NCBI GenBank assembly: GCA_022508445.1
Contig: JAFLVG010000003.1
Span: 1-64,000, forward strand
Direction of reading: 5' to 3'
Source: Clostridiales bacterium
Lineage (GTDB): Bacteria; Bacillota; Clostridia; Christensenellales; Pumilibacteraceae
Length of the DNA stretch: 64,000 nt
Shown here: positions 1 to 64,000 of the stretch, piece by piece
Layout: the number at the start of each line of letters is the position of its first letter
Numbering within the stretch: position 1 is the stretch's first letter
Made by a program: the position numbers and the translations under genes
Notes under the pieces: generated by a model
The model's input: the letters and a program-made list of their open reading frames with translations, nothing else
What the model was told of the DNA's origin: nothing
Database searches by the model: none

Positions 1-1021
1 TGCGGAAGTAGAACTGCGGACGGTAGCCGTTGAAGAACGGAGTGTGGCGGCCGCCCTCTTCCTTCTTCAAAACGTACACCTCAGCCTTGAAAGCGGTGTG
101 CGGAGTGATCGAACCGGGCTTTGCGATAACTTGTCCGCGCTCGATGTCTTTACGGTCAACGCCGCGAAGAAGGATACCTGCGTTGTCGCCCGATTGTGCG
201 AAATCAAGCGATTTGCGGAACATCTCGATACCGGTAACAACCGAGTTCTTGGTCGCTCTGATACCGACGATTTCTACGGGATCGCCGACTTTGATCGTGC
301 CTCTCTCGACACGGCCGGTAGCAACGGTGCCGCGGCCTGTGATCGTGAAGATGTCCTCAACGGGCATAAGGAAGGGCTTGTCTACGTCGCGCTCGGGAGT
401 GGGAATGTACGCGTCGACAGCGTCCATAAGCTCCATAATGCACGCGCAAGCGGGATCGTCCGCTTTGCCGTTCTGCGCCGCTTCAAGCGCTTTGAGAGCC
501 GAGCCGCGAACAACGGGAGCGCCGTCGCCGTCGAAGCCGTACTTGGAAAGAAGCTCGCGAACTTCCATATCGACGAGGTCAAGCATTTCTTCGTCGTCGA
601 CTTGGTCGGTCTTGTTCATGAAAACAACAATCTTGGGAACGCCGACCTGACGTGCAAGAACGATGTGCTCACGAGTCTGGGGCATAACGCCGTCGGTAGC
701 CGCAACAACGAGGATTGCGCCGTCCATCTGCGCAGCACCGGTAATCATGTTTTTAACATAGTCCGCGTGCCCCGGGCAGTCAACGTGAGCGTAGTGACGG
801 TTAGCCGTCTGATACTCGACGTGAGCGGTGTTGATGGTGATACCACGAGCTTTTTCTTCCGGCGCTTTATCGATTTGGTCATAGCGCATTTGCTCCGCCA
901 AACCTTTAGCCGCAAGGACCATGGTGATTGCCGCGGTCAAAGTGGTTTTACCGTGGTCAACGTGACCGATGGTACCGATATTGACGTGCGGTTTGCTTCT
1001 GTCAAATTTTGCCTTTGCCAT
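1..1021 (-). CDS. tuf: Translation elongation factor EF-Tu (3' end cut by window)
   Basis: EF-Tu carries aminoacyl-tRNA to the ribosome in a GTP-dependent way in the cytoplasm. The minus strand from 1021 reads [20 protein letters not shown] and continues with the P-loop GHVDHGKT, the DCPGHADY switch motif and NKTD for guanine recognition, then domain II ([17 protein letters not shown]). About 340 residues are visible; the last part of domain III lies outside the window. The start is fixed by TTGGAGGA upstream of the ATG. It is the last gene of the str operon (rpsL, rpsG, fusA, tuf), as in most bacteria. Certain identification; partial only because of the window edge. Confidence 0.98.
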
Positions 1022-1347
1022 TGTTATTATTCCTCCAAGAGAATTTCTTTTTATTTATTTGCCTTATTATAACACGCCTTTTGCAAAATCTCAACCGTTT
1101 TGACGGCGATTTTGAAAAGATTTTGAGTGCGCCCAAGGCATGGCGCGCTCTGTGCGGAAATCGCTAATAAGATGTCGCACGAACACTTGCGAGGTGCTAC
1201 CGATGTGCAAGACTTGCATAGCGAGTGAGAGTGCGGAGATGCGAGTTAGTCCGGGCAACCGAGCGGCGGCGAGTGGGAGTTTAGAACAACCTACATAACG
1301 GAGCGCCGAGAAGGCGCGTAACCCGTATTGGAAGCATATGCTCGCTC
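1022..1347. other. fusA-tuf spacer, no gene
   Basis: This 326-bp spacer holds the tuf ribosome site and otherwise no ORF or RNA gene that I recognise. It is long for a str-operon gap. The stretch around 1175-1200 (GTCGCAC, then CTTGCGA, then CTACC) loosely resembles 4560-4590 in the rpsL-rpsG spacer, so it may contain decayed copies of the same intergenic repeat. Confidence 0.5.
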
Positions 1348-3447
1348 TTACGCTTGGGCTTTGGCGCGCTCGCCTATTACTTTCTCGGCTATATTGCGCG
1401 GAACCTCGGCGTAGTGGTCGAACTGCATGGTGTAGTTGCCGCGTCCCTGTGTGCGCGAACGGAGGTCTGTTGCGTATCCGAACATTTCGGACAGCGGAAT
1501 CTCCGCGTGAATGATTTGACTGCCGTTGACAAGGTCCGTGCCGAAAATCGTGCCGCGGCGCGAGCTTACGTTGCCCATAACGTCACCGAGGTATTCGTCG
1601 GGCAGGGTTACGTCAACCTTCATGATAGGTTCAAGCAAATACGCGTCGCCCTTTTTCATGCCGTCCTTGAACGCCATAGAGCCTGCAATCTTGAACGCCA
1701 TTTCGGACGAGTCGACTTCGTGGTAGCTGCCGTCATAGAGCGTAACCTTGAAATCCACGCACTCGTAACCGGCGAGAATGCCGCTCATGCGAGCTTCTTG
1801 AATGCCGTTATCGACAGCCGGAATATACTCTTTGGGAACCGAACCGCCGACGGTCTTATCCTCGAACATATAGCCCTTGCCTTGTTCGAGCGGCTCCATA
1901 ATAACCTTACAATGTCCGTACTGACCTTTACCGCCGCTTTGACGAATATACTTGCCTTCCGCCTCGACCTTTTTGCGAATGGTCTCGCGGTATGCGACTT
2001 GCGGCTTGCCGACGTTGGCCTCGACCTTGAACTCGCGGAGCAAGCGGTCGACGATGATGTCGAGGTGAAGCTCGCCCATGCCTGCGATAATGGTCTGACC
2101 TGTTTCTTGGTCGGTATACGTTTTGAACGTGGGATCTTCCTCTGCGAGCTTGATGAGCGCCATTGTCATCTTCTCCTGACCTGCTTTGGTCTTGGGCTCG
2201 ATGGCAACGCGAATAACAGGTTCGGGGAACTCCATGCTTTCGAGAATGATCGGGTGCGACGGATCGCAAAGCGTATCGCCCGTAGTCGTATCTTTAAGAC
2301 CGACTATCGCGCAAAGGTCGCCGGCGCGAATCTCGTCTATATCGGTACGCGAGTTGGCGTGCATGAGCAAAAGCCTACCTACGCGCTCTTTCTTGTCCTT
2401 GGTCGAGTTGAGTACATACGAGCCTGCCGAGCAAGTACCGCTGTAACAACGGAAGAAAGCCAGCTTGCCCACAAACGGGTCGGCGGCAATCTTGAACGCG
2501 AGTCCCGAGAACGGCTCGTTGTCGTCCGTCTTGCGCTCGACTTCCTCGCCGTTCTTGTCCGTGCCCTTGACGTGCGCAATGTCTACGGGGCTGGGCAAAT
2601 AATAAACGACAGCGTCGAGCAATTTCTGTACGCCCTTGTTCTTGTACGATGAACCGCAGAAAACAGGGTTCATAGACATGTTGATCGTCGCCTTGCGAAC
2701 GGCGGCGCGGATTTCGTCCGCGGTGAGCTCGTCGCCCGCGAAGTAGCGCTCCATGAGCTCGTCGTCCGTTTCGGCAACGGCTTCAAGAAGAATTTGACGG
2801 TACTCGTCGGCCTGCGCTTTGTATTCGTCGGGAATGTCGATCTCGTTGATGACGTTGCCGAGGTCGTCCTCGTAGATTTCCGCCTTCATCGTCACCAGGT
2901 CAATCATGCCCTTGAACGTGTCTTCCTTGCCTATGGGAATCTGTAAAGCGACGGGATTGGCACCCAAACGCTCCTTCATCATCTTGATGACGTTAAAGAA
3001 GTTTGCGCCGTTGATGTCCATTTTGTTGACGTAAGCAATACGCGGTACGCAGTACTTGGTAGCCTGACGCCAAACGGTTTCGGACTGCGGTTCGACGCCG
3101 CCCTTTGCACAGAACACCGCGACAGCGCCGTCAAGAACTTTAAGCGAACGCTCGACCTCGACTGTGAAGTCAACGTGTCCCGGGGTGTCTATAAGATTGA
3201 TACGCGTCATGGGCGCTGTGGGTGAAGTGCGCCACTGCGTGGTGGTAACGGCGGAGGTAATGGTGATACCGCGCTCTTGCTCCTGCACCATCCAGTCCAT
3301 GGTCGCACCGCCGTCGTGAACCTCGCCTATTTTATGCACCTTGCCGGTGTAGAACAAAATACGCTCGGACGTCGTCGTTTTTCCTGCGTCGATATGCGCC
3401 ATGATACCGATGTTTCGTGTATTTTCCAATGCAAATTGTCTTGCCAT
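1348..3447 (-). CDS. fusA: Translation elongation factor G
   Basis: EF-G is the ribosomal translocase GTPase. The 699-aa product is of normal length. It begins [20 protein letters not shown], with P-loop AHIDAGKTT, the RGITITSA switch I, DTPGHVDF switch II and NKMD. Domain IV has the usual [10 protein letters not shown] segment, and the C-terminus runs through [20 protein letters not shown]. An AT-rich ribosome site (GAGGAATAATAT) precedes the ATG. It lies between rpsG and tuf. Nothing marks it as a resistance or ribosome-recycling paralogue; it looks like the housekeeping copy. Confidence 0.98.
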
Positions 3448-3726
3448 AATATTATTCCTCTAATGAATAAATTCAGAATTTAGAAACCGGAATTAAATAA
3501 GGTTGAAATTCCTCGCTACGCTCGGAATGACAAAAACCAAAACGTTAGATTCTTTTTGTGTAGTCGCGCCGCAGACGGGCGACGGCGCAATAAGATTGCG
3601 TCAGCGATTTTCGTGATGGGAAGGCGGCATTCCCGAAGTCGTAGCAGCGCTACGTCGCGGGAGTGCCAACGCACCTATCGCGGAATCGGCAGCAAGATTT
3701 TACGCGAGTCGCACTAAAACGCACTA
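3448..3726. repeat. rpsG-fusA spacer with nested hairpin repeat
   Basis: No gene is seen in this 279-bp spacer. At 3508-3530 is a short palindromic phrase (ATTCC...GGAAT around CGCTACGC). At 3626-3667 is a nested hairpin: an outer 10-bp stem (3626-3635 with 3658-3667, one mismatch) and an inner stem CGTAGC/GCTACG. Its core GAAGTCGTA...TACGTCG recurs in the rpsL-rpsG spacer at 4490-4529, which suggests a small dispersed repeat family. Confidence 0.5.
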
Positions 3727-4197
3727 CTACCAGCGGAAGTGCGCGAACGCCTTGTTCGCCTCCGCCACTCTGTGCATTTCCTCTTTGCGCTTGACCGCCG
3801 CGCCGGTGTTGTTGTACGCGTCGATAAGCTCGGCCGCAAGCCGCTCGTTCATCTTCTTCTCGCCGCGCTTTTGCGCAAAAGCGACAATCCAACGAATGGC
3901 AAGCGTTTGCTGACGTTCGGCGCGGATTTCGAGCGGCACCTGATAGGTAGAACCGCCGACACGACGCGCCTTGACTTCCAATTGCGGTTTGACGTTTGCC
4001 ATCGCTTGATTGAAAACGTCAACCGGTTCGAGCGACGTCTTTTCCTTGATAATGGAAAAAGCGTCGTAAACTATTGCCTGTGCCGTACCCTTTTTGCCGT
4101 CCTGCATAACTTGATTGACGAGCTTGGTAACGACCTTGCTGTTATAAATAGGATCGGGTAATACGTCCCGTTTGGGAACCCCGCTTCTTCTCGGCAT
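3727..4197 (-). CDS. rpsG: 30S ribosomal protein S7
   Basis: S7 is a primary 16S rRNA-binding protein that nucleates assembly of the 30S head. The 156-aa length is exact for the family. The sequence starts [20 protein letters not shown] and contains [16 protein letters not shown], the [11 protein letters not shown] signature and the [20 protein letters not shown] tail. It follows rpsL in the str operon, but with a 396-bp gap instead of the usual short one. Confidence 0.98.
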
Positions 4198-4593
4198 GAT
4201 TATCTCCTTATTCGATTTTGTTTGGGGCGACCGCCCCGTTGCGCTATCCTATATAGTATATCGATAGCGGTGTGGCGCTATAAGCGTAACTCGATCTGTT
4301 TCGGATAATCCCATACAGACCGCAGAACCGACGAGCAATGTGATGCAACGAAATTACATTCTTGCAAATCGGTTATATTTGCTAGATGAAGCTAAATCTG
4401 TTTTAGATAAATCCAATACAGTCAGCAGAAGCGACGAGCAAGTGCGTTGCGACGAAATTGCGTAGGCGTTTTAGAGTGAGAACAAGGCGCTACCGCGAAG
4501 TCGTATGTTTACAATACGTCGAGCGGTAGTAACGCGGTTATCACCTAAAACGGTAGCAAGGCGTCGCACAAGTGCTTGCGAATCGGTTCTACC
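4198..4593. repeat. rpsL-rpsG spacer with tandem imperfect repeats
   Basis: This 396-bp gap inside a ribosomal operon has no ORF. Two imperfect direct repeats of about 65 bp lie at roughly 4292-4356 and 4395-4460; both contain ATCTGTTT, GATAA, ATACAG, CGACGAGCAA and CGAAATT in the same order. A nested hairpin follows at 4490-4529 (outer CTACCGC/GCGGTAG, inner CGTAT/ATACG), with the same core as the hairpin in the rpsG-fusA gap. Function is unknown; it could be transcribed mRNA structure or a decayed mobile repeat. Confidence 0.6.
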
Positions 4594-4965
4594 TTACTTC
4601 GCACGTTTTGCGCCGTACTTTGAGCGAGCTTGCTTGCGCTTTGCCACACCTGCGGTGTCTAACGCACCGCGAATGATGTGATACCGCACACCCGGCAAGT
4701 CCTTCACTCTGCCACCACGGACAAGCACAACCGAGTGTTCTTGCAGGTTGTGACCGATGCCGGGAATGTAGACCGTACCTTCCATCTTGTTGACAAGACG
4801 CACACGGGCGATCTTGCGCAAAGCGGAGTTGGGCTTTTTAGGCGTGGTCGTCGTAACCGAAAGACACACTCCGCGCTTTTGCGGATTGTTGTCGAGAATC
4901 GGGCTCATCGATTTGTATTCGACCTTTTGCCGACCTTTCCTAACAAGCTGATTGATCGTAGGCAT
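4594..4965 (-). CDS. rpsL: 30S ribosomal protein S12
   Basis: S12 sits at the decoding centre and is the classic streptomycin-resistance target. The start is set at 4965 ([13 protein letters not shown]) because AAAGGAGGT lies just upstream; the open frame runs 13 codons further but those residues are not S12-like. At 123 aa it has normal length, with [20 protein letters not shown], the conserved [19 protein letters not shown] loop and a basic tail. The lysines at the classic streptomycin positions (KKPNSALRK and GVAKRK context) look wild-type. First gene of the str operon. Confidence 0.98.
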
Positions 4966-5052
4966 TGTTACTCTACCTCCTTTTAGTAGTATTGCCGCTC
5001 TCACTCAAAAACCGAATAAGAGCTTACACGCGCAATTCCGCGCGTAATCCAT

Positions 5053-5082
5053 ATTATAAACAATTCACAATACCCTTGTCAA
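5053..5082 (-). promoter_or_regulatory. Sigma-A promoter of the str operon
   Basis: Reading the minus strand, TTGACA (5077-5082) and TATAAT (5053-5058) are separated by 18 bp. The expected start lies about 80 bases before rpsL. A GC-rich hairpin at about 5029-5047 would be in the leader. Confidence 0.85.
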
Positions 5083-5273
5083 GCATTTTTAACCGTCGTG
5101 TGTGGGCTGTTGTGATTTTTTTGCTCCACACCCGAGCAATTTCGAGGCGAGAATAATTGCTTGTCCACAGGTTTGTAAATCAAATATGACCGTCGGTGTA
5201 TGTTTATAGGGTTAAGATTCTTTGCTTCGCGGAATAACGAAGCGCGCTTACCCCACCTCTTCAAAATTCACTA
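5083..5273. other. Spacer between str operon and GNAT gene
   Basis: No gene is seen. The inverted repeat GCTTCG/CGAAGC at about 5222-5242 lies downstream of the GNAT gene but lacks a convincing T-run, so I do not call it a terminator. Confidence 0.4.
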
Positions 5274-5975
5274 TTACTTGTTTTCTTCTGTTTCAAACCA
5301 GAACGCGTACCCGTCGGACTCTGTAAGGCCGAGCTTGTGTTGCAACGCGAGGCTTGCCGGATTATCGACATACACGTCACAGATAGGCACGCGCCCGAAC
5401 GTCATTACGTAACCGATCAAAAATCTTTCGAGCGCCGCGCCTATTCCCTTTCTTTTGAAGCCGTCGAAAACTTCGAGCATGCCCATGCTCCCGTCGCCGT
5501 GCCGACCTATAAAGCCTGCGAGCTTGCCGTCGTCGATAGCTCCGAACACGCCTTTGTTCTTCATGATATCAGCCATGCGCTCGACCGTGTATCCTCCGCC
5601 GCGGTTGGAGTACGCGCAGGCGACCGTCTGCGCGAGCGACGGCGCGAGACGTTTTACCGTAACGCCGCGCGGCAGATTCACCTCCGGCGGCATTGGATCG
5701 AGATATGCAAACGATTTGCACGGCACGGAGTCAAACCCCAAAATTCGAGGCGCATCAATGGGTGCGCCGAACAAGCTCACGGCGCCGTACAAATCGTATT
5801 TTTTCGCATATTCGTGAAAATACGACAAATTTTCGAACGCGCACACATGCCACTTGCCGACGGCAACGACAGCCGCGCGGTCGTCATGAACAACCCACTT
5901 CGCACCTTCGAAGTTGACAACGTCGTCGAACATAACTCGCTCGACTTTAAATCTTTCATTTTCGAGTAAATTCAT
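5274..5975 (-). CDS. GNAT-family N-acetyltransferase
   Basis: A 233-aa protein whose second half carries the GNAT fold: the motif A acetyl-CoA loop is in GMLEVFDGFKRKGIGAALE, followed by a helix and the VDNPASLALQHKLGL motif B common in this superfamily. The first 120 residues form a variable N-terminal domain. The substrate cannot be told. I place the start at ATG 5975; a GTG at 5984 is also open, and neither has a strong ribosome site. It begins about 12 bases after ppk stops, so it is the last gene of the pfk-ppx-ppk operon. Confidence 0.85.
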   Translation of the reverse strand: MNLLENERFKVERVMFDDVVNFEGAKWVVHDDRAAVVAVGKWHVCAFENLSYFHEYAKKYDLYGAVSLFGAPIDAPRILGFDSVPCKSFAYLDPMPPEVNLPRGVTVKRLAPSLAQTVACAYSNRGGGYTVERMADIMKNKGVFGAIDDGKLAGFIGRHGDGSMGMLEVFDGFKRKGIGAALERFLIGYVMTFGRVPICDVYVDNPASLALQHKLGLTESDGYAFWFETEENK

Positions 5976-5987
5976 AGATTGCACCGA

Positions 5988-8054
5988 TTAAAGTTCGAAC
6001 TTGCCCTTTAAGAACATCTCTTGACTGTTGATGGGATCGCCCTTCATTTCGGGCAGAACGTAAGTCCCCTCCGCTGTCAGCCTACGCGCTTTGACATTGT
6101 CTTTGAGCATGACTTCGAGCATTCCGTATATCTTGTCGGCAATCTTCGTGTCTATTACCGGCGTTGCAATCTCTACGCGCTTGTCTGTGTTCCTCGTCAT
6201 GAGATCGGCGCTCGAGATGAACAGAGTTCTATCGTTCTCCGAACCGAAGCAATATATGCGCGAATGTTCGAGCAGACGCCCGACTATGCTCACGACCGAT
6301 ATATTTTCGGTCTTGCCCTTTATACCGGGGACAAGACAGCAAATTCCTCTCACGACGAGCTTTATCCGCACTCCCGCTTTGCTCGCGGAAATTAGCTTGT
6401 CTATTATGGTCTTGTCGGTCAGGCTGTTCATCTTTGCGGAGATAAACGCAGGCAGTCCTGCCTTAGCTTTTTCGGTTTCTCGCTCTATGAACTTAATAAG
6501 TCCGCTTTTGAGATATTTAGGCGCGATGAGTAGCTTCTCGTAAGCGTGGTCGGTATTGCATATGGCGATATTTCTGAAAAACGCCACCGCGTCCCTACCG
6601 ATCGCGTCGTCCGACGTGATAATATTGAGGTCGGTGTACAGCTTGGACGTTTGCTCGTTGTAGTTGCCCGTGCCGAGATGCGTTACGTACTTGATTTTCT
6701 CGCCGTCCGACAGTACAATCGAGATTATTTTGGAGTGTACCTTGTAATTTCCCATTCCGTAAATGATAGTACAGCCGGCGTCCTTTAAGACCTCGGAAAA
6801 ATACAGATTGTTTTCTTCGTCAAATCGCGCGCAAAGCTCGATAACGACGGTGACCTCCTTGCCGTTCTCGCTCGCCTTTTTGAGCGCTTCGACAATGCGT
6901 GAACGGTGGTCGAGCCGATAAATCGTTATCTTTATCGAAGCTACGCGCTTATCGGTCGCGCACTCGTCCAAAAGCCGAACGAGCGTATCCATGCTGTCGA
7001 ACGGGTACGCAAGAAATATGTCCGAGTGCAGTGCGGCTTCGAGTACGGACTCGCCATGCGGCACAGGCGGAGCGAGCGGACGCGGCGGCTTGTATTTAAG
7101 CGCCGGAAGCTCGTCTTGCGGCAAATATCCGCCGAGCGACATCAAAAATTTATAGTCAAACCCGTGCCCTACCGTGAAACAAAACTGCTTTTTGAGGTCG
7201 AGTATTTTAAGCACAAACGCTTTGATATTGTCTGCGCCGTCGTCGATTTGAAGCCTGACTGCGTCTTGGGTGCCGCGAAGCTCGACCTTGTGTTTGAGAA
7301 ACTTGGAGAAATCAAAATCGCGCTCGATATCGGCGTCGTCTATGTTCGCGTCGAAATCGGCGTTGCGCGTCAGGCGCAGCATAGCTTGACTCTGTATTTT
7401 ATACCCGTCAAACGCGCCTGCGCCGAATGTCCTTATAAGTTCCTCTACGGTTATGACGTTCGTCTTTTTTCCGCCCTCGATATGGTATACGCGCGGCAGT
7501 CTCGGGCTTATCGACATCACGCCGTACATCAGCCTGTCGGACTTTGTGAGCTCGAACATCATGTACGTTTTCATGTTTTCAAAGCGTATCATCGGGTGCT
7601 TTGCGTCGAGTACCATCGGCGAAAGAAGCGGCAACACTTGCGCCTCAAAATACTGCTTGCACTTTGCGTACTGCTTGGCGGAAAGCTCCGCGCCCGTCTT
7701 TATGCGCAATCCGCTTTTAGAAAGCTCCTTTTTGAGCTTGACATAAACGCCGTCAGCCGCGCGGTAGTAATCCTTCGCGAGTTTGAGTACGCCGTCCACC
7801 TGCTCGCGCGCGGTCAGCTCTGTCTTGTTGTCCTTGGCGCTCGCGTTCATCTTGGCGTCGTTCAACAGACTTCCGACGCGCACCATAAAAAACTCGTCGA
7901 AATTGGAGTGGAATATCGACAAAAACTTGCACCGTTCAAGCAGCGGGTTTGTCGTGTCCGTCGCTTGGTCGAGTACGCGCTTATTGAACATCAGCCACGA
8001 ATACTCGCGGTTCATGTACACGTCGTTGATAAATTTGATCTTTTTATTTTCCAT
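5988..8054 (-). CDS. ppk1: Polyphosphate kinase 1
   Basis: PPK1 reversibly builds inorganic polyphosphate from the gamma-phosphate of ATP. The 688-aa length fits the family. The N-terminal helical domain starts with YMNREYSWLMFNKRVLDQA. The two phospholipase-D-like catalytic domains contain ITIYRLDHRSRIVEAL and GNYKVHSKI, whose His at about residue 440 is the expected autophosphorylated residue, then the family signature GTGNYNEQTSKLYTD. It follows ppx by 11 bp and precedes the GNAT gene, so synthesis and breakdown of polyphosphate are in one transcript. Confidence 0.97.
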   Translation of the reverse strand: MENKKIKFINDVYMNREYSWLMFNKRVLDQATDTTNPLLERCKFLSIFHSNFDEFFMVRVGSLLNDAKMNASAKDNKTELTAREQVDGVLKLAKDYYRAADGVYVKLKKELSKSGLRIKTGAELSAKQYAKCKQYFEAQVLPLLSPMVLDAKHPMIRFENMKTYMMFELTKSDRLMYGVMSISPRLPRVYHIEGGKKTNVITVEELIRTFGAGAFDGYKIQSQAMLRLTRNADFDANIDDADIERDFDFSKFLKHKVELRGTQDAVRLQIDDGADNIKAFVLKILDLKKQFCFTVGHGFDYKFLMSLGGYLPQDELPALKYKPPRPLAPPVPHGESVLEAALHSDIFLAYPFDSMDTLVRLLDECATDKRVASIKITIYRLDHRSRIVEALKKASENGKEVTVVIELCARFDEENNLYFSEVLKDAGCTIIYGMGNYKVHSKIISIVLSDGEKIKYVTHLGTGNYNEQTSKLYTDLNIITSDDAIGRDAVAFFRNIAICNTDHAYEKLLIAPKYLKSGLIKFIERETEKAKAGLPAFISAKMNSLTDKTIIDKLISASKAGVRIKLVVRGICCLVPGIKGKTENISVVSIVGRLLEHSRIYCFGSENDRTLFISSADLMTRNTDKRVEIATPVIDTKIADKIYGMLEVMLKDNVKARRLTAEGTYVLPEMKGDPINSQEMFLKGKFEL

Positions 8055-8065
8055 ACCGATATACT

Positions 8066-9076
8066 TTATTTCGCTTGCTCTTTTTTCTTTTTCGCTTTTG
8101 CTTTGGGCTTGACTTCTGTCGCCGTCTGCGCGAGAATTGGCGCAGACGCGTTGAGATCGATGGGTATCCCCTTCTCCTCACCCGTCGCTACGAGGGCCAT
8201 GTATCCTTCCTTGACGCCGCAATCGCTTATGACGATATTGTCGGGCTTGAACCGCCTGAGCAGCTCTTTGAGTACGAGCGTCGCGACCGGCAGGACGTGT
8301 ATTTTTTCGGGCGCGACTTTCATGATAAGCCGCGTGCGGTCGGACGACGTCATAAGCCATTTGGTGAACTGCTTGAACTTGTCGTAGCTGAACTCGACGC
8401 CCAGCTTCTCTTTTTCGCAGAACTCGCGGTAGACCGCATATATAGCGTCGCTGATCGTGCCGACAAGCACCGCCGTACTGAACTTGTTTTTGCCGGGGAG
8501 CTTGTTTTCATCCGACTTCTTGCGCAGATATTTTTTAATGTGCTTGACCTGCTCCTCGGTCGGGTAAATATCGGTGACGTACTTGTTGCGAAGCTTGATT
8601 GCGCCGAAGTCCAAGCAAATCATCTCGTCCTTGCGCTCCTTTGAAAAATCGCAAAGCTCGACGCTTCCGCCGCCTATATCTATTAGTATAACGCGGTCGT
8701 ATGCCGCATACTTACGGTTGGAAACAAAATCGCAATACGCCTCGGTCGCGCCGTCCAGATAGTTTATGACAATGCCCGTGCGCATGCGTATTTTTTCGGC
8801 TACCTCTTCTATGTTGTCGATATTTCGAAGCGCGGCGGTGGATATGCAGTAACACTCCTCCGCACCCAAGGTCTTGCATGTAGAGCGCGCCGTTATGAGC
8901 GCGTCGATGAGCTTTTCGATACCGCGTGCCGAAATCGAACGACCGTCGAAGTAGTCGGCTACCGCGATGTTCGTGCGGTCCTTATACACCGAAGTGAACA
9001 TGCCCGTATTTTTATCGCCTTCCGCAACGACAAGCGACACGCCCGTCGAACTCAAATCTATTACTGCGAATTTCAT
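8066..9076 (-). CDS. ppx: Ppx/GppA family exopolyphosphatase or pppGpp phosphatase
   Basis: Members of the Ppx/GppA family (actin-like ATPase fold) remove terminal phosphate from polyphosphate or pppGpp. The 336-aa product starts MKFAVIDLSSTGVSLVVAEG (first phosphate loop) and has the second loop ILIDIGGGSVELCDF; the C-terminus ends in a Lys-rich tail. It lacks the extra C-terminal domain of long E. coli-type Ppx. Because it is immediately followed by ppk1, exopolyphosphatase activity is the likelier role, but the sequence alone does not exclude GppA activity. Confidence 0.9.
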   Translation of the reverse strand: MKFAVIDLSSTGVSLVVAEGDKNTGMFTSVYKDRTNIAVADYFDGRSISARGIEKLIDALITARSTCKTLGAEECYCISTAALRNIDNIEEVAEKIRMRTGIVINYLDGATEAYCDFVSNRKYAAYDRVILIDIGGGSVELCDFSKERKDEMICLDFGAIKLRNKYVTDIYPTEEQVKHIKKYLRKKSDENKLPGKNKFSTAVLVGTISDAIYAVYREFCEKEKLGVEFSYDKFKQFTKWLMTSSDRTRLIMKVAPEKIHVLPVATLVLKELLRRFKPDNIVISDCGVKEGYMALVATGEEKGIPIDLNASAPILAQTATEVKPKAKAKKKKEQAK

Positions 9077-9135
9077 AATCGCTCCTTTAACTATAAACCT
9101 TCAACGCAATGTGTTTTTACGCCGATTTGACGCTG

Positions 9136-10200
9136 TTACCGACCAAAAGAAACGCCTATGCTCTCGGCTGTTCTGACCTCTTGACAATCGGGCGGAACGA
9201 GCTTGGCTTTGCCTGCAATCTCGGCGAGCGCATTGTAAGTGACCTTGCCGCCCACCATTGCAACCGTGACTCCGAACTTTCCGTCCTGCACAAGCTTGCC
9301 GGCAAAACTGCCGAACTCCGTGGACAACACTCTGTCGTAAGCGGAGGGAGATCCGCCGCGCTGTATATGCCCCGGCACGACTACTCGGGTTTCGACGGAC
9401 GCATGCTCTGCTATATACTTTGCGAGCGCGTTGGTCGCGGTCACGTCGCTTCCGCGCGAAGCGGCGCGCTCTTTCTTTTTCATCTTGCTTTCGGCAATCG
9501 TCATTGCGCCCTCGGCGACGGCTACTATGCTGAACGCCTTGCCTGCGTCCGCGCGTTTTTCCACAGCCTTTGCCACTTTTTCGGGCGAGAACGGAATCTC
9601 TGGCAAAAGTATTATGTCCGCGCCGCCGGCGATTCCCGAATACAGCGTCAGCCAGCCTGCCTTGTTGCCCATAATCTCCACGAGCATGGTGCGCCCGTGG
9701 CTCGCCGCCGTGCTGTGCAATCTATCGATGCACTCGGTCGCTATATCTACGGCGGTATGGAAGCCGAACGTGACGTCCGTGCCCCAGATGTCGTTATCTA
9801 TCGTTTTGGGAAGGCCTATGACGTTACAGCCCTCGGCGGAAAGAAGCGCCGCCGTTTTGTGCGTTCCGGCGCCGCCCAAGGTCAAAAGGCAGTCAAGCCC
9901 CATTTTCTTGTAGTTCTTTTTCATTAGATCGAGACGGGACACGCTGTTCTCGTCCTCGACGGTCATCAGCTTGAACGGCTGACGGCTTGTGCCGAGAATG
10001 GTGCCGCCCAAAGTCAATATGCCGGTAAAGTCCGACTTGTGCATTTCTCTGCACTCGCCGCGTATAAGTCCGCCGTAACCGTCGGCAATGCCGATAAGCT
10101 CGACGTTCTTGATGTTTTCGAACGCATACTTGCCGAATCCGCGGATAACGGCATTAAGTCCCGGGCAGTCGCCGCCCGATGTGAGTATTCCTATTCTCAT
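9136..10200 (-). CDS. pfkA: 6-phosphofructokinase
   Basis: The enzyme phosphorylates fructose 6-phosphate to the 1,6-bisphosphate, the committed step of glycolysis. At 354 aa it is slightly longer than E. coli PfkA. Motifs are ILTSGGDCPGLNAVIRG at the N-terminus, LGGTILGTSR, LTLGGAGTHKT at about 105-115, the catalytic PKTIDNDIWGT at 130-140 and MGNKAGWL. Family knowledge: glycine after GG-x is typical of ATP users, whereas Lys in PKTIDND is seen in PPi enzymes and in one ATP clade, so the phosphoryl donor is not settled. It is the first gene of the operon with ppx and ppk1, with a GGAGGAGA ribosome site. Confidence 0.93.
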   Translation of the reverse strand: MRIGILTSGGDCPGLNAVIRGFGKYAFENIKNVELIGIADGYGGLIRGECREMHKSDFTGILTLGGTILGTSRQPFKLMTVEDENSVSRLDLMKKNYKKMGLDCLLTLGGAGTHKTAALLSAEGCNVIGLPKTIDNDIWGTDVTFGFHTAVDIATECIDRLHSTAASHGRTMLVEIMGNKAGWLTLYSGIAGGADIILLPEIPFSPEKVAKAVEKRADAGKAFSIVAVAEGAMTIAESKMKKKERAASRGSDVTATNALAKYIAEHASVETRVVVPGHIQRGGSPSAYDRVLSTEFGSFAGKLVQDGKFGVTVAMVGGKVTYNALAEIAGKAKLVPPDCQEVRTAESIGVSFGR

Positions 10201-10217
10201 AATCTCCTCCGTAAAAA

Positions 10218-10247
10218 ATTATAACACTTTCACCGAGAGATAGTCAA
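10218..10247 (-). promoter_or_regulatory. Sigma-A promoter for pfkA-ppx-ppk-GNAT
   Basis: On the minus strand TTGACT (10242-10247) is followed after 18 bp by TATAAT (10218-10223). It lies directly ahead of pfkA and is the only clear promoter for the four-gene operon. Confidence 0.8.
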
Positions 10248-10313
10248 TCATTATGATACGGTCTTATCGGCGCACAAAAGGCAAACACAATCTATTTATT
10301 GCCGCCAAAATTG

Positions 10314-10342
10314 TTGCACGAAAAAATATTTAATGTTATAAT
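10314..10342 (+). promoter_or_regulatory. Promoter of the DUF1538/P-II operon
   Basis: TTGCAC (10314-10319), 17-bp spacer and TATAAT (10337-10342) lie just ahead of the DUF1538 start. The leader is therefore only some 15-20 bases and contains the AAGGA ribosome site. Confidence 0.75.
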
Positions 10343-10365
10343 GTTTGTACTGTAAGGATGACACA

Positions 10366-11907
10366 ATGAAAAGAGTTTTACTCAAACTGCGCGAATCGTT
10401 TATATCTGTGCTTCCGGTCACGGTGATAGTTCTCATTCTCGCCGCAACTCCGCTTGTCGATTTTTCGGCGACCGAGATGTGGACGTTTGCCGTTGCCGCG
10501 ATATTTCTCATTCTCGGCATCGGGCTTTTCAATCTCGGCGCCGACCTTGCAATGACGCCTATGGGCGAGCATGTCGGAAGCGGTCTTACAAAATCAAAAA
10601 AGATAACGGTGCTTCTCGTTGTATGCTTTTTGATGGGCGTGCTTATTACCGTCGCGGAGCCCGACCTTTCCGTTCTCGCCGAGCAAGTAAAGGGCGTCAT
10701 GAACAGCACCGTCCTCATAATTACGGTTGGCGTCGGCGTTGGGGTGTTCCTGCTCCTCGCCGTGCTTAAAATAATTATGCGCAAGGACCTTTCGTCCATG
10801 CTGATGTTCTTCTACATGGCGCTGTTTGCGCTTTGCGCGCTCTTGATAGAAAGCGGCAAAAACGACTTTGTTGCCATGTGCTTCGATTCGGGCGGCGTCA
10901 CTACGGGACCTATTACAGTGCCGTTCATCATGGCGCTCGGCGTGGGTATCGCTATCACCATCGGCGGCAAGAACAGCAATGAGAACAGCTTCGGTCTTGT
11001 CGCGCTTTGCTCGATAGGGCCCATACTCGCGGTTGTCGTGCTTTCGATGACGGCTAACGGCGAGCTTGATCCTACCGAAATGATACCTACATACACGGTC
11101 GCGTCCGAGCTTGACGGTTTCGGCATGATTCTTCTCGAAACGTGCAAAGAGGTTGTCATCGCACTTTCGCTCATCGTGGCGTTCTTCGTCGTTCTGCAAC
11201 TCACGGTGCTTAAACTGCCCAAAGAGAAAATCATCCAGATTATAATCGGCATTTCGTACACGTTTATCGGGCTTGTCGTATTCCTCACCTCGGTCAAGGT
11301 CGGGTTCATGCCCATAGGCTTAAAGCTGGGCAAACAACTCGCCGAAAACCGCGTTGTGCTGGTCGTGTTCGGGCTTGTTTTGGGAATGATTGTCGTTCTC
11401 GCCGAGCCTGCGATACACATTCTCAATAAGCAAGTCGAGGAAGTTACGGAAGGCGGCGTAACAAAGCGCGAAATGCTCGTAGCTCTCTGCCTCGGCGTGG
11501 GGTTTGCTATCGCGCTTTCCATGATCCGCATTATTTACAATTTCTCTGTGCTTTGCTATCTCATTCCCGGCTATTTGATTTCAATGGGGCTGTCTTTCTT
11601 CGTGCCCAAGCTGTACACGGCAATCGCGTTCGACTCGGGCGGCGTTGCGAGCGGTCCGTTAACCTCCGGCTTTATTCTGCCGATGGCAATCGGCGCATGC
11701 TCGATGATTATGCCCGACGGTATCTTGGAGCTTGCATTCGGCGTAGTAGCTATGGTCGCCATGATTCCGCTCATAACAATACAGGCGCTCGGCTTCAAAG
11801 CGGTCATGTCCGCAAAAGCGCGCAACCGCATAATCATGAAGCGCATACTTTCTGCCGACGACGAGCAGATTATAAATTTTGCTTGGGAGAATAACAATGG
11901 CAAATAA
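10366..11907 (+). CDS. DUF1538 integral membrane protein (internally duplicated)
   Basis: A 513-aa polytopic protein of the DUF1538 family, function unproven but transporter-like. Two homologous halves are visible. Each carries an AEP motif (ITVAEPDLSVLAEQV and VLAEPAIHILNKQV) and a Gly-rich motif (FDSGGVTTGPITVPFI and FDSGGVASGPLTSGFI), the latter a plausible substrate or ion site inside the membrane. About 12 hydrophobic segments are seen. Start chosen at ATG 10366, since the upstream extension precedes the ribosome site. Its end overlaps the first P-II-like gene by 11 bp, so the three genes are translationally coupled; P-II-type proteins normally gate transporters, which suggests regulated transport. 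Confidence 0.9.
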   Translation: MKRVLLKLRESFISVLPVTVIVLILAATPLVDFSATEMWTFAVAAIFLILGIGLFNLGADLAMTPMGEHVGSGLTKSKKITVLLVVCFLMGVLITVAEPDLSVLAEQVKGVMNSTVLIITVGVGVGVFLLLAVLKIIMRKDLSSMLMFFYMALFALCALLIESGKNDFVAMCFDSGGVTTGPITVPFIMALGVGIAITIGGKNSNENSFGLVALCSIGPILAVVVLSMTANGELDPTEMIPTYTVASELDGFGMILLETCKEVVIALSLIVAFFVVLQLTVLKLPKEKIIQIIIGISYTFIGLVVFLTSVKVGFMPIGLKLGKQLAENRVVLVVFGLVLGMIVVLAEPAIHILNKQVEEVTEGGVTKREMLVALCLGVGFAIALSMIRIIYNFSVLCYLIPGYLISMGLSFFVPKLYTAIAFDSGGVASGPLTSGFILPMAIGACSMIMPDGILELAFGVVAMVAMIPLITIQALGFKAVMSAKARNRIIMKRILSADDEQIINFAWENNNGK

Positions 11908-12370
11908 GAAGACGTCTGCACTCAAATCGAAAGTGGATGAAATCAAGCAAAAAAGCAAGGCCGGCTTGAACAAGATCAAAGCGGCAAAGAGCGCTCCCGC
12001 CCAAAACACCGTTACCGACAACAAGCTCGAACTTCTCATCACCACCGTCAACCGCAGTAAGGGCGAATACTACATCGACCTTTTGCAATCGTTTGACGTC
12101 AATATGCAGTTTGTCGTTTACGGTCACGGCACGGCAAGCAAGAAAATGCTGGAAAGGTTCGGTCTTACCACAGACTCCGACAAAACCGTAATTTTCAGCG
12201 TTATACAGGAAAACAAACTCAAAGACGCGCTCGAAGCGCTCGACAACAGATTCCGCACTATCAAAAACGGCAAGGGCATTGCTTACACCGTTCCTTTTTC
12301 GAGCGTGATAGGAACATTGATATTCGGATTTTTGAGCAACAACCGCATGGCGGTCAAGGAGAACAACTGA
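11897..12370 (+). CDS. P-II-like regulatory protein with N-terminal extension
   Basis: A 157-aa protein. Residues 1-42 form a Lys/Ala-rich charged extension; from about 43 (LELLITTVNRSKGEYYIDLL) there is a ferredoxin-like P-II fold with a second repeat-like segment (TVIFSVIQENKLKDALEAL) and a C-terminal KNGKGIAYTVPFSSVIG that matches the region after the P-II B-loop. The classic T-loop tyrosine region is not conserved, so uridylylation is unlikely. It overlaps the DUF1538 stop and is followed after one base by a second P-II gene. Likely senses a nucleotide and controls the DUF1538 protein (inference from context). Confidence 0.75.
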   Translation: MANKKTSALKSKVDEIKQKSKAGLNKIKAAKSAPAQNTVTDNKLELLITTVNRSKGEYYIDLLQSFDVNMQFVVYGHGTASKKMLERFGLTTDSDKTVIFSVIQENKLKDALEALDNRFRTIKNGKGIAYTVPFSSVIGTLIFGFLSNNRMAVKENN

Positions 12371-12371
12371 C

Positions 12372-12746
12372 ATGACATATGAACTGATTATGTGCATAGT
12401 AAATACGGGCTTCACCGACGTCGTTATGGACGCGGCGCGCGACAAGGGCGCGCGCGGCGGCACAGTCGTTCACGCTCGCGGCACGGCGAACAAGGAGGCC
12501 GAGGAGTTCTTCCACATCTCCATTCAACCCGACAAGGAAGTCGTCATGATTCTCGTCACGTCCGATATCAAGGACGCCGTTCTGCACGCGGTATATCAAG
12601 CGGCAGGACTCAAAACCGCAGGACAAGGCATTGCGTTCGCCCTGCCCGTCACCAACGTCGTAGGATTGTCGAGTCCCACTCCCCCGCCGCCTGCCGAACA
12701 GCAAAAAGAAAACGAAGAACACCCGAAACAAACCGAAACAAAATAA
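12372..12746 (+). CDS. P-II family protein (GlnB/GlnK-like fold)
   Basis: A 124-aa protein with a clear P-II core: MTYELIMCIVNTGFTDVVMD, then GARGGTVVHARGT (B-loop-like nucleotide contact) and KTAGQGIAFALPVTNVVG at the end of the core. A Pro/Gln/Glu-rich tail of about 20 residues follows. It lacks the long uridylylatable T-loop of GlnB. Start ATG 12372 is one base after the preceding stop. Tandem P-II genes behind a DUF1538 gene form a recurrent type of cluster; the ligand is unknown. Confidence 0.85.
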   Translation: MTYELIMCIVNTGFTDVVMDAARDKGARGGTVVHARGTANKEAEEFFHISIQPDKEVVMILVTSDIKDAVLHAVYQAAGLKTAGQGIAFALPVTNVVGLSSPTPPPPAEQQKENEEHPKQTETK

Positions 12747-12756
12747 TATTTTATAT

Positions 12757-12793
12757 AAAGAAGCTCCCACGGTAAATCCGTGGGAGCTTCTTT
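12757..12793. terminator. Bidirectional intrinsic terminator
   Basis: A 16-bp perfect stem (12757-12772 with 12778-12793, loop TAAAT), AT-rich on both flanks. It separates the P-II operon from the convergent zinc-ribbon gene and can serve both. Confidence 0.9.
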
Positions 12794-12821
12794 ATTATCG
12801 ATTTATTTAATAGCGTTTAAT

Positions 12822-14576
12822 TTACGCTTGCGGCGACAGCGTTTTTTTGTTTGGTCTAAATATAAGCCCGAACGTAAATGCGGCGACAGCAAACGCCATG
12901 GAAAGATACACGAACACCCGAGCCGAGATTTCCATTTGCGCAAACGCTTTGCTCATTAATGTACCGGATGCCGGCGGCGTCGGATAACTGTCGGCGGCGG
13001 ACATAATGGCAGGGACTATCGCAAGACATATCAGCATGATTGCGCCCACGAGCATCGGGATGTCGAATTTGCTGTTGCTCTCGGCGTTGAACGCCAGCTT
13101 TTTAAGCGACAACGCCATGCCCGTATACAGTGCGACAAACGCCGAAAGTCCGAGTACAAGCGTGATAATCGCCGTCACTATGCTCAAATTCGAATAATAG
13201 ATGCGCACACCGTAAATCGCTTTAAATTCCAAGCACGACACAATCTGTTCAAACGCACCGCCGAGCGGCATTGAAATAACCGATTCGGTGCGCGATGTCG
13301 ATTCCATAATGACGGAGACGTTTATCATATTGGAGCAAAGCATGAACAGCGCGATTATCGACAGCGCAGACATAGCAATGCGCTTTGCGACGAACATTGC
13401 GTTTTTGCCGGAAATAAACGCGTTCACAGTGCCGCACACAAACAAGGTAAGCACAGCGGTAAGCGACATCGCAAACATCGCGCCGCCGGCGGACAGCATG
13501 GGCGCTATCATAAGCGACGCAAGCCCTACGCCCGTGAGTATAAGCATTATGGTAAAGTACAAAAACAGCTTCGTCGGTTTTTTGCGAACTATTCCCACAA
13601 TTGCGAGAATGAGGAACACGAGCGATATTGCGGCGTCAATTATTTGCATGACCGCAACGACGAGCGCAAAAACCCAAGAAACCACCGCAGTGTCGCGCAT
13701 TGCATTCAATGCATATCTTATGTTTGCCTCCTCTTCGGCGTCACCTTCTGTCAAAGCTACCACGCCTCTTGTGGTGTAAGCGAACACATACTCGTAATAG
13801 TTGATATCTCCCAAATGATCGGCGACTATCTCTTTAAGCTTTTCCATCGCCTCTTCTTCGGTGACGTACTTGTTGTTTGACGCCCATATGTAGAACTCGG
13901 CAAGAGCAGATCGAGTTGCCGCTTCGTATTTCGAGTATATACGTTGTATTTCATTTAAATCGGATTTATCGTTGACGTCAAGATCGAGCGCACTGCCAGC
14001 GCTTAAAATCTTAAATATAGATTGGCTTATTTCCATCGCCTCGCCGCTGTTTTTTAAGCTGTTCGAATCGGTGGGAGCAATGTCGCTCATTGTCACTTTA
14101 ATAGGACACAAGAGCGCGACGAGAATAAATACGAGCGAAAGCACGGCGACGATCGAGTTTACGATTACTCCGTTCTTTTTCTCAAACGCGAGGACTTTAT
14201 CTTTCGTTTCCGCGAGCTTGAACGGCTTTTTCGTCTTTGGCGCGTAGCCAACGACTTGCGGCCTATCTTGTTCGGGCGATGTGCCGTCTATCGACGCTCC
14301 GCACATTAAGCAGAACGACGAATTAGGCGTAAGCTCCGCTCCGCACGAAGGGCAATGCGTAGGTTGCACCGGCTTTTCGGGTTCGGCTTTGACTTCGACT
14401 TGCGGCGACAGTCTTACACCGCACTTGCCGCAAAAAACGGCGTCGGGCGGCAGCTTTGCTCCGCACGACGAACACACTTGATTCTGCGGCACGTCGGCAG
14501 GCAAAGCCTTTCCGCACTGACCGCAGAACTTCATCCCGTCTGCATTTTCAAAACCGCATTCCACACATTTTTTCAT
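12822..14576 (-). CDS. Zinc-ribbon multispanning membrane protein (three ribbons)
   Basis: A 584-aa protein. The cytoplasmic N-terminus holds three zinc ribbons of the CxxCG-x-CxxCG type (CVECGFENADGMKFCGQCGK, CSSCGAKLPPDAVFCGKCG, CPSCGAELTPNSSFCLMCG). A linker follows, then one membrane helix at about 145-165, an outside segment of about 130 residues and then about eight more hydrophobic segments. Start at 14576 with AGGAAGGAA upstream. A paralogue with the same layout but one ribbon lies at 21464-23110. Function unknown; such ribbons usually bind zinc for protein contacts. It has its own promoter. Confidence 0.8.
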   Translation of the reverse strand: MKKCVECGFENADGMKFCGQCGKALPADVPQNQVCSSCGAKLPPDAVFCGKCGVRLSPQVEVKAEPEKPVQPTHCPSCGAELTPNSSFCLMCGASIDGTSPEQDRPQVVGYAPKTKKPFKLAETKDKVLAFEKKNGVIVNSIVAVLSLVFILVALLCPIKVTMSDIAPTDSNSLKNSGEAMEISQSIFKILSAGSALDLDVNDKSDLNEIQRIYSKYEAATRSALAEFYIWASNNKYVTEEEAMEKLKEIVADHLGDINYYEYVFAYTTRGVVALTEGDAEEEANIRYALNAMRDTAVVSWVFALVVAVMQIIDAAISLVFLILAIVGIVRKKPTKLFLYFTIMLILTGVGLASLMIAPMLSAGGAMFAMSLTAVLTLFVCGTVNAFISGKNAMFVAKRIAMSALSIIALFMLCSNMINVSVIMESTSRTESVISMPLGGAFEQIVSCLEFKAIYGVRIYYSNLSIVTAIITLVLGLSAFVALYTGMALSLKKLAFNAESNSKFDIPMLVGAIMLICLAIVPAIMSAADSYPTPPASGTLMSKAFAQMEISARVFVYLSMAFAVAAFTFGLIFRPNKKTLSPQA

Positions 14577-14608
14577 ATATTTCCTTCCTTTGAAATATCT
14601 CGTGTACA

Positions 14609-14637
14609 ATTATACATCACATCAAATCGCATGTCAA
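14609..14637 (-). promoter_or_regulatory. Consensus promoter for the three-ribbon protein
   Basis: Minus strand: TTGACA (14632-14637), 17 bp, TATAAT (14609-14614). A full consensus match on both hexamers. Confidence 0.85.
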
Positions 14638-14691
14638 TATAATAATATATTCATGCAATTTAAATCGTGTATCTAAACAACATTATCATAC

Positions 14692-14736
14692 TCCCATTAT
14701 AATGGGAAGTCAAGTATTTTTCCCATTATTGTGGGA
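14692..14736. promoter_or_regulatory. Paired palindromic operators of the XRE repressor
   Basis: A perfect 16-bp palindrome TCCCATTATAATGGGA (14692-14707) and a second copy TCCCATTATTGTGGGA (14721-14736, two central pairs broken) are spaced 29 bp centre to centre, directly before the XRE gene. Spacing near three helical turns suits cooperative dimer binding and autoregulation. Confidence 0.75.
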
Positions 14737-14746
14737 AAATATTATC

Positions 14747-14971
14747 ATGAGCGATATGTATGAATTCAAGTATACTTTCGGCGAACGATTAAGAGCATTG
14801 CGCCAAAGCCGTAATTTGGGCCAAATAGAATTGGCAAAACAGCTCGATGTCGGCAAATCGATAATCAGCCTTTGGGAGCAGGACAAGTGCGAGCCTACCC
14901 TGTCCAAGCTCATCGCCATCTCCGCTTTTTTCGGCGTGACGATTGACTATCTCGCAGGGCTTGAAAACTGA
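14747..14971 (+). CDS. XRE-family helix-turn-helix repressor
   Basis: A 74-aa single-domain DNA-binding protein: FGERLRALRQSRNLGQIELA is the first helices, KQLDVGKSIISLWEQDKCEP the recognition region, and TLSKLIAISAFFGVTIDYLAG the last helices of a Cro/C1 HTH. I choose ATG 14747; the upstream ATG at 14702 lies inside the operator palindrome and would require its translation. No strong ribosome site is seen, so short-leader or leaderless translation is possible. No toxin or phage partner is adjacent, and the targets besides its own operators are unknown. Confidence 0.88.
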   Translation: MSDMYEFKYTFGERLRALRQSRNLGQIELAKQLDVGKSIISLWEQDKCEPTLSKLIAISAFFGVTIDYLAGLEN

Positions 14972-15017
14972 CGGCAAAAGCGCGGGCAAACTCGACTTCT
15001 TCGAAGCGGTCCGCATT

Positions 15018-15060
15018 CAACAAAAAAATTCCACCGCAGTGGCAGTGGAATTTTTTGTTG
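15018..15060. terminator. Bidirectional intrinsic terminator
   Basis: Arms 15018-15034 and 15045-15060 pair over 16 bp, with A-run and T-run built into the stem. It lies between the convergent XRE gene and asnS. Confidence 0.88.
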
Positions 15061-15067
15061 AACTATT

Positions 15068-16450
15068 TTACTTTAAGTCGTCCTTGGTTCGCGGAAACTC
15101 GATGACGTCTCGGATATTCGCCATGCCTGTAACGTACATGAGCATGCGTTCCAAGCCGAGTCCGAATCCGCTGTGCGGCACTGTGCCGAACTTGCGGAGA
15201 TCGAGGTAGTTGGCGTAGTCCGAAAGCTTCATGCCGCGGTCTTTGATTTCTTTGAGCAGTTTGTCGTAATCGGCTTCGCGCTCGCTGCAACCGATAATCT
15301 CGCCCACACCGGGAACGAGCAGGTCTGTCGCGGCAACCGTTTTGCCGTCGGCGTTCTGTTTCATGTAGAAGGACTTTATCTTGCGCGGATAGTTGACCAC
15401 AAACACCGGCTTTTTGAAATACTCGTCGGTGAGGTAGCGCTCGTGCTCGGTCTGCAAGTCCAGCCCCCACTCTACGGGGTACACGAACTGCTTGCCCGAC
15501 TTTTTAAGCACCTCTATCGCGTCGGTGTAATCGATACGAGCAAAGTCGCTTTCCACCACATGTCGGAGCTTGGCTATAAGTCCGTTTTCAAACCGCTCGT
15601 CGAAGAACTTCAACTCGGGCGCGCAGTGTTCCAAAAGATGTGCGATAATGCTCTTTATCATATCGGTCGCAATGCCGATGATGTCGTCGATATCGGCAAA
15701 CGCAACCTCCGGCTCTACCTGCCAGAACTCGGCGGCATGGCGCGGCGTGTTGCTGTTCTCGGCGCGGAATGTGGGACCGAACGTGTATATCTTGCCGAGC
15801 GCTGTCGCCATGACCTCGCCCTCTAACTGTCCGGACACCGTAAGCCCCGCACTGCGACCGAAGAAATCGTTTTTATTATACTCTTCTTCGCTCTTGATTT
15901 CGGGGTTATATCCGATAGTCGTCACCTTAAAGACTTCGCCCGCACCCTCGCAGTCGCTGCCGGTGATTATGGGAGAATGAACGTAATAATATCCGTTCTT
16001 GTGGAAAAATTCGTGAATGGCATACGACAGCTCACTGCGCACGCGAAACACCGCGTTGAACGTGTTTGTGCGAACGCGAAGGTGCGGAATCGTGCGTAAA
16101 AACTCCATGGTGTGCCGTTTCTTTTGAAGCGGATACGTAGTATCGCTACCGCCGAGAAGCTCCGCGCTCTCCGCTCTTATCTCGACGCTCTCGTCCTTCA
16201 TGCCGCGCTCTACCGTGCCTTCCACTTTGAGTGCCGCACCGAGCGCAAGAAGAGGCGCCAGCATTTTGTCGTCGAAAACCGCTTTGTCAAACACAATCTG
16301 CATGTGCGAAAGCTCGCTGCCGTCGTTTAGCTCTACGAATGCGACGTTCTTGCTGTCGCGCGAGGTGCGCACCCAGCCGCACACCGCGACCTTTTTCCCG
16401 ACGTAACCGCCGCTATGAATTTCCTTTAAATCAATGTGTTGCATAGTCAT
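15068..16450 (-). CDS. asnS: Asparaginyl-tRNA synthetase
   Basis: A class IIb aminoacyl-tRNA synthetase that charges tRNA-Asn. The 460-aa length is normal. The N-terminal OB-fold reads KKVAVCGWVRTSRDSKNVAF. Motif 2 is FGPTFRAENSNTPRHAAEFW and motif 3 is GFGLGLERMLMYVTG; the tail NIRDVIEFPRTKDDLK is typical of AsnS and separates it from AspS. It is transcribed alone from a strong promoter and ends at a strong terminator. Confidence 0.97.
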   Translation of the reverse strand: MTMQHIDLKEIHSGGYVGKKVAVCGWVRTSRDSKNVAFVELNDGSELSHMQIVFDKAVFDDKMLAPLLALGAALKVEGTVERGMKDESVEIRAESAELLGGSDTTYPLQKKRHTMEFLRTIPHLRVRTNTFNAVFRVRSELSYAIHEFFHKNGYYYVHSPIITGSDCEGAGEVFKVTTIGYNPEIKSEEEYNKNDFFGRSAGLTVSGQLEGEVMATALGKIYTFGPTFRAENSNTPRHAAEFWQVEPEVAFADIDDIIGIATDMIKSIIAHLLEHCAPELKFFDERFENGLIAKLRHVVESDFARIDYTDAIEVLKKSGKQFVYPVEWGLDLQTEHERYLTDEYFKKPVFVVNYPRKIKSFYMKQNADGKTVAATDLLVPGVGEIIGCSEREADYDKLLKEIKDRGMKLSDYANYLDLRKFGTVPHSGFGLGLERMLMYVTGMANIRDVIEFPRTKDDLK

Positions 16451-16475
16451 ACAACCCTTTACGTGTGATACACCA

Positions 16476-16505
16476 ATTATAACCCCGACGCCCCGAAATA
16501 GTCAA
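16476..16505 (-). promoter_or_regulatory. Promoter of asnS
   Basis: Minus strand: TTGACT (16500-16505), 18 bp, TATAAT (16476-16481). The leader is about 20-25 bases, too short for a T-box, so asnS looks constitutively expressed. Confidence 0.8.
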
Positions 16506-16634
16506 GCAATCATTATAGAAAACGCGCACGAATTTTACGTGCGGCAAGCCGTTACTGTGCTTCCGAAGATCATAACAACATAATTGGTTTTAATTTTGAA
16601 TAAAATTATGTTTCTGCGACATACTAACGGCACT

Positions 16635-17141
16635 ATGGAAAATTCAGTTGTTTATAAGTCAGAAAAAAGAATGTCGGGCGTCGCGCTGTTTTTGGTGTGC
16701 GTGCTCACAACCGTAGGTATAGGTCTTGCCATATCCTACTGCTCCGGTATCTTCGGTCGGGTTGCCAATCCGTCGAGGCTTCCGTTCATAATCCCCAAGT
16801 GGCTCGTGATAGCTACGCCGCCCATTTTGTTCTTGCACCTCGGTGTTTCGCTGTTCTTTGTGCTTCGCGAAAACGTGTACACCGACAACGGCAGAATGAC
16901 GCGCAATTGGACTTGGGCGTTCTGGATCACGCTTTTCATCGCGACCGCAATCACTCCCTTCTTCATCTATCACAACATGCCGATCGCGGCGTATATCATG
17001 TCGTCGATAACGACCGCTCTTGCAATCGGTACTACAATTCTCTCCTACCGTCAATCGGGCGGAGCGGGCGTAGTCATGACCGTATTCTTTATAGTCGTCG
17101 CCCTCATCATGGTGTATCTCGGCTATTGGGCGTTTGCTTAA
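16635..17141 (+). CDS. Five-helix membrane protein, TspO/MBR-like
   Basis: A 168-aa protein with five predicted helices: about 12-38, 53-79, 91-114, 118-135 and 145-167. The arrangement and the motifs LPFIIPKWLVIATPPI (Pro-x-Trp between helices 1 and 2) and RNWTWAFWITLF resemble TspO/MBR tryptophan-rich sensory proteins, which bind porphyrins or tryptophan catabolites, but the match is partial. Start uncertain: ATG 16635 (chosen) or 16608, and a TTG further up. No partner gene is adjacent. It could equally be an unrelated small membrane protein. Confidence 0.55.
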   Translation: MENSVVYKSEKRMSGVALFLVCVLTTVGIGLAISYCSGIFGRVANPSRLPFIIPKWLVIATPPILFLHLGVSLFFVLRENVYTDNGRMTRNWTWAFWITLFIATAITPFFIYHNMPIAAYIMSSITTALAIGTTILSYRQSGGAGVVMTVFFIVVALIMVYLGYWAFA

Positions 17142-17189
17142 TAAGTATTCGGGATAGCTTCCAGGGCTAAATGCCCAAAGACCAAAGTG

Positions 17190-17239
17190 CGCCGCACGGC
17201 AGTGTACAAAAACGTACATTAACCCAAGCGGCGCTTTTT
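17190..17239 (+). terminator. Nested-stem terminator after the TspO-like gene
   Basis: Outer stem GCGCCGC/GCGGCGC (17190-17196 with 17228-17234) encloses an inner TGTAC/GTACA stem and is followed by TTTTTG. Confidence 0.65.
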
Positions 17240-17269
17240 GCATTGTCGGAAAAAATCCGAAAATGCAAA

Positions 17270-17370
17270 ACGGCCGATTATCTCGACCGTCCTGCTATAT
17301 GATAAGGGGGAAAATGATGAGCGAATTTAGGGTTGTAAGCGTTTAGCACAACAGCATCACATTGCTTACA
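17270..17370 (-). ncRNA. Candidate small RNA with own promoter and terminator
   Basis: A consensus minus-strand promoter points into a 390-bp gap that has no minus-strand ORF with a start. The predicted transcript begins near 17370 exactly at a hairpin (8-bp stem, 17364-17371 with 17333-17340, loop about 23 nt). It ends at a second hairpin (17284-17290 with 17270-17276, one G-T pair) followed on that strand by TTTGCATTTT. Length about 100 nt. I do not recognise it as 6S, SRP or RNase P RNA. A 10-codon plus-strand reading frame (AAGGGGG then ATG at 17314) overlaps it antisense. Confidence 0.5.
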
Positions 17371-17375
17371 ATACA

Positions 17376-17405
17376 ATTATATAATACAGATATTTTTTCT
17401 GTCAA
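17376..17405 (-). promoter_or_regulatory. Orphan consensus promoter
   Basis: Minus strand: TTGACA (17400-17405), 18 bp, TATAAT (17376-17381). The next minus-strand gene is more than 2 kb downstream, across the opposing TspO-like gene, so it most likely drives the small RNA described at 17270-17370. Confidence 0.75.
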
Positions 17406-17532
17406 GCGTTTTAACGCCGTTTTCAAAAATTTTTTTGAGACTTGATTTTCTTTTGCCCGGATGCCCCAACCGCTTACGCGCGGCACAATAACATTATATG
17501 CCGAAATTCCCGAAAGATGACCGAAAATCAAA

Positions 17533-18960
17533 TTATTTTTTTGATTTATTTGCTTGTCTTTTGAGCGACTTGGGTATTACCGAGTATATGTCGCGCGCGT
17601 TCGGCGAAAGCTCGAATGCCGACTTTATGTATTCAGTACCGTTAACGCGGTCTTGCAATTGCTTGCCGCAGTCGATGTACAGCGTTCCCACAAGACAACG
17701 CGCCACGCCCTCCCATTTGCCGTGCATTTTAACGGCTTTGAGGAAACAATCCGCGGCGTCGGCCGCAAGACGTTTTTTGATTTTGATAAGTCCTTTGATC
17801 ATAACAGCAAAATCGCCTTTGAAATCGCGGTCTGTTACGAAACGGAAGAAAGCGTAGTTATGCGGTGAGCTTATATTCTTGTTTGCCAAAGAGAATATTC
17901 GTCTTTGGGCAACATAAAGTCCGGCGTTAGCGCACTCGGTGTATATTTCGAGCGCTTTTTCGATATCTTCGGGATTGCCTATTCCGCGCTCTTGACACAC
18001 GCCGAGATTGTACTTTGCGCAGAGGTTGCCGCTCTCTTCTTCCTGTCTGAATATTTTAAGGCCTTCGCCGATCTGGTCATGCTCCACGTTGACAATGGCA
18101 AGGCGGAGTCTTGCGTCTTTGTCGCCCTTTTCAGCCGCGCGCGTGTAGAAAGCTCGCGCTTTTTTGATATCGAGCTTTGTATACACACCCTTTTCGTGAT
18201 AATATCCGAGATTGAACAGTGCCGGCACGTAGTCCTCCACCGCCGACCTTTCAAACAATTTGAGTGCTGCTTTATACTTGTGCGGCGCATAATTCATGAG
18301 CGCGGCGGCATAGTCAAATTCCTCTTTCGGACCGTTATGTGCTTCGGCTTTAAGCGCTTTGAGCTTTGCTTTTATTTCCTTCTTGCTGAGATTTTCAAAA
18401 TCTTCTTCGCCCGACATGTCTGCAAATTCGGCAGTGTTATGTTCGCAGAACGAGTTTAGCTTTGCATAAGTAAAGGCGTAACCGTTGTACACCAGCTTTT
18501 CGACGGTGCTGTCGCGGTGGATTCTGTACGAAAGTCTGGCGCTCAGCACGCAACCGACGGGCGGAATCAAGTGAAAAACACCCGTCGCTATGCATAGCGC
18601 CGAATGGGAATTGCGAGAAAGCATTATGCAGTATATTCCGCCGACTATAAACCCACTGCCAAGCGTCGCAAGACAAATGTAAACAAAGTATATCGTAACA
18701 GATTGACCGAGTACATACAGCGCCAGCTGTACTACGAAAACCACCAGTCCGAAAGCGTAAACAATAACCGTCGCAAGCCCCATGACGGACGCGCAAGACG
18801 TTTTTTTGCAAAGCACGATAATCGCGGTCAGATCGATTACAACGCACAGCATCAGCCCGAGATTGGTATAGAACATTATGTATAGAGCGGTTCCGGCTTG
18901 TGCCGCGGTTAATGCCGACAACAAACCGACCGTTATTGAACTGTTCAAAAATCCAAACAC
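17533..18960 (-). CDS. Membrane protein with Sel1-like repeats
   Basis: A 475-aa protein with about four N-terminal membrane helices (residues 5-140) and a soluble C-terminal half of TPR/Sel1-like units, for example AALKLFERSAVEDYVPALFN, then YHEKGVYTKLDIKKARAFYT and YNLGVCQERGIGNPEDIEKA. Sel1 repeats mediate protein contacts. The start is GTG 18960 behind AAGGAGAAGGTG. It is monocistronic, with its own promoter. The role is unknown; surveillance or assembly of a membrane complex is only a guess. Confidence 0.75.
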   Translation of the reverse strand: MFGFLNSSITVGLLSALTAAQAGTALYIMFYTNLGLMLCVVIDLTAIIVLCKKTSCASVMGLATVIVYAFGLVVFVVQLALYVLGQSVTIYFVYICLATLGSGFIVGGIYCIMLSRNSHSALCIATGVFHLIPPVGCVLSARLSYRIHRDSTVEKLVYNGYAFTYAKLNSFCEHNTAEFADMSGEEDFENLSKKEIKAKLKALKAEAHNGPKEEFDYAAALMNYAPHKYKAALKLFERSAVEDYVPALFNLGYYHEKGVYTKLDIKKARAFYTRAAEKGDKDARLRLAIVNVEHDQIGEGLKIFRQEEESGNLCAKYNLGVCQERGIGNPEDIEKALEIYTECANAGLYVAQRRIFSLANKNISSPHNYAFFRFVTDRDFKGDFAVMIKGLIKIKKRLAADAADCFLKAVKMHGKWEGVARCLVGTLYIDCGKQLQDRVNGTEYIKSAFELSPNARDIYSVIPKSLKRQANKSKK

Positions 18961-19016
18961 CCTATCACCTTCTCCTTAAATCGGCCAATAGCCAAGCGAT
19001 TTTTCGCCGTGTAACT

Positions 19017-19045
19017 ATTTTACCACTGTTTAATCGATTTGTCAA
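19017..19045 (-). promoter_or_regulatory. Promoter of the Sel1-repeat gene
   Basis: Minus strand: TTGACA (19040-19045), 17 bp, TAAAAT (19017-19022). Confidence 0.8.
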
Positions 19046-19085
19046 TATGGATAAACGCTAAACATTGTCGCTATATCAAATAAAT

Positions 19086-19117
19086 ATCCGCGGTGCGCTT
19101 TGGTAAGTGCCGCGGAT
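19086..19117 (-). terminator. Likely terminator of glnN
   Basis: ATCCGCGG (19086-19093) pairs with CCGCGGAT (19110-19117), 34 bases past the glnN stop; the minus strand then reads ATTTATTTG, a modest U-tract. Confidence 0.6.
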
Positions 19118-19150
19118 TTTATGCTTTGCATTAATGTCTGTACGTCTTTT

Positions 19151-21238
19151 CTAAACGTAAAGCAACAAGTCGCCGTATGTCGGGAACGGCCAGAGGTTTT
19201 TGGGTATGAGCATTTCCAATCTGTCGCAATATGTGCGAAGCTCTTGCATTGCCGCAAAGACCTGCGAGAAGCACATGTTCGCCTCGCTCTGCAAATCGGT
19301 TTCGTTCTTGACTGCGAGCTGAACGTCGGACAGTTTTTGCTCGGCATTGTACGCGGCGGTAATAAGCCTCGCTACGTTTTCGAGCGTTTCTTTTTGCGCG
19401 ACTGCCTCCACACCGAGCGACGTGAGCTTGATGATGTTGTCGGAGAGCTGTGTGGAGAACTGCATGGCCGCAGGCAGAATCTGTTTGAGCGTAATCTCGC
19501 ACATGGTGAGCGCTTCTATGTTTATTATCTTGCAGTAATTCTCCAAGAGAATATCCTTGCGCGCTCTGACCTCTTCGTCGGTGTAGATTTTGAGCCTTTT
19601 AAACAGCTCGACGTTTTCGGGACGGTCATAGTACGAAAGCGCTTCGGGCGTGCTTTTGAGGTTTAAAAGCCCGCGCTTTTCGGCCTCTTCGCGCCAGGCG
19701 TCGGCGTAATTATCGCCGTTGAACACGATGCGGCGGTGCGCGATGTATTCACGTTTTATGAGTTCGAGCGCCGCTTTCTTAAAGCCCTGCGCCTTGACCT
19801 TTTCAAGTTCGTCCGCAAACTCGTTGAGCGCGTCGGCGACCATGGCGTTTATCATGATGTTGGGACACGCGATATTGAGCGCCGAACCGAGCGAACGGAA
19901 TTCGAACTTATTGCCTGTGAACGCAAACGGCGAAGTGCGGTTGCGGTCGGTAGTGTCCTCGTAAATAAGCGGAACGGAATCCACGCCGGTAGAAAGCTTA
20001 TTGCCGACGTGATTGTTGTACTCCTTGCCCGACGCGAGCGTTTCGAGAAGATCTGTGATCTCGTCGCCGAGGAACATTGAAATTATCGCAGGCGGCGCCT
20101 CGTTCGCGCCCAAGCGGTGATCGTTGCCGGCAGACGCGACCGATAGACGTAAAAGGTCTTGATGTTCGTCCACCGCTTTTATTATCGCTGTGAGGAACAG
20201 CACAAATTGAAGGTTGTTTTTAAGGTCCTTGCCCGGCTCCAAAAGGTTCTCGCCGTCCGAAGTGGATATCGACCAGTTATTGTGTTTACCCGAGCCGTTT
20301 ACGCCTGCGAACGGTTTTTCGTGCAACAAGCATACGAGATCGTGCTTTTTTGCGACCTTGCGCATAACCGCCATTGTGAGCTGGTTATGATCGGTTGCGA
20401 TGTTGACGGTGGAATATATGGGCGCAAGCTCGTGCTGTGCAGGCGCAACCTCGTTATGCCGAGTCTTTGCGAGAATGCCGAGCTTCCACAGCTCGTTGTC
20501 GAGATCCTCCATGTATTCGAGAATCTTGGTTTTGATGTGTCCGAAATAATGATCGTCCAGCTCTTGTCCCTTGGGCGGCTTTGCGCCGAACAGCGTTCTG
20601 CCCGTGATAATGAGGTCGGGACGTTTTTTATAAAGCTCGCGCGGTATGAGGAAGTATTCTTGCTCGGGCCCTACCGACGGCGTCACTCTGCTCGGCGTTT
20701 TGCCGAACAGCTTTAACACGCGCTTCGCGGCCTTGCTGAGACTGTCCATAGAGCGCAACAGCGGCGTTTTCTTATCGAGGACTTGACCGGAATACGACAA
20801 AAACGCAGTGGGTATGTACAGCACCGAGTCCTTGACGAACGCGTAGCTGGTCGGATCCCAAGCGGTGTATCCGCGCGCTTCGAAAGTTGAGCGCAATCCG
20901 CCCGAAGGAAAGCTCGACGCGTCGGGCTCGCCCTTTATGAGCTGCTTGCCCGAGAAATTCATAATGACCGTTCCGCCGTCGGCCGGCTGAATAAAGCTGT
21001 CGTGCTTTTCGGCGGTCACGCCCGTCATCGGCTGGAACCAATGCGTGTAGTGCGTTGCGCCCTTTTCTATCGCCCAATCCTTCATCGCGTTTGCGATGAC
21101 GTCCGCTACTTCCGAAGAGATGGGCTTGCCGGACTTTATTGTGTTTTGCAGTGCCTTGAAGATATCCTTTGGCAACCGCTCGCGCATCACCTGCTCATTG
21201 AACACCATAGAGCCGAAAAGCTCGGGGACCTTTGTCAT
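19151..21238 (-). CDS. glnN: Glutamine synthetase type III
   Basis: GSIII makes glutamine from glutamate, ammonia and ATP as a large dodecamer. The 695-aa length and N-terminal GSIII domain ([31 protein letters not shown]) separate it from the 450-aa GSI. Catalytic segments include [10 protein letters not shown] (Glu-x-Glu metal site), [14 protein letters not shown], the [17 protein letters not shown]/glutamate region and [16 protein letters not shown]. It is monocistronic and has no P-II gene beside it, so its control is not visible here. Confidence 0.97.
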
Positions 21239-21305
21239 AATATATCCTCCCGTGAATACAAAAACGCCGTAATAATATTTACAGCGCCATTGCCCAAACG
21301 ATTGT

Positions 21306-21335
21306 ATTATACGCGCCGTTTTCTTTTGATGTCAA
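21306..21335 (-). promoter_or_regulatory. Promoter of glnN
   Basis: Minus strand: TTGACA (21330-21335), 18 bp, TATAAT (21306-21311); the leader is roughly 60 bases, ending in GGGAGGATATATT before the ATG. Confidence 0.82.
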
Positions 21336-21418
21336 GCAATTTGACAATGTTATTGCAAATTTTTTGAGATTGAAAGTTCGACATGTTTGTTGCGCTGTAT
21401 TCGGCGCAAAAACCCCAA

Positions 21419-21446
21419 AAAAGAAGCTGCTAATGCAGCTTCTTTT
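21419..21446 (-). terminator. Terminator of the one-ribbon membrane protein
   Basis: A perfect 12-bp stem (21419-21430 with 21435-21446, loop TAAT) sits 18 bases after the stop; the A-run and T-run lie at the stem base. Confidence 0.85.
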
Positions 21447-21463
21447 CGAGTTGAAATCAAATG

Positions 21464-23110
21464 TTATTCCGCTGTAACGGTCTGCTCGGGGGTTTCCTCC
21501 GCAGAGCTTTCCGCTACTTCCGTCTTTCCCTCTTCCGCAGGCGCTTGCGCGACCTCTTTGTTTTTGGGTCTGAACGCCATGTTGAAAATCGCCGCGACGA
21601 GAAGGAGTATCATCGACACCCAAATCTGCGCGCGCATAGTCCACTTGACCTGAACATTGCCGGGCTTTCCGTCGAACAAATTCATCAGCTGTTTCGCTAT
21701 CGTGTCTGTTAATGACAAGCCGATTATAATCGCAATCAGCATGAATACGGCCGCGGAAATCATACTGCCGTTGGGAGATTTGGACTTGCCGTCAATCGCA
21801 AGCGACGATACCGAGCGCCTAAGCGCTTTTTGCGCAAACGAAACAGCAAACGCCGCCAAGATGATGTAGAATATAATCCCTACGGCACTGTAAATCAGTT
21901 GTGCCATCATAGCTTCGTTTGCGTTGCCACCGGTCATCACATCTATGAACGAGAGCGGACGTTGCAAAGCATAACCGAGCGGCGCATTGACCGCTATTGC
22001 CCCACTGGCGACGTTGAGAATATTTGTGCAAAGAATGAAGAATGCAACCATTGCCGCGACCGCGACTACCGAGCGTTTGACGATGAGCGCCACGCTGTCC
22101 TTGCCGACAATAAGTCCGCCGACTACGCCGCACACCACATACGCTATCGCGACAAACAGCGCAACGGCGAACATGCCGCCGCCGGCTTTGAACATGGGTG
22201 CCGCGAATATTGCGCAAAGCGCTGAACACGAAAGTCCGAGCATCTGGCCCAAGTACTTGAACAATCCTTTCTGCGGCTGTTTTTTGACTATGCCTATTAT
22301 CGCTTTGATGAGGTACACGAGCGATATTATCGCCATGATAATCGCAAGAAGCGTTACCACAAGTCCGATCGCCATTGAAATTAGCGCCGAATAGTACTCA
22401 CCCGAGATGTCCATACCGCCTTCCGATCCCGATTCGGAACCGGCTATCTTGCCGCGCGTTGCCATTACGTATCCGAGATAATTCATGTCCGAAAGATTAT
22501 CGGCGAGGATCTCCGCGAGCGCCGACATTGCGGCCTGCTCGTCGTTGGCTTCTTTCGGATTATCTCTCATCCAAGCCGCGAATGCGATTTGAGCTTTGGC
22601 TAATACTGCGACATATTGTTTTTGAAGCTCGGCAAGATCTTTTTCGTCCGCTTTAATATAGCCGAGCGCGCCGATCATCTGCCATATCGATTGATTGACT
22701 TCTGTATAGACGTAAGTAACTTTTGGACCGCCGTCGACGGTGTCATCGGTGCGTCCCTCGTATTCTTCGATTATCGTGTTGTATTCGAACACGCCGACGT
22801 ACTGAACGGTCTTAATCGGAGCCAAGAGTGCTACGAGCGCAACAACGAGCGCACATACCGCCACGATTGCGTTGACAATAAGGTTATGCTTCTTTTCGTA
22901 AGCGACAACCGACGCAACCTTGCCCTTAAACCCCTTTGCGGCAGGCTTCTCCGCGCCTTGATCCTTTTCGGCGTTGGAAACGACTTCGGTGCTTTGCTCT
23001 TGCACAGGGCTTTGAGCTTCGACCGAATCGGAAGACAACGTCGCACCGCACATGGCGCAAAAAACTGCGTCGTCCGCGTTTTCGGTGCCGCAACTGCTGC
23101 ACTTTTTCAT
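21464..23110 (-). CDS. Zinc-ribbon multispanning membrane protein (one ribbon)
   Basis: A 548-aa paralogue of the protein at 12822-14576. It has one N-terminal ribbon (CSSCGTENADDAVFCAMCG), an acidic and Ala-rich linker, a first helix at about 70-95, an outside segment of about 120 residues and about eight more helices (for example GLVVTLLAIIMAIISLVYLI). A Glu-rich cytoplasmic tail ends it. Both paralogues share KAFEKKN/AYEKKHNLIVN before the first helix and a DxxxxLGDxNYxxYV-like outside motif. Start 23110 behind AAAGGAGGA. Function unknown. Confidence 0.8.
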   Translation of the reverse strand: MKKCSSCGTENADDAVFCAMCGATLSSDSVEAQSPVQEQSTEVVSNAEKDQGAEKPAAKGFKGKVASVVAYEKKHNLIVNAIVAVCALVVALVALLAPIKTVQYVGVFEYNTIIEEYEGRTDDTVDGGPKVTYVYTEVNQSIWQMIGALGYIKADEKDLAELQKQYVAVLAKAQIAFAAWMRDNPKEANDEQAAMSALAEILADNLSDMNYLGYVMATRGKIAGSESGSEGGMDISGEYYSALISMAIGLVVTLLAIIMAIISLVYLIKAIIGIVKKQPQKGLFKYLGQMLGLSCSALCAIFAAPMFKAGGGMFAVALFVAIAYVVCGVVGGLIVGKDSVALIVKRSVVAVAAMVAFFILCTNILNVASGAIAVNAPLGYALQRPLSFIDVMTGGNANEAMMAQLIYSAVGIIFYIILAAFAVSFAQKALRRSVSSLAIDGKSKSPNGSMISAAVFMLIAIIIGLSLTDTIAKQLMNLFDGKPGNVQVKWTMRAQIWVSMILLLVAAIFNMAFRPKNKEVAQAPAEEGKTEVAESSAEETPEQTVTAE

Positions 23111-23174
23111 GAACTTCCTCCTTTGGGTATAACTGTGACTGTGCCGTGTGCAAACTGCGGCACACATCTATATA

Positions 23175-23204
23175 AATATAGCATACAACAACAAACCATG
23201 TCAA
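23175..23204 (-). promoter_or_regulatory. Promoter of the one-ribbon protein
   Basis: Minus strand: TTGACA (23199-23204), 18 bp, TATATT (23175-23180). Confidence 0.78.
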
Positions 23205-23411
23205 TCTTTTTATATATTTTTATCACACAATGTACACTGTTGAGCAACAACATTCACAAAGAATGCGTCCGCATGTACAGAGAATCCGAGCGTAAACCGC
23301 ATACTGATTATGTGTAGCAGTGTTATTATAACAGCTGTCGGACCGCTTCGCCGACAAGTTTTACTAAATTGAAACTGCTACGGTCGCGCACGTGAATTTA
23401 AGATTATGCGC

Positions 23412-23461
23412 GCTCTCGCCTTTAATGCCACTTCGACCAAGCAAAAAACCGCCATACGGCG
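23412..23461. repeat. 50-bp direct repeat, copy 1
   Basis: Identical over 50 bp to 23761-23810. It contains GCCACTTCGACCA, the reverse complement of the tRNA-Pro 3' end, plus the first arm of that tRNA's terminator. Here it stands without a tRNA next to it. Confidence 0.9.
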
Positions 23462-23760
23462 ACAACGAGAAAACGTTTATTTTTGTCGACTTATGTAATT
23501 ACAGTGGCGAGAATGCCGCGTATTTACGCGGCGGCCTTTGCGCTTCGCACAAGCGGCTAGCAGTCACATACAAGCCGAAAATGCTTGGCAAGGGCATTTT
23601 CGGCGCAGTATTCACGAGCGATAACTTGCGAAGCAAACGATAATTTTATCGCGCGCCGTAGGCGTGTTATCGCAAGTTACAGCATGCCGAACATCTTTGT
23701 AAATTGTTTATATCATTTGTTCTTTTCCATGTCACATTTATTACATAATCTCTGCGGCAT
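23462..23760. other. Gene-free, hairpin-rich segment between the 50-bp repeats
   Basis: No convincing ORF is seen. Hairpins: GCCGCG/CGCGGC at about 23516-23533; a perfect 11-bp stem at 23574-23584 with 23594-23604; and an inverted repeat TAACTTGCG/CGCAAGTTA around 23623-23680. It could be a miniature mobile element, a decayed tRNA-linked insertion or a structured RNA. The sequence does not decide. Confidence 0.5.
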
Positions 23761-23810
23761 GCTCTCGCCTTTAATGCCACTTCGACCAAGCAAAAAACCG
23801 CCATACGGCG
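23761..23810. repeat. 50-bp direct repeat, copy 2 (at the tRNA terminator)
   Basis: Second copy of the repeat at 23412-23461. This copy continues into the second terminator arm and the tRNA-Pro gene, so it is probably the original and copy 1 the duplicate. Confidence 0.9.
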
Positions 23811-23815
23811 GTTTT
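23794..23815 (-). terminator. Terminator of the tRNA operon
   Basis: AAAACCGCC/GGCGGTTTT stem with loop ATAC immediately after the tRNA-Pro CCA end. The palindrome extends outward: 23776-23802 pairs with 23807-23831, so the far arm is complementary to the tRNA acceptor 3' half. Confidence 0.88.
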
Positions 23816-23818
23816 GCT

Positions 23819-23894
23819 TGGTCGAAGTGGCGAGACTCGAACTCGCGGCCTCATGGTCCCTAACCATGCGCGCTACCAACTGCGCTACACCTCG
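23819..23894 (-). tRNA. tRNA-Pro (anticodon AGG)
   Basis: A full cloverleaf on the minus strand: acceptor CGAGGTG/CACTTCG (one G-U), D-stem GCGC/GCGC, anticodon stem CATGG/CCATG with loop TTAGGGA, T-arm GCGAG TTCGAGT CTCGC, discriminator A and encoded CCA. The loop gives anticodon AGG, reading CCU. G37 after the anticodon is typical of proline tRNAs. An A at wobble position 34 is unusual in bacteria outside tRNA-Arg(ACG). Confidence 0.93.
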
Positions 23895-23929
23895 TTATAT
23901 GGAAACGGTTTTTGCTGTCCGCTTCCTTG

Positions 23930-24004
23930 TGGAGCGGAAAACGGGAATCGAACCCGCAACCTTCAGCTTGGGAAGCTACTGCTCTACCATTGAGCCATTT
24001 CCGC
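23930..24004 (-). tRNA. tRNA-Gly (anticodon CCC)
   Basis: Cloverleaf on the minus strand: acceptor GCGGAAA/TTTCCGC, D-stem GCTC/GAGC, anticodon loop TTCCCAA (anticodon CCC, reads GGG), T-loop GTTCGATT, discriminator T and encoded CCA. It is co-transcribed with the tRNA-Pro 35 bases further on. Confidence 0.95.
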
Positions 24005-24038
24005 ATCGAAATTTCATAAAGCTCTCGCAAGCTGTATT

Positions 24039-24067
24039 ATTTTATCACGTATTTGGATCTTTGTCAA
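24039..24067 (-). promoter_or_regulatory. Promoter of the tRNA-Gly/tRNA-Pro operon
   Basis: Minus strand: TTGACA (24062-24067), 17 bp, TAAAAT (24039-24044), about 30 bases ahead of the tRNA-Gly 5' end. Confidence 0.85.
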
Positions 24068-24102
24068 ATTCTTTTGGCGGCATTTGAAATTTTTTATCTT
24101 GT

Positions 24103-24795
24103 TTAATGCTCCTCGTCGTCACCGTCAAGAAGCCGATCGAGAAGCCTAGCGCCGCCGTACGCCTCGGTAGTTTCGGCATACAGACTGTTGTAAAAATCAT
24201 CGGCCGCACGTTTGCGCTTTTTTGCTATTTGCTCGCCGCGCTTTGTAAAAAACCTCGAATACACGTTTTTTAGTTTGAAGTGATATTCTTGAAAGAATGA
24301 CGACGCTTCATCTCCGTCGCCGTCTGACACCGTGCCGTCGCTTTTCAACGAATACAGCGGATCGTTGATTCCGCCCTTGTACACGAGCGTTCGCGCTACG
24401 CCCATAGCGCCCGTCACGTCTAGCTTGTCGGCGTCAAAGAGTATTTTCGCTTCCACGCTCTTGGGTGGATTGCTCTTGCGAAATCTGTGCGTGACGATAC
24501 AGCTTTTGACCTTTTCGGCAAACTCCGCAGAAAAGCCGCGCCCCGTCAAAAACGCATACGCCTTATCTCCGCCCACCTCCGCGTGGTCGAGCGCTCCGTT
24601 TTCGAACTGCTCTTTGCGCCCTATATCGTGCAACAGGCATGCCGTAATCAACACGTCGTAGTCTACGCCCGTTTCGGTCTTTGCAATGTCTAGCGCGCTG
24701 TACAACACGCGGTAGACGTGTTCTTTGTCGTGCGCCGAGTCCTGCATGCACTCCTGCATATATTTTTCTATTGCGCAAAATTCGCTTTGTTTCAT
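24103..24795 (-). CDS. HD-domain phosphohydrolase
   Basis: A 230-aa protein of the HD superfamily (YedJ/YpgQ-like). The metal ligands are visible as His in DSAHDKEHVYRV, the HD pair in CLLHDIGRK, and the Asp in LFDADKLDV; THRFRKS supplies a further His. Such enzymes hydrolyse nucleotides or other phosphoesters; the substrate is unknown. Its ATG overlaps the glf stop by one base, so it is translated with glf. Confidence 0.88.
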   Translation of the reverse strand: MKQSEFCAIEKYMQECMQDSAHDKEHVYRVLYSALDIAKTETGVDYDVLITACLLHDIGRKEQFENGALDHAEVGGDKAYAFLTGRGFSAEFAEKVKSCIVTHRFRKSNPPKSVEAKILFDADKLDVTGAMGVARTLVYKGGINDPLYSLKSDGTVSDGDGDEASSFFQEYHFKLKNVYSRFFTKRGEQIAKKRKRAADDFYNSLYAETTEAYGGARLLDRLLDGDDEEH

Positions 24796-25901
24796 TACTT
24801 TATTTTTTGGGCAAGCTCAAACGCCGCCGCGACCGTGTCGTCCATATCGTAGTACTTGTATCCGGCAAGCCGACCGCCGAAAAGCACGTTCTTCTGTAAT
24901 GCCGCGTCGGCGGTATACCGCTTATACAGCTCCGTATTTTTATCGTCGTTTATCGGGTAGTACGGCTCGTCGCCCTTTTCGAACTTTTTCGGGTACTCGT
25001 GCGTGATCACCGTCTTACCGCCGCCGTACGTCTTTTCGAAATGCTTATGCTCGATTATTCTCGTGTACGGCGTTTCGAAATCGGTGTAGTTGACAACGGC
25101 GTTTCCTTGATAGTCCTCGACGTCCAGCGTTTCGGTTTCGAAACGAAGCGACCGATATTCGAGCGCGCCGTATTTGTAATCGAAAAACCTGTCTATCTCG
25201 CCGGTATACAAAACGGTTTCGCCCATGCCGTCCCACTTTTTTCTGTCCGCGAAATAGTCCACGCCGAGCACGACGTCCGCGCCGAGCAGCATGTTCTTTA
25301 CCATTTGCGAATAACCGCCGATGGGAATGCCTTGATATCTGTCGGTGAAATAGTTGTTATCGAAAGTAAATCGAAGCGGCACGCGCCCGATTATGAACGC
25401 AGGCAGATACTTGCAGTCTCTTCCCCATTGCTTTTCGGTATAACCCTTTATGAGCGTTTTGTAAACGTCCTCGCCGACCGACATCAGCGCTTTTTCTTCG
25501 AGATTTTTGGGTTCGTTATTTCCGTAAGCGGCGCGTTGTGATTCGATGACGGCGCGAGCTTCCGCAGGAGTCTTGCAACCCCAGAGCTGATAAAACGTAA
25601 ACATATTAAACGGCAAATTATAAAGCTTGCCTTTATAATTTGCTATCGGGCTGTTTACGAAATTATTGAATTCGGCAAAGCGGTTTACATAATCCCAAAC
25701 GCGCTTGTCGCTCGTGTGGAAAATGTGCGCGCCGAATTTATGCACGGTTATTCCGTCTATCGTTTCGGTGGCTATGTTGCCGCCCACCGCCTCGCGCTTT
25801 TCGATCACCAAACAGCGTTTGCCGCGCTCGGTCATCATTTGCGCAAAGCTCGCTCCGAAGAGTCCCGCGCCGACTATCAGATAATCGTACTTATATTCCA
25901 T
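24795..25901 (-). CDS. glf: UDP-galactopyranose mutase
   Basis: A flavoenzyme that converts UDP-galactopyranose to UDP-galactofuranose for surface glycans. At 368 aa it is full length. The FAD-binding Rossmann motif is YLIVGAGLFGASFAQ with VIEKREAVGGN, followed by HKFGAHIFHTSDKRVWDY and the conserved CKYLPAFIIGRVPLRFTFDN and YTGEIDRFFDYKYG segments. It lies 63 bp after a glycosyltransferase, so the pair probably contributes Galf-containing cell-surface polysaccharide. Confidence 0.97.
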   Translation of the reverse strand: MEYKYDYLIVGAGLFGASFAQMMTERGKRCLVIEKREAVGGNIATETIDGITVHKFGAHIFHTSDKRVWDYVNRFAEFNNFVNSPIANYKGKLYNLPFNMFTFYQLWGCKTPAEARAVIESQRAAYGNNEPKNLEEKALMSVGEDVYKTLIKGYTEKQWGRDCKYLPAFIIGRVPLRFTFDNNYFTDRYQGIPIGGYSQMVKNMLLGADVVLGVDYFADRKKWDGMGETVLYTGEIDRFFDYKYGALEYRSLRFETETLDVEDYQGNAVVNYTDFETPYTRIIEHKHFEKTYGGGKTVITHEYPKKFEKGDEPYYPINDDKNTELYKRYTADAALQKNVLFGGRLAGYKYYDMDDTVAAAFELAQKIK

Positions 25902-25964
25902 ATTATATACAAACCTCGTCCGCGCGACCGCACGGGCTTATACTTCAAGATATTTCGAAACGCG

Positions 25965-27359
25965 CTACTGTTGCGGCTCGTCGCTCTCGGGCGGCGCGCC
26001 GTCCGCACTCACGCTCTCGCCGGCTCCTGCGCTCTCGGCAACAGGAGAATCACCTATATTGATATTGCTCGCGTTGCGCTTGATTTGCTTCCACTTGGGC
26101 TTGCTGAAAACGCCGAGCGTGATTGCAATAGCGTAAACAATCATGAACGCAGGGAAAAGGAAAACCGCAGGCAACATCTTCTTTACGGGCGCCTTGATGC
26201 GCTTGTGTTCCAAAGCGACGGCGAGAAGCGCCTGCAAGATGAACGCAAGCACAAACGCGCACGAAAGCATGATGCAGATGAGCTTTACGCATTTCCAAAA
26301 CGCGCTGTACTCCAAGCCGTTCGTGTCCACTGCCGGTATGCCGTATTTCAATTCCATTATCCCGTGGTATATCAAGTAGAAAATATAGTAGATAGGCAAC
26401 CATATGCACATCAACACGCAGACGGGAATGAACAGAAGCGTGAGGAACATGTCCATGTACGTCCATTTCCAGCGAACGAAAAACAGAGCGAACGACTTTA
26501 AGCCCTGCGTGTAAAACAGTGCATGCAGAGCGCCTGCCATACGTTTATAGCGGTTGAACGTGTCCTTCAACGTGGACGGCTGATCCTCGTAGACGATAGC
26601 GTCCTTTACGTACATCGTTTTGATTTTGTCTTGATTGAGCCGGCGCATTGTGAACTCGGCGTCGTCCGACGACGACAAACAGTCCCAACCGTGCTTTTCG
26701 ATTATTTCCGCAGAGAACATCATACCGGCGCCGCCGAGCATGGTGCCTTGACCTATCGCCGAGCGGAAATGGCTGGCAAACCGACAATCGCGGATATACC
26801 ACAAACCCGAAATGCCTGTGACGATGTTCTGATCGATATTCTTGGAGTTGGAGTATCCGCGCGCGCATTTAACTCCCGCGTCAAACGCGTCGTTCATGCG
26901 CGAGATATAGTCGGGCTCCATGAGGTTGTCCGCGTCAAACTTGATAAACGCCTCGTACCCGGGGTGTTCTTCCATTATCTTTTCGAACAGATATTTCAGC
27001 GCGTACCCCGCTTTTCTGTGCTTGGGATCGTTGTCGGTGCGCTCGTAAACAATCGCACCCGCGGCTCTTGCAAGCTCGGCGGTGTTATCGGTACAGTTGT
27101 CTGCGACTACATACACGTCGAACAACTCGCGCGGATAATTCGATTTGAGAATACATTTTATTGTATCGGCTATTACGTCCGCTTCATTCCTCGCCGGTAT
27201 AACAATACCGAACCGGTGTTGGACCTTCGCTTTATCGTAAGTTTTCGCCTTGACGAAAAACAGCAAAATGTAAAGAACCTGTACGCCAAAGGCAACGCCC
27301 AATATTTGGAGCAGAACATAATCGTTGAATATATGGAGAACGTAATCTAATGTTTCCAT
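25965..27359 (-). CDS. Membrane glycosyltransferase family 2
   Basis: A processive-type GT2 of 464 aa. Helix at about 10-35; GT-A domain from VIPARNEADVIADTI with ADNCTDNT and the metal-binding FIKFDADN; acceptor region SSSDDAEFTMRR, then RYKRMAGAL in the place of the QxxRW motif; four C-terminal helices; and a low-complexity Ser/Glu/Pro tail. Start set at ATG 27359 (GGAAGTGAC upstream). The longer TTG frame to 27434 would begin at the promoter's own start point. Probably exports or elongates a polysaccharide together with glf. Confidence 0.88.
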   Translation of the reverse strand: METLDYVLHIFNDYVLLQILGVAFGVQVLYILLFFVKAKTYDKAKVQHRFGIVIPARNEADVIADTIKCILKSNYPRELFDVYVVADNCTDNTAELARAAGAIVYERTDNDPKHRKAGYALKYLFEKIMEEHPGYEAFIKFDADNLMEPDYISRMNDAFDAGVKCARGYSNSKNIDQNIVTGISGLWYIRDCRFASHFRSAIGQGTMLGGAGMMFSAEIIEKHGWDCLSSSDDAEFTMRRLNQDKIKTMYVKDAIVYEDQPSTLKDTFNRYKRMAGALHALFYTQGLKSFALFFVRWKWTYMDMFLTLLFIPVCVLMCIWLPIYYIFYLIYHGIMELKYGIPAVDTNGLEYSAFWKCVKLICIMLSCAFVLAFILQALLAVALEHKRIKAPVKKMLPAVFLFPAFMIVYAIAITLGVFSKPKWKQIKRNASNINIGDSPVAESAGAGESVSADGAPPESDEPQQ

Positions 27360-27443
27360 GTCACTTCCAGCTAATAATAACATCCATGCGCACAATGATA
27401 AAACGCAAAGCGTTACCTTATCAAAGCGCGACAATGTTTGTTA

Positions 27444-27472
27444 ATTATATACCAAACATTCGAAATTGTCAA
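27444..27472 (-). promoter_or_regulatory. Consensus promoter for GT2-glf-HD
   Basis: Minus strand: TTGACA (27467-27472), 17 bp, TATAAT (27444-27449). Its position rules out the longest reading of the GT2 gene. Confidence 0.88.
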
Positions 27473-27585
27473 GCCTACGCGAATAAAAGGTAAAAAAATT
27501 AGGCTCTCGGTCGGTTTTTGGCAGTATTTATGACTGATTTTTGCTTATTTTGCTAAAAATTCGAAGCTTGTACGGTAAAATTCTT

Positions 27586-28305
27586 TCAAAATACTATTTC
27601 GCTTTTGGCGATTGTCTTGTCGTCTTTATTTATAACAACTATATCTTTACCTTCAAAGCTGCCTTTACAAACGGTAAGCACGTCGTTTTCGAACGACTGG
27701 TTGACGTACCGCACTTCCATTTCCTTTACAGGCCTTTTTTCGAGCTGCTCCACCGCATATGTGTTCATGATAAACCGAACGTACTCGGCGTTGTTCGTGT
27801 GGTGCGAAAAGTCTATGCTCGTGCTTTTGACCTGCACGTTTTCGATCGCCGACAATTGCACGTTATCGAAGTGCGTAAAATCCAATTGCGCCGTGGCAGG
27901 CTCGATTTTTATTTTGTCGTCCACGCCAATCGTTTCCACTTTGCGGATTTTGCCAGTTTTAAGGTCGAGGCCGCAAATTTCCACACGCGCATACACGCAC
28001 CGCTCGCCTGCCTTGTTTTTGAGCTCGACGTCTATACATAACGTTGCGCGAGTAATCGAAGTAATAAACGCAAACGTATCGAACCCGTCTTTACCCCACG
28101 GAATGTTTTTAAGTAGCTTTATGCGCGTGCGGACAAAAACCCACACGGCGGAATATTTATCGCGCGCGGTGATTCCGTCTATATGCAGTTCGCCCATCAG
28201 CTCCGTAACTGCGTCTTGGACTACCTGAAAAATGCCGACTACGGACAGATTTGCCGAAGTGTCGGAAATGCTCGCGCTCACTCTTTGATGCTTTTCGAGT
28301 TTCAT
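27586..28305 (-). CDS. Acyl-ACP thioesterase (FatA/FatB-like)
   Basis: A 239-aa double-hotdog protein. The N-terminal hotdog runs from about 5 to 130 with GITARDKYSAVWVFVRTRI; the second has the SHHTNNAEYVRFIMNTY motif matching the catalytic Asn-His helix of acyl-ACP thioesterases. Such enzymes release free fatty acids from acyl carrier protein in the cytoplasm. It follows two DegV genes by 27 bp. DegV/FakB proteins bind free fatty acids, so the operon may make and hand over fatty acids (inference). Confidence 0.85.
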   Translation of the reverse strand: MKLEKHQRVSASISDTSANLSVVGIFQVVQDAVTELMGELHIDGITARDKYSAVWVFVRTRIKLLKNIPWGKDGFDTFAFITSITRATLCIDVELKNKAGERCVYARVEICGLDLKTGKIRKVETIGVDDKIKIEPATAQLDFTHFDNVQLSAIENVQVKSTSIDFSHHTNNAEYVRFIMNTYAVEQLEKRPVKEMEVRYVNQSFENDVLTVCKGSFEGKDIVVINKDDKTIAKSEIVF

Positions 28306-28332
28306 AATTTATAAAATAACACCGCTCGCCGT

Positions 28333-29202
28333 TTAATACACACGTGTTTTATCCGAATAAAAGCTCAACCCCACCGCGCCGCTGCCTGTGTGCGCGCCGA
28401 TGACAGGGCCTATCCAGCCTATCTCCACGTCGCAGTCGGGGCGAAGCGCCTTTATTTTGTCGCGGAATTCCTCGGCGTAATCGCTGTCGGCGGAGGCGAT
28501 ATACACTTTTTGCGCATTTTTCGAGCAGTCGCGCGCAAACGCGTTCGCCATTGCGTTAAGCGCTTTCGTCACACCTATCTTCTTATCGACTACGCTGAGT
28601 CCGCCCACTTTGTTTATAAACAGTATGGGTTTTATTTTAAGCGCGGTGCCTATGTACGCGGCGGGACCGGACACTCTGCCGCCCCGCTTTAAGTGCATTA
28701 GGTCTGTGGGCATGAACCACGTTTGAAGGTGACTCGTATACTCGGCAAGCTTTTGCGACGCTTCCTCCGCGCTATATCCTGCGTCGCGGTATTCCTGCGC
28801 TTTGTCGACTACATGTCTGACCGTGATGGTCGCGCCCAGCGAATCTACGACGTACACGCGTTTGCCGTACTTTGCATTTACCGTTTCGGCGGCCAAGCAT
28901 GCGCTTGCATAAGTACTGGAAAGCCCCGACGACAGCGTGATATGTAAGATGTCACCGTCTTGTTTACCGAGCAATGACTCGAAGAACTCTTCATGTTCGA
29001 CGACGTTAATCTGCGACGTGGTAGGCATTTTGCCCGAGCGGACTTCCGCATAGAAAGCCTTATAATCCTCGTCCACGGTAAACTCGTCCATATACGGTTT
29101 ATCGTCAATCGTATAGACCAACGGTCGGTATGCTATTTTGCGGGCTTTAAGCTCGTTTCTGAAAATATCGCACGAAGTATCTGTTGACAAAATAAAACTC
29201 AT
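28333..29202 (-). CDS. DegV family fatty-acid-binding protein
   Basis: A 289-aa DegV protein. Family members (FakB) bind a fatty acid and present it to the kinase FakA. N-terminus FILSTDTSCDIFRNELKARK; lipid-site loops include MPTTSQINV and ITLSSGLSSTYASA; the signature LMHLKRGGRVSGPAAYIG and the C-terminal IGPVIGAHTGSGAVG follow. It is about 50 percent identical by eye to its upstream neighbour, a tandem duplication with probably different acyl preferences. No FakA kinase gene is in the window. Confidence 0.93.
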   Translation of the reverse strand: MSFILSTDTSCDIFRNELKARKIAYRPLVYTIDDKPYMDEFTVDEDYKAFYAEVRSGKMPTTSQINVVEHEEFFESLLGKQDGDILHITLSSGLSSTYASACLAAETVNAKYGKRVYVVDSLGATITVRHVVDKAQEYRDAGYSAEEASQKLAEYTSHLQTWFMPTDLMHLKRGGRVSGPAAYIGTALKIKPILFINKVGGLSVVDKKIGVTKALNAMANAFARDCSKNAQKVYIASADSDYAEEFRDKIKALRPDCDVEIGWIGPVIGAHTGSGAVGLSFYSDKTRVY

Positions 29203-29233
29203 TGTGTTTACCTATGTAATCTTTTATATTTAA

Positions 29234-30100
29234 TCAGTCGCGTACGTTGTCCGAAACGAACGATATACCGACTGCATTATAGCCTGTGTGCGAGCCGATG
29301 ACAGGACCTATCCAGCCTATCTCGATGTCGCAGTCCGGTCTTATTGCTTGCGCCTTTTTGAGCATACCCTCCGCAAGCTCGCTGTCCGCGCTTGCTATGT
29401 ACACCTTATGCGCCTTTGCCGCGCAAGTGTTTTTGAAGATGTCGAGCATTGCCGCAACGCCCTTGCCGGCGCCTATTTTCTTTTGCATGACAACAAGCGC
29501 ACCTGTCTTGTCAAAACGAAGTATGGGTTTTATGTTGAGTGCCGTTCCTATATACGCAGAAGGTCCCGATACTCTGCCGCCGCGCTTCAAATGCATAAGA
29601 TCGTACGGCATAAACCATGTGTGAACGTGATTGACGAAGTCCTCCAATTGCGCCGCCGCCTGTTCTGCGGAAACGCCCTCGTCACGCAATCTCTGCGCTT
29701 CATCCACTACATGACGCGTCGCAACCGTCGCGCCGAGCGAATCGACAATGTAAATGCGCCGTCCCGTCTCTTTAAATATTTCGTCTGCAACCTGACGAGC
29801 GGAAAGCGGCGAGGTGGTTATCCCGGAAGATATTGTGATATGTACGATATCGCCTTCGTACTTCTCGATAAGCTTGCCGAAAAACTCTTGATAGTCGTTT
29901 ACCGTGACCTGCGACGTTGTGGGCATTTCGCCGCCTCGAATCTTAGCGTAAAACTCCTTGATCTGTTCGTCTCGCGTAAATTCATCGCGGTATTCGACGT
30001 TTTCAATCGTATAGTATGTGGGAACGTACTCTATTCCCCTCTCGCGCAATTCGCTGCGAAATATGTCGCAAACGGTGTCTGTTGCCAATGTGAACTTCAA
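29234..30100 (-). CDS. DegV family fatty-acid-binding protein
   Basis: A 288-aa first member of the tandem pair. It shares TDTVCDIFRSELRERGIEY, MPTTSQVTVNDY, HITISSGITTSPLSA, LMHLKRGGRVSGPSAYIG and IGPVIGSHTGYNAVG with the next gene. Start is TTG 30100 behind AAAAGGAGGAAG. It is the first gene of the DegV-DegV-thioesterase operon and has a long structured leader. Confidence 0.93.
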   Translation of the reverse strand: MKFTLATDTVCDIFRSELRERGIEYVPTYYTIENVEYRDEFTRDEQIKEFYAKIRGGEMPTTSQVTVNDYQEFFGKLIEKYEGDIVHITISSGITTSPLSARQVADEIFKETGRRIYIVDSLGATVATRHVVDEAQRLRDEGVSAEQAAAQLEDFVNHVHTWFMPYDLMHLKRGGRVSGPSAYIGTALNIKPILRFDKTGALVVMQKKIGAGKGVAAMLDIFKNTCAAKAHKVYIASADSELAEGMLKKAQAIRPDCDIEIGWIGPVIGSHTGYNAVGISFVSDNVRD

Positions 30101-30124
30101 TTCTTCTTCCTCCTTTTCAAACGG

Positions 30125-30211
30125 CGATAAAATCGCACATGATCTTCAAAAGGCACGGCTAAGTGCTGCGTGCTACCGCGGCAACACCGCAAATCATGTG
30201 CTTTTTTATCG
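30125..30211 (-). promoter_or_regulatory. Candidate structured 5' leader of the degV operon
   Basis: An 87-nt element ends about 25 bases before the degV start. A closing helix of 17 pairs (30125-30132 and 30135-30143 with 30193-30201 and 30204-30211) encloses two hairpins on the minus strand: GCGG/CCGC and GCACG/CGTGC. The result is a three-way junction, an architecture typical of riboswitches or protein-binding leaders. It does not match a class I can name. A -10 hexamer TATAAT lies at 30228-30233 with no good -35. Confidence 0.5.
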
Positions 30212-30411
30212 TTGTTTGTACGCATTTATTATACTATACGTCGCGGCAATTTCATAATAATTTTGCAAAATCCGTACGTCAATAAAGATAAAACTACAAA
30301 AAAGTAAACAACATTATGTATGGTGTGTCATTTTTTTCGCATGACTTATTCGGAGCGTTTCCGACCGTGCCGACATGCGTTTCGCCGTTTTACGGCAAAA
30401 TAAACCGAATC

Positions 30412-30420
30412 TTCGACAAA
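30412..30420. promoter_or_regulatory. 0A box upstream of spo0A
   Basis: TTCGACAAA, the complement of TTTGTCGAA, matches the Spo0A-binding consensus (core TGTCGAA). It lies 30 bp ahead of the -35 hexamer of spo0A, a position compatible with autoregulation. Confidence 0.6.
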
Positions 30421-30449
30421 AGCAGTGCTTTTACGCATGTATGCGAAAC

Positions 30450-30478
30450 TTGAAAATATTCGGTGAAAATGGTATAAT
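30450..30478 (+). promoter_or_regulatory. Promoter of spo0A
   Basis: TTGAAA (30450-30455), 17 bp, TATAAT (30473-30478). The ribosome site AAAAAGGAG follows about 20 bases later. The rest of the 30240-30410 gap shows no gene. Confidence 0.8.
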
Positions 30479-30517
30479 TTTTATAAATCAGCGAGAAAAA
30501 AGGAGCTAACAACAGAC

Positions 30518-31246
30518 ATGAAAATTCGGGTTATGGTGTGTGACGACAACGAGGAGTTCGTGGCTAACGTAAGAACGCATTTCGCGGTGTCGGATAAGAT
30601 AGAGCTTGTGGAAACGGCGGCTAACGGCAAGGAGGCTTTGGAGCGGCTTGATACCGCCAGACCGGACGTTTTGCTCTTGGATCTTGTTATGCCCACGCTC
30701 GACGGATTCTCCGTGCTCGAACGTGTCAATAAGGGCAGTATGAAGATTATCGTCGTGTCCGCGCTGTCGCAGGACGCGTTCATATCGAAAGCCATGAATC
30801 TCGGCGCGGATTTTTACATGATGAAACCCGTTTCGTTCGGCGTGCTGGACGAGCGCATTATAGAGGCGGTAAACAGCAAGCGTCCCACCGCAAAGAACCG
30901 CTCCATGGACGAAAAAATAAGCAATATTTTTATTACGGTCGGCATTCCGGCGCACATCAAGGGCTATCAGTATTTGCGCGAGGCGATCAAGATGACAATA
31001 GACAGTCCCGAGATAATCAATTCCATAACGAAAAAGTTGTACCCCGAGGTTGCCGAGCATTTCAACACGAGTCCGAGCAAAGTCGAGCGCGCGATACGCC
31101 ACGCGATTGAAGTCGCTTGGAACAGAGGCAAGATAGAAAACATTAACACTCTGTTCGGCGTGCGCGTTTACAATCATAACGAAAAACCGACAAACGGAGA
31201 GTTTATTGCGCTTGTCGCCGATAAAATGCTGCTCGAAAGCGTTTAA
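30518..31246 (+). CDS. spo0A: Stage 0 sporulation response regulator Spo0A
   Basis: The master switch for entry into sporulation. At 242 aa it has a receiver domain (acidic pair in VMVCDDNEEF, phosphoacceptor Asp55 in VLLLDLVMPTLDGF, Lys in YMMKPVS) and the Spo0A-specific C-terminal DNA-binding domain (ITVGIPAHIKGYQYLREAI, recognition helix SPSKVERAIRHAIEVAW, then GKIENINTLFG). The N-terminal domain is complete and the C-terminal domain distinguishes it from other regulators. Usually it follows spoIVB; here spoIVB is absent from the upstream side. Confidence 0.97.
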   Translation: MKIRVMVCDDNEEFVANVRTHFAVSDKIELVETAANGKEALERLDTARPDVLLLDLVMPTLDGFSVLERVNKGSMKIIVVSALSQDAFISKAMNLGADFYMMKPVSFGVLDERIIEAVNSKRPTAKNRSMDEKISNIFITVGIPAHIKGYQYLREAIKMTIDSPEIINSITKKLYPEVAEHFNTSPSKVERAIRHAIEVAWNRGKIENINTLFGVRVYNHNEKPTNGEFIALVADKMLLESV

Positions 31247-31248
31247 AA

Positions 31249-31272
31249 AAGACAATATACAGGTCTTGTCTT
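31249..31272. terminator. Weak hairpin between convergent spo0A and the next gene
   Basis: AAGACAA (31249-31255) pairs with TTGTCTT (31266-31272), with a 10-nt loop, followed by CTTATAAATTT. A short stem; probably a shared terminator. Confidence 0.5.
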
Positions 31273-31282
31273 CTTATAAATT

Positions 31283-32125
31283 TCAATCTTTATAATCAAA
31301 GATTTCGGTGTATTCGGCGGTACAGTTCGTGCCGCCGAATTTATTTATGCGGAATTTTTCACCGGAAACGATTTTAACCGCGCGCTTCCCGTCGAACGTC
31401 AGCGTGAACTGTACGCTCTCGTATATGGGATATTCATTTCCGCCTACCGTCGTCTTCACCTCGTTGCGCGCGTAAGCGGTGGCGCGCCTTGCGTCGAGCG
31501 TGTAGCGAAAAGTGTCTTCGCTCAATTGTTCCGCGCTTATTATCGCTCCGTCGAGCTCATATTTGACAATGCCCGTTAAAGGCCGACCGTACGCCGCCAC
31601 ATAGCCGTCTTTATCGTACTCCCTGCCCGATTTGTAAACAAACTTCTTGTTTTTATAATCGCCGCGCGACGCGGTGTATTTCCCGTCAACGCACTCGCGC
31701 TTTATACCGACCTTTACGATTGCGGAAACGCTTTCCTCGACATCACAGAAATTATCGCCGCTTACCGTTCTTTTGCCTTTTATTTTTTGAGTGTACGGGA
31801 TGCCGAAAACCTTTGCCTTGATCTTCCCGTTCATGCTCGATTCGAAATCGTTGCTCGCCGCATACGCTTTGCAAACGCCGAGTACGCGCATCGCCTCTTG
31901 ATCGACGCCCTGCGCCGTAACATTACCGATACGTGAAGCATACCGTAGTTGCGGCAGGAACGACAATCCTGCGAGCAGAACTATCACCGCGAGCAATATC
32001 AATGACGGAATGACTTTTCTGAGCTTGTTTGCTGTGCTTGTATTCATACGCTTATTATTCCCGATTGCACGGTTTTTAATTTTATTTTCCGCTTTTGTTT
32101 GCGTATTATCGCCTCTTTTGTCCAT
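31283..32125 (-). CDS. Membrane-anchored secreted protein of unknown function
   Basis: A 280-aa protein with a basic N-terminus, one helix at about 36-57 (VIPSLILLAVIVLLAGLSFL) and an extracellular domain of about 220 residues rich in beta-strand patterns, with cysteines only in VLGVCKAYA, DNFCDVEE, KRECVDG and GTNCTAEY. No family is recognised. A second ATG at 32047 (MNTSTANKLRKV) could be the true start; neither has a clear ribosome site. It lies between spo0A (convergent) and the collagen-like gene's 3' part. Confidence 0.65.
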   Translation of the reverse strand: MDKRGDNTQTKAENKIKNRAIGNNKRMNTSTANKLRKVIPSLILLAVIVLLAGLSFLPQLRYASRIGNVTAQGVDQEAMRVLGVCKAYAASNDFESSMNGKIKAKVFGIPYTQKIKGKRTVSGDNFCDVEESVSAIVKVGIKRECVDGKYTASRGDYKNKKFVYKSGREYDKDGYVAAYGRPLTGIVKYELDGAIISAEQLSEDTFRYTLDARRATAYARNEVKTTVGGNEYPIYESVQFTLTFDGKRAVKIVSGEKFRINKFGGTNCTAEYTEIFDYKD

Positions 32126-32189
32126 CGAAGAAATCCGAACAAGCCGCGCCGCAATATAACCCCAACCTTAATTATTCATCACTACACAA

Positions 32190-32220
32190 AAGGATTCCGA
32201 CCGTGAAGATCGGAATCCTT
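32190..32220 (-). terminator. Terminator of the collagen-like gene
   Basis: AAGGATTCCGA (32190-32200) pairs perfectly with TCGGAATCCTT (32210-32220); the minus strand continues TTTGTGT. It marks the true 3' end of the split collagen-like gene. Confidence 0.85.
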
Positions 32221-32253
32221 CGCTCTATTGATGGCGGCAACTCACTTACGCGA

Positions 32254-33096
32254 TTACGACAGCAAGCCTGCGGTACGAAGATTGGCAAGCAACGTGTTAA
32301 ATTGCGTGACGACATCGGCGACGCTTGTTGCGTCCGCAACCGCGGCGGCAGGAGTTACTGTTCCGGCAGGACCTGTCGCACCCGTAGCGCCCGTAGCGCC
32401 CGTAGCACCGGTCACGCCCTGTATGCCCTGCGGTCCCGTTGCACCTGTTGCGCCCGTAGCACCTGTTGCGCCCGTAGCGCCCGTCACACCTTGTATACCT
32501 TGAATACCCTGTATGCCCTGCGGACCTGTCGCACCGGTCGCTCCCGTTACGCCTTGAATACCCTGTATGCCCTGCGGGCCTGTGACGCCCGTTGCACCCG
32601 TAGCACCCGTCACACCGGTTACGCCTTGAATACCCTGTATGCCCTGCGGGCCTGTGACACCCGTTGCGCCTGTGACACCCGTTGCACCCGTTGCGCCAGT
32701 TGCACCGGTCACGCCTTGAATACCCTGTATGCCTTGCGGGCCTGTTGCGCCGGTCGCTCCCGTTACGCCTTGAATTCCCTGTATGCCCTGCGGTCCTGTG
32801 ACACCCGTTGCACCCGTTGCACCGGTTGCACCGGTCACGCCTTGTATGCCTTGCACACCCTGTATGCCCTGCGGTCCCGTTGCGCCCGTTACGCCAGTAG
32901 GACCGGTAGCACCCGTTACGCCGTCTGCGCCGTCTGCGCCGGTCGCTCCCGTAGCACCTGTTGCGCCCGTTGCGCCTTGCACGCCCTGTATGCCTTGAAC
33001 GCCTTGCGGACCTGTCGCACCGGTAGGACCTTGCAGACCGGGAACGCCTTGAATGCCCTGCACGCCTTGCGGTCCCGTTGCACCCGTTGACGTCAC
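32254..33096 (-). CDS. Collagen-like protein, 3' part of an interrupted gene
   Basis: About 240 residues of uninterrupted Gly-X-Y triplets dominated by [19 protein letters not shown] and [10 protein letters not shown] units, then a 35-residue non-collagen tail ([20 protein letters not shown]...) that resembles the trimerising tails of spore-surface collagen-like proteins. There is no credible own start: the frame is open upstream only to a TAA at about 33136, with a GTG at 33096 and no ribosome site, signal or promoter. The missing N-terminus matches the fragment at 43785-44072. The break coincides with the end repeat of the 10.76-kb element. Confidence 0.85.
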
Positions 33097-33109
33097 GACG
33101 AATGGGAAA
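33091..33109. repeat. Left attachment junction and end repeat
   Basis: CGT (33091-33093, the shared trinucleotide) is followed by the end repeat ACGACGAATGGGAAA (33095-33109). Everything to the left is collagen-like coding sequence, everything to the right is element. Confidence 0.8.
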
Positions 33110-33135
33110 CTTTTTGCCCCGATCTTTTGTGGATT

Positions 33136-34746
33136 TTATCGCAAGTCACTTGACAGGTTGTAGTAAATGTGAATCTCACGTCCGCCGTCTGTTTCATTTC
33201 TTTTTCCTACCGTTATGAAATTTACAAGCTGTAAACACATTTCTCTTGTAAGGCTCTCGCAGTCGCAGTACGCCTTTAATTTATATATGTATTCGCAAGC
33301 GTCACGATTGTTGTGAGCATTTTCAAGCCGACTTATCAGCTCTGTGATTTTCTCTTCCGTGGCCGCCCTTTCTTTTTGATATTTATCGCAAAGGCTTGAA
33401 TACAAGCTCTCATCCATGCCGTTCAGCACCCTATCCTCAAACGCCGCTTGCAACAGCTTGTCTATATCGGCAAGACGAGCGGTATGCTCTTTGAGCTGTT
33501 TTTCGACCGAACATCCGCTCTTTGACTCGCCGACCGCCCTTTCTTTTTCAAAACGCTCAATTGCCTTTTGCTCGTCTATGACGACGGAGCCTTTCATCGC
33601 CTTGATGTCGTTTAAAACAACGCTCTCTATCTCTCTTTCGGTTATGCTGTGCGACGAGCAATATTTTTTTCCGAGGTCTATATAAGTGCGGCAATAATAA
33701 CCGCATCTGACGGCGTTCGAATCTTTATATGTTTTTCCGGCGGTTTTGAGTTTAAGCTTGCCGCCGCAATCGGCGCACACAAGCAATCCCGACAGCGCGT
33801 GGATATTGCCCGACTTATCCGCCTTTCCGCGCGACACCGTCCTATTCATATCCTGCACCTTGTCCCACAGCTCGCGGCTTATAATAGGTTGGTGTGCGTT
33901 TTCCTTTATTATCCGCTCGCTCGCCGGAATGTTTATCTTTTTGCGGTTTTTATAAGAAACGCCGGTGGTTTTGTGCTGAACGGTAACGCCTATGTAGACG
34001 GGGTTGGACAGAATATCCGCAACCGTGGATGGCCACCAATACGGTTTGCACGGTCTGTTCCATTTCTCGCCGTTTAACCGTGTAAAATAGCTTGTTGGGT
34101 TTTGCACTCCGTCGTCAGTCAAAATGCGCGCTATTGTCCGCGTCGAATTGCCTTCCGCGCGCAGTTCGAAAATTCGTCTTACCACCTCTGCGGCAGGCTC
34201 GTCGATGACCGCCGTTCGGTTATCGTCCTTTCCGACCTTGTAGCCGTAAGAATAATTCCAGCTCGTATATTTGCCCGCTCGCTGTTTCGCCTCCAACACC
34301 GCCCGAATCTTCTTACTCGTGTTTGCCGCATGCCACTCGTTAAACACGTTCATTATGGGCATCATATCCATTGCGGTGCTATTTCTATCCGCGGTGTCCA
34401 CGTTGTCGTTGATTGCGATAAACCTAATGCCGTATGCCGGAAAAATATAGTCTATATACTGCCCGACCTGTATGTAGTTCCTCCCGAAACGCGACAGGTC
34501 TTTTACTATAATCGTGTCGATTTTCCCGGACTGCGCGTCGAGAAGAAGTCTTTTAATCTCGGGACGGTCGAAGCTCGTTCCCGAATAGCCGTCGTCCACA
34601 TACTCGTCTATTACCGTTCCGCCGCGTTCAGTTGCGTACTTACGCAAAATAATGCGCTGATTTTCAATTGACACGGACTCTGTCGTCTTTTCATCGTCGC
34701 GAGATAGGCGCATGTACAAGCCCGTTTTTCCCAGAGCTTCAATCAT
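33136..34746 (-). CDS. Large serine recombinase (TnpX/TndX type)
   Basis: A 536-aa site-specific recombinase. The N-terminal resolvase domain starts TGLYMRLSRDDEKTTES with the catalytic Ser at residue 15, and has VDDGYSGTSFDRPE and IIVKDLSRFGRNY. The recombinase domain follows from about 165 (YGYKVGKDDN), then a zinc ribbon (LLVCADCGGKLKLK plus CGYYC), a coiled coil and a C-terminal DUF4368-type tail ending in IHIYYNLSSDLR. All catalytic regions look intact. It lies 27 bp from the left end of the element and its start overlaps tnpW by 8 bp. It probably catalyses integration into, and excision from, the collagen-like gene. Confidence 0.95.
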   Translation of the reverse strand: MIEALGKTGLYMRLSRDDEKTTESVSIENQRIILRKYATERGGTVIDEYVDDGYSGTSFDRPEIKRLLLDAQSGKIDTIIVKDLSRFGRNYIQVGQYIDYIFPAYGIRFIAINDNVDTADRNSTAMDMMPIMNVFNEWHAANTSKKIRAVLEAKQRAGKYTSWNYSYGYKVGKDDNRTAVIDEPAAEVVRRIFELRAEGNSTRTIARILTDDGVQNPTSYFTRLNGEKWNRPCKPYWWPSTVADILSNPVYIGVTVQHKTTGVSYKNRKKINIPASERIIKENAHQPIISRELWDKVQDMNRTVSRGKADKSGNIHALSGLLVCADCGGKLKLKTAGKTYKDSNAVRCGYYCRTYIDLGKKYCSSHSITEREIESVVLNDIKAMKGSVVIDEQKAIERFEKERAVGESKSGCSVEKQLKEHTARLADIDKLLQAAFEDRVLNGMDESLYSSLCDKYQKERAATEEKITELISRLENAHNNRDACEYIYKLKAYCDCESLTREMCLQLVNFITVGKRNETDGGREIHIYYNLSSDLR

Positions 34747-34945
34747 CCGTGAACCCCATTTCCCTGTTTGCGCGCGCGACTGCGAGTTCGGAAATCACGC
34801 GGTCTACATTCTTGTCGCCCACAAAATGCCGCGTGACGGTATACTTCTTTCCGTCGATAACAAGCGTGACTTGTTCCGTCGGATAAGCCGCGTACTGCTT
34901 GATCAGTTGTTCGGGGTTTTTATTCGTTTGACCGCACATATCCAT
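34739..34945 (-). CDS. tnpW: TnpW-like transposon-encoded protein
   Basis: A 68-aa protein: VTLVIDGKKYTVTRHFVGDK is the TnpW-type core seen in Tn4451-like elements of Clostridia, followed by a charged helix (RVISELAVARANREMGF). Its function in those elements is not established. It overlaps the recombinase start by 8 bp, so the two are translationally coupled. A small accessory or directionality role is possible but unproven. Confidence 0.8.
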   Translation of the reverse strand: MDMCGQTNKNPEQLIKQYAAYPTEQVTLVIDGKKYTVTRHFVGDKNVDRVISELAVARANREMGFTDD

Positions 34946-35030
34946 TCAATTTATATGAATTCAATATATGAAAATTTCCGCAAAACCGAGAATAGAACAA
35001 TTGTGTTTCGTTCGCCGCCGACGTTTAATA

Positions 35031-35059
35031 TTGACATAAGCTTGTTCGTGTGATATAAT
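35031..35059 (+). promoter_or_regulatory. Perfect-consensus promoter of the cargo operon
   Basis: TTGACA (35031-35036), 17 bp, TATAAT (35054-35059), 34 bases ahead of the first cargo gene. Both hexamers and the spacing are ideal, so cargo expression is probably strong and vegetative. Confidence 0.9.
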
Positions 35060-35092
35060 TTTTATATTCATCGTTCGGATTGGGAGGAGCGC

Positions 35093-36091
35093 TTGGTCAA
35101 ATCGCAAAAAATACGCCTATATTACGGTATATTTCTTACGGTCATGACCGTGGCTGTGGGCATCGCCTTTATTGTTGCGGTGTCGCAGGTTTATTACGGA
35201 GGTTTAGCGGAAAACCCCGACTATCCGTTTGAACTAGCGCGAATCAAGAAGCACATCCTCGTGCCGTTTATACTTTTGCTGTGCTATATCGGAGCGGTAA
35301 TCGGCGGAGTCGTTCTTTCCGTGCTCTATCCCATCGCCCAAAGGAAACCCGACTACAAGGATAACGGCAAGACGCTCAAAAAGCTCAAAGTGCGCATACC
35401 GGCTTCGGGCGGAGAAGACTTTACTGCGGCAAGCAACAGTGTATCCAAATACGAAAAGATCAGAATGTGCGTTTGGGGCGTCGCCTTGGCGGTGTTCCTT
35501 GCGGCAGGCATTTCCATTTTCGTGTACTCATTCAACGCCGCAAACTACCACGCCGACGCGCTCAAAAAGGACATACTCGGACTTGTGAAAAACGTTTTGA
35601 GCTGGACGGCGGCAGGGCTTGTCGTGGGAATAGCCGCCGTGATTGCCGATGAAATTTTGATAAAGCGTGAAATCGCCCAAGCGAAAACGGCAATCGTAAA
35701 TGGCGATCGGGATTCGCTCCGCACTCAAAAAGAAATAACCGAAAAGGCTGTGATTGCAGCGTGCGTTTCGGCCGGCGTTGTCGTTCTTGTCGCGCTTTTG
35801 GCATACGGGCTGGCACCCGTCATTATAAAAAGCGCTTTGAACGCAACTCAAACAGTCATATATGTTCTCGTATTTGTTTTTGCCGCTATCGCCGTCGCTT
35901 GCTTTGCGGTATACCAAACGGTAAAGAGCTTCATTTCCGAAAAGGTGAACGGCATACTCATCCTCGCTTCGCGCATAGGCGTGGGCATTATTGCGGTAAC
36001 GTTTATAATAATCGGCGCGATAAACGGCGGCGCGAACGACGTGCTGATTAAAGCAATCAATATCTGCACGGAATGTATAGGGTTGGGGTGA
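35093..36091 (+). CDS. Seven-helix membrane protein of unknown function (element cargo)
   Basis: A 332-aa protein starting at TTG 35093 behind GGGAGGAG. Hydrophobic segments lie at about 8-32, 51-78, 124-147, 165-187, 217-245, 252-276 and 286-311. Hydrophilic loops are lysine-rich; no cysteine motif or transporter signature is recognised. It ends 4 bp before the polyferredoxin gene, so it is probably a membrane partner, perhaps delivering electrons or assembling the complex (inference). Confidence 0.7.
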   Translation: MVKSQKIRLYYGIFLTVMTVAVGIAFIVAVSQVYYGGLAENPDYPFELARIKKHILVPFILLLCYIGAVIGGVVLSVLYPIAQRKPDYKDNGKTLKKLKVRIPASGGEDFTAASNSVSKYEKIRMCVWGVALAVFLAAGISIFVYSFNAANYHADALKKDILGLVKNVLSWTAAGLVVGIAAVIADEILIKREIAQAKTAIVNGDRDSLRTQKEITEKAVIAACVSAGVVVLVALLAYGLAPVIIKSALNATQTVIYVLVFVFAAIAVACFAVYQTVKSFISEKVNGILILASRIGVGIIAVTFIIIGAINGGANDVLIKAINICTECIGLG

Positions 36092-36095
36092 GCAA

Positions 36096-37832
36096 ATGAT
36101 CAAGTTTTTCCGTTCGATTAAAAACTGGTTTGCACGCCACATACCGACAAAACGCAGAATCATTCAGCTTTACGTCGCCTTGCTCTACAACGCCAACTTA
36201 AAGGGATTTATCAACGGCGAAATTTCCCAAAGCAAGACCAAGTACGTCTGCGTGCCGGGCATGAACTGCTACTCCTGCCCCGGCGCTGTGGGCGCTTGTC
36301 CGCTGGGCTCGCTTCAAAACGCATTCGCCCAATCTGGAACGCGCACGCCTTATTACATACTCGGCATTATAGGACTGTTCGGGCTTATTTTCGCGAGGAC
36401 GGTGTGCGGCTTCCTCTGCCCCGTCGGACTGTGTCAGGAGCTGCTTCACAAGATCCCGTCGCCCAAAATCAAAAAGAGCCGCGTCACGCGCGCTCTGTCG
36501 TATCTGAAATATGTAATCCTTGCGGTATTGGTGCTTGCCGTGCCGCTTTTGTACGGCTTGCAGGGAATTGCGGTCCCGGCGTTTTGTAAATACATCTGTC
36601 CGGCAGGAACATTCGAGGGCGGCTTGGGACTTCTGTTGAACCCTGCAAACCAATCGGGAAGCAGAAATCTACTCAACATGCTTGGCGCGATATTTACTTG
36701 GAAGTTCGCCGTGCTGTTTGCGTTTATCGTCTTGTGCGTGTTCATGTACCGCCCGTTCTGCCGATTCTTCTGTCCGCTCGGCGCGATATACGGCTTTTTC
36801 AACAAGATAGCCTTCCTCGGCGTAAAGGTGGATAAAATCAAGTGTACGGACTGCGGCCTGTGCGTTAAGCACTGCCAAATGGACGTTAAGCACGTGGGCG
36901 ACCACGAGTGCATACATTGCGGCAGGTGCATAAGCGTTTGCCCCGTCAAAGCAATAAGCTGGAAAGGCTCCGGCCTGTTCGATAAAAAAGACGATGAAGA
37001 GAAAAAGCAACCTGAGGCGCCCGTTCAAGAACTTCCAGTTGTCGAAGCGGCGGCAACGACAGCGACTCAAAATAACAAGCATACGAACACGAATAATATT
37101 GCGCCCGTTTTCGCTCCCAATCTCGAAGTGACGGCAGTGCCGGAAGTATCGAGCGTTATGCCTACGTCGGGCGAAAGCGACTCAAACGAAATAGAGTTCC
37201 GCTCGGGCGCGCCGCCGCCCAAGGCAAGGCGCAAGCACGCCAAGGCGTTTTGGTCACAGCTTGCGGCAAGTTGCGCCGCGCTGATTGTATTCGCAAGCGC
37301 TATACTGTACTTCAACGTATTTGAAAAATCGCAAGGCGTTGCCGATATGTACATCGGAAGCGAATGTCCGGACTTCACATTGAAAAAGTACGGCGAGGAC
37401 GCTTGGGGCGATTACGAGCTTTTGAGCGACACGTTCACATTGAGCGAGCAGCTCGGAAGCGTGGTCGTTATCAACTTCTGGGCGACTTGGTGCGGACCGT
37501 GCGTGGCGGAGCTTCCCCACTTCAACCGAGTGGCGAATGAACTCCCCGAGGCGAAGATAGTCGCCATACACGGAAGCTCGACAGAGGATGTCGCGCGGTT
37601 CATAACCAAAGCGACAGACACGAAGGAAAGCTGGCGCGACTACAACATAACCTTCTTGCAGGACGAAATAGAGGGTAGTGTATGCAAAACCTTCAAAGCG
37701 CTCGGCGGTAACTCCGCATGGCCGATGACGCTGATCGTAGACAAAGAAGGCAAAATAACGTTTGTAAGGCAAGGCAGTTTGAGCTACGCAAAGCTCAAAG
37801 AAGAGGTTCAAAAAGCGCTTGACAAAGAATAA
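36096..37832 (+). CDS. NapH/CcoG-like polyferredoxin fused to a TlpA thioredoxin domain
   Basis: A 578-aa fusion. Residues 1-235: membrane polyferredoxin with several CP motifs (MNCYSCPGAVGACPLGS, CGFLCPVGLCQ, CKYICPAGT, CRFFCPLGAIYG) and helices between them. Residues 250-282: two cytoplasmic-side 4Fe-4S motifs CTDCGLCVKHC and CIHCGRCISVC. A Pro/Thr-rich linker and a helix at about 385-408 follow, then a TlpA-type thioredoxin domain with WCGPC at 465-469. The layout would carry electrons from cytoplasmic ferredoxin clusters through the membrane to an extracellular dithiol. Fusion of the two modules in one chain is notable. Strong terminator after it. Confidence 0.88.
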   Translation: MIKFFRSIKNWFARHIPTKRRIIQLYVALLYNANLKGFINGEISQSKTKYVCVPGMNCYSCPGAVGACPLGSLQNAFAQSGTRTPYYILGIIGLFGLIFARTVCGFLCPVGLCQELLHKIPSPKIKKSRVTRALSYLKYVILAVLVLAVPLLYGLQGIAVPAFCKYICPAGTFEGGLGLLLNPANQSGSRNLLNMLGAIFTWKFAVLFAFIVLCVFMYRPFCRFFCPLGAIYGFFNKIAFLGVKVDKIKCTDCGLCVKHCQMDVKHVGDHECIHCGRCISVCPVKAISWKGSGLFDKKDDEEKKQPEAPVQELPVVEAAATTATQNNKHTNTNNIAPVFAPNLEVTAVPEVSSVMPTSGESDSNEIEFRSGAPPPKARRKHAKAFWSQLAASCAALIVFASAILYFNVFEKSQGVADMYIGSECPDFTLKKYGEDAWGDYELLSDTFTLSEQLGSVVVINFWATWCGPCVAELPHFNRVANELPEAKIVAIHGSSTEDVARFITKATDTKESWRDYNITFLQDEIEGSVCKTFKALGGNSAWPMTLIVDKEGKITFVRQGSLSYAKLKEEVQKALDKE

Positions 37833-37844
37833 TATCACAACATA

Positions 37845-37873
37845 AAAAGGAGAGGTAAAATACCTCTCCTTTT
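37845..37873. terminator. Bidirectional terminator inside the element
   Basis: A perfect 13-bp stem (37845-37857 with 37861-37873, loop AAA), then GTTTTGT. It separates the plus-strand cargo pair from the minus-strand lipoprotein pair. Confidence 0.9.
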
Positions 37874-37890
37874 GTTTTGTAAGCTTTTCA

Positions 37891-40470
37891 TTAAATGGGG
37901 GTTGCCGAGATTGTGAACTCTACGGGACCCGCAGTCCAATTCGTACTTCCCACCTCGATTGTTATGACGGTACCTGCTTTAAGCGCAATGCCGCCTGTGA
38001 GGTCGTCCTCATAATCGTTTAGCCATTTCATTTGTTCGCCGCTTTCGTCGGTATAAGTGACAACAAGCGTAGTTGTTGTCGATCTTGCGAAATACAGCGT
38101 CATATCCTCGGTCACTTCAAAGGTGTAGTATATGGATTTTACTCCAAACCTTCCCGACTGGGTTGTGTCATTAATTGTCCCGAGCTGTGTGATTGTTTTG
38201 GGATTTTGCTCGGAGCCTAACGCGTATGCCATCGCCATGTTTACGGTGTACTCCGCCGCCTCGCCGCTCTTCGATGAAAATTCAAGAATGATCGATCCCG
38301 ACGCGGCAATCGTGCAAGTAAAGCCCGTTTCGTCGGAAGTAACCGTCGTCTTGTTATTCTCTTGCTCTTCGCCGTAGGCGTACCAAACAAGCTTCACGTC
38401 GTTCGAAGTCGAGGTGAACGTATATTCCGCATCGTCCTCCGCCATGAAGTTATAATAAACCGTTTTGCTTGCGGCAACGGTGACGTCGAATTCACCAACC
38501 TCTTCGATCAAATAAGGGTTATCCGCTGTTCCGAGCGGTGCGTTGTATATTCCGAACTTGTATTCGCCCGCGCCGGATTCTGTGGTTATCTTAATGAGAA
38601 GCTCGGTGTCGGTAGGCACGGACAAGCCGCCCTCCAATTGGGCAAACGTCAGTTCGTGCGATTGCTCCGAGCTGTCCGTATACTGCACGGAAACGATGAC
38701 TGTGTTTTCACCGACGTAGAAGTACAGCGTTTCGTCAATTTCGCTTACGGTATAGCGGTAGTAAAGGGGTTTCACGCTGCCCGACTCTTCCGTCGTTTCG
38801 CCGCTGTTCCAACCGGCTTCCGCAATAAACGGCTTTTCGATCGAGCCGTCGGGCTCGTTGCTCTCTTCCTCTACGGTGATTGTATAAGTTTCGGCAGCAC
38901 CGTTCTTGGTCGAGAATACAAAGTAATACTGCGTATACCAATCGGCTACAATCGTGCACTCGAAGTCGGTGTCGGTGGACTCTGCCGTGTCGCCGTCGGT
39001 CGGATCGTAAGAGACATACCACTTGAACGCGACATTGGTCGAGGCCGACTTAATAGTAACGGTAACGTGAATGTTTCTTTCGAACAAGTAATACACTTTT
39101 CCGCCGGCGGGAACCTTGACGTCAAAGCTCGACTCGCCTTCTGCTAACTCAATGGGGTTTTCGATAACTCCCGAAGGGGCATAATAACCGCACCACACGA
39201 TCCATTCCTTGCCCTTGGGCAGTTGAATGCCGTACATCTCCATCTGATTCAAGAATCCGGCATTCTGCATGAAAACGTTGAAGAATTCGATAAGCTCATC
39301 GGTTATGGGGTAGCAACCGTCATCGTTTGCGGCATTTGCATAAGCGCTGACAAGCGGATAATAGTTGTAGGAATAGGTTTTTCCGTCGCCGAACGTGAAC
39401 GACTGACCTTGTTCGTATATTTGCATAAAGCCCGCGTCGAGAAAGCGCGGAGGCTGTTCGTCGTTGCCGAGAGTGGCGACCAACGTATATCCGTTTTCGT
39501 CGCCGACATGGTAGTAGCCGTTCGCGTCCTTAACGAAATCAAACGGACCGTCGTAGATATCGATGTTTATAAACTTACCTTCTTGGTTGGCATAAGCGTC
39601 AAGCGCATGTGCGGGCTCTTTGTCCACCGTTTCGGGACCTTGTTGCTCTTCGAGCTTTCCGACGTACTCGAAGCACACCAAAAAGTCCTTATCTACGTCT
39701 GCCGCGTTTTCGAGCGCGACCTCGAAATAGCACATTCCGCCTTCGTTCCTGACAAGTTCTTTGCTAACCTTAAACTCGTACAAGAAGTTTTTATCGGTCG
39801 CCGAAACGTTGTCGTTTTTGTAATCAGCTTCGCCGGGATTGTAAATGGTCGTTTCCACAGAGCCCAAAAGCTGGGTTACGGACGCGTCGACGCTACCCAC
39901 CGAATAGACCTTGTATTTACCTGCCTCTTCGGCTTCGAAAGCAAAGTAAATGTTATCTGTCGAGGTGAATTTGACCTTGTATGCACCTTCTCCGACTTGA
40001 TAGGGATCGAAAATGCTTAAATCAAAAATTGTATCACCCAAGCTCTCGCTGTAACCGCCGGTGCCGGTGCCCGTTGTCGGAACGGTTGACTTTTCGGAAA
40101 GCTTTATCGTTACGCTTTCGTTCTTTTTCATTCTGGTCTCCGGATATGTAAGATATACCGGAAGATTTTGCAGGTGAATCTCTATGAGATTGGCGTTTTT
40201 GTTCTCTACGTGTTTGCCTATTTGAAGAAACACAGTTCCGTTGCTGTCGGTCGGAACGGGTGAATAGCAAGTAGACAAAATGCCGTCGTCTCCGACTTCA
40301 CAGGGTTGCACGAGCGCCGTGGTGTACGGCGAGCCGTCGGGGCCGATAACCGTGACGGTGTAGCCTGCTTTCTTTTCTTCGTCTTCGCCGCATGCGACAA
40401 ACGCAAAGACCGAAAAGACCATTGCCACTGTCAGCAAAACTATCAGCCATTTCTTTGCAAAGTTTTTCAT
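37891..40470 (-). CDS. Large secreted lipoprotein (element cargo)
   Basis: An 859-aa protein with a lipoprotein signal (WLIVLLTVAMVFSVFAFVAC, lipobox Cys then GEDEE). An N-terminal region resembles carboxypeptidase-regulatory or transthyretin-like beta-sandwiches (YTVTVIGPDGSPYTTALVQP). A middle domain (about 290-450) shares the pattern KDANGYYHVGDENGYTLVA with the neighbouring lipoprotein. The C-terminal half holds about four repeats with the form G-x-x-x-NP, then KxVYYxFxA-x-D-x-x-YTFTS (bacterial pre-peptidase-like domains). No catalytic motif is seen. It starts 37 bp after the thioredoxin lipoprotein and is probably its partner. Confidence 0.75.
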   Translation of the reverse strand: MKNFAKKWLIVLLTVAMVFSVFAFVACGEDEEKKAGYTVTVIGPDGSPYTTALVQPCEVGDDGILSTCYSPVPTDSNGTVFLQIGKHVENKNANLIEIHLQNLPVYLTYPETRMKKNESVTIKLSEKSTVPTTGTGTGGYSESLGDTIFDLSIFDPYQVGEGAYKVKFTSTDNIYFAFEAEEAGKYKVYSVGSVDASVTQLLGSVETTIYNPGEADYKNDNVSATDKNFLYEFKVSKELVRNEGGMCYFEVALENAADVDKDFLVCFEYVGKLEEQQGPETVDKEPAHALDAYANQEGKFINIDIYDGPFDFVKDANGYYHVGDENGYTLVATLGNDEQPPRFLDAGFMQIYEQGQSFTFGDGKTYSYNYYPLVSAYANAANDDGCYPITDELIEFFNVFMQNAGFLNQMEMYGIQLPKGKEWIVWCGYYAPSGVIENPIELAEGESSFDVKVPAGGKVYYLFERNIHVTVTIKSASTNVAFKWYVSYDPTDGDTAESTDTDFECTIVADWYTQYYFVFSTKNGAAETYTITVEEESNEPDGSIEKPFIAEAGWNSGETTEESGSVKPLYYRYTVSEIDETLYFYVGENTVIVSVQYTDSSEQSHELTFAQLEGGLSVPTDTELLIKITTESGAGEYKFGIYNAPLGTADNPYLIEEVGEFDVTVAASKTVYYNFMAEDDAEYTFTSTSNDVKLVWYAYGEEQENNKTTVTSDETGFTCTIAASGSIILEFSSKSGEAAEYTVNMAMAYALGSEQNPKTITQLGTINDTTQSGRFGVKSIYYTFEVTEDMTLYFARSTTTTLVVTYTDESGEQMKWLNDYEDDLTGGIALKAGTVITIEVGSTNWTAGPVEFTISATPI

Positions 40471-40507
40471 ACTATATCTCCTTTAAAGGGTAATAACATA
40501 TTAACCG

Positions 40508-43500
40508 TTATCCGGCGTTGGGACCGAAATATTCGAAGTGCGCGCAAAGCCGTATCCAATCTGTGTCGAGCTCGGGGAAGCCGCCGATGCGCTTGCAGAA
40601 CATGTCGAGCGCGTCGCGCAATTCCCATGTAAGCTGTACGCATCCCCTATCGGCATATCCGCGCGACGCAGTGCCTTTAAACGCCTTTGCGTCATTGTAA
40701 TACTTTCTGACAATTATGGTGTAATCTTTATACCGCGATTCGTCAATGCCGTACTTATCGTCGTACTGCCAATAGGTCTGATCGAAGAAATTCAGATATA
40801 AAGCTTTAAGAAGGTCTGCAATTTCGCCGATAGTCGTGCAGGCGGTAAATTTCTCTATAACAAGCTCGTCGTCGATATACACGTTATCGCCGTAGGTATA
40901 ATACAGACTTTCGAAAAGCGCAATCCAATCTTCCGCGGTAAGGCTCGCTCCTTTTATATCTACAAGTCGCGTATCGTCTCCCCAACCGGCTTCGGAAGGT
41001 CTGAGCACTTGCCACATATCCGAGAAAATCTCGCTGAGAGTTTTCAGAATTTTGTTCTTATCGCTGTAAGAAAAGCACAGTTCCAGCGACCCTTGATCGA
41101 AGAAGCGCGCGCCCGTAAGGAAATCCACGTAAATGGGATCGGCGATGTTTGCGATATACTCGCCATTCACCTTCACGTAATTGCCGCTGGCGTCCTTTTT
41201 GGCGTTGTAATACTTGTTATCCACCAGCACGGGCTGAACGTTCATATAGTTTGCAATCGTCGTCATTTTGTCGTCGGTCGTGGTAAAGTAATCACGCGAG
41301 GCGTACTGCCATACATAAGCCTCCGCGCCGAGATACTCCGTCGTAAAGGTATATTCACCAGTGCCGCCTATGTCGGCAAAGCAGGTCGCTATGATGTAGC
41401 GCACTCCCTTTTCCAAATAGTATGTCATTACGAAGTTGAACTCTTCGTTCGCGTTTTCAAGTTGACTATCGGTTTCTACGAGCAGTTTGTCGTCGAATGT
41501 GTAAAGCCACGCCATGGTGTCGCTCAATAATTTGCTCTGCGAACGGAAGCGGTACACGCCGCTCTTTTCGGGTATAAAGACATATTTGATTCCTCGCGGC
41601 ACAATCAGACGATCGAGAAGAACTTTGTTCTTGTACTCGGCAGGGATGTTTTTCAGATCGGAAAACTCACTGTCGTAAGCTGCGACGGTCGGAATTGCGG
41701 TTATGTTGAGCAGTCCGCGAACGGGATTGCGCTCGGGCGTGTTTATGCCCGTGTCGTTTGTGTCGGTGCCGTAGTGGTCGAAATACTTGCAAAGCTCCAA
41801 CCACATTCTGTTGTCAAACACCTTTACGCGCGTTGCGATGAACTTGTTCAAAAGATTTATCAAATCGTCGTTGACGACCGTAAGCCCGTAAAGCTCGGAG
41901 CTGTTTGCCGCCTGTGCCCACAGCGCTATGGCGTCGGTATCGTCCAAAAGAGGGTCGTAATCGGGATCGTCGACGTCCACTGTGTTATAATCGAAGTACC
42001 CGTTGATTGCAAACTCGGATACGCTCCACTCGGTTTTCAATCTGTTGTTAAACTGCGTATAATTCATCAAATCGGCCAAGATGTAAGGGCCGTTGACGGA
42101 ATCCTTGTGGTAAAATCCGTCCGCGTCGCGAACTACGGTGATATATTGCTCGAAGCCGTTGCCGTCATAGCCGCGCGCCGCTTGCCTAGGCATATCCAAG
42201 GACGGAATGTCTATTTCGGGTATTGATATAAGGCGCATGTTCTTTATGCGCACGGTGTCCGCACCCTCGCTGTACATGTCGTCCTTGTAGTACATCAAGC
42301 CCAAAACGTAATCGCCCGGCTCATCGGCCACGATCGCGTAGCAAGGCTGCCATTTGCCCCACTGCTCGGTGCCCGTGTATTCATAGACGAGGGTATTGTT
42401 CACTATGACATAGAAGTAATCGGCCAAGTTCTCGCACGACCACTGCAAATCGAAGAGAAGCACGACCTTGCCGTTTGCGCTGTCGATGTCGCTTTCCGGT
42501 ATCGTAACCTCGGTGTAAATGGTCGCAAACGAGTAATTGACTCCGTGGTTTGCGGGATAAATATACTTTTCGTCGCCCGTTCCGCCGACAAGCCACGGCC
42601 AAGAATATTCGGCGTCCTTTGCCTGCGTTTCGGGGTAGTACGAGCCGTTAAAGCCGACGCCGTTTATCGCATCTTCTATCTCCGACGAAGCAGGCTGACT
42701 CACTGTGGGTTTTTCGCGCTCCTTCTCCTCGCCTTCCGACGGGTCGGAAGGCCCGACGCCCGAACCGCCTTCCTGAACGTAGTCATCCGAAGTGTACTTT
42801 GCAAAAAGAGAAGCAAAGGTGGCTTTGTCCATACTTCCGACGTGCATATATGCAATAACGCCGTAGCGGTCGACAATCACGGTTACGGGAATGGACGAAA
42901 GCGCAAAGTGCAACGCCATCTCGTTGCGGTCGGTGTCGTCCATGGACAACGGAAAAGTCAAGCTGAAAGTGTTTCCGGCCCCGTCGATGTATTCCTCCGC
43001 CCTGAGTTCTCTTACCTGCGAAAGTCTGTTTTCGCCCATGACGGGTACGTTTATGCCGAAAACTTCCGCGTACTCCTTGTATTGTCTGTACGCAAGTTCA
43101 AGCTCGGGCATTTCGTTCATGCACGGAACGCAGTTGACGTTCCAGAAATTGAGAAGCACCATTCTCTTCGACCGCAACACGTCGGACAGCGTGTATTGGA
43201 CGTCCTTGGTTTTGTCGGTGGAGTCGGTTATGGTAAAGTCATACATAACGTCACCGTGTCTGTACACTTTGCCGTCCGGAATCTTTTCCTGTATTACCGT
43301 CGACGTCGCCAAAATAACGAGCGAAAAATCCTTGGCAGATGTCTTATATCTGTTTGTTTCCACAAGGGTATATCCGAGCGGAAGGTTGGTCACGATTATG
43401 TCGTACTCGCCCTTATTCGCTTTGAATGTGAACTTACCTTTACTATCCGTTTGACCGGCGGCGACCGTGGATTCGGTCGAGGTGGCAGTGACCGAAACGT

Positions 43501-43654
43501 CGGGCAGTCCGAGTCCGCCCATACTCGTAACGTAAATCGAATAAGTTACTTTCCCGTCCTCATTTTCAGAGCCGCAAGCCGTGGCAAGCACAGAACACAG
43601 CAAAAGCGCGACGGTCAATATGGTGAGTACAACTTTTCGCACTCTATTGCTCAT
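40508..43654 (-). CDS. Lipoprotein with TlpA-type thioredoxin domain (element cargo)
   Basis: A 1048-aa protein. Start at ATG 43654 behind GAGGAGGT; the longer frame to 43750 runs through the promoter. Lipobox VLATAC with Cys27. Residues 32-100: carboxypeptidase-regulatory-like beta-sandwich (GLPDVSVTATSTESTVAAGQ). Residues about 125-330: TlpA/AhpC-like domain with redox motif CVPC at 175-178 (NFWNVNCVPCMNEMPEL) and the cis-Pro region SSIPVTVIVDRYG. After an acidic linker come large extracellular domains of unknown type, including one shared with the next gene. It may receive electrons from the polyferredoxin-thioredoxin fusion (inference). Confidence 0.82.
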   Translation of the reverse strand: MSNRVRKVVLTILTVALLLCSVLATACGSENEDGKVTYSIYVTSMGGLGLPDVSVTATSTESTVAAGQTDSKGKFTFKANKGEYDIIVTNLPLGYTLVETNRYKTSAKDFSLVILATSTVIQEKIPDGKVYRHGDVMYDFTITDSTDKTKDVQYTLSDVLRSKRMVLLNFWNVNCVPCMNEMPELELAYRQYKEYAEVFGINVPVMGENRLSQVRELRAEEYIDGAGNTFSLTFPLSMDDTDRNEMALHFALSSIPVTVIVDRYGVIAYMHVGSMDKATFASLFAKYTSDDYVQEGGSGVGPSDPSEGEEKEREKPTVSQPASSEIEDAINGVGFNGSYYPETQAKDAEYSWPWLVGGTGDEKYIYPANHGVNYSFATIYTEVTIPESDIDSANGKVVLLFDLQWSCENLADYFYVIVNNTLVYEYTGTEQWGKWQPCYAIVADEPGDYVLGLMYYKDDMYSEGADTVRIKNMRLISIPEIDIPSLDMPRQAARGYDGNGFEQYITVVRDADGFYHKDSVNGPYILADLMNYTQFNNRLKTEWSVSEFAINGYFDYNTVDVDDPDYDPLLDDTDAIALWAQAANSSELYGLTVVNDDLINLLNKFIATRVKVFDNRMWLELCKYFDHYGTDTNDTGINTPERNPVRGLLNITAIPTVAAYDSEFSDLKNIPAEYKNKVLLDRLIVPRGIKYVFIPEKSGVYRFRSQSKLLSDTMAWLYTFDDKLLVETDSQLENANEEFNFVMTYYLEKGVRYIIATCFADIGGTGEYTFTTEYLGAEAYVWQYASRDYFTTTDDKMTTIANYMNVQPVLVDNKYYNAKKDASGNYVKVNGEYIANIADPIYVDFLTGARFFDQGSLELCFSYSDKNKILKTLSEIFSDMWQVLRPSEAGWGDDTRLVDIKGASLTAEDWIALFESLYYTYGDNVYIDDELVIEKFTACTTIGEIADLLKALYLNFFDQTYWQYDDKYGIDESRYKDYTIIVRKYYNDAKAFKGTASRGYADRGCVQLTWELRDALDMFCKRIGGFPELDTDWIRLCAHFEYFGPNAG

Positions 43655-43721
43655 TTTGACGTTTACCTCCTCGTCGTTTTCTGAATAAGCCAAGGGCACC
43701 TGCAATTTTGTATATTGTACT

Positions 43722-43750
43722 ATTTTACATGATTTTAACTCGTTTGTCAA
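43722..43750 (-). promoter_or_regulatory. Promoter of the lipoprotein pair
   Basis: Minus strand: TTGACA (43745-43750), 17 bp, TAAAAT (43722-43727), close to the right end of the element. Confidence 0.85.
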
Positions 43751-43784
43751 TTATATTAATAGGTTAGCGATAATCAGTCGCAGA

Positions 43785-44072
43785 TTAAAGCCGCATAAAA
43801 ATAAAGACGGGACTCTTGCCCGTCACATCAAGTTCACAATCTTTCCCATTTGTCGTGGGCTCGGTAGCGCCCGTGACACCGTTCATTCCGGGATATCCGC
43901 GAGGGCCGATGGGGCCGGGCGCGCCGGTCGGGCCGGTAGGACCTACGCAGCACTGAGTCGGACGAGGCGGATACGGGCAGCTCGGCTTATCGCCGTCGCA
44001 CCCGCACTCACAATCACGATCGTAGTCGTCGCAATCGTTGTCGCACTGTCTGTTGAAGAAATTGAAAAACAT
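43785..44072 (-). CDS. Collagen-like protein, 5' part of an interrupted gene
   Basis: A 95-codon frame with a proper start (AAAGGAGGTCAAT then ATG 44072). Residues 1-42 are Asp/Cys-rich with eight cysteines (10, 14, 21, 23, 25, 32, 41, 42); Gly-X-Y begins at VGPTGPTGAPGPIGPRGYPG and runs to GVTGATEPT at residue 73. From there the sequence is element DNA (TNGKDCELDVTG...) ending at a chance stop. Fused at the shared ACG codon to the 3' part it would give about 351 residues. It lies 44 bp after a GT2 glycosyltransferase and probably shares its transcript. Confidence 0.85.
   Translation of the reverse strand: MFFNFFNRQCDNDCDDYDRDCECGCDGDKPSCPYPPRPTQCCVGPTGPTGAPGPIGPRGYPGMNGVTGATEPTTNGKDCELDVTGKSPVFIFMRL
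43806..43824 (-). terminator. Terminator just inside the right end of the element
   Basis: Minus strand: GACGGG (43824-43819), 7-nt loop, CCCGTC (43811-43806), then TTTATTTTT. It would stop transcripts entering from the collagen-like 5' fragment about 30 bp inside the element. Confidence 0.75.
43842..43857. repeat. Right end repeat and attachment junction
   Basis: TTTCCCATTTGTCGT (43842-43856) is the inverted copy, 14 of 15 bases, of the left end repeat at 33095-33109. Its last three bases CGT are the trinucleotide shared with the left junction. Confidence 0.8.
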
Positions 44073-44116
44073 ATTGACCTCCTTTTGTGTTTGTTTTTTC
44101 TAATAGTAGCCGTAGC

Positions 44117-45220
44117 TCAATCGCGCTGTTTTCTTGTTTGCGGAAGCTTGAAGCCCAAGCCCTTAAAATACGCGTCGTTGGCAATCACGCTCGGATGATC
44201 GGGGCGGAGCTTTCTCGCTCTTAAATGATAGCGGAACGCTTTTTTTGCATCGCCTTTTCTATCGTAGCAAACGGTCAACCACACGAGCGGAACAAATCCG
44301 TAATACTCGCCTTTTATAAACGCGCCGCCGTCGAGGTCGGGTTTAGAACGCACCGCGCACTCATACCAGAACGTCGCACTGTCATAATCGTTTCGGGCCA
44401 AAAACAGCGAGCCTATTTCGCAACACGCCTCGCCGTTCGGCGGACCGTACTCCAAACACCGCAGTGCCGAAGAGAGCGCGCCGCCTGCATTACCGGTCAT
44501 TCCGACACACCGCGAAAGCATCAAGCACGCGTCGGCCTTGTTTACGTCGAACCCGTTGGGCATATCGAGAAATGCGGAGAATTCCGCGGCGGCGTCCGTG
44601 TAATAACCGTTATAGTAAAGTTCGCGTGCGTAGTAATACCTTTCACGCGGTTCAAACGTGACGCCTTCCGTGCGCATACGCCTGTAAATGTCGAGATTGC
44701 GCGTTGTATTTGCGCGCCCTTCCGGTTTTTTGTGTAAGATATGGAAAGGAAGCCTTTCGACCTTTCCGTGCGGAACGACCGCCTCATGCACACGACCGCG
44801 CCAAAACAGCTGTGAGCTTTTGCGCATAATCCGCTCACGGTAGTAAGAAAAAGTCGGCTTGCCGCGCTCATCGATAGCGGTAACATACGGAAGCATGTAA
44901 ACGTCCGTCGTTCCGTCCGCGATTCGTTTGAGCTTGGTAATATAGCTTGCGGTGCGGACGGGCACAATGTCGTCCGCATCCAGCCACATCCAATATTCGG
45001 ACTCGACCTTTTCAAGCGCAAAATTTCGCGCCTTGGAAAAGTCGTCGCACCACTCGAAGTCGTACACCTTGTCGGTATAGCGCCGCACGATGTCTTTGGT
45101 GCCGTCCGTCGAGCCTGTATCGACAACGACTATTTCGTCGGCAAACCCTGCCGCGCTGTTAAGCGCACGGGCAATCACCGCGCTTTCGTTTTTGACAATC
45201 ATACACAGTCCGATAGTCAT
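44117..45220 (-). CDS. GT2 glycosyltransferase with TPR-like C-terminus (SgtA-like)
   Basis: A 367-aa enzyme starting at ATG 45220 (GGAGAATG upstream). GT-A domain: MTIGLCMIVKNESAVIARAL, VVDTGSTDGTKDIV, DFSKARNFALEKV and the metal site WMWLDADDIV; then TPR-like helices (YYYARELYYNGYYTDAAAEF, ALRCLEYGPPNGEACCEIGS). Family knowledge: GT2/TPR enzymes sit next to collagen-like spore or surface proteins and glycosylate them, as SgtA does for BclA3 in C. difficile. Here it directly precedes the collagen-like gene, so that is the likely substrate. Confidence 0.88.
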   Translation of the reverse strand: MTIGLCMIVKNESAVIARALNSAAGFADEIVVVDTGSTDGTKDIVRRYTDKVYDFEWCDDFSKARNFALEKVESEYWMWLDADDIVPVRTASYITKLKRIADGTTDVYMLPYVTAIDERGKPTFSYYRERIMRKSSQLFWRGRVHEAVVPHGKVERLPFHILHKKPEGRANTTRNLDIYRRMRTEGVTFEPRERYYYARELYYNGYYTDAAAEFSAFLDMPNGFDVNKADACLMLSRCVGMTGNAGGALSSALRCLEYGPPNGEACCEIGSLFLARNDYDSATFWYECAVRSKPDLDGGAFIKGEYYGFVPLVWLTVCYDRKGDAKKAFRYHLRARKLRPDHPSVIANDAYFKGLGFKLPQTRKQRD

Positions 45221-45246
45221 ATCATTCTCCGTAATTCCGTCTATTC

Positions 45247-45275
45247 CATGATATGTGAAAAACCCCGATAAAGTG
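45247..45275 (-). promoter_or_regulatory. Possible sigma-K-like promoter of the GT2-collagen operon
   Basis: Minus strand: CAC (45275-45273) and, 17 bp later, CATATCATG (45255-45247), eight of nine positions of the sigma-K -10 (CATA-N3-TA). The match is short and could be chance, but no sigma-A promoter is visible here. Confidence 0.35.
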
Positions 45276-45305
45276 ACGTAATACTTCATTAAATTATTTC
45301 GTTTA

Positions 45306-45334
45306 GTCTATTGAGTAAAATCGTCGCATACAAT
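45306..45334 (+). promoter_or_regulatory. Sigma-E-like promoter of yabPQ
   Basis: CATACAAT (45327-45334) is an exact sigma-E -10; 14 bp upstream GTCTATT matches five of seven positions of the -35. The expected start point falls at or next to the yabP ATG, so the mRNA may be nearly leaderless. yabP is sigma-E controlled in B. subtilis. Confidence 0.55.
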
Positions 45335-45340
45335 GACGGT

Positions 45341-45625
45341 ATGAAAGATATCAAACCGATAGCCCCGCCCTGCAAGTTCACGTCGCACGCGTTCAGCATG
45401 ACCGACCGCAAAAAAGCGACGCTCACCGGCGTCGCCAAAGTCGACAGCGCGAGCGAAACGGAAATCATCCTGTCCACCTGCCTCGGTCGGCTCGTCATAA
45501 ACGGCTCGTCGTTGCAAATCGTCAAGTTCGACGACAGCGACGGCAACCTCGCACTGACGGGAAACATAGACGCGGTCAAGTACGCACAGGCCAAACAGTC
45601 GCTTTTGAAGCGTATTTTCAAGTGA
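45341..45625 (+). CDS. yabP: Sporulation protein YabP
   Basis: A 94-aa YabP/YqfC-family protein: SHAFSMTDRKKATLTGVAKV, then ETEIILSTCLGRLVINGSSL and LALTGNIDAVKYAQ, the typical all-beta fold. It is needed in the mother cell for spore cortex or coat assembly. Start at ATG 45341 (a TTG frame continues upstream through the promoter). It overlaps yabQ by four bases. Good evidence, with spo0A, that this organism forms endospores. Confidence 0.88.
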   Translation: MKDIKPIAPPCKFTSHAFSMTDRKKATLTGVAKVDSASETEIILSTCLGRLVINGSSLQIVKFDDSDGNLALTGNIDAVKYAQAKQSLLKRIFK

Positions 45626-45951
45626 ACGAGCTGTACTCGTTTTTATTCTGTATCGCGCTCGGCTTTGCCGCAAGGCTGATTTTTCTTTTGGCGAACGCGC
45701 TGGCAAAGCGCACCGACCTTTTGCCCGTGACCTTTATTCTGGACGCTTTGACCGTGCTGATTGTCGGCGGCGGCTTCACCGCGTTTGTAATTCTGTCGGG
45801 TGCAGTTCTCGCCCCGTACATGTTCGCCGCTCTTCTTTCCGGCTACTTGTTCACTTATTGGATAACAAAGCGCAAAGCGTCAAAATCCGCCGATAAAAAC
45901 AAAAATGCAAAACCAAATCGCAGAAAACATCCGAAACGTAATATCGGGTAA
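45622..45951 (+). CDS. yabQ: Spore cortex protein YabQ
   Basis: A 109-aa membrane protein starting at GTG 45622 inside the yabP stop. Helices at about 3-25, 38-60 and 66-84, then a very basic tail (RKASKSADKNKNAKPNRRKH). Size, topology and coupling to yabP match YabQ, a mother-cell protein required for cortex formation. The usual downstream divIC is not present; a kinase gene with its own promoter follows. Confidence 0.8.
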   Translation: MNELYSFLFCIALGFAARLIFLLANALAKRTDLLPVTFILDALTVLIVGGGFTAFVILSGAVLAPYMFAALLSGYLFTYWITKRKASKSADKNKNAKPNRRKHPKRNIG

Positions 45952-45966
45952 GCACCCGAATTTTTT
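45944..45966 (+). terminator. Terminator of yabPQ
   Basis: TCGGGT/ACCCGA stem with loop AAGC overlaps the yabQ stop and is followed by TTTTTT. Confidence 0.7.
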
Positions 45967-46045
45967 ATTTGCGACGTTACGCACTTATACTCGGTGATAA
46001 ATCGAACTAATTTTCCGCAAATTGTATTTGTTGGGGTTGCACTGC

Positions 46046-46074
46046 TTGACAGTGTTTTTCCTATTTGTTAAAAT
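46046..46074 (+). promoter_or_regulatory. Promoter of the kinase-LtaS-ClC gene group
   Basis: TTGACA (46046-46051), 17 bp, TAAAAT (46069-46074), 40 bases ahead of the first gene. Confidence 0.82.
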
Positions 46075-46113
46075 ATTTCTAACTAATAAGAAAACTCATG
46101 ATGCGGTAAATTC

Positions 46114-46707
46114 ATGAAACGAATGATTTTGGTAACGTCGCCGCCTGCGTGCGGCAAGACCTACATTTCCAGGCAGCTTGCCAAAAACCTCAAACACGTT
46201 GTGTATTTGGATAAAGACACGCTCATTCCTCTTTCCAAGCAGATCTTTCGGGTGGCGAAAAAGCCGTATGACCGTAGCTCCGACTTTTTCGAAGAGCAAA
46301 TCCGCGACTACGAGTACCAAGTTATACTCGATCTCGGATTCGAAGCGCTTTTGTACGACGACACCGTGCTCATCAACGCGCCTTTCACGCGCGAGATACG
46401 CAATCCCGAGTACATCAATGAGCTTACCGAAAAGCTCGCCAAATATAACGCAAGACTGACTGTGATCTGGGTGGTAACCAACCCGTCCGTATGCAGAGAG
46501 CGCATGCTCAAACGCAATTCCGACAGGGATCTCTACAAGATAAAGCACTGGGATGAGTATATTAAAACAGTAGACTTTTCAATTCCGTCATACCTCGACA
46601 ATCCGGACGTCAAAGACGATTTGCTCTTGTTCTACAATTCATCGGAGGCCGAGTACGTCAAATCTATGCACGACGTAATTTCCGTGCTCGAAGACGAAGG
46701 CGAATAG
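46114..46707 (+). CDS. P-loop kinase-like ATPase (AAA_33 type)
   Basis: A 197-aa protein with Walker A TSPPACGKTYISRQL at the N-terminus, then VVYLDKDTLIPLSK (substrate-binding Asp), LGFEALLYDDTVLINAPF (Walker B-like) and RERMLKRNSDRDLYK, the Arg-rich lid of small-molecule kinases. Related to zeta-toxin and chloramphenicol phosphotransferase folds. No antitoxin is adjacent. The substrate is unknown. First gene after its promoter, 23 bp before a membrane protein. Confidence 0.8.
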   Translation: MKRMILVTSPPACGKTYISRQLAKNLKHVVYLDKDTLIPLSKQIFRVAKKPYDRSSDFFEEQIRDYEYQVILDLGFEALLYDDTVLINAPFTREIRNPEYINELTEKLAKYNARLTVIWVVTNPSVCRERMLKRNSDRDLYKIKHWDEYIKTVDFSIPSYLDNPDVKDDLLLFYNSSEAEYVKSMHDVISVLEDEGE

Positions 46708-46730
46708 AAGAAAAGATCATACATACGATA

Positions 46731-47540
46731 ATGAACACCATGACAACTCCTCAACAAGAAGAAAACAGCGTAATTTCGGAAAGCGCGTCGCTTCCGCCGA
46801 GAACGGACACAGGCATAGGACATCACGCTCATGCCGATTTTCGCGCGGCGTTTGCCTCCGTTACGCGTACAGACAAGATTCGTGCGTTCTTTATGCTGGG
46901 TGCGGCAGGCGTTACAATGGCCGTTTTGCTGTTGTCGCGTCTAATCTGGCTGTTCGAGCCCATACTCGATAAAATATATTACGGTACGCTTTCGGAGATT
47001 GTTTATTATATAATCCTCGGCGTTTTGTTCACGGGCTACATCGTCGGATTGCACTTTTTTATAAAAATAATGTGCGGTGAGCGAATATTCATACCCAAAA
47101 AATCGGAAATGGATATTCCGCGCACGCTCGGCGTAATAGCCGTTGCCGCAATAGCCGTGTTCTTTACGAGCGCAGGCTTCAAGTTTAAGCTCAAATTCCA
47201 AGTGGAAATGGGTACGGGCGTCACAATGGCGACCGCGCTCACCAACATAGCCGTATATTTTTACTATGCGTTCCACCTGTGGCTTGGTCTTGCTGCAGCG
47301 GAACTCGTCCAGCGCGCGATGAGCAAGCTCTTTCCCGCCAAGTTTACTGTGCCGTGGGGCGCGATATTCCTTGTAACTCTGTACGGGCTTCTCGAATTTA
47401 TTTTCGAAACGACAACTACCTCGCACTTGTACCCGTGGCTGTATTACCTATTTACTTACGCTTATGCGGCAATATACGTGCTGACCGATAACAGCTTTCA
47501 CCTGACATATTGGGCGTCGATAATAATATTGGTGATTTAA
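46731..47540 (+). CDS. Six-helix membrane protein of unknown function
   Basis: A 269-aa protein with a soluble N-terminus of about 50 residues and helices at about 53-75, 88-108, 134-152, 170-196, 212-228 and 235-265. No signature motif is recognised. Its stop is one base before the start of the LtaS-like gene, which suggests a role in the same envelope process. Confidence 0.65.
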   Translation: MNTMTTPQQEENSVISESASLPPRTDTGIGHHAHADFRAAFASVTRTDKIRAFFMLGAAGVTMAVLLLSRLIWLFEPILDKIYYGTLSEIVYYIILGVLFTGYIVGLHFFIKIMCGERIFIPKKSEMDIPRTLGVIAVAAIAVFFTSAGFKFKLKFQVEMGTGVTMATALTNIAVYFYYAFHLWLGLAAAELVQRAMSKLFPAKFTVPWGAIFLVTLYGLLEFIFETTTTSHLYPWLYYLFTYAYAAIYVLTDNSFHLTYWASIIILVI

Positions 47541-47541
47541 C

Positions 47542-49695
47542 ATGAACGAAGAGCAAAACACGATAAAAGAAAAAGCGCGCAGATTCTTCACAAAGCTCGG
47601 TACTGCGCTTCTCGAATTCGCAAAGCGCAATTACTTGATGTGCGCTTATGTCCTTGCCGCGGTGTTCATCGAGCTTACCGGCATAGCTGTGACCGCCGGC
47701 AAATTCTACATGACCGCGCCGTGGATCTACCTCACTCTTCTCGCGCTCGTTTGCCTTATTTCGCAATTTTTGCCGGGACACAAATCGCGGTACGCGGTGT
47801 TTCTTTCGGCGCTCATTATCAACTTCATTCTCGATCTTGTCTTCATCGTAGTGTTCGACAGCACGGGCGGCACGGTGTTCGACTATGCCATGCTCAACCT
47901 TCGTCAAGACGCCATGATGATCGTCGAGAGCTTACCGTTCAGCTTTACCTATATCTTTGTTTCCGGACTCATAATTGCGCTGTACGGAACTATCGGTTTT
48001 ATGATGATAAAGCGCATGCCGGCGCCCAAAACAAACAATTCGGTCAGAATAGCAACGGCGTCTCTCCTCTCCGTCGTTGTGGGCGGAAACGTTTTACTGT
48101 CGTACTTTTCCAATTACAGATACGACTCCAACGATTTGCGCTACATGCTGTATCAGACCGAAACAGGCACTTACTCCAACAAGGGTATTGTCGGCAATTT
48201 CTACAACGAGCTCGTTCGCGGCATTTGGTTTTCCGATATAGACATAGGCGACCGTCAAGAGCTCCACGACTTCATTTATCAAAGCCAAACGGAGCCTACG
48301 GCGTGCTACGGCAAAGCGAGCGATTACAACGTCATTACAATGCTTTGCGAAAGCTTTGAGTGGTTTACGTTCCTCTACGATGCGGAGCGTTATCCCAACG
48401 GATATGCGCGAAGCTCCGCAGTAAAAGCAAATAATAAGAATGTTTATTCGGTCACAAAGAACCTGAAAGTTCTGTTCCCCAACCTTTACAGACTGTATGA
48501 GGGTGACTCGACTGTTGTTCTCGACAATTCGTACTCGCTCAACAAAACCGACATATCCGAAAACGAATCGATTATCGGGTGCTATCCGCTTTACGAATAC
48601 ATCAACTATTCATATCCCAAAAACACATTGCCGTTCAGTCTGCCCAACATTCTTAAAAACCTGTACGGCGTCGAGAGCAATTCCTTCCACGACGGATACA
48701 GGACGTTCTACAACCGCAACGTTCACCATGTCAACGCGCTCGGCTTTAACAGCTACACCGCCGCCGAGGATATGAGTTTCAAGGACGACGACACAGGTCT
48801 CGGCGAGCGCAATCTCGATTCGCAGATGATCGATTCCACCAAGGAAAAGATGTTCCCCAACGACCGTAGGTTCAACACGTTTATAACCACAATCACCCAG
48901 CACGGACAGTACGCGTACCGCGACAACCTCAAAGAGTATTACAACAAAATGGACGCGCTCGGCATACTTCCGTACATCGAAGACGACGACGATGCAAATG
49001 CGTTGCGCTTCTATTGCGCCGCCGGCATGGACCTCGACAAGGCAATCGGCATAATGCTCGACTACCTCGAAAACACAGACTGCGTAGACGAACACGGCGT
49101 TCCCCTACTCGACTCCAACGGCAAAAGAATAAAGCTCGCCGACAGAACGCTATTGACGATATTCGGCGATCACAACTGCTACTATCAAGGTGTGAGCAAC
49201 TATGTCAAGAACATATACTCGCCGAGCGCTTCCAACTACACCGAGCTGTACCGCGTTCCCGTCATGATGAAGGTCGGCAATCAAAAAATGGGTAATCCTC
49301 ATATCAAGAAGTTCACGTGCGTGTTGGATATTTATCCCACCATACTCGATCTTTTGGGTATTACCGTGTTTTCCAATCTTACGTACGGCGTAAGCGCGTT
49401 CTCCGAAGAGCAGTCCATACTTTATTCGCGCGCTTACAATAAATTCCTTACGGACAAAATATACTTTAACAGCATGAGCAATCTTATCTACAAAGCGCCG
49501 GGCGTGGATTCGGATTACGTCGACTACATCGAAGAAAAGGCTACCGGACTGCTCGAAAAAATATCGCACATCAACCGCATATTCGCGGCCGACTTCTTCA
49601 AGGCCGACAAAGGCAGAGAATACTATAACAGACTCAAATCAATAAACGACGATTTAACTTTATCCACGCTTCGAAAACAAGCCTCGGCGGCATAG
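47542..49695 (+). CDS. LtaS-like membrane sulfatase (phosphoglycerol transferase family)
   Basis: A 717-aa protein with about five N-terminal helices (30-50, 58-78, 85-110, 130-160, 170-195) and a large extracellular alkaline-phosphatase-type domain. Recognisable parts are NVITMLCESFEWF, ITTITQHGQYAY, LTIFGDHNCYYQGVSN and CVLDIYPTILDLLGI, as in lipoteichoic acid synthases. The usual nucleophile Thr region is not obvious by eye, so activity toward glycerol phosphate polymers is likely but not certain. Confidence 0.85.
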   Translation: MNEEQNTIKEKARRFFTKLGTALLEFAKRNYLMCAYVLAAVFIELTGIAVTAGKFYMTAPWIYLTLLALVCLISQFLPGHKSRYAVFLSALIINFILDLVFIVVFDSTGGTVFDYAMLNLRQDAMMIVESLPFSFTYIFVSGLIIALYGTIGFMMIKRMPAPKTNNSVRIATASLLSVVVGGNVLLSYFSNYRYDSNDLRYMLYQTETGTYSNKGIVGNFYNELVRGIWFSDIDIGDRQELHDFIYQSQTEPTACYGKASDYNVITMLCESFEWFTFLYDAERYPNGYARSSAVKANNKNVYSVTKNLKVLFPNLYRLYEGDSTVVLDNSYSLNKTDISENESIIGCYPLYEYINYSYPKNTLPFSLPNILKNLYGVESNSFHDGYRTFYNRNVHHVNALGFNSYTAAEDMSFKDDDTGLGERNLDSQMIDSTKEKMFPNDRRFNTFITTITQHGQYAYRDNLKEYYNKMDALGILPYIEDDDDANALRFYCAAGMDLDKAIGIMLDYLENTDCVDEHGVPLLDSNGKRIKLADRTLLTIFGDHNCYYQGVSNYVKNIYSPSASNYTELYRVPVMMKVGNQKMGNPHIKKFTCVLDIYPTILDLLGITVFSNLTYGVSAFSEEQSILYSRAYNKFLTDKIYFNSMSNLIYKAPGVDSDYVDYIEEKATGLLEKISHINRIFAADFFKADKGREYYNRLKSINDDLTLSTLRKQASAA

Positions 49696-49706
49696 CTATC
49701 GGAGAA

Positions 49707-50180
49707 ATGATTGTGACAAACCTTGCCACTGCGTTCGTTATCACGCCGTTTATCGGCGCGTCGGAATTTTCGCTTACTATCGCGCTTGTCGTCTTCGTTA
49801 TGCTGACGGCGGTTTTGCTCGCCGTTCTCATACTTTTGTGCGCAAGCAAGAGCTTCCGCTCGTTTTTCTTCCGCGACGCCGCAAAAAAGAAAAAAACCGC
49901 AAAGAAGAAGCAAGCGGCGGAAGAGCAAGGACATTCGTCCGCTTCCGATAACAATCACGCAAAACAAACTAAGGCCGAAAGCTACAATCGTGCACGCAAG
50001 ACTGTGAGAAAAACGCCCAAACAGTCGGAGCCCGATATTTTCGACGGCGTAATAACCGTTCCGCTCGGCGTTATCGCGCCTGACGTAAACGAACAAAAGA
50101 AAACCGAGAGCGCAAGCAAACAGACTACCTCCGACAAACAACGAAACAAATCCAAGGTCGGCACTAAAAAACACAGATAA
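49707..50180 (+). CDS. Small membrane protein with basic low-complexity tail
   Basis: A 157-aa protein: helix at about 20-47 (FSLTIALVVFVMLTAVLLAV), then a Lys/Ala/Gln/Ser-rich cytoplasmic tail (AKKKKTAKKKQAAEEQG). No domain is recognised. It lies between the LtaS-like and ClC genes with gaps of 11 bp each, so it belongs to the same transcript. Confidence 0.6.
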   Translation: MIVTNLATAFVITPFIGASEFSLTIALVVFVMLTAVLLAVLILLCASKSFRSFFFRDAAKKKKTAKKKQAAEEQGHSSASDNNHAKQTKAESYNRARKTVRKTPKQSEPDIFDGVITVPLGVIAPDVNEQKKTESASKQTTSDKQRNKSKVGTKKHR

Positions 50181-50191
50181 CGGAGTAGGCA

Positions 50192-51805
50192 GTGAATAAA
50201 GCAAAAAACAATACTCGCACGCTCAAGCTCTTGCTTTGCGGCTGTGCGACGGGAATAGCCTGCGGCGTAGTTATATCGCTGTTTTTGGTATGCGCGCGCA
50301 TTGTGATATCGTTTGCTTTCGGCATGTACCGCAACGCAAATTTTGCCCTAGCTATTGTTTGCGTTATTTTTCTCGTACTTACATGCTGTCTTATCATGGC
50401 CGTTTTGCAGACGCTCGTTCCGTCAAGTCGAGGCAGCGGCATTCCGCTTGCCGAGGGCTGTGCGAGAGGCATACTTAAAGTGAAGTGGCTACGCACCGCC
50501 GCCGCACTGATTGCAGGGAGCTTGCTTTCATTTTTGAGCGGCATGCCGCTCGGCAGCGAAGGTCCGTCGATTGGAGTCGGCGGTCTTATCGGCGACGGCA
50601 TCGGCAAGGCGGCAAACAAATCGGCGTCGTCCGAATTTCGCAGGTATTTGATAACGGGCGGATCGAGCGCCGGTCTTGCGGTGGCGTTCAATGCGCCGCT
50701 TACGGGCGTTGCATTTGCGCTCGAAGAGACGCACCGCAGGTTTTCGCCGAACATTTTGCTTGCGGCTTTTTCCGCCGTCATACCGGCGATACTGACGTCA
50801 CAGCTCTTGTATTGGGGATTGGGACAAAGCGCGTATTTACATTCGATCGGCGTGCGTGAAGGATTTACCGTACTGCCTTTCCTCGCCCAGACCGCATACG
50901 GTAGCGTGGGCGCATTCTTTTCGGTGTGTTTGATTGCGGTCATCTGCGGTGCGCTGTGCGCCGCGCTCGGCGTTGCGTTCAACCGCGTAATCGCACTGCT
51001 TGGCAAGCTGTTTTCACGAATTAAAAGTAACGCGCTTAGGCTTTTGCCTGCGTTCGTACTGACGCTTGTTTGCGGTCTTATCTTGTACAAGACGATAGGC
51101 AGTGGCGAAGCTATGCTCGACGGCGTGATAGAACACCCCGTGCTGTGGTTGATGTTTGTGCTTCTATTGGTGCGGTTTGTCATCACGGCGGTGGCGAGCG
51201 GAAGCGGCGCCACGGGCGGACTGTTCATTCCCATGATAGCGATAGGTGGGCTAATCGGAGCAATCGCGGCAGACGTAAGCAAGCGTTGCGGCCTCGATTC
51301 TACATATGCGCCAAACGTAATCATGCTGTGCGTTTCGGCATACTTCGCGGCGTCGGTGCGCGCGCCGATAAGCGCAATAGCAATGTCTGTCGAGCTTACC
51401 GCGAGCTTTGCAAACCTCCTGCCCTGCGCTATTGCGGTTGCGGTCGCGACAGCCGTTGCCGGCATTACGAGAACAGAGCCTTTATACGAGCGAATGATGC
51501 GCGATCTTCAACACAACGCTTCTCTTCCCGTGACCGCGAAAAACTTGACCGTGCGCGGCGTCATTGCGGAAAACTCGATGATAAGCGGAAAGCTCATACG
51601 CGACATTCTGTGGCCGTACAACGCGCTCGTTACAGAACTCGAAAGAGGCGACCGTGATATCGTTCCCGACGGCGAAACCGAACTCATGGACGGTGACATT
51701 CTGACAGTACGCGCAGAGCTTGTCGATCCGCAATACTTTATGGAAACAATCACCGATTACATTAAGCTAATCGATAGCGAAACTTGTAAGCAACAAAGCG
51801 AATAA
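50192..51805 (+). CDS. ClC-family chloride channel or antiporter with TrkA-C domain
   Basis: A 537-aa protein. The ClC core shows RGSGIPLAEGC, the gating-glutamate loop LGSEGPSIGVGG and the ion-site helix GSGATGGLFIPMIAIGGLIG. From about 450 a cytoplasmic regulatory domain (ISGKLIRDILWPYNALVTEL, DGDILTVRAE) fits TrkA-C. The gating Glu suggests a proton-coupled antiporter (family knowledge). Start GTG 50192 behind CGGAG. Confidence 0.92.
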   Translation: MNKAKNNTRTLKLLLCGCATGIACGVVISLFLVCARIVISFAFGMYRNANFALAIVCVIFLVLTCCLIMAVLQTLVPSSRGSGIPLAEGCARGILKVKWLRTAAALIAGSLLSFLSGMPLGSEGPSIGVGGLIGDGIGKAANKSASSEFRRYLITGGSSAGLAVAFNAPLTGVAFALEETHRRFSPNILLAAFSAVIPAILTSQLLYWGLGQSAYLHSIGVREGFTVLPFLAQTAYGSVGAFFSVCLIAVICGALCAALGVAFNRVIALLGKLFSRIKSNALRLLPAFVLTLVCGLILYKTIGSGEAMLDGVIEHPVLWLMFVLLLVRFVITAVASGSGATGGLFIPMIAIGGLIGAIAADVSKRCGLDSTYAPNVIMLCVSAYFAASVRAPISAIAMSVELTASFANLLPCAIAVAVATAVAGITRTEPLYERMMRDLQHNASLPVTAKNLTVRGVIAENSMISGKLIRDILWPYNALVTELERGDRDIVPDGETELMDGDILTVRAELVDPQYFMETITDYIKLIDSETCKQQSE

Positions 51806-51829
51806 CATAAAAACAAAACAACAGACATA

Positions 51830-51861
51830 AAAAGCGACGGAACGTATATTCCGTCGCTTTT
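51830..51861. terminator. Bidirectional intrinsic terminator
   Basis: A perfect 13-bp stem (51830-51842 with 51849-51861) lies between the convergent ClC and alcohol dehydrogenase genes. Confidence 0.9.
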
Positions 51862-51891
51862 GAATTTATCTTCAATTATATTGGCGTTTGC

Positions 51892-53058
51892 TTAATAGCT
51901 CGCTTTAAGCACCGCGCGAATCTCGTCCACCGTAAGCACTTTATATCCGCCTTCCATGACGAGCGTGCTTTTGACTATGCCTTCGAGCATGTCCTTCGTC
52001 GCGCCGAGCTCTGTAATATTCATTACAAGCCCTATGCTCTTCATCCAGCTCTCCATTGCCGACAATCCCTCGGCGGCGACCTGCTCTTTGGTCTTGCCTT
52101 CGGGCGAAACGTCCCAAACATTTACTGCGTAACGCGCGAACTTGTCAAGGCCGTAAGGCATGATGTATCGGTAGTACGGCATGGAAACAGCCGAAAGCGT
52201 CATGCCGTGCGTTGCGTCGGTGTGCGCACCGACAGCTTGACCGAACATGTGTACCATCCAGTCGGTGGTTTTGCCCTTTGCCACAAGCGTGTTGAGCGCC
52301 CACGTCGCAATCCACATGATATTACTCCGCGCTTCGTAGTCGGTGGGATTTTTGACAGCGATGTTTGCGCTGTGAATGAGCGAGCGCAAAAGTCCCTCCA
52401 TAATGTAGTCGGAGGTGTTGTCGTCAGTACCAGAAAAGTACTGTTCGAGAATGTGCGACATTATGTCGTATATGCCCGAAATCATTTGATACTTGGGCAG
52501 AGTGAACGTAAATTCGGGATTGAGCACTGAGAACTTGGGGAACACGTTATCGCCGAAAACATGCCCGATTTTCAACTTTTGCGCATGGTTTGTTATAACC
52601 GCGCCGCCGTTCATCTCACTGCCCGTGCCCACCATTGTGAGAACGCATCCGACGGGCACGACGTCGCACGTCACATCGTCGAACTTAATAAAATACTTCT
52701 CCCACGCGTCTTCGTTGCAGTTGACAGAAACTGACACCGCTTTGGCGTAATCGCAAACCGAACCGCCGCCGACGGCGAGTATTAGATCGGCTTTTGCCGC
52801 TCTCGCCCGTGCAATCCCCTCGTTGAGCTTGTCCACGGTCGGATTGGGCATTACCCCTCCGTCCTCGAATATGTTTTTGCCGTTGGCTTTGAGAATGTCA
52901 ACGACTTTATCGTATATACCGTTCTTCTTGATCGAGCCGCCGCCGTAAACGAGCAAGACGTTTTTGCCGTACTTAGGAAGCTCGTCGTTCAAGCCGTTTA
53001 AAGCGTTGTCGCCGAAATACAGCTTGGTCGGGTTTGAATACGTGAAATTCCCTAACAT
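51892..53058 (-). CDS. Iron-containing alcohol dehydrogenase (butanol dehydrogenase-like)
   Basis: A 388-aa group III alcohol dehydrogenase, BdhA/YugJ-like, reducing aldehydes to alcohols with NAD(P)H. Visible are FTYSNPTKLYFGD at the N-terminus, the nucleotide loop VYGGGSIKKNG, AVGGGSVCDYAKAVS, GTGSEMNGGAVIT, and the metal ligands around DIMSHILEQYFSG and TDATHGMTLSAVS. It follows a membrane-protein gene by 27 bp with a good AAAGGAGAT site. Confidence 0.95.
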   Translation of the reverse strand: MLGNFTYSNPTKLYFGDNALNGLNDELPKYGKNVLLVYGGGSIKKNGIYDKVVDILKANGKNIFEDGGVMPNPTVDKLNEGIARARAAKADLILAVGGGSVCDYAKAVSVSVNCNEDAWEKYFIKFDDVTCDVVPVGCVLTMVGTGSEMNGGAVITNHAQKLKIGHVFGDNVFPKFSVLNPEFTFTLPKYQMISGIYDIMSHILEQYFSGTDDNTSDYIMEGLLRSLIHSANIAVKNPTDYEARSNIMWIATWALNTLVAKGKTTDWMVHMFGQAVGAHTDATHGMTLSAVSMPYYRYIMPYGLDKFARYAVNVWDVSPEGKTKEQVAAEGLSAMESWMKSIGLVMNITELGATKDMLEGIVKSTLVMEGGYKVLTVDEIRAVLKASY

Positions 53059-53085
53059 AATCGAAATCTCCTTTTTATTGATTGT

Positions 53086-53856
53086 TTACTGCTTTGTCGG
53101 ATCTTTCAAGTCGTCGCGCACATAAAGCCCGGGAAGCTTGGGAAAGAATATGCCCATTTCTTTTGCCGCCCGCTTCAAATCCGCCGGCACGACGAATTTG
53201 TCTTTTGTGGTGTTGATGTCAAAGTATTTTATTCTGCCGCCGCCGACCGAGCCGTAGAGCGGCACCCCGTCTTTAAACACTATTTTGCTCTTGAATCGTT
53301 TATCGTTTAACGTAAACGTACCCTTATAAATCTCCTTGCCTTCCTTTACGATTCGCATGTCGGCAACCATGTCGGCAAAGAAATCGAACTTGTACTGCAA
53401 GCAGCTCATCTGTGCGAGCCTTACCGCCTCGCCCCTATCCACTTCGATATTGTATTCGCCGTCCGAAAAGCCCGAACGCGTTTTGGACAGCACCTGAAAA
53501 CAATACCGCTTGTTGCTCTGTTTGTCGAGATATGTGTACTGCAAAAAGCTCATGGGCTTGACCGCACGGAGCGTGTAGTTATAAACGACGAGCGTAATCA
53601 CAAGCACAATTCCGATTATGACAAACACCGTGGCAAGCGTACCGTGAAGCACCATGGTGAGAATGAGCGAAGTAAGCGCACTTGCTCCCATGAATAGGTT
53701 GAGTAAAATTTGCAACGACGTTGTTGTATACACGTCGTTGCGCACGCTCGTTATCTTTTCCGCGCGCTCACGAAGTGTGCGGTGAAAGCGCTCGCGCAAA
53801 TCGTCGGGCTCGTTCGTTTTCGGCTGTTCTGCCGATTGCTCGACCTTTTCTTCCAC
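53086..53856 (-). CDS. Membrane protein of unknown function
   Basis: A 256-aa protein: charged N-terminus of about 45 residues, two helices at about 47-70 and 75-96, then a cytoplasmic domain of about 155 residues (FLQYTYLDKQSNKRYCFQVL). It starts with GTG directly after the purF stop, so it is translationally coupled to purF although a metabolic link is not apparent. No family is recognised. Confidence 0.65.
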   Translation of the reverse strand: MEEKVEQSAEQPKTNEPDDLRERFHRTLRERAEKITSVRNDVYTTTSLQILLNLFMGASALTSLILTMVLHGTLATVFVIIGIVLVITLVVYNYTLRAVKPMSFLQYTYLDKQSNKRYCFQVLSKTRSGFSDGEYNIEVDRGEAVRLAQMSCLQYKFDFFADMVADMRIVKEGKEIYKGTFTLNDKRFKSKIVFKDGVPLYGSVGGGRIKYFDINTTKDKFVVPADLKRAAKEMGIFFPKLPGLYVRDDLKDPTKQ

Positions 53857-55227
53857 TTAGCATTTCTCCATATCGTGGCCGTCGGGGTATTTGCCCGTGA
53901 AGCAAGCTTCACAATACCGTCCGCCGAGACCTACGCGCTCGAACGCCTCTATCGGCAGGTATCCGAGCGAATCGGCGTCTATCGACTTTCTGATTTCCTC
54001 GATGCTCATGCGTACCGCCGCGAGCATTTTCCGTTCGGGTATGTCCGAGCCGTACGGGCAGGAATATACAAACGGCGGCGAAGCTATGCGCATGTGCACT
54101 TCTTTTGCGCCTGCGTCCTTGACCAAGCGTATGAGGTTCGCACATGTTGTGCCGCGAACTATTGAGTCGTCCACAAGCACCACGCTCTTGCCCTCAATCG
54201 CGCCGCGAAGAGCGTTGAGCTTAATCGAAACCGCTTCCCTGCGTATTTCGTCCGTGCCCTTTATGAACGTTCTGCCGACGTAAGAATTTTTCATCAATCC
54301 GTCGACATATCTAATGCCGCTCTCGTACGAATACCCGAGCGCGAAATGCAAGCCCGAGCTGGGCACGCCGATAACTATATCCGCTTTTGCCGGCGCGGCT
54401 TTATAAAGCTCCCTGCCTATATCGATACGCGCTTGATAAACGCTTTTGCCGTCAATATACGAATCGGGCCGTGCAAAATACACAAACTCGAACACGCACT
54501 GCGCAGGCTTCACCTTGTCAACGTCGTCGGTGTAATGCGTAACGCCGTTATCGTCTATCTTGATTAGCTCGCCGGGCTTGACGTCGCAAATCGTTTGTGC
54601 GTGAATGACGTCGAATGCCGCCGTTTCGGACGCGAAATAATATGTATTGCCGCGCTTGCCGAGCGACAGCGGTTTGAATCCGTATGGATCGCGCACCGCT
54701 ATCAGTTTTTTGGGACTCATGACCACAATCGAGAACGCGCCTTTGAGGCGTTTAACAGTTGTCATAACCGCCGCTTCCGCGCTGGGCGTTTGCGTACGCG
54801 CAACCGCTATCATGTTCATCACCATTTCCGCGTGGCTGGACGATTGAAAAATCGCGCCGCGGTGTTCGAGTTCGGAACGCAGTTCGTCGTAGTTGGTTAT
54901 CGTGCCGTTCATGGCAATGGTCATCGTACCCTTGCAGTAGCGTGAAACTATGGGCTGTACTCCGTCGTTCTCCTCTCCGGTGTATCCGTAAAGAACATGC
55001 CCGACGCCGATTTTGCCTTTGAGCGTCGGAAGATTATCCTTGTTGAACACCTCGTTGACAAGCCCCTTGCCCTTTACCGTGTACAGCTTGACATAATCGT
55101 TGGTAACAATGCCGCAGCTTTCTTGGCCGCGGTGCTGTAACGTGTACAGACCGTGATAGAGATCGATTGCAACGTCGCCGCCGTCGAAATCGTATGCGCC
55201 CATTACTCCGCATTCTTCGTGTATCAT
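53857..55227 (-). CDS. purF: Amidophosphoribosyltransferase
   Basis: The first committed enzyme of purine synthesis, converting PRPP and glutamine to phosphoribosylamine. 456 aa. The catalytic N-terminal nucleophile is Cys6 (MIHEECGVMGAYDF), implying a five-residue propeptide. Glutaminase parts include LQHRGQESCGI; the PRPP site is VVLVDDSIVRGTT. CPYG and CEACFTG near the C-terminus are the cysteines of the 4Fe-4S cluster in Bacillus-type PurF. No other pur gene is adjacent, which is unusual for Clostridia. Confidence 0.97.
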   Translation of the reverse strand: MIHEECGVMGAYDFDGGDVAIDLYHGLYTLQHRGQESCGIVTNDYVKLYTVKGKGLVNEVFNKDNLPTLKGKIGVGHVLYGYTGEENDGVQPIVSRYCKGTMTIAMNGTITNYDELRSELEHRGAIFQSSSHAEMVMNMIAVARTQTPSAEAAVMTTVKRLKGAFSIVVMSPKKLIAVRDPYGFKPLSLGKRGNTYYFASETAAFDVIHAQTICDVKPGELIKIDDNGVTHYTDDVDKVKPAQCVFEFVYFARPDSYIDGKSVYQARIDIGRELYKAAPAKADIVIGVPSSGLHFALGYSYESGIRYVDGLMKNSYVGRTFIKGTDEIRREAVSIKLNALRGAIEGKSVVLVDDSIVRGTTCANLIRLVKDAGAKEVHMRIASPPFVYSCPYGSDIPERKMLAAVRMSIEEIRKSIDADSLGYLPIEAFERVGLGGRYCEACFTGKYPDGHDMEKC

Positions 55228-55265
55228 AAGTTTACCGCCTCACTGCTCGGAAATTTAGCAATTTA

Positions 55266-55295
55266 ATAATACCATATTTTCACATAGCTTGGCAA
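55266..55295 (-). promoter_or_regulatory. Promoter of purF
   Basis: Minus strand: TTGCCA (55290-55295), 18 bp, TATTAT (55266-55271), about 30 bases before the ATG. The leader is too short for a purine riboswitch. Confidence 0.65.
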
Positions 55296-55432
55296 GTTTT
55301 TTAACCGTCGTGTATCTACTATAATCATTTATTTTACGCGACTCCCAAGCAACGTCATTGCTATAATATTTTGTCGAGGCTTTGAGATTGCTTACATATT
55401 GCAGTTCATCTTTCAATATTGCACAAAACAAA

Positions 55433-55462
55433 AACATCTCCGCATTTGTGAGCGGAGATGTT
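55433..55462 (-). terminator. Terminator of the surface-protein operon
   Basis: AACATCTCCGC (55433-55443) pairs perfectly with GCGGAGATGTT (55452-55462), 24 bases after the stop of the InlB-repeat lipoprotein, with a T-run on the minus strand. Confidence 0.88.
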
Positions 55463-55485
55463 CTTATTGTTGCTATTTGCACTTA

Positions 55486-58092
55486 CTAGACTAAGTCGAT
55501 TCTAATCGAGGAGATTCCGCCGCTGTTATCAAGTATAAGGGTGAAGCGGTACATTCCTGTCTTTTCGCACACCAGATTGTCTGAATCCGATGCCTTTATA
55601 ATTCCACCGTTTGTGTTATTAGCTGTAACTTGCTTGTTGTCGGCCCAACCGGTTTGCGGCGACTGTCCGTGCGCCTTGGTGAGGAAGCCGAACTTCACGC
55701 CCTCGGTAAACGAGAATTCAAACGTCAGCGTGCCGGCCTTCTTATCGGAAAGAACGAGCCTGTCTTCCCAGTCACCGGAGAACGAGCCGTGAATAAAGAT
55801 ATCATACGCTACTTTAACTTCCTCCGCTTCGCCGTTGCGCACAAACGAGAGCTTCCTAGTACCTGTATTTATGGTCAAGGTGTAGTTACCGCTTGTGCGT
55901 ACAACAACATTGTGGTTACCGTCACCGCTCTCTGCAAAGTATTTGGTATTGCCGGTATTGCCGATAAGAGTTGTATAATCATACGCACCGTTCCATTCAC
56001 TGCCCACTTTGAGTATCTTGAACTCATTGCCCGCATACAAATCAACCGTTATCGAGAACGTTTTGTCGGTTATCTTTTTAAGATGTATGTTTTCGGGTAT
56101 CAAGCTGACACTCGCTATGGTTTTCCAATCAAGCCCCAATGTTGCGGAAGAGCCTACCATATAGTACGGTGAAGCGGAGAGATCCTCTTCGACTTTGGGA
56201 AGCTCGCCGGTCGATTCACCTTCGATCCACAACTTTTTGTAATCGAAGTTAGTGATATCGGTAGCGCCGTAGTTATAGTAGAATGTGTATGTTCCTGCGG
56301 CGATAATGACGTTCTTTCTATCCGACGACAACTGCGCCTTTACCAATTCGGCCTTGCCGAAATGGGCAATGTCGACTGTCTTGCCGCCGAGAACTATGGT
56401 AAGCTCTTTTGTGCCGCCCGAGCCGATTACGACGTTTTCCGCCATAACCTCCATCGCAGCAAGATTTTGCGTAATATCGTTTTTCTTGACAGACTCGACA
56501 TAAATGCCGTCGTTGCCTTGTATTTGTGCCCTTTCGAGCTCTTTTACATAAATAACATGCGAACTGAATCGATAGAGCACGTTGATTATGGAATTGCTGA
56601 TGTCGGCGCCTTCCGCGAGTCTCAACAATTTATCGGGACCCAATGTGATTTTGGGAGTGCTGTACTCGTCAAGTTCAACGTCGGTAACAACCGCACCGTC
56701 GTACCAAATTTCGAGCGCGATGCCCTCTTCTCGGAAGTTAACGTCGTATGCCCAAACTTCGCCCTCTTTCTTGTCTGTGAACGCGCCTTTTTGCGTAACT
56801 TTATTGGGATCCAAATCGTCGGTCCACAGTCCGTCAGCTCCTTCTACGTCTTTTCTGATGTTATCCGTTTCGTAATGCGCGTACACCGTTACCGAGTGCA
56901 GGCTACCTGAGAACACGTAATTCGTGTCTACCAGTACGCCGCCCTCTTTTTCGGTGAACCAGCCTACGAACCTGAGTCCCGTGGGAGCAAATGGTCTGTA
57001 CGGCATGCTTACAAGCTTTTGGTTTTCGGTCGTCAGCACCTTTGTGCCAGGTGCGAGATTGCCGCTGTTTGCGTCAAACGTGATGTTGTATTCCACGAAA
57101 TTATACTGCGCGAAAATGGGAATGCTGTCCGTAAACACCGTGTCGGTATCTACCGGCGTGCCGCCCGTTCGTGCGGTGTACCAACCTGAAAACTCATATC
57201 CCTTTCGAGGCTTCGGCGTGGGAAGCATACTCAACTTCGCACCGACCGTGAACAACTCGTCGATATCGTTTTCGAGCGTTCCCTCGCCCGGATAAAGCGT
57301 TATAATATACTCGCCTTCTTCCAAGTACATTGCATAGATCGTGCAGCTGGCGTAGAACACGGTGCTCGGAGTAACTCTTTTTCCGCCTATTTTTTGGTTG
57401 TACCATCCGACAAAATCCACATCTTCGGGCACATTCGTTGGATCGGGAAGTCCGCTCATCAATTTGCCGTTGTATGTAAGTCTGGACTTTTCGGTTATCG
57501 TGCCTACTCCTGCGTCAAACGTAATCAAAAACTCTTCGCGATAATGCGCGTATAAAGTGACTTCTCTTGTTTTGCCGGTAAACTCGTAATCTGTATCAAC
57601 TTGCTCGCCGACTATCTTTTCGGTGAACCAGCCTACGAATGTATGGCTTTCGGGAGGAGTGGGATCGATGGGGAATGCCAAAAGCTTGCCGTTTACGGTC
57701 TCCATTTTCTCCGTGCCGGGAGCAAGAGTTCCGCCGTTCGGATCGAACGAAACAGTATACTCATTTGATTGGGTTTCGCCCCATTTTGCATGGATGACGC
57801 AGCTAAACGAATATTTGTAGTCTACCGTAAGTCTTTTGCCGCTAAACTGCGACGAAAGATACCAGCCGAGAAACTCCGTATTCTCCTTAAAAGGCGTCGG
57901 AAGCGAAGAAAGCTTGCCGTTTACAGTAGTCGCGGATTTCTCTTCAACAATGCCGCCGTTTGCGTTGAAGGTAATTGTATACACGCCGTTGCCCTGCGGC
58001 GTTTCTTCCGAGCACGCCAAAAGCAACCCACAACATGTTGTTGTAAACATCATAAAAGCCAGAATGATAGCTATCAATCTTCTTGTCTTCAT
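55486..58092 (-). CDS. InlB-repeat lipoprotein with C-terminal carbohydrate-binding-like domains
   Basis: An 868-aa surface protein. Start ATG 58092 (GAGGG upstream). Signal with lipobox GLLLAC. Five or six InlB B-repeats (Listeria-Bacteroides repeat) follow in residues 40-430, each with ITFDANGG-like start, a LxSLPxPxP turn and FxGWYxxxxGGxxVD. The region 600-868 (YYMVGSSATLGLDWKTIASV, FKILKVGSEWNGAYDY, YDIFIHGSFSGDWEDRLVL) resembles starch-binding SusE/CBM-like beta-sandwiches. Probably an extracellular glycan-binding protein; the ligand is unknown. Confidence 0.85.
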   Translation of the reverse strand: MKTRRLIAIILAFMMFTTTCCGLLLACSEETPQGNGVYTITFNANGGIVEEKSATTVNGKLSSLPTPFKENTEFLGWYLSSQFSGKRLTVDYKYSFSCVIHAKWGETQSNEYTVSFDPNGGTLAPGTEKMETVNGKLLAFPIDPTPPESHTFVGWFTEKIVGEQVDTDYEFTGKTREVTLYAHYREEFLITFDAGVGTITEKSRLTYNGKLMSGLPDPTNVPEDVDFVGWYNQKIGGKRVTPSTVFYASCTIYAMYLEEGEYIITLYPGEGTLENDIDELFTVGAKLSMLPTPKPRKGYEFSGWYTARTGGTPVDTDTVFTDSIPIFAQYNFVEYNITFDANSGNLAPGTKVLTTENQKLVSMPYRPFAPTGLRFVGWFTEKEGGVLVDTNYVFSGSLHSVTVYAHYETDNIRKDVEGADGLWTDDLDPNKVTQKGAFTDKKEGEVWAYDVNFREEGIALEIWYDGAVVTDVELDEYSTPKITLGPDKLLRLAEGADISNSIINVLYRFSSHVIYVKELERAQIQGNDGIYVESVKKNDITQNLAAMEVMAENVVIGSGGTKELTIVLGGKTVDIAHFGKAELVKAQLSSDRKNVIIAAGTYTFYYNYGATDITNFDYKKLWIEGESTGELPKVEEDLSASPYYMVGSSATLGLDWKTIASVSLIPENIHLKKITDKTFSITVDLYAGNEFKILKVGSEWNGAYDYTTLIGNTGNTKYFAESGDGNHNVVVRTSGNYTLTINTGTRKLSFVRNGEAEEVKVAYDIFIHGSFSGDWEDRLVLSDKKAGTLTFEFSFTEGVKFGFLTKAHGQSPQTGWADNKQVTANNTNGGIIKASDSDNLVCEKTGMYRFTLILDNSGGISSIRIDLV

Positions 58093-58183
58093 CTTTTCCC
58101 TCATCAATATAATGTTTCGGTTGCGCCGGCGCACATCATCATAAAAATTTATTACGCATAAAAAGCGCAATCAACATGGATTG

Positions 58184-58414
58184 TTATTTTTTCAGTTCTT
58201 CAAGCTCGGCGTATAGTTGGTGCAAGCGATCTCGCTCTTGATCGATCAGATTGGAAAACACGTTAAAATACTGCTCGTCTTCGGGCGAAGGCTTTGTGCC
58301 GGCGAGCATAGCACGCATGAGCGCGGTTTGCGAACGCGCGCGCTTGTGCTCGTAAGCTTCGATTTCGCGCTCGCAATCTTCTATGGCTCTTTTAATTTGA
58401 CTCTTTTTAGACAT
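58184..58414 (-). CDS. Small coiled-coil protein of unknown function
   Basis: A 76-aa, highly charged, all-helical protein (AIEDCEREIEAYEHKRARSQ, DQERDRLHQLYAELEELKK). It lies 21 bp after the preceding gene in the same direction. No family recognised. Confidence 0.6.
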   Translation of the reverse strand: MSKKSQIKRAIEDCEREIEAYEHKRARSQTALMRAMLAGTKPSPEDEQYFNVFSNLIDQERDRLHQLYAELEELKK

Positions 58415-58435
58415 TTTACTACCTCACCGTCAACG

Positions 58436-59335
58436 TTAAGAATTCTTGCCGCCGTTTGTAGCAGCCGCTTCCTGCCGCACTGACGGATCCACTTCTTCTA
58501 CCTTAAACGTACGAGTGGTGCCGGATACTACGCGTTTTACAAGTCCGCGTTGCATAAACGCCATATCACCCTCGTAAGGTACAAAGAAGTCCTGCGCCTC
58601 GTAGCGCGGATTTTTGAATACTTTAAGCTCCTTCATCATGCCCGCAATCATTTCTTTTGCGTATTTGACTCTGCGCACGTTTTTGATACGGTACATCGTG
58701 GGCGTGTCCGCAGTTACGGCAACATTGGAAACGTCCTCAACCGAATATTTTGTTCCGTTGTAACCGTCGGGCACTACGGCAATCAGCATGCTCAATGTTT
58801 TGCCGCGCACGACCAATCTCGCGACAACCATGCGGCCGACGCGGAAGGTTTCACGTTTCCAGCTCATACGACACTTGACGCTGTCGTACGAAAGCAGTTC
58901 GTTTTTAAGCTCGGAATACCATTCCTTGGATTCGCGAGTGAGCTGGGAAAGCTTGGCGGTAAGACTGCGGTTATAGCTGACGCGCTCCGTGCCTTCGGTG
59001 ACATACGTAGGCTCTTCGTCATCGACCTCTTCGCCTTCATCGGGCTCGGGCTCGAAATCGGGATCCGGCTCGGGCTCGGGCTCGGGTTTTTTATTTGACG
59101 CAGGCGGAACTTCGCTCGGCGTAGCCGTGTTGTCAGACGTGTCCGCGTTGACCGAAGCAAGCGGCGGTTGTACGTCGTTGTGCGGCTTTTCCGATTGCTG
59201 TGGCGCCATTACAACCTTGACGACGGGGGCGCGCTTGCGTAATGCGATAATAAACACAATGCCAAGCACTGCCAAAAGCACAATAAACGCGATCAAAACG
59301 ATCATTAAGATCAAAAGTATGGTCTTGTTATCCAT
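58436..59335 (-). CDS. Single-span membrane protein with cytoplasmic domain
   Basis: A 299-aa protein: helix at 5-33, a Pro/Glu/Asp-rich linker with PEPEPEPDPDFEPEPDEGEE at about 84-103, then a domain of about 180 residues (SYNRSLTAKLSQLTRESKEW, CRMSWKRETFRVGRMVVARL). No family is recognised. Its start overlaps the stop of the giant repeat protein by one base, so the two are co-translated and probably act together at the cell surface. Confidence 0.7.
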   Translation of the reverse strand: MDNKTILLILMIVLIAFIVLLAVLGIVFIIALRKRAPVVKVVMAPQQSEKPHNDVQPPLASVNADTSDNTATPSEVPPASNKKPEPEPEPDPDFEPEPDEGEEVDDEEPTYVTEGTERVSYNRSLTAKLSQLTRESKEWYSELKNELLSYDSVKCRMSWKRETFRVGRMVVARLVVRGKTLSMLIAVVPDGYNGTKYSVEDVSNVAVTADTPTMYRIKNVRRVKYAKEMIAGMMKELKVFKNPRYEAQDFFVPYEGDMAFMQRGLVKRVVSGTTRTFKVEEVDPSVRQEAAATNGGKNS

Positions 59336-62300
59336 TAGTTCTCCTTATATCTCCTTATTGCAAAGATAATGACAACGACTGCAAATATGCAGGCGACTGC
59401 ACCTAAAATAATGTCTATGAGCAAGAACGTCTCATCGAAAGCCGGTTCGATAGTAAACTCATAACGCGCTTCGAGCGTTTCGTAACCGTCAAGCTCTACG
59501 CGAGCAATCATGATGTAGTGTCCTGCGGCTGTGGGCTTGTCGGTGAAAACAATGTCCGGATTTTCTTTATTTATATACATATAGAAGACAGTGCCGTGCA
59601 AAGCCTTGCCTACGGGATCGGGACTGTTTTTGCTGAACTCCTCCGACCAGTTTCCGATAGTCGGCGAGGTGTCGTTTACCCAAGCGTTTTTAGAGAGTGC
59701 AACCTCGAACATCATTTCGCTCGTTATCTCTTTCGTGTAGCGAGCGCTCACGGTAGCAACCACTATATACTTGCCCGGAGTGGTGGGGATTTGCGTGCCC
59801 ACATATCTTCTCGTCAAGGCGTCGAGATATTTATATTTAATGTCATCGGCGTCGGGCAAGTTGGTCTTTGCAGTGGGCTTCGCCCAACTACTCTTTTCGC
59901 CGAGATACAGCACCGAAGATATGCGCACATTCTGCTCCCAGACAATCTCGCGGTCGCGAATGGTAAACATGATACGGCTGGAATGATTCTCACCGAGATC
60001 GTCGTTATCCCTTTCGCTCACCGCATAGGAATACATAAAGTACGTGCCGGGTGCAGTCGGGATGTAAAAATCTTCCGCGTATCTCCTGCCCTTGTCAATC
60101 TTTTTAACGCTTAATACTCCGTTGCTGTCTTTGAAATCGGCATTAACTCTCTGCAACTCGTATTCGTTGCCGTTGAGCGTTGCGCTGTAAAACACGAAGT
60201 ACGGCGAACCGCGGAAAGGCTGACCGGACGGCATAGTGACCGTACCGTCGATGTTTGCCGCCCAACCCTCGATGCTGGGCACAACTACCCAGAAGTTTAT
60301 GTCGCTGTTGACGAAAATCTGGAACTCTATTTCTTCACTCAATCCGCTGAATTTTTTGCTCTCGCCTGCGACGCCTACGGACATCATGTACGTACCGACA
60401 GGCGCAGTTGCGAGAAGATTAACGCCCGTTATGCTGTTATAATATTCTTTGTGGTCGCTTTGATTTGTTATAAGTATAACGGGAGTGCCGTAACGCGAAA
60501 CAGCAATAGGTACGTTTACCTCTTCGTCATAACTGCCATAGTACCACGGAGTAATTCTGGGCGTTCCGGTCCAAGCGTTTACGGCAATGCCGACGTTGAA
60601 AGTCGTGTCGAAATCAAACGATTTGTAATTGCCTTTGGCCTCCACATATAAAGACAATGTGTATGTGCCTTGGTCGAGCTCGTTAAGCTTGTCGATGATA
60701 TCGTCCGGCGCATAAATATCTTCAACGAAATTACCCGAGTAGGATCCTTTTGAGTTTACAAGCCGGAACTGCCTGCCTATTGTTTTTCCGCTTGCGTCCT
60801 TGACTTCGAACCAGACAATGCCGCCCGAAGCGGGTATGCCTGTAAACAGATTGACTTTTTTATCGTAATTATGCCACGTCCAAGAAGTCACACCCGGTGA
60901 AACGTTAAACACCCTGTTTTCACTACCAGTGATCTCAAACGTGAGTATATAATCAGCTAAATCGGAGTAATTATCGCTGTCGGACTTCACGAAGAATTTA
61001 GCATAATATGTGCCGACGTTCGCGGGTTGTCTTTCGGCCCACTCATCTTCTCTGCCGTCTGTGGTGTTGTAAAGCACTTTGACTGTGCCGTAACGCGGCG
61101 TGGCAACAGCGCTGATATCCGAGCCGAAAACCCACTCATACGATTTTTCGCCGGTGGATTTAACATTAGTCCCCTTGAATATGGGATCGGTCTCCCAGCG
61201 GTTTGTTGCCTTTTCGATATAAAATACATTCGAAACAGCGAAAAGCTCTTTGTAGTTATTGCTCTTTTCGATTACGGTGATCGTAAGCTTATATCCGCCT
61301 GCAACTACACCGAGTTTGCAAAGCTTACTTATAAGAGCGGCAAGGTCGTTTTCGTTGACTTCTCCGTCTGCGTAGTTTATTGTCGCGCGAGCGGCCTCTT
61401 CATCCCCGTTGTTTAGCTTGTATGTAACAACAACTGTTGCGGAATCGCCGTGCATGGGGACGGGCAAAGCCAATTTGGTGTCTATCTCGCTTTCCCTGTC
61501 GCTGTACTTCCAATTGCTTATGACTATTTTATCGGCATCCTTTTCCCACTCGTTATCCGCTTGGTTTATTTTAAGCAAAATAGTTTCGGAAAGGCCGCCG
61601 TACATATCGTCGCCTGCAATCGAGATAATTAAGGAATAGGCTGTTTCGTTCGCATTAAGCCCTTTAAGCACGTCCATGAAGTTGCTTGTTATATTGTTGT
61701 TGTTGAACGTTATGGTGAGCTTATCGTTATTGTGTTCGGCCTCGAACTCCAATGTATCGGGATATATTCCGTATGTCCAAGTAATATCGGTAGGCTTTTT
61801 CCCTTCTTTCCACGCATTTTCGCTTGCGCTCACCGTTACGGTAACGGAATAGTCAAGAGCGGTATGGTTTATGCCTGCGGCGATATGCGCGGAAGCTATA
61901 TAAGTTCCGGCCCCGTGTTTTTGGAGCTCGGTAATCAACGCGCTCCAAGACGAACCGTTGTACAACGAACCGTTCTCGGTCCCGTCGACTTTTAGCGTAT
62001 ACGTAGCGGTTGAATTCCAACCTTTGTATTCCTGTAATATCGTCGGCTCTTCCAATTCGGGGTTTTGCAACGAGCCGTACACCCAACTGATTTTGGCGCT
62101 GTTTGTACTTTCGGTTGAAACACTCCATTTCGTCGTAATTTGCAATACCTTAAACGAAATATCTTCGTCCAATTTAAGACCTGCGTAAGTAATTGTTTCG
62201 GCAATGGAAACGGCTATGGTGTAGTCACCTGCATACAAAGACGAAAGATAAAGCACCAACGCCTCGAAGGCCGCTTTTGCACTTCCTTCTTCCGCCGCGC

Positions 62301-64000
62301 TTATCGTATGGGTGGTGACGCTGCTTTTTACCGTATATACTATCGTTTCGATGCCGTGGTCCGCACCGGGTTGTGTCAACTTTGACTTGTCGAATTCGCC
62401 CCAAACCCAATTGCCGCCGATTGCAAATACGGGCGCCCATTTGTTTCCCGCAGGCGAAACCTTAAAGGTTGTGTACGCGCTCACCGCTTCGTAGTTGACG
62501 GTATCCGCCAAAGCCGCAATAACGGTTATATTGTATGTGCCTATCGATAACTCGTCGAGAGCCGAAATAAGAGCTAATACCTGACCGTCGTCTCTGACGC
62601 CCAGATTAACCGCAACGGTTTTGGATTGACCTATGCCTGTGGTGGAGTTAACGATTGTGTACGTCAAGATATAGTTGTCGAATGCTTTGATTTCGGCTGT
62701 TATAAGCACCGAACTTTTCCAGCCGGCGTTGCTCCATTCGAGTTCGGCTTCCGGAGTTTGTTTCCATTCAAGCGCTTTCTTTTTTATTTCAAACTTGAAT
62801 GTTGCCGAAATCTCGGTATAATTGTCCGTTCCGAGCACGGTAGCAACCAAGAGATAGCTGCCGGCATGTGCGGTTGCAAGACTTTCTTTCGCTATCTCGG
62901 CGCCGTTTATAACCCATGTGCCGCCGTCGTTTCGCGCAGGGAAATATGTATAAACTATCGGATCGTTATACTTGGCGCTGGCTCCGTTGTCTTTGGGTTC
63001 GTTGGGTTGATCTCCGTAAGTCCAATCTGCTATGGACGGCTTCTTGCTCTCGTCGAGCCAAGCATTAGTCGCCTTGCTTACAGAGAAACGAATATCGCGC
63101 GAGATCGAAGCGTAGTTGCCGAACTTGCTATCCTCAGGCACTTCCGCATGCAGGTTGTATCTGCCGCCGTATTTGCCGCCCGCAGTGAGCTTAATTAGCT
63201 TATTGTCTTTGACAAGCGCTTTCAAAAAGTCCTCATATTCAAGCTTATTGAACCCTTCGACATAGCCCTCGACCGTGTTGCCGTCGTCATCCAAATACTG
63301 AACGGTGTACTCGGTCTTGCCGAATTTTGCAACACCGTTTGTAAATGTAATCGTTGAAACATCGTCGTCGTACGTCCAACCCAATATCGAAGGGATAGCG
63401 CCCGTCCATTCGTTTGCGGCCTGCGTAATGATGAATGTAACGGACTGGCTCAAATCCCCGTAGTTCTTCGTGCCTAATAATGTTACCGACAAAGTGTAAC
63501 CGCCGACATTCAATGTTTTGAGTGCATTTACGGTTTCCTCACTGAGCCCGCCGTCATCCGTAACTTCAAGCGACATCTCCCATGTTGCATCCTCGTCATC
63601 ATCCGGCGAACTTGCGAAATCAATTCCCCTGTGCAATGTGTACGTAATCTTTTTGGCCGGATCTTCGTTATATTTAGCTGCGGCGGCGCGGAAACTGCCT
63701 TCGATAAAACTGCCGTATGCCCAACCGACCATAACCGGCGAAGTCTCCCAAGCATTTTCCGCCTGTGCAACAGTAAATATCGTGGACGTCGAAAGGTCCG
63801 CGTAATTTTTCGTGCCGATCAAACGCGCGACGAGCGTATATGTGTCGCACGGCAAGGCTTTAAGTTTATCTTCAACCTTAACTCCGTTTATCACATCGGT
63901 CAATTTGGTAAAGCTCCATTCCCCTTCGCCCGAAACGGTTGTGCCGGTATAGAGCGTGTACGTAACAGTATTGCCTTCGGTGTTATAATACGCCGCACCG
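59335..64000 (-). CDS. Giant repeat surface protein (N-terminus beyond window)
   Basis: At least 1,554 residues; the frame stays open to the window edge. I count 14 repeats of about 85-130 aa, each starting near NxW...P.I..WxYG (for example ENAWETSPVMVGWAYGSF, NEWTGAIPSILGWTYDDD, NAWLDESKKPSIADWTYGDQ, NAWTGTPRITPWYYGSYDEE) and ending with GxYxLxAxVxGTxNYxxLS then FxIxxA. This fits an Ig-like MBG/YDG-type beta-sandwich. The C-terminus has a helix (LIDIILGAVACIFAVVVIIF) and RRYKEN, so it is membrane-anchored without LPxTG. First visible gene of the surface operon. Confidence 0.82.
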   Translation of the reverse strand, partial: GAAYYNTEGNTVTYTLYTGTTVSGEGEWSFTKLTDVINGVKVEDKLKALPCDTYTLVARLIGTKNYADLSTSTIFTVAQAENAWETSPVMVGWAYGSFIEGSFRAAAAKYNEDPAKKITYTLHRGIDFASSPDDDEDATWEMSLEVTDDGGLSEETVNALKTLNVGGYTLSVTLLGTKNYGDLSQSVTFIITQAANEWTGAIPSILGWTYDDDVSTITFTNGVAKFGKTEYTVQYLDDDGNTVEGYVEGFNKLEYEDFLKALVKDNKLIKLTAGGKYGGRYNLHAEVPEDSKFGNYASISRDIRFSVSKATNAWLDESKKPSIADWTYGDQPNEPKDNGASAKYNDPIVYTYFPARNDGGTWVINGAEIAKESLATAHAGSYLLVATVLGTDNYTEISATFKFEIKKKALEWKQTPEAELEWSNAGWKSSVLITAEIKAFDNYILTYTIVNSTTGIGQSKTVAVNLGVRDDGQVLALISALDELSIGTYNITVIAALADTVNYEAVSAYTTFKVSPAGNKWAPVFAIGGNWVWGEFDKSKLTQPGADHGIETIVYTVKSSVTTHTISAAEEGSAKAAFEALVLYLSSLYAGDYTIAVSIAETITYAGLKLDEDISFKVLQITTKWSVSTESTNSAKISWVYGSLQNPELEEPTILQEYKGWNSTATYTLKVDGTENGSLYNGSSWSALITELQKHGAGTYIASAHIAAGINHTALDYSVTVTVSASENAWKEGKKPTDITWTYGIYPDTLEFEAEHNNDKLTITFNNNNITSNFMDVLKGLNANETAYSLIISIAGDDMYGGLSETILLKINQADNEWEKDADKIVISNWKYSDRESEIDTKLALPVPMHGDSATVVVTYKLNNGDEEAARATINYADGEVNENDLAALISKLCKLGVVAGGYKLTITVIEKSNNYKELFAVSNVFYIEKATNRWETDPIFKGTNVKSTGEKSYEWVFGSDISAVATPRYGTVKVLYNTTDGREDEWAERQPANVGTYYAKFFVKSDSDNYSDLADYILTFEITGSENRVFNVSPGVTSWTWHNYDKKVNLFTGIPASGGIVWFEVKDASGKTIGRQFRLVNSKGSYSGNFVEDIYAPDDIIDKLNELDQGTYTLSLYVEAKGNYKSFDFDTTFNVGIAVNAWTGTPRITPWYYGSYDEEVNVPIAVSRYGTPVILITNQSDHKEYYNSITGVNLLATAPVGTYMMSVGVAGESKKFSGLSEEIEFQIFVNSDINFWVVVPSIEGWAANIDGTVTMPSGQPFRGSPYFVFYSATLNGNEYELQRVNADFKDSNGVLSVKKIDKGRRYAEDFYIPTAPGTYFMYSYAVSERDNDDLGENHSSRIMFTIRDREIVWEQNVRISSVLYLGEKSSWAKPTAKTNLPDADDIKYKYLDALTRRYVGTQIPTTPGKYIVVATVSARYTKEITSEMMFEVALSKNAWVNDTSPTIGNWSEEFSKNSPDPVGKALHGTVFYMYINKENPDIVFTDKPTAAGHYIMIARVELDGYETLEARYEFTIEPAFDETFLLIDIILGAVACIFAVVVIIFAIRRYKEN

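Follow-up and report, generated by a model that had tools for sequence, protein, structure and literature searches.

In the 64,000-nucleotide stretch of DNA analysed here (the window), which comes from the genome of an uncultured gut bacterium, a collagen-like gene is interrupted by an element of 10,778 bp, core to core, that encodes a large serine recombinase (LSR). Judged by its sequence, the gene is truly split, and the attachment sites flanking the element allow its two halves to be rejoined in register. We consider it fairly probable that the mother cell excises islands of this kind and thereby regains an intact gene for a spore-surface collagen; that excision actually occurs is something we infer, rather than read from the sequence.

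Structure of the split gene and its element

Both halves of the gene and the LSR lie on the minus strand of the window (Table 1). The first-pass annotation had described a Cys-rich start with a Gly-X-Y fragment (43785-44072), a Gly-X-Y fragment with a tail and no start (32254-33096), and a large serine recombinase between them, and all three were found, the first preceded by a strong ribosome site and the recombinase having Resolvase, Recombinase and zinc-ribbon domains. The 3' half exceeded the curated cut-off of PF01391 (138 bits, E 6.9e-41), placing the gene among the collagen-like genes, while the 5' half scored 23.5 bits, under the cut-off of 27.2. Two further PF01391 stretches in this genome, at C12:65477-66001, run antisense to a Pro-rich ORF, and the collagen gene was therefore treated as single-copy in its own genome.

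Table 1. Features of the split gene, the inserted element and their surroundings (window positions)
Feature	Position	Strand	Basis or remark
spo0A	30518..31246	+	
3' half of collagen-like gene	32254..33087	-	PF01391 and conserved tail common to relatives
attR	33086..33109	-	crossover AC core 33086-33087, element right arm 33088-33109
Element inserted between the AC cores	33088..43863	-	attachment sites, orthologue comparison
Large serine recombinase, 536 aa	33136..34746	-	domain search, tree, PDB comparison
Small ORF from conserved ACG codon	34739..34927	-	candidate recombination directionality factor
-10-like box CATATATT	34961..34970	-	upstream of small ORF; no AC -35 at expected spacing
Cargo: membrane protein without family	35093..36091	+	
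Cargo: membrane 4Fe-4S protein, thioredoxin-like domain	36096..37832	+	
Cargo: large lipoprotein-like protein	37891..40470	-	no Pfam family at 0.001
Cargo: lipoprotein-like protein, AhpC-TSA/Redoxin domain	40508..43684	-	homologues in G005 and G007
5' half of collagen-like gene	43785..44072	-	Cys-rich start and Gly-X-Y; orthologues
Host part of 5' half	43864..44072	-	remainder is element-coded tail up to stop
Terminator-like hairpin just inside element	43806..43824	-	GACGGG..CCCGTC, T-rich tail
attL	43842..43865	-	crossover AC core 43864-43865, element left arm 43842-43863
GT2 glycosyltransferase, TPR-like match	44117..45289	-	upstream of collagen gene
yabP and yabQ-like gene	45311..45951	+	yabP over cut-off; yabQ-like match weak (E 0.051)

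A search of relatives for an uninterrupted gene, as the first-pass annotation had proposed, identified in the genus an unbroken single orthologue with the same ends, corresponding to both halves. The crossover point is an AC within a Thr codon, situated between near-palindromic arms (CCC-N16-AC-N16-GGG), and joining the halves at the two AC cores produces a gene of 346 codons whose Gly-X-Y register is unbroken, matching 13 distinct orthologue sequences in both length and register. The joint had originally been placed at a shared ACG, which gives 351 codons and a five-codon EPTST break that is absent from 13/13 of these sequences, and this position was rejected. The broader proposal, that precise excision would restore the gene, is upheld by both the orthologues and the register, and the "inverted ends" reported for the element are recombinase half-sites, alike at 17 of 22 positions. 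The element encodes a site-specific recombinase and is bounded by attL and attR, and its precise excision would restore one open frame, as in the sporulation gene-intervening elements skin, SP-beta and gin.

Inspection of the window's element by eye revealed no mobilisation gene, and no Rfam families were found in window positions 31000-46500. Terminator-like hairpins such as the one just inside this element were seen in 9/16 elements versus 18/160 control positions in a relaxed search, and in 2/16 elements versus 8/96 controls in a strict one.

A recombinase clade and its collagen-like targets

We evaluated the LSR in a tree of 71 of 79 relative loci (from the best 80 of 276 relatives), together with the window and nine genus LSRs. 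Among these relatives, it belonged to a clade of 41 proteins (support 100/100), 37 of which lay at a site of this type within a collagen-like gene and four of which were not seen at one, whereas none of 29 sister LSRs was at a collagen-like site. L099, whose left end was not found, is counted on the strength of a right-hand site 20.6 kb past its LSR, and L118 on that of a site 2.8 kb past its LSR. Coincidence cannot reasonably account for so high a share of the clade. Scan matches in the sister group at L147 and L156 were judged to be chance because neither has a real Gly-X-Y run.

All 16 elements with both ends seen rejoin in register and have identical cores at their two ends, the core dinucleotide being AC in 15 and GT in one. 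The clade elements have the LSR in common and usually a small ORF, with little shared cargo. Because the species differ in what their islands carry and in where these are inserted, the islands are first of all mobile; at the level of sequence, a common target across the clade combined with differing cargo is shown. A phage origin was considered and rejected, as a scan of viral contigs returned five LSR relatives, the best at 35%.

The small ORF, its upstream region and the sporulation context

The small ORF that usually precedes the LSR in clade elements often has an apparent ACG start, which, if conserved as it appears, would be a rare non-AUG start; the window's copy also has an in-frame ATG at 34945. 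A literature search on ACG starts brought nothing useful. We regard the small ORF as a candidate recombination directionality factor (RDF), and its product would presumably act in excision. Sixteen members of its family gave no Pfam or NCBIfam match below E 0.019, the best match among PDB sequences was to ribosomal proteins (E 0.0076), and a fold search gave no match at E 0.001.

A mother-cell-type CATA box is common upstream of the clade's small ORFs, often accompanied by a sigma-K-like AC. This sigma-K-like pattern preceded 17 of 36 small ORFs (1.25 expected), and, after removal of the near copies L096, L097, L107, L108, L115 and L116 and also of L126, it was present at 14/29 small ORFs versus 8/241 other ORFs in the same loci. 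In more distant LSRs it was found at 2/29 (4.0 expected), in a comparison whose 40 close loci include some not seen at collagen genes and which left out LSR starts at contig edges. A less clean control was provided by nine further LSRs of the genus, which have no collagen repeats in the 400 bases downstream: a loose sigma-K pattern occurred in five (1.3 expected), of which three are nearly identical and fall within the start of the LSR itself and two lie inside an upstream ORF, and TCATA occurred in only one of the nine. A TTGACA-like promoter was not enriched upstream of the small ORFs. CATA boxes were also seen upstream of several glycosyltransferase-collagen operons.

The hosts of clade elements carry sporulation genes, a strong SpoIVA match being absent in 6/40. 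In the window, the split gene has spo0A, yabP and a weak yabQ match as neighbours and a GT2 gene upstream; it is a candidate spore-surface gene. Developmental excision, as first suggested for this element, has indirect evidence in its favor, namely these neighbours and the clade's sigma-K-like pattern; on the other side, the window's own copy has only a -10-like box, and neither an excised form in the genome's own assembly nor a circular form in viral contigs was seen.

Proposed excision, its alternatives and known systems

We propose a model in which this LSR island family has specialised in collagen-like genes, using their Gly-(Ala/Pro)-Thr-Gly repeats as its target, and a circular island would integrate within a Thr codon, at its AC core. 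During growth the island would stay in place and the collagen-like gene would remain split. Late in sporulation, a timing suggested by the upstream patterns, the LSR and the small ORF, as the candidate directionality gene, would be transcribed under a sigma factor of the mother cell, sigma-K or perhaps sigma-E, and the island would be cut out at both cores, rebuilding the gene in frame, while the spore's chromosome would keep the island. If excision is so timed, it would explain the near cost-free entry of islands into a gene, and the clade would offer a ready-made set of cases in which developmental excision of DNA could be tested.

The main alternative, which we consider unlikely but deserving of weight, is that these are plain mobile islands for which collagen repeats are abundant, conserved targets, with excision being rare and serving transfer, and the split gene a tolerated loss. 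The differing cargo fits this well, as do independent insertions in one orthologue, a tandem insertion among the islands, one element without an LSR, and the failure to find an excised junction in the genome's own assembly or a circular junction in viral contigs. However, of 36 downstream collagen halves, all 29 readable to their own stop are open (five leave the contig and two are cut short), CATA-type promoters are enriched before the small ORF, and hosts and gene neighbourhood point to sporulation. Phase variation, in which growing cells would switch a surface collagen stochastically and without any tie to sporulation, would suit the reversible anatomy of attL, attR and LSR; we think it improbable, as integration by serine integrases is established to be directional without an RDF, promoter type and neighbourhood again point to sporulation, and no mixed assembly was seen. 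That the halves are two separate genes only resembling parts of one, the 5' half as annotated having its own stop after 95 codons, is largely refuted by the continuous orthologues and can be given hardly any credence.

Excision in the mother cell, the reading we prefer, has precedents. In Clostridioides difficile, the 19-gene skin element splits sigK and combines an LSR (CD1231), expressed from a sigma-A promoter, with a 72-aa RDF (CD1234) under mother-cell control by sigma-E (PMC5025042). Like skin, the islands described here are LSR elements, splitting a putative sporulation gene and usually carrying a small candidate RDF; unlike skin, which is confined to one gene, the present islands span many species with a repeat motif as target, and the small ORF, with its sigma-K-like pattern, lies directly upstream of the LSR. 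In Bacillus cereus ATCC10987, gerE is interrupted by the gin element, which is likewise gene-intervening, with a serine recombinase and RDF and no phage genes (PMC5595907), but it spans 28.6 kb, has three recombinases, and targets one small gene, not a repeat. In Bacillus subtilis, LSR excision of the SP-beta prophage from spsM rebuilds a spore-envelope gene (PMC4191935), and the window's LSR is distantly related to YokA, an SprA-type integrase of solved structure; SP-beta is a phage, whereas the islands lack close LSR kin in viral contigs.

The catalytic domain of the window's LSR had its best PDB match in the TnpX N-terminal domain (E 2e-30), making it TnpX-type. Tn4451 has a GA core dinucleotide and a mobilisation gene, and the AC and GT cores found here differ from it.

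For the host gene, a close parallel is C. difficile sgtA-bclA3, in which sgtA adjoins bclA3 (partly from locus numbers); the GT2 gene preceding the collagen gene resembles it by arrangement. There, a glycosyltransferase is paired with a collagen-like exosporium glycoprotein (PMC7157674), bclA1-3 are under positive control by sigma-K (PMC3789822), and no interruption of these genes is reported in the portions of these papers that we used.

In the literature searched, nothing described LSR islands in collagen genes, the collagen wording in PMC3158075 referring to a collagen-binding-type protein, and the sporulation-interrupting elements found described each occupy a single gene (sigK, spsM, gerE, yabG). 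The present recombinase clade has as its target a repeat motif in fixed codon phase that characterises a whole class of genes; it does so across many species and with exchangeable cargo. Its LSRs have a short, defined target that lends itself readily to testing.

A bolder extension, offered tentatively as somewhat short of an even bet, is that in gut Clostridia this clade has spore-surface collagen genes as its dedicated home, with any repeat serving as attB and any metabolic or defence cassette riding along, and that a sigma-K-timed LSR and ACG-started directionality factor excise the island solely in the mother cell, which is doomed; together with the spoVAD island described below, sporulation genes might form a general landing niche in the genus. 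If true, this would be programmed somatic DNA elimination, in which insertion is nearly cost-free and the cargo is kept in the spore.

In the same genome, a second, unrelated LSR island splits spoVAD. As spoVAD acts in the forespore in B. subtilis, mother-cell excision would not explain that island.

The interrupted gene and its predicted reconstitution

In the window, the two halves of the collagen-like gene are separated by a large serine recombinase (LSR) gene, a small ORF overlapping the LSR start and four cargo genes. A match to the start of the collagen-like gene was found in 17 of the 20 genus genomes searched (own genome included), and the uninterrupted gene expected by the first-pass annotation was present in relatives: in loci L003, L005 and L009-L014 a single open frame began with the same N-terminus and continued into the repeats, and in several of them it extended through the same tail as in the window gene. 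Thirteen distinct orthologue sequences, chosen by the conserved N-terminal stretch, shared one length and register around the joint, and the window halves joined at the AC core formed one open frame of 346 codons that matched them. The earlier claim that precise excision would restore one frame held, but the joint then proposed, at a shared ACG and giving 351 codons, was replaced by the AC core.

The neighbours of the split gene in the window (own assembly 1.78 Mb, 45 contigs) include yabP, spo0A and yabQ, the last by a weak match. A GT2 glycosyltransferase homologue lay upstream of the collagen-like gene in 10 of 15 loci (8 on the same strand, 2 on the opposite), and three of the five loci in which it was absent have less than 1 kb of sequence upstream.

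Positions of the split genes, the element and adjoining features in the window and elsewhere in its own genome (G000)
Feature	Position	Strand	Remarks
3' half of collagen-like gene	ends 32254	minus	Gly-X-Y repeats and conserved tail retained
Element between AC cores	33088-43863		
LSR	33136-34746	minus	
Small ORF	34739-34927	minus	
Redox cargo, four genes	35093-43684		
Collagen-like gene start	44072	minus	strong ribosome site
GT2 glycosyltransferase gene	44117-45289	minus	precedes collagen-like gene
spoVAD halves	G000:C12:210261-211049 and 239501-239911		L227, L229, L048

Attachment sites and targeting by one recombinase clade

The right end of the element reads CCC-N16-AC and the left end AC-N16-GGG, and a circular form would thus have an attP that is nearly palindromic around AC. 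In all 16 elements with both ends known (those of genus genome G012 come from two contigs), the two cores were identical, being AC in 15 and GT in 1, and the 22-base arms were alike at 10 to 18 positions. The host motif across these elements was a Gly codon, (G/C)CN, AC (or GT), N and GG. Rejoined host codons gave an unbroken Gly-X-Y in 16/16, a register due partly to selection because the end scan required in-phase Gly codons on each side; the identical cores do not stem from that selection. The single GT core belonged to an island in reverse orientation (L187:591 and L188:1043) and lay within a Val codon.

The LSR scan found 276 relatives, of which 79 loci were kept, and many of these LSRs had Gly-X-Y collagen repeats directly downstream. 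In a tree of 81 rows, every one of the 37 rows located at a collagen-like gene fell in a clade of 41 (support 100/100), and none of the 29 rows of the clade's sister group was at such a gene. The remaining clade rows were L109 (at a contig end), L093 (the sister of L099), L110 and L119. The anatomy, the attachment sites, the reconstitution of the gene and the clade-wide targeting are firm.

An independent insertion was seen in G012, where the orthologous gene was split at a later repeat than in the window; the 3' half of this gene lay on a different contig, after the end of an LSR with 49% identity across the 122 residues available. Two tandem elements interrupted one gene in G040; of these, the second (14.6 kb; L114:5718 to L195, minus strand 4898) had both attachment sites and no LSR among its ORFs, and is perhaps non-autonomous. 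When 36 downstream halves were read, 29 were open to a stop, their ends being taken by eye as collagen-protein tails, 5 left the contig and 2 were cut short (L112's first and L114). A short LSR remnant of the clade kind (73% identity over 86 residues) adjoined a piece on the opposite strand near a contig end in G016 (C40, L202).

Cargo and the small ORF

The 15 elements measured spanned 3.6 to 38.2 kb, and the LSR was their common gene (14/15) in an all-against-all ORF comparison, with few other shared pairs (ABC-permease-, LacI- and surface-protein-like). Family matches of the cargo comprised M60 peptidase, NPCBM/F5-8 surface protein, group II intron maturase-type protein, subtilase, CTP synthase, ammonium transporter with P-II, glutamate synthase, aldehyde ferredoxin oxidoreductase with MoaA and MoeA, ABC permease, LacI regulator and alpha-amylase-type enzyme; the island at L092 carried the Gabija pair GajA and GajB (L092:3459-7218). 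No phage or conjugation genes were recognised by eye in the element gene lists. G005 and G007 had homologues of the window's four redox genes with the gene order kept (42-68% identity), and LSR and collagen queries had no match in the stretches holding them (L167, L168).

Most LSRs were preceded by a small protein (about 40 to 75 aa) that has a conserved RHF motif (a scan of 43 loci left 6 without it and L109 in the wrong frame), and we infer that it is a directionality factor. Its predicted structure was alpha-beta-beta-alpha (pLDDT 85), and a fold search with this model returned no match. In many elements the ORF seems, from its sequence context, to start at ACG: this codon stood 5 to 11 bases after a Shine-Dalgarno-like stretch in 23 loci, by a permissive test for that stretch, and 10 of these (counted by hand, and including three near copies) had no in-frame ATG, GTG or TTG from the preceding stop codon to the core. 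ACG was also frequent at other Thr codons (18/55, in 18 small ORFs), which cautions against over-reading it as a start. ATG, GTG or TTG was found near this place instead in L092, L103, L104, L108, L111 and L123, ACC stood there in L115 and L116, and in the window, with ACG at 34925-34927, an in-frame ATG was also present upstream.

Promoter pattern and sporulation context

Of 36 regions upstream of the small ORF, 27 contained TCATA (5.4 expected) and 17 contained (A/C)AC-n16-18-CATA (1.25 expected); the latter occurred at 20 of 40 close LSR loci (4.2 expected) and at 2 of 29 more distant LSRs (4.0 expected). With near copies dropped, it was found in 14/29 versus 8/241 other ORFs of the same loci, identified mechanically and at least 150 aa long (p = 1.8e-10), and a sigma-E-like form in 3/29 versus 8/241 (p = 0.1); these p values are too small, since the patterns were written after some sequences had been seen and related elements are not independent. 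Among nine other genus LSRs, five had the loose pattern (1.3 expected) and one had TCATA, the pattern matches of three near-identical rows falling at the start of the LSR itself and the others within an upstream ORF. In the genus's own spoIVA, a pair of CATA boxes spaced by about 20 bases was often seen. The promoter pattern, the neighbourhood and precedent suggest that excision may be timed to the mother cell.

SpoIVA was found in 17/20 genus genomes; among 40 other clade hosts, matches were strong in 34 and weak or partial in 4, and none was found in 2. Among ten hosts checked, the six without strong SpoIVA included, SigK/SigE-type proteins were present in 10/10 and Spo0A in 9/10. The best sigma-K match in the own genome scored 295.4 bits, below the cut-off of 298.65. 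The sigma-K-like gene of this genome lies at a contig end beside RNase P RNA (L221, G000:C43:1-1100), which probably explains the contig break.

A second LSR in the own genome, 35% identical to that of the window, directly precedes the 3' half of spoVAD (profile 201-329 of 329). Some 28.5 kb upstream is the 5' half (profile 3-205), with spoVAC and a gene for a sigma factor next to it; the genes between the two halves include carbohydrate genes, assigned by eye. LSRs of this second branch also occur in G005 and G007, where, again by eye, a 3' fragment resembling that of spoVAD and a spoVAE-like gene follow the LSR. Another mobile region of the own genome (L182, G000:C12:62000-81000) contains several serine recombinase ORFs lying side by side.
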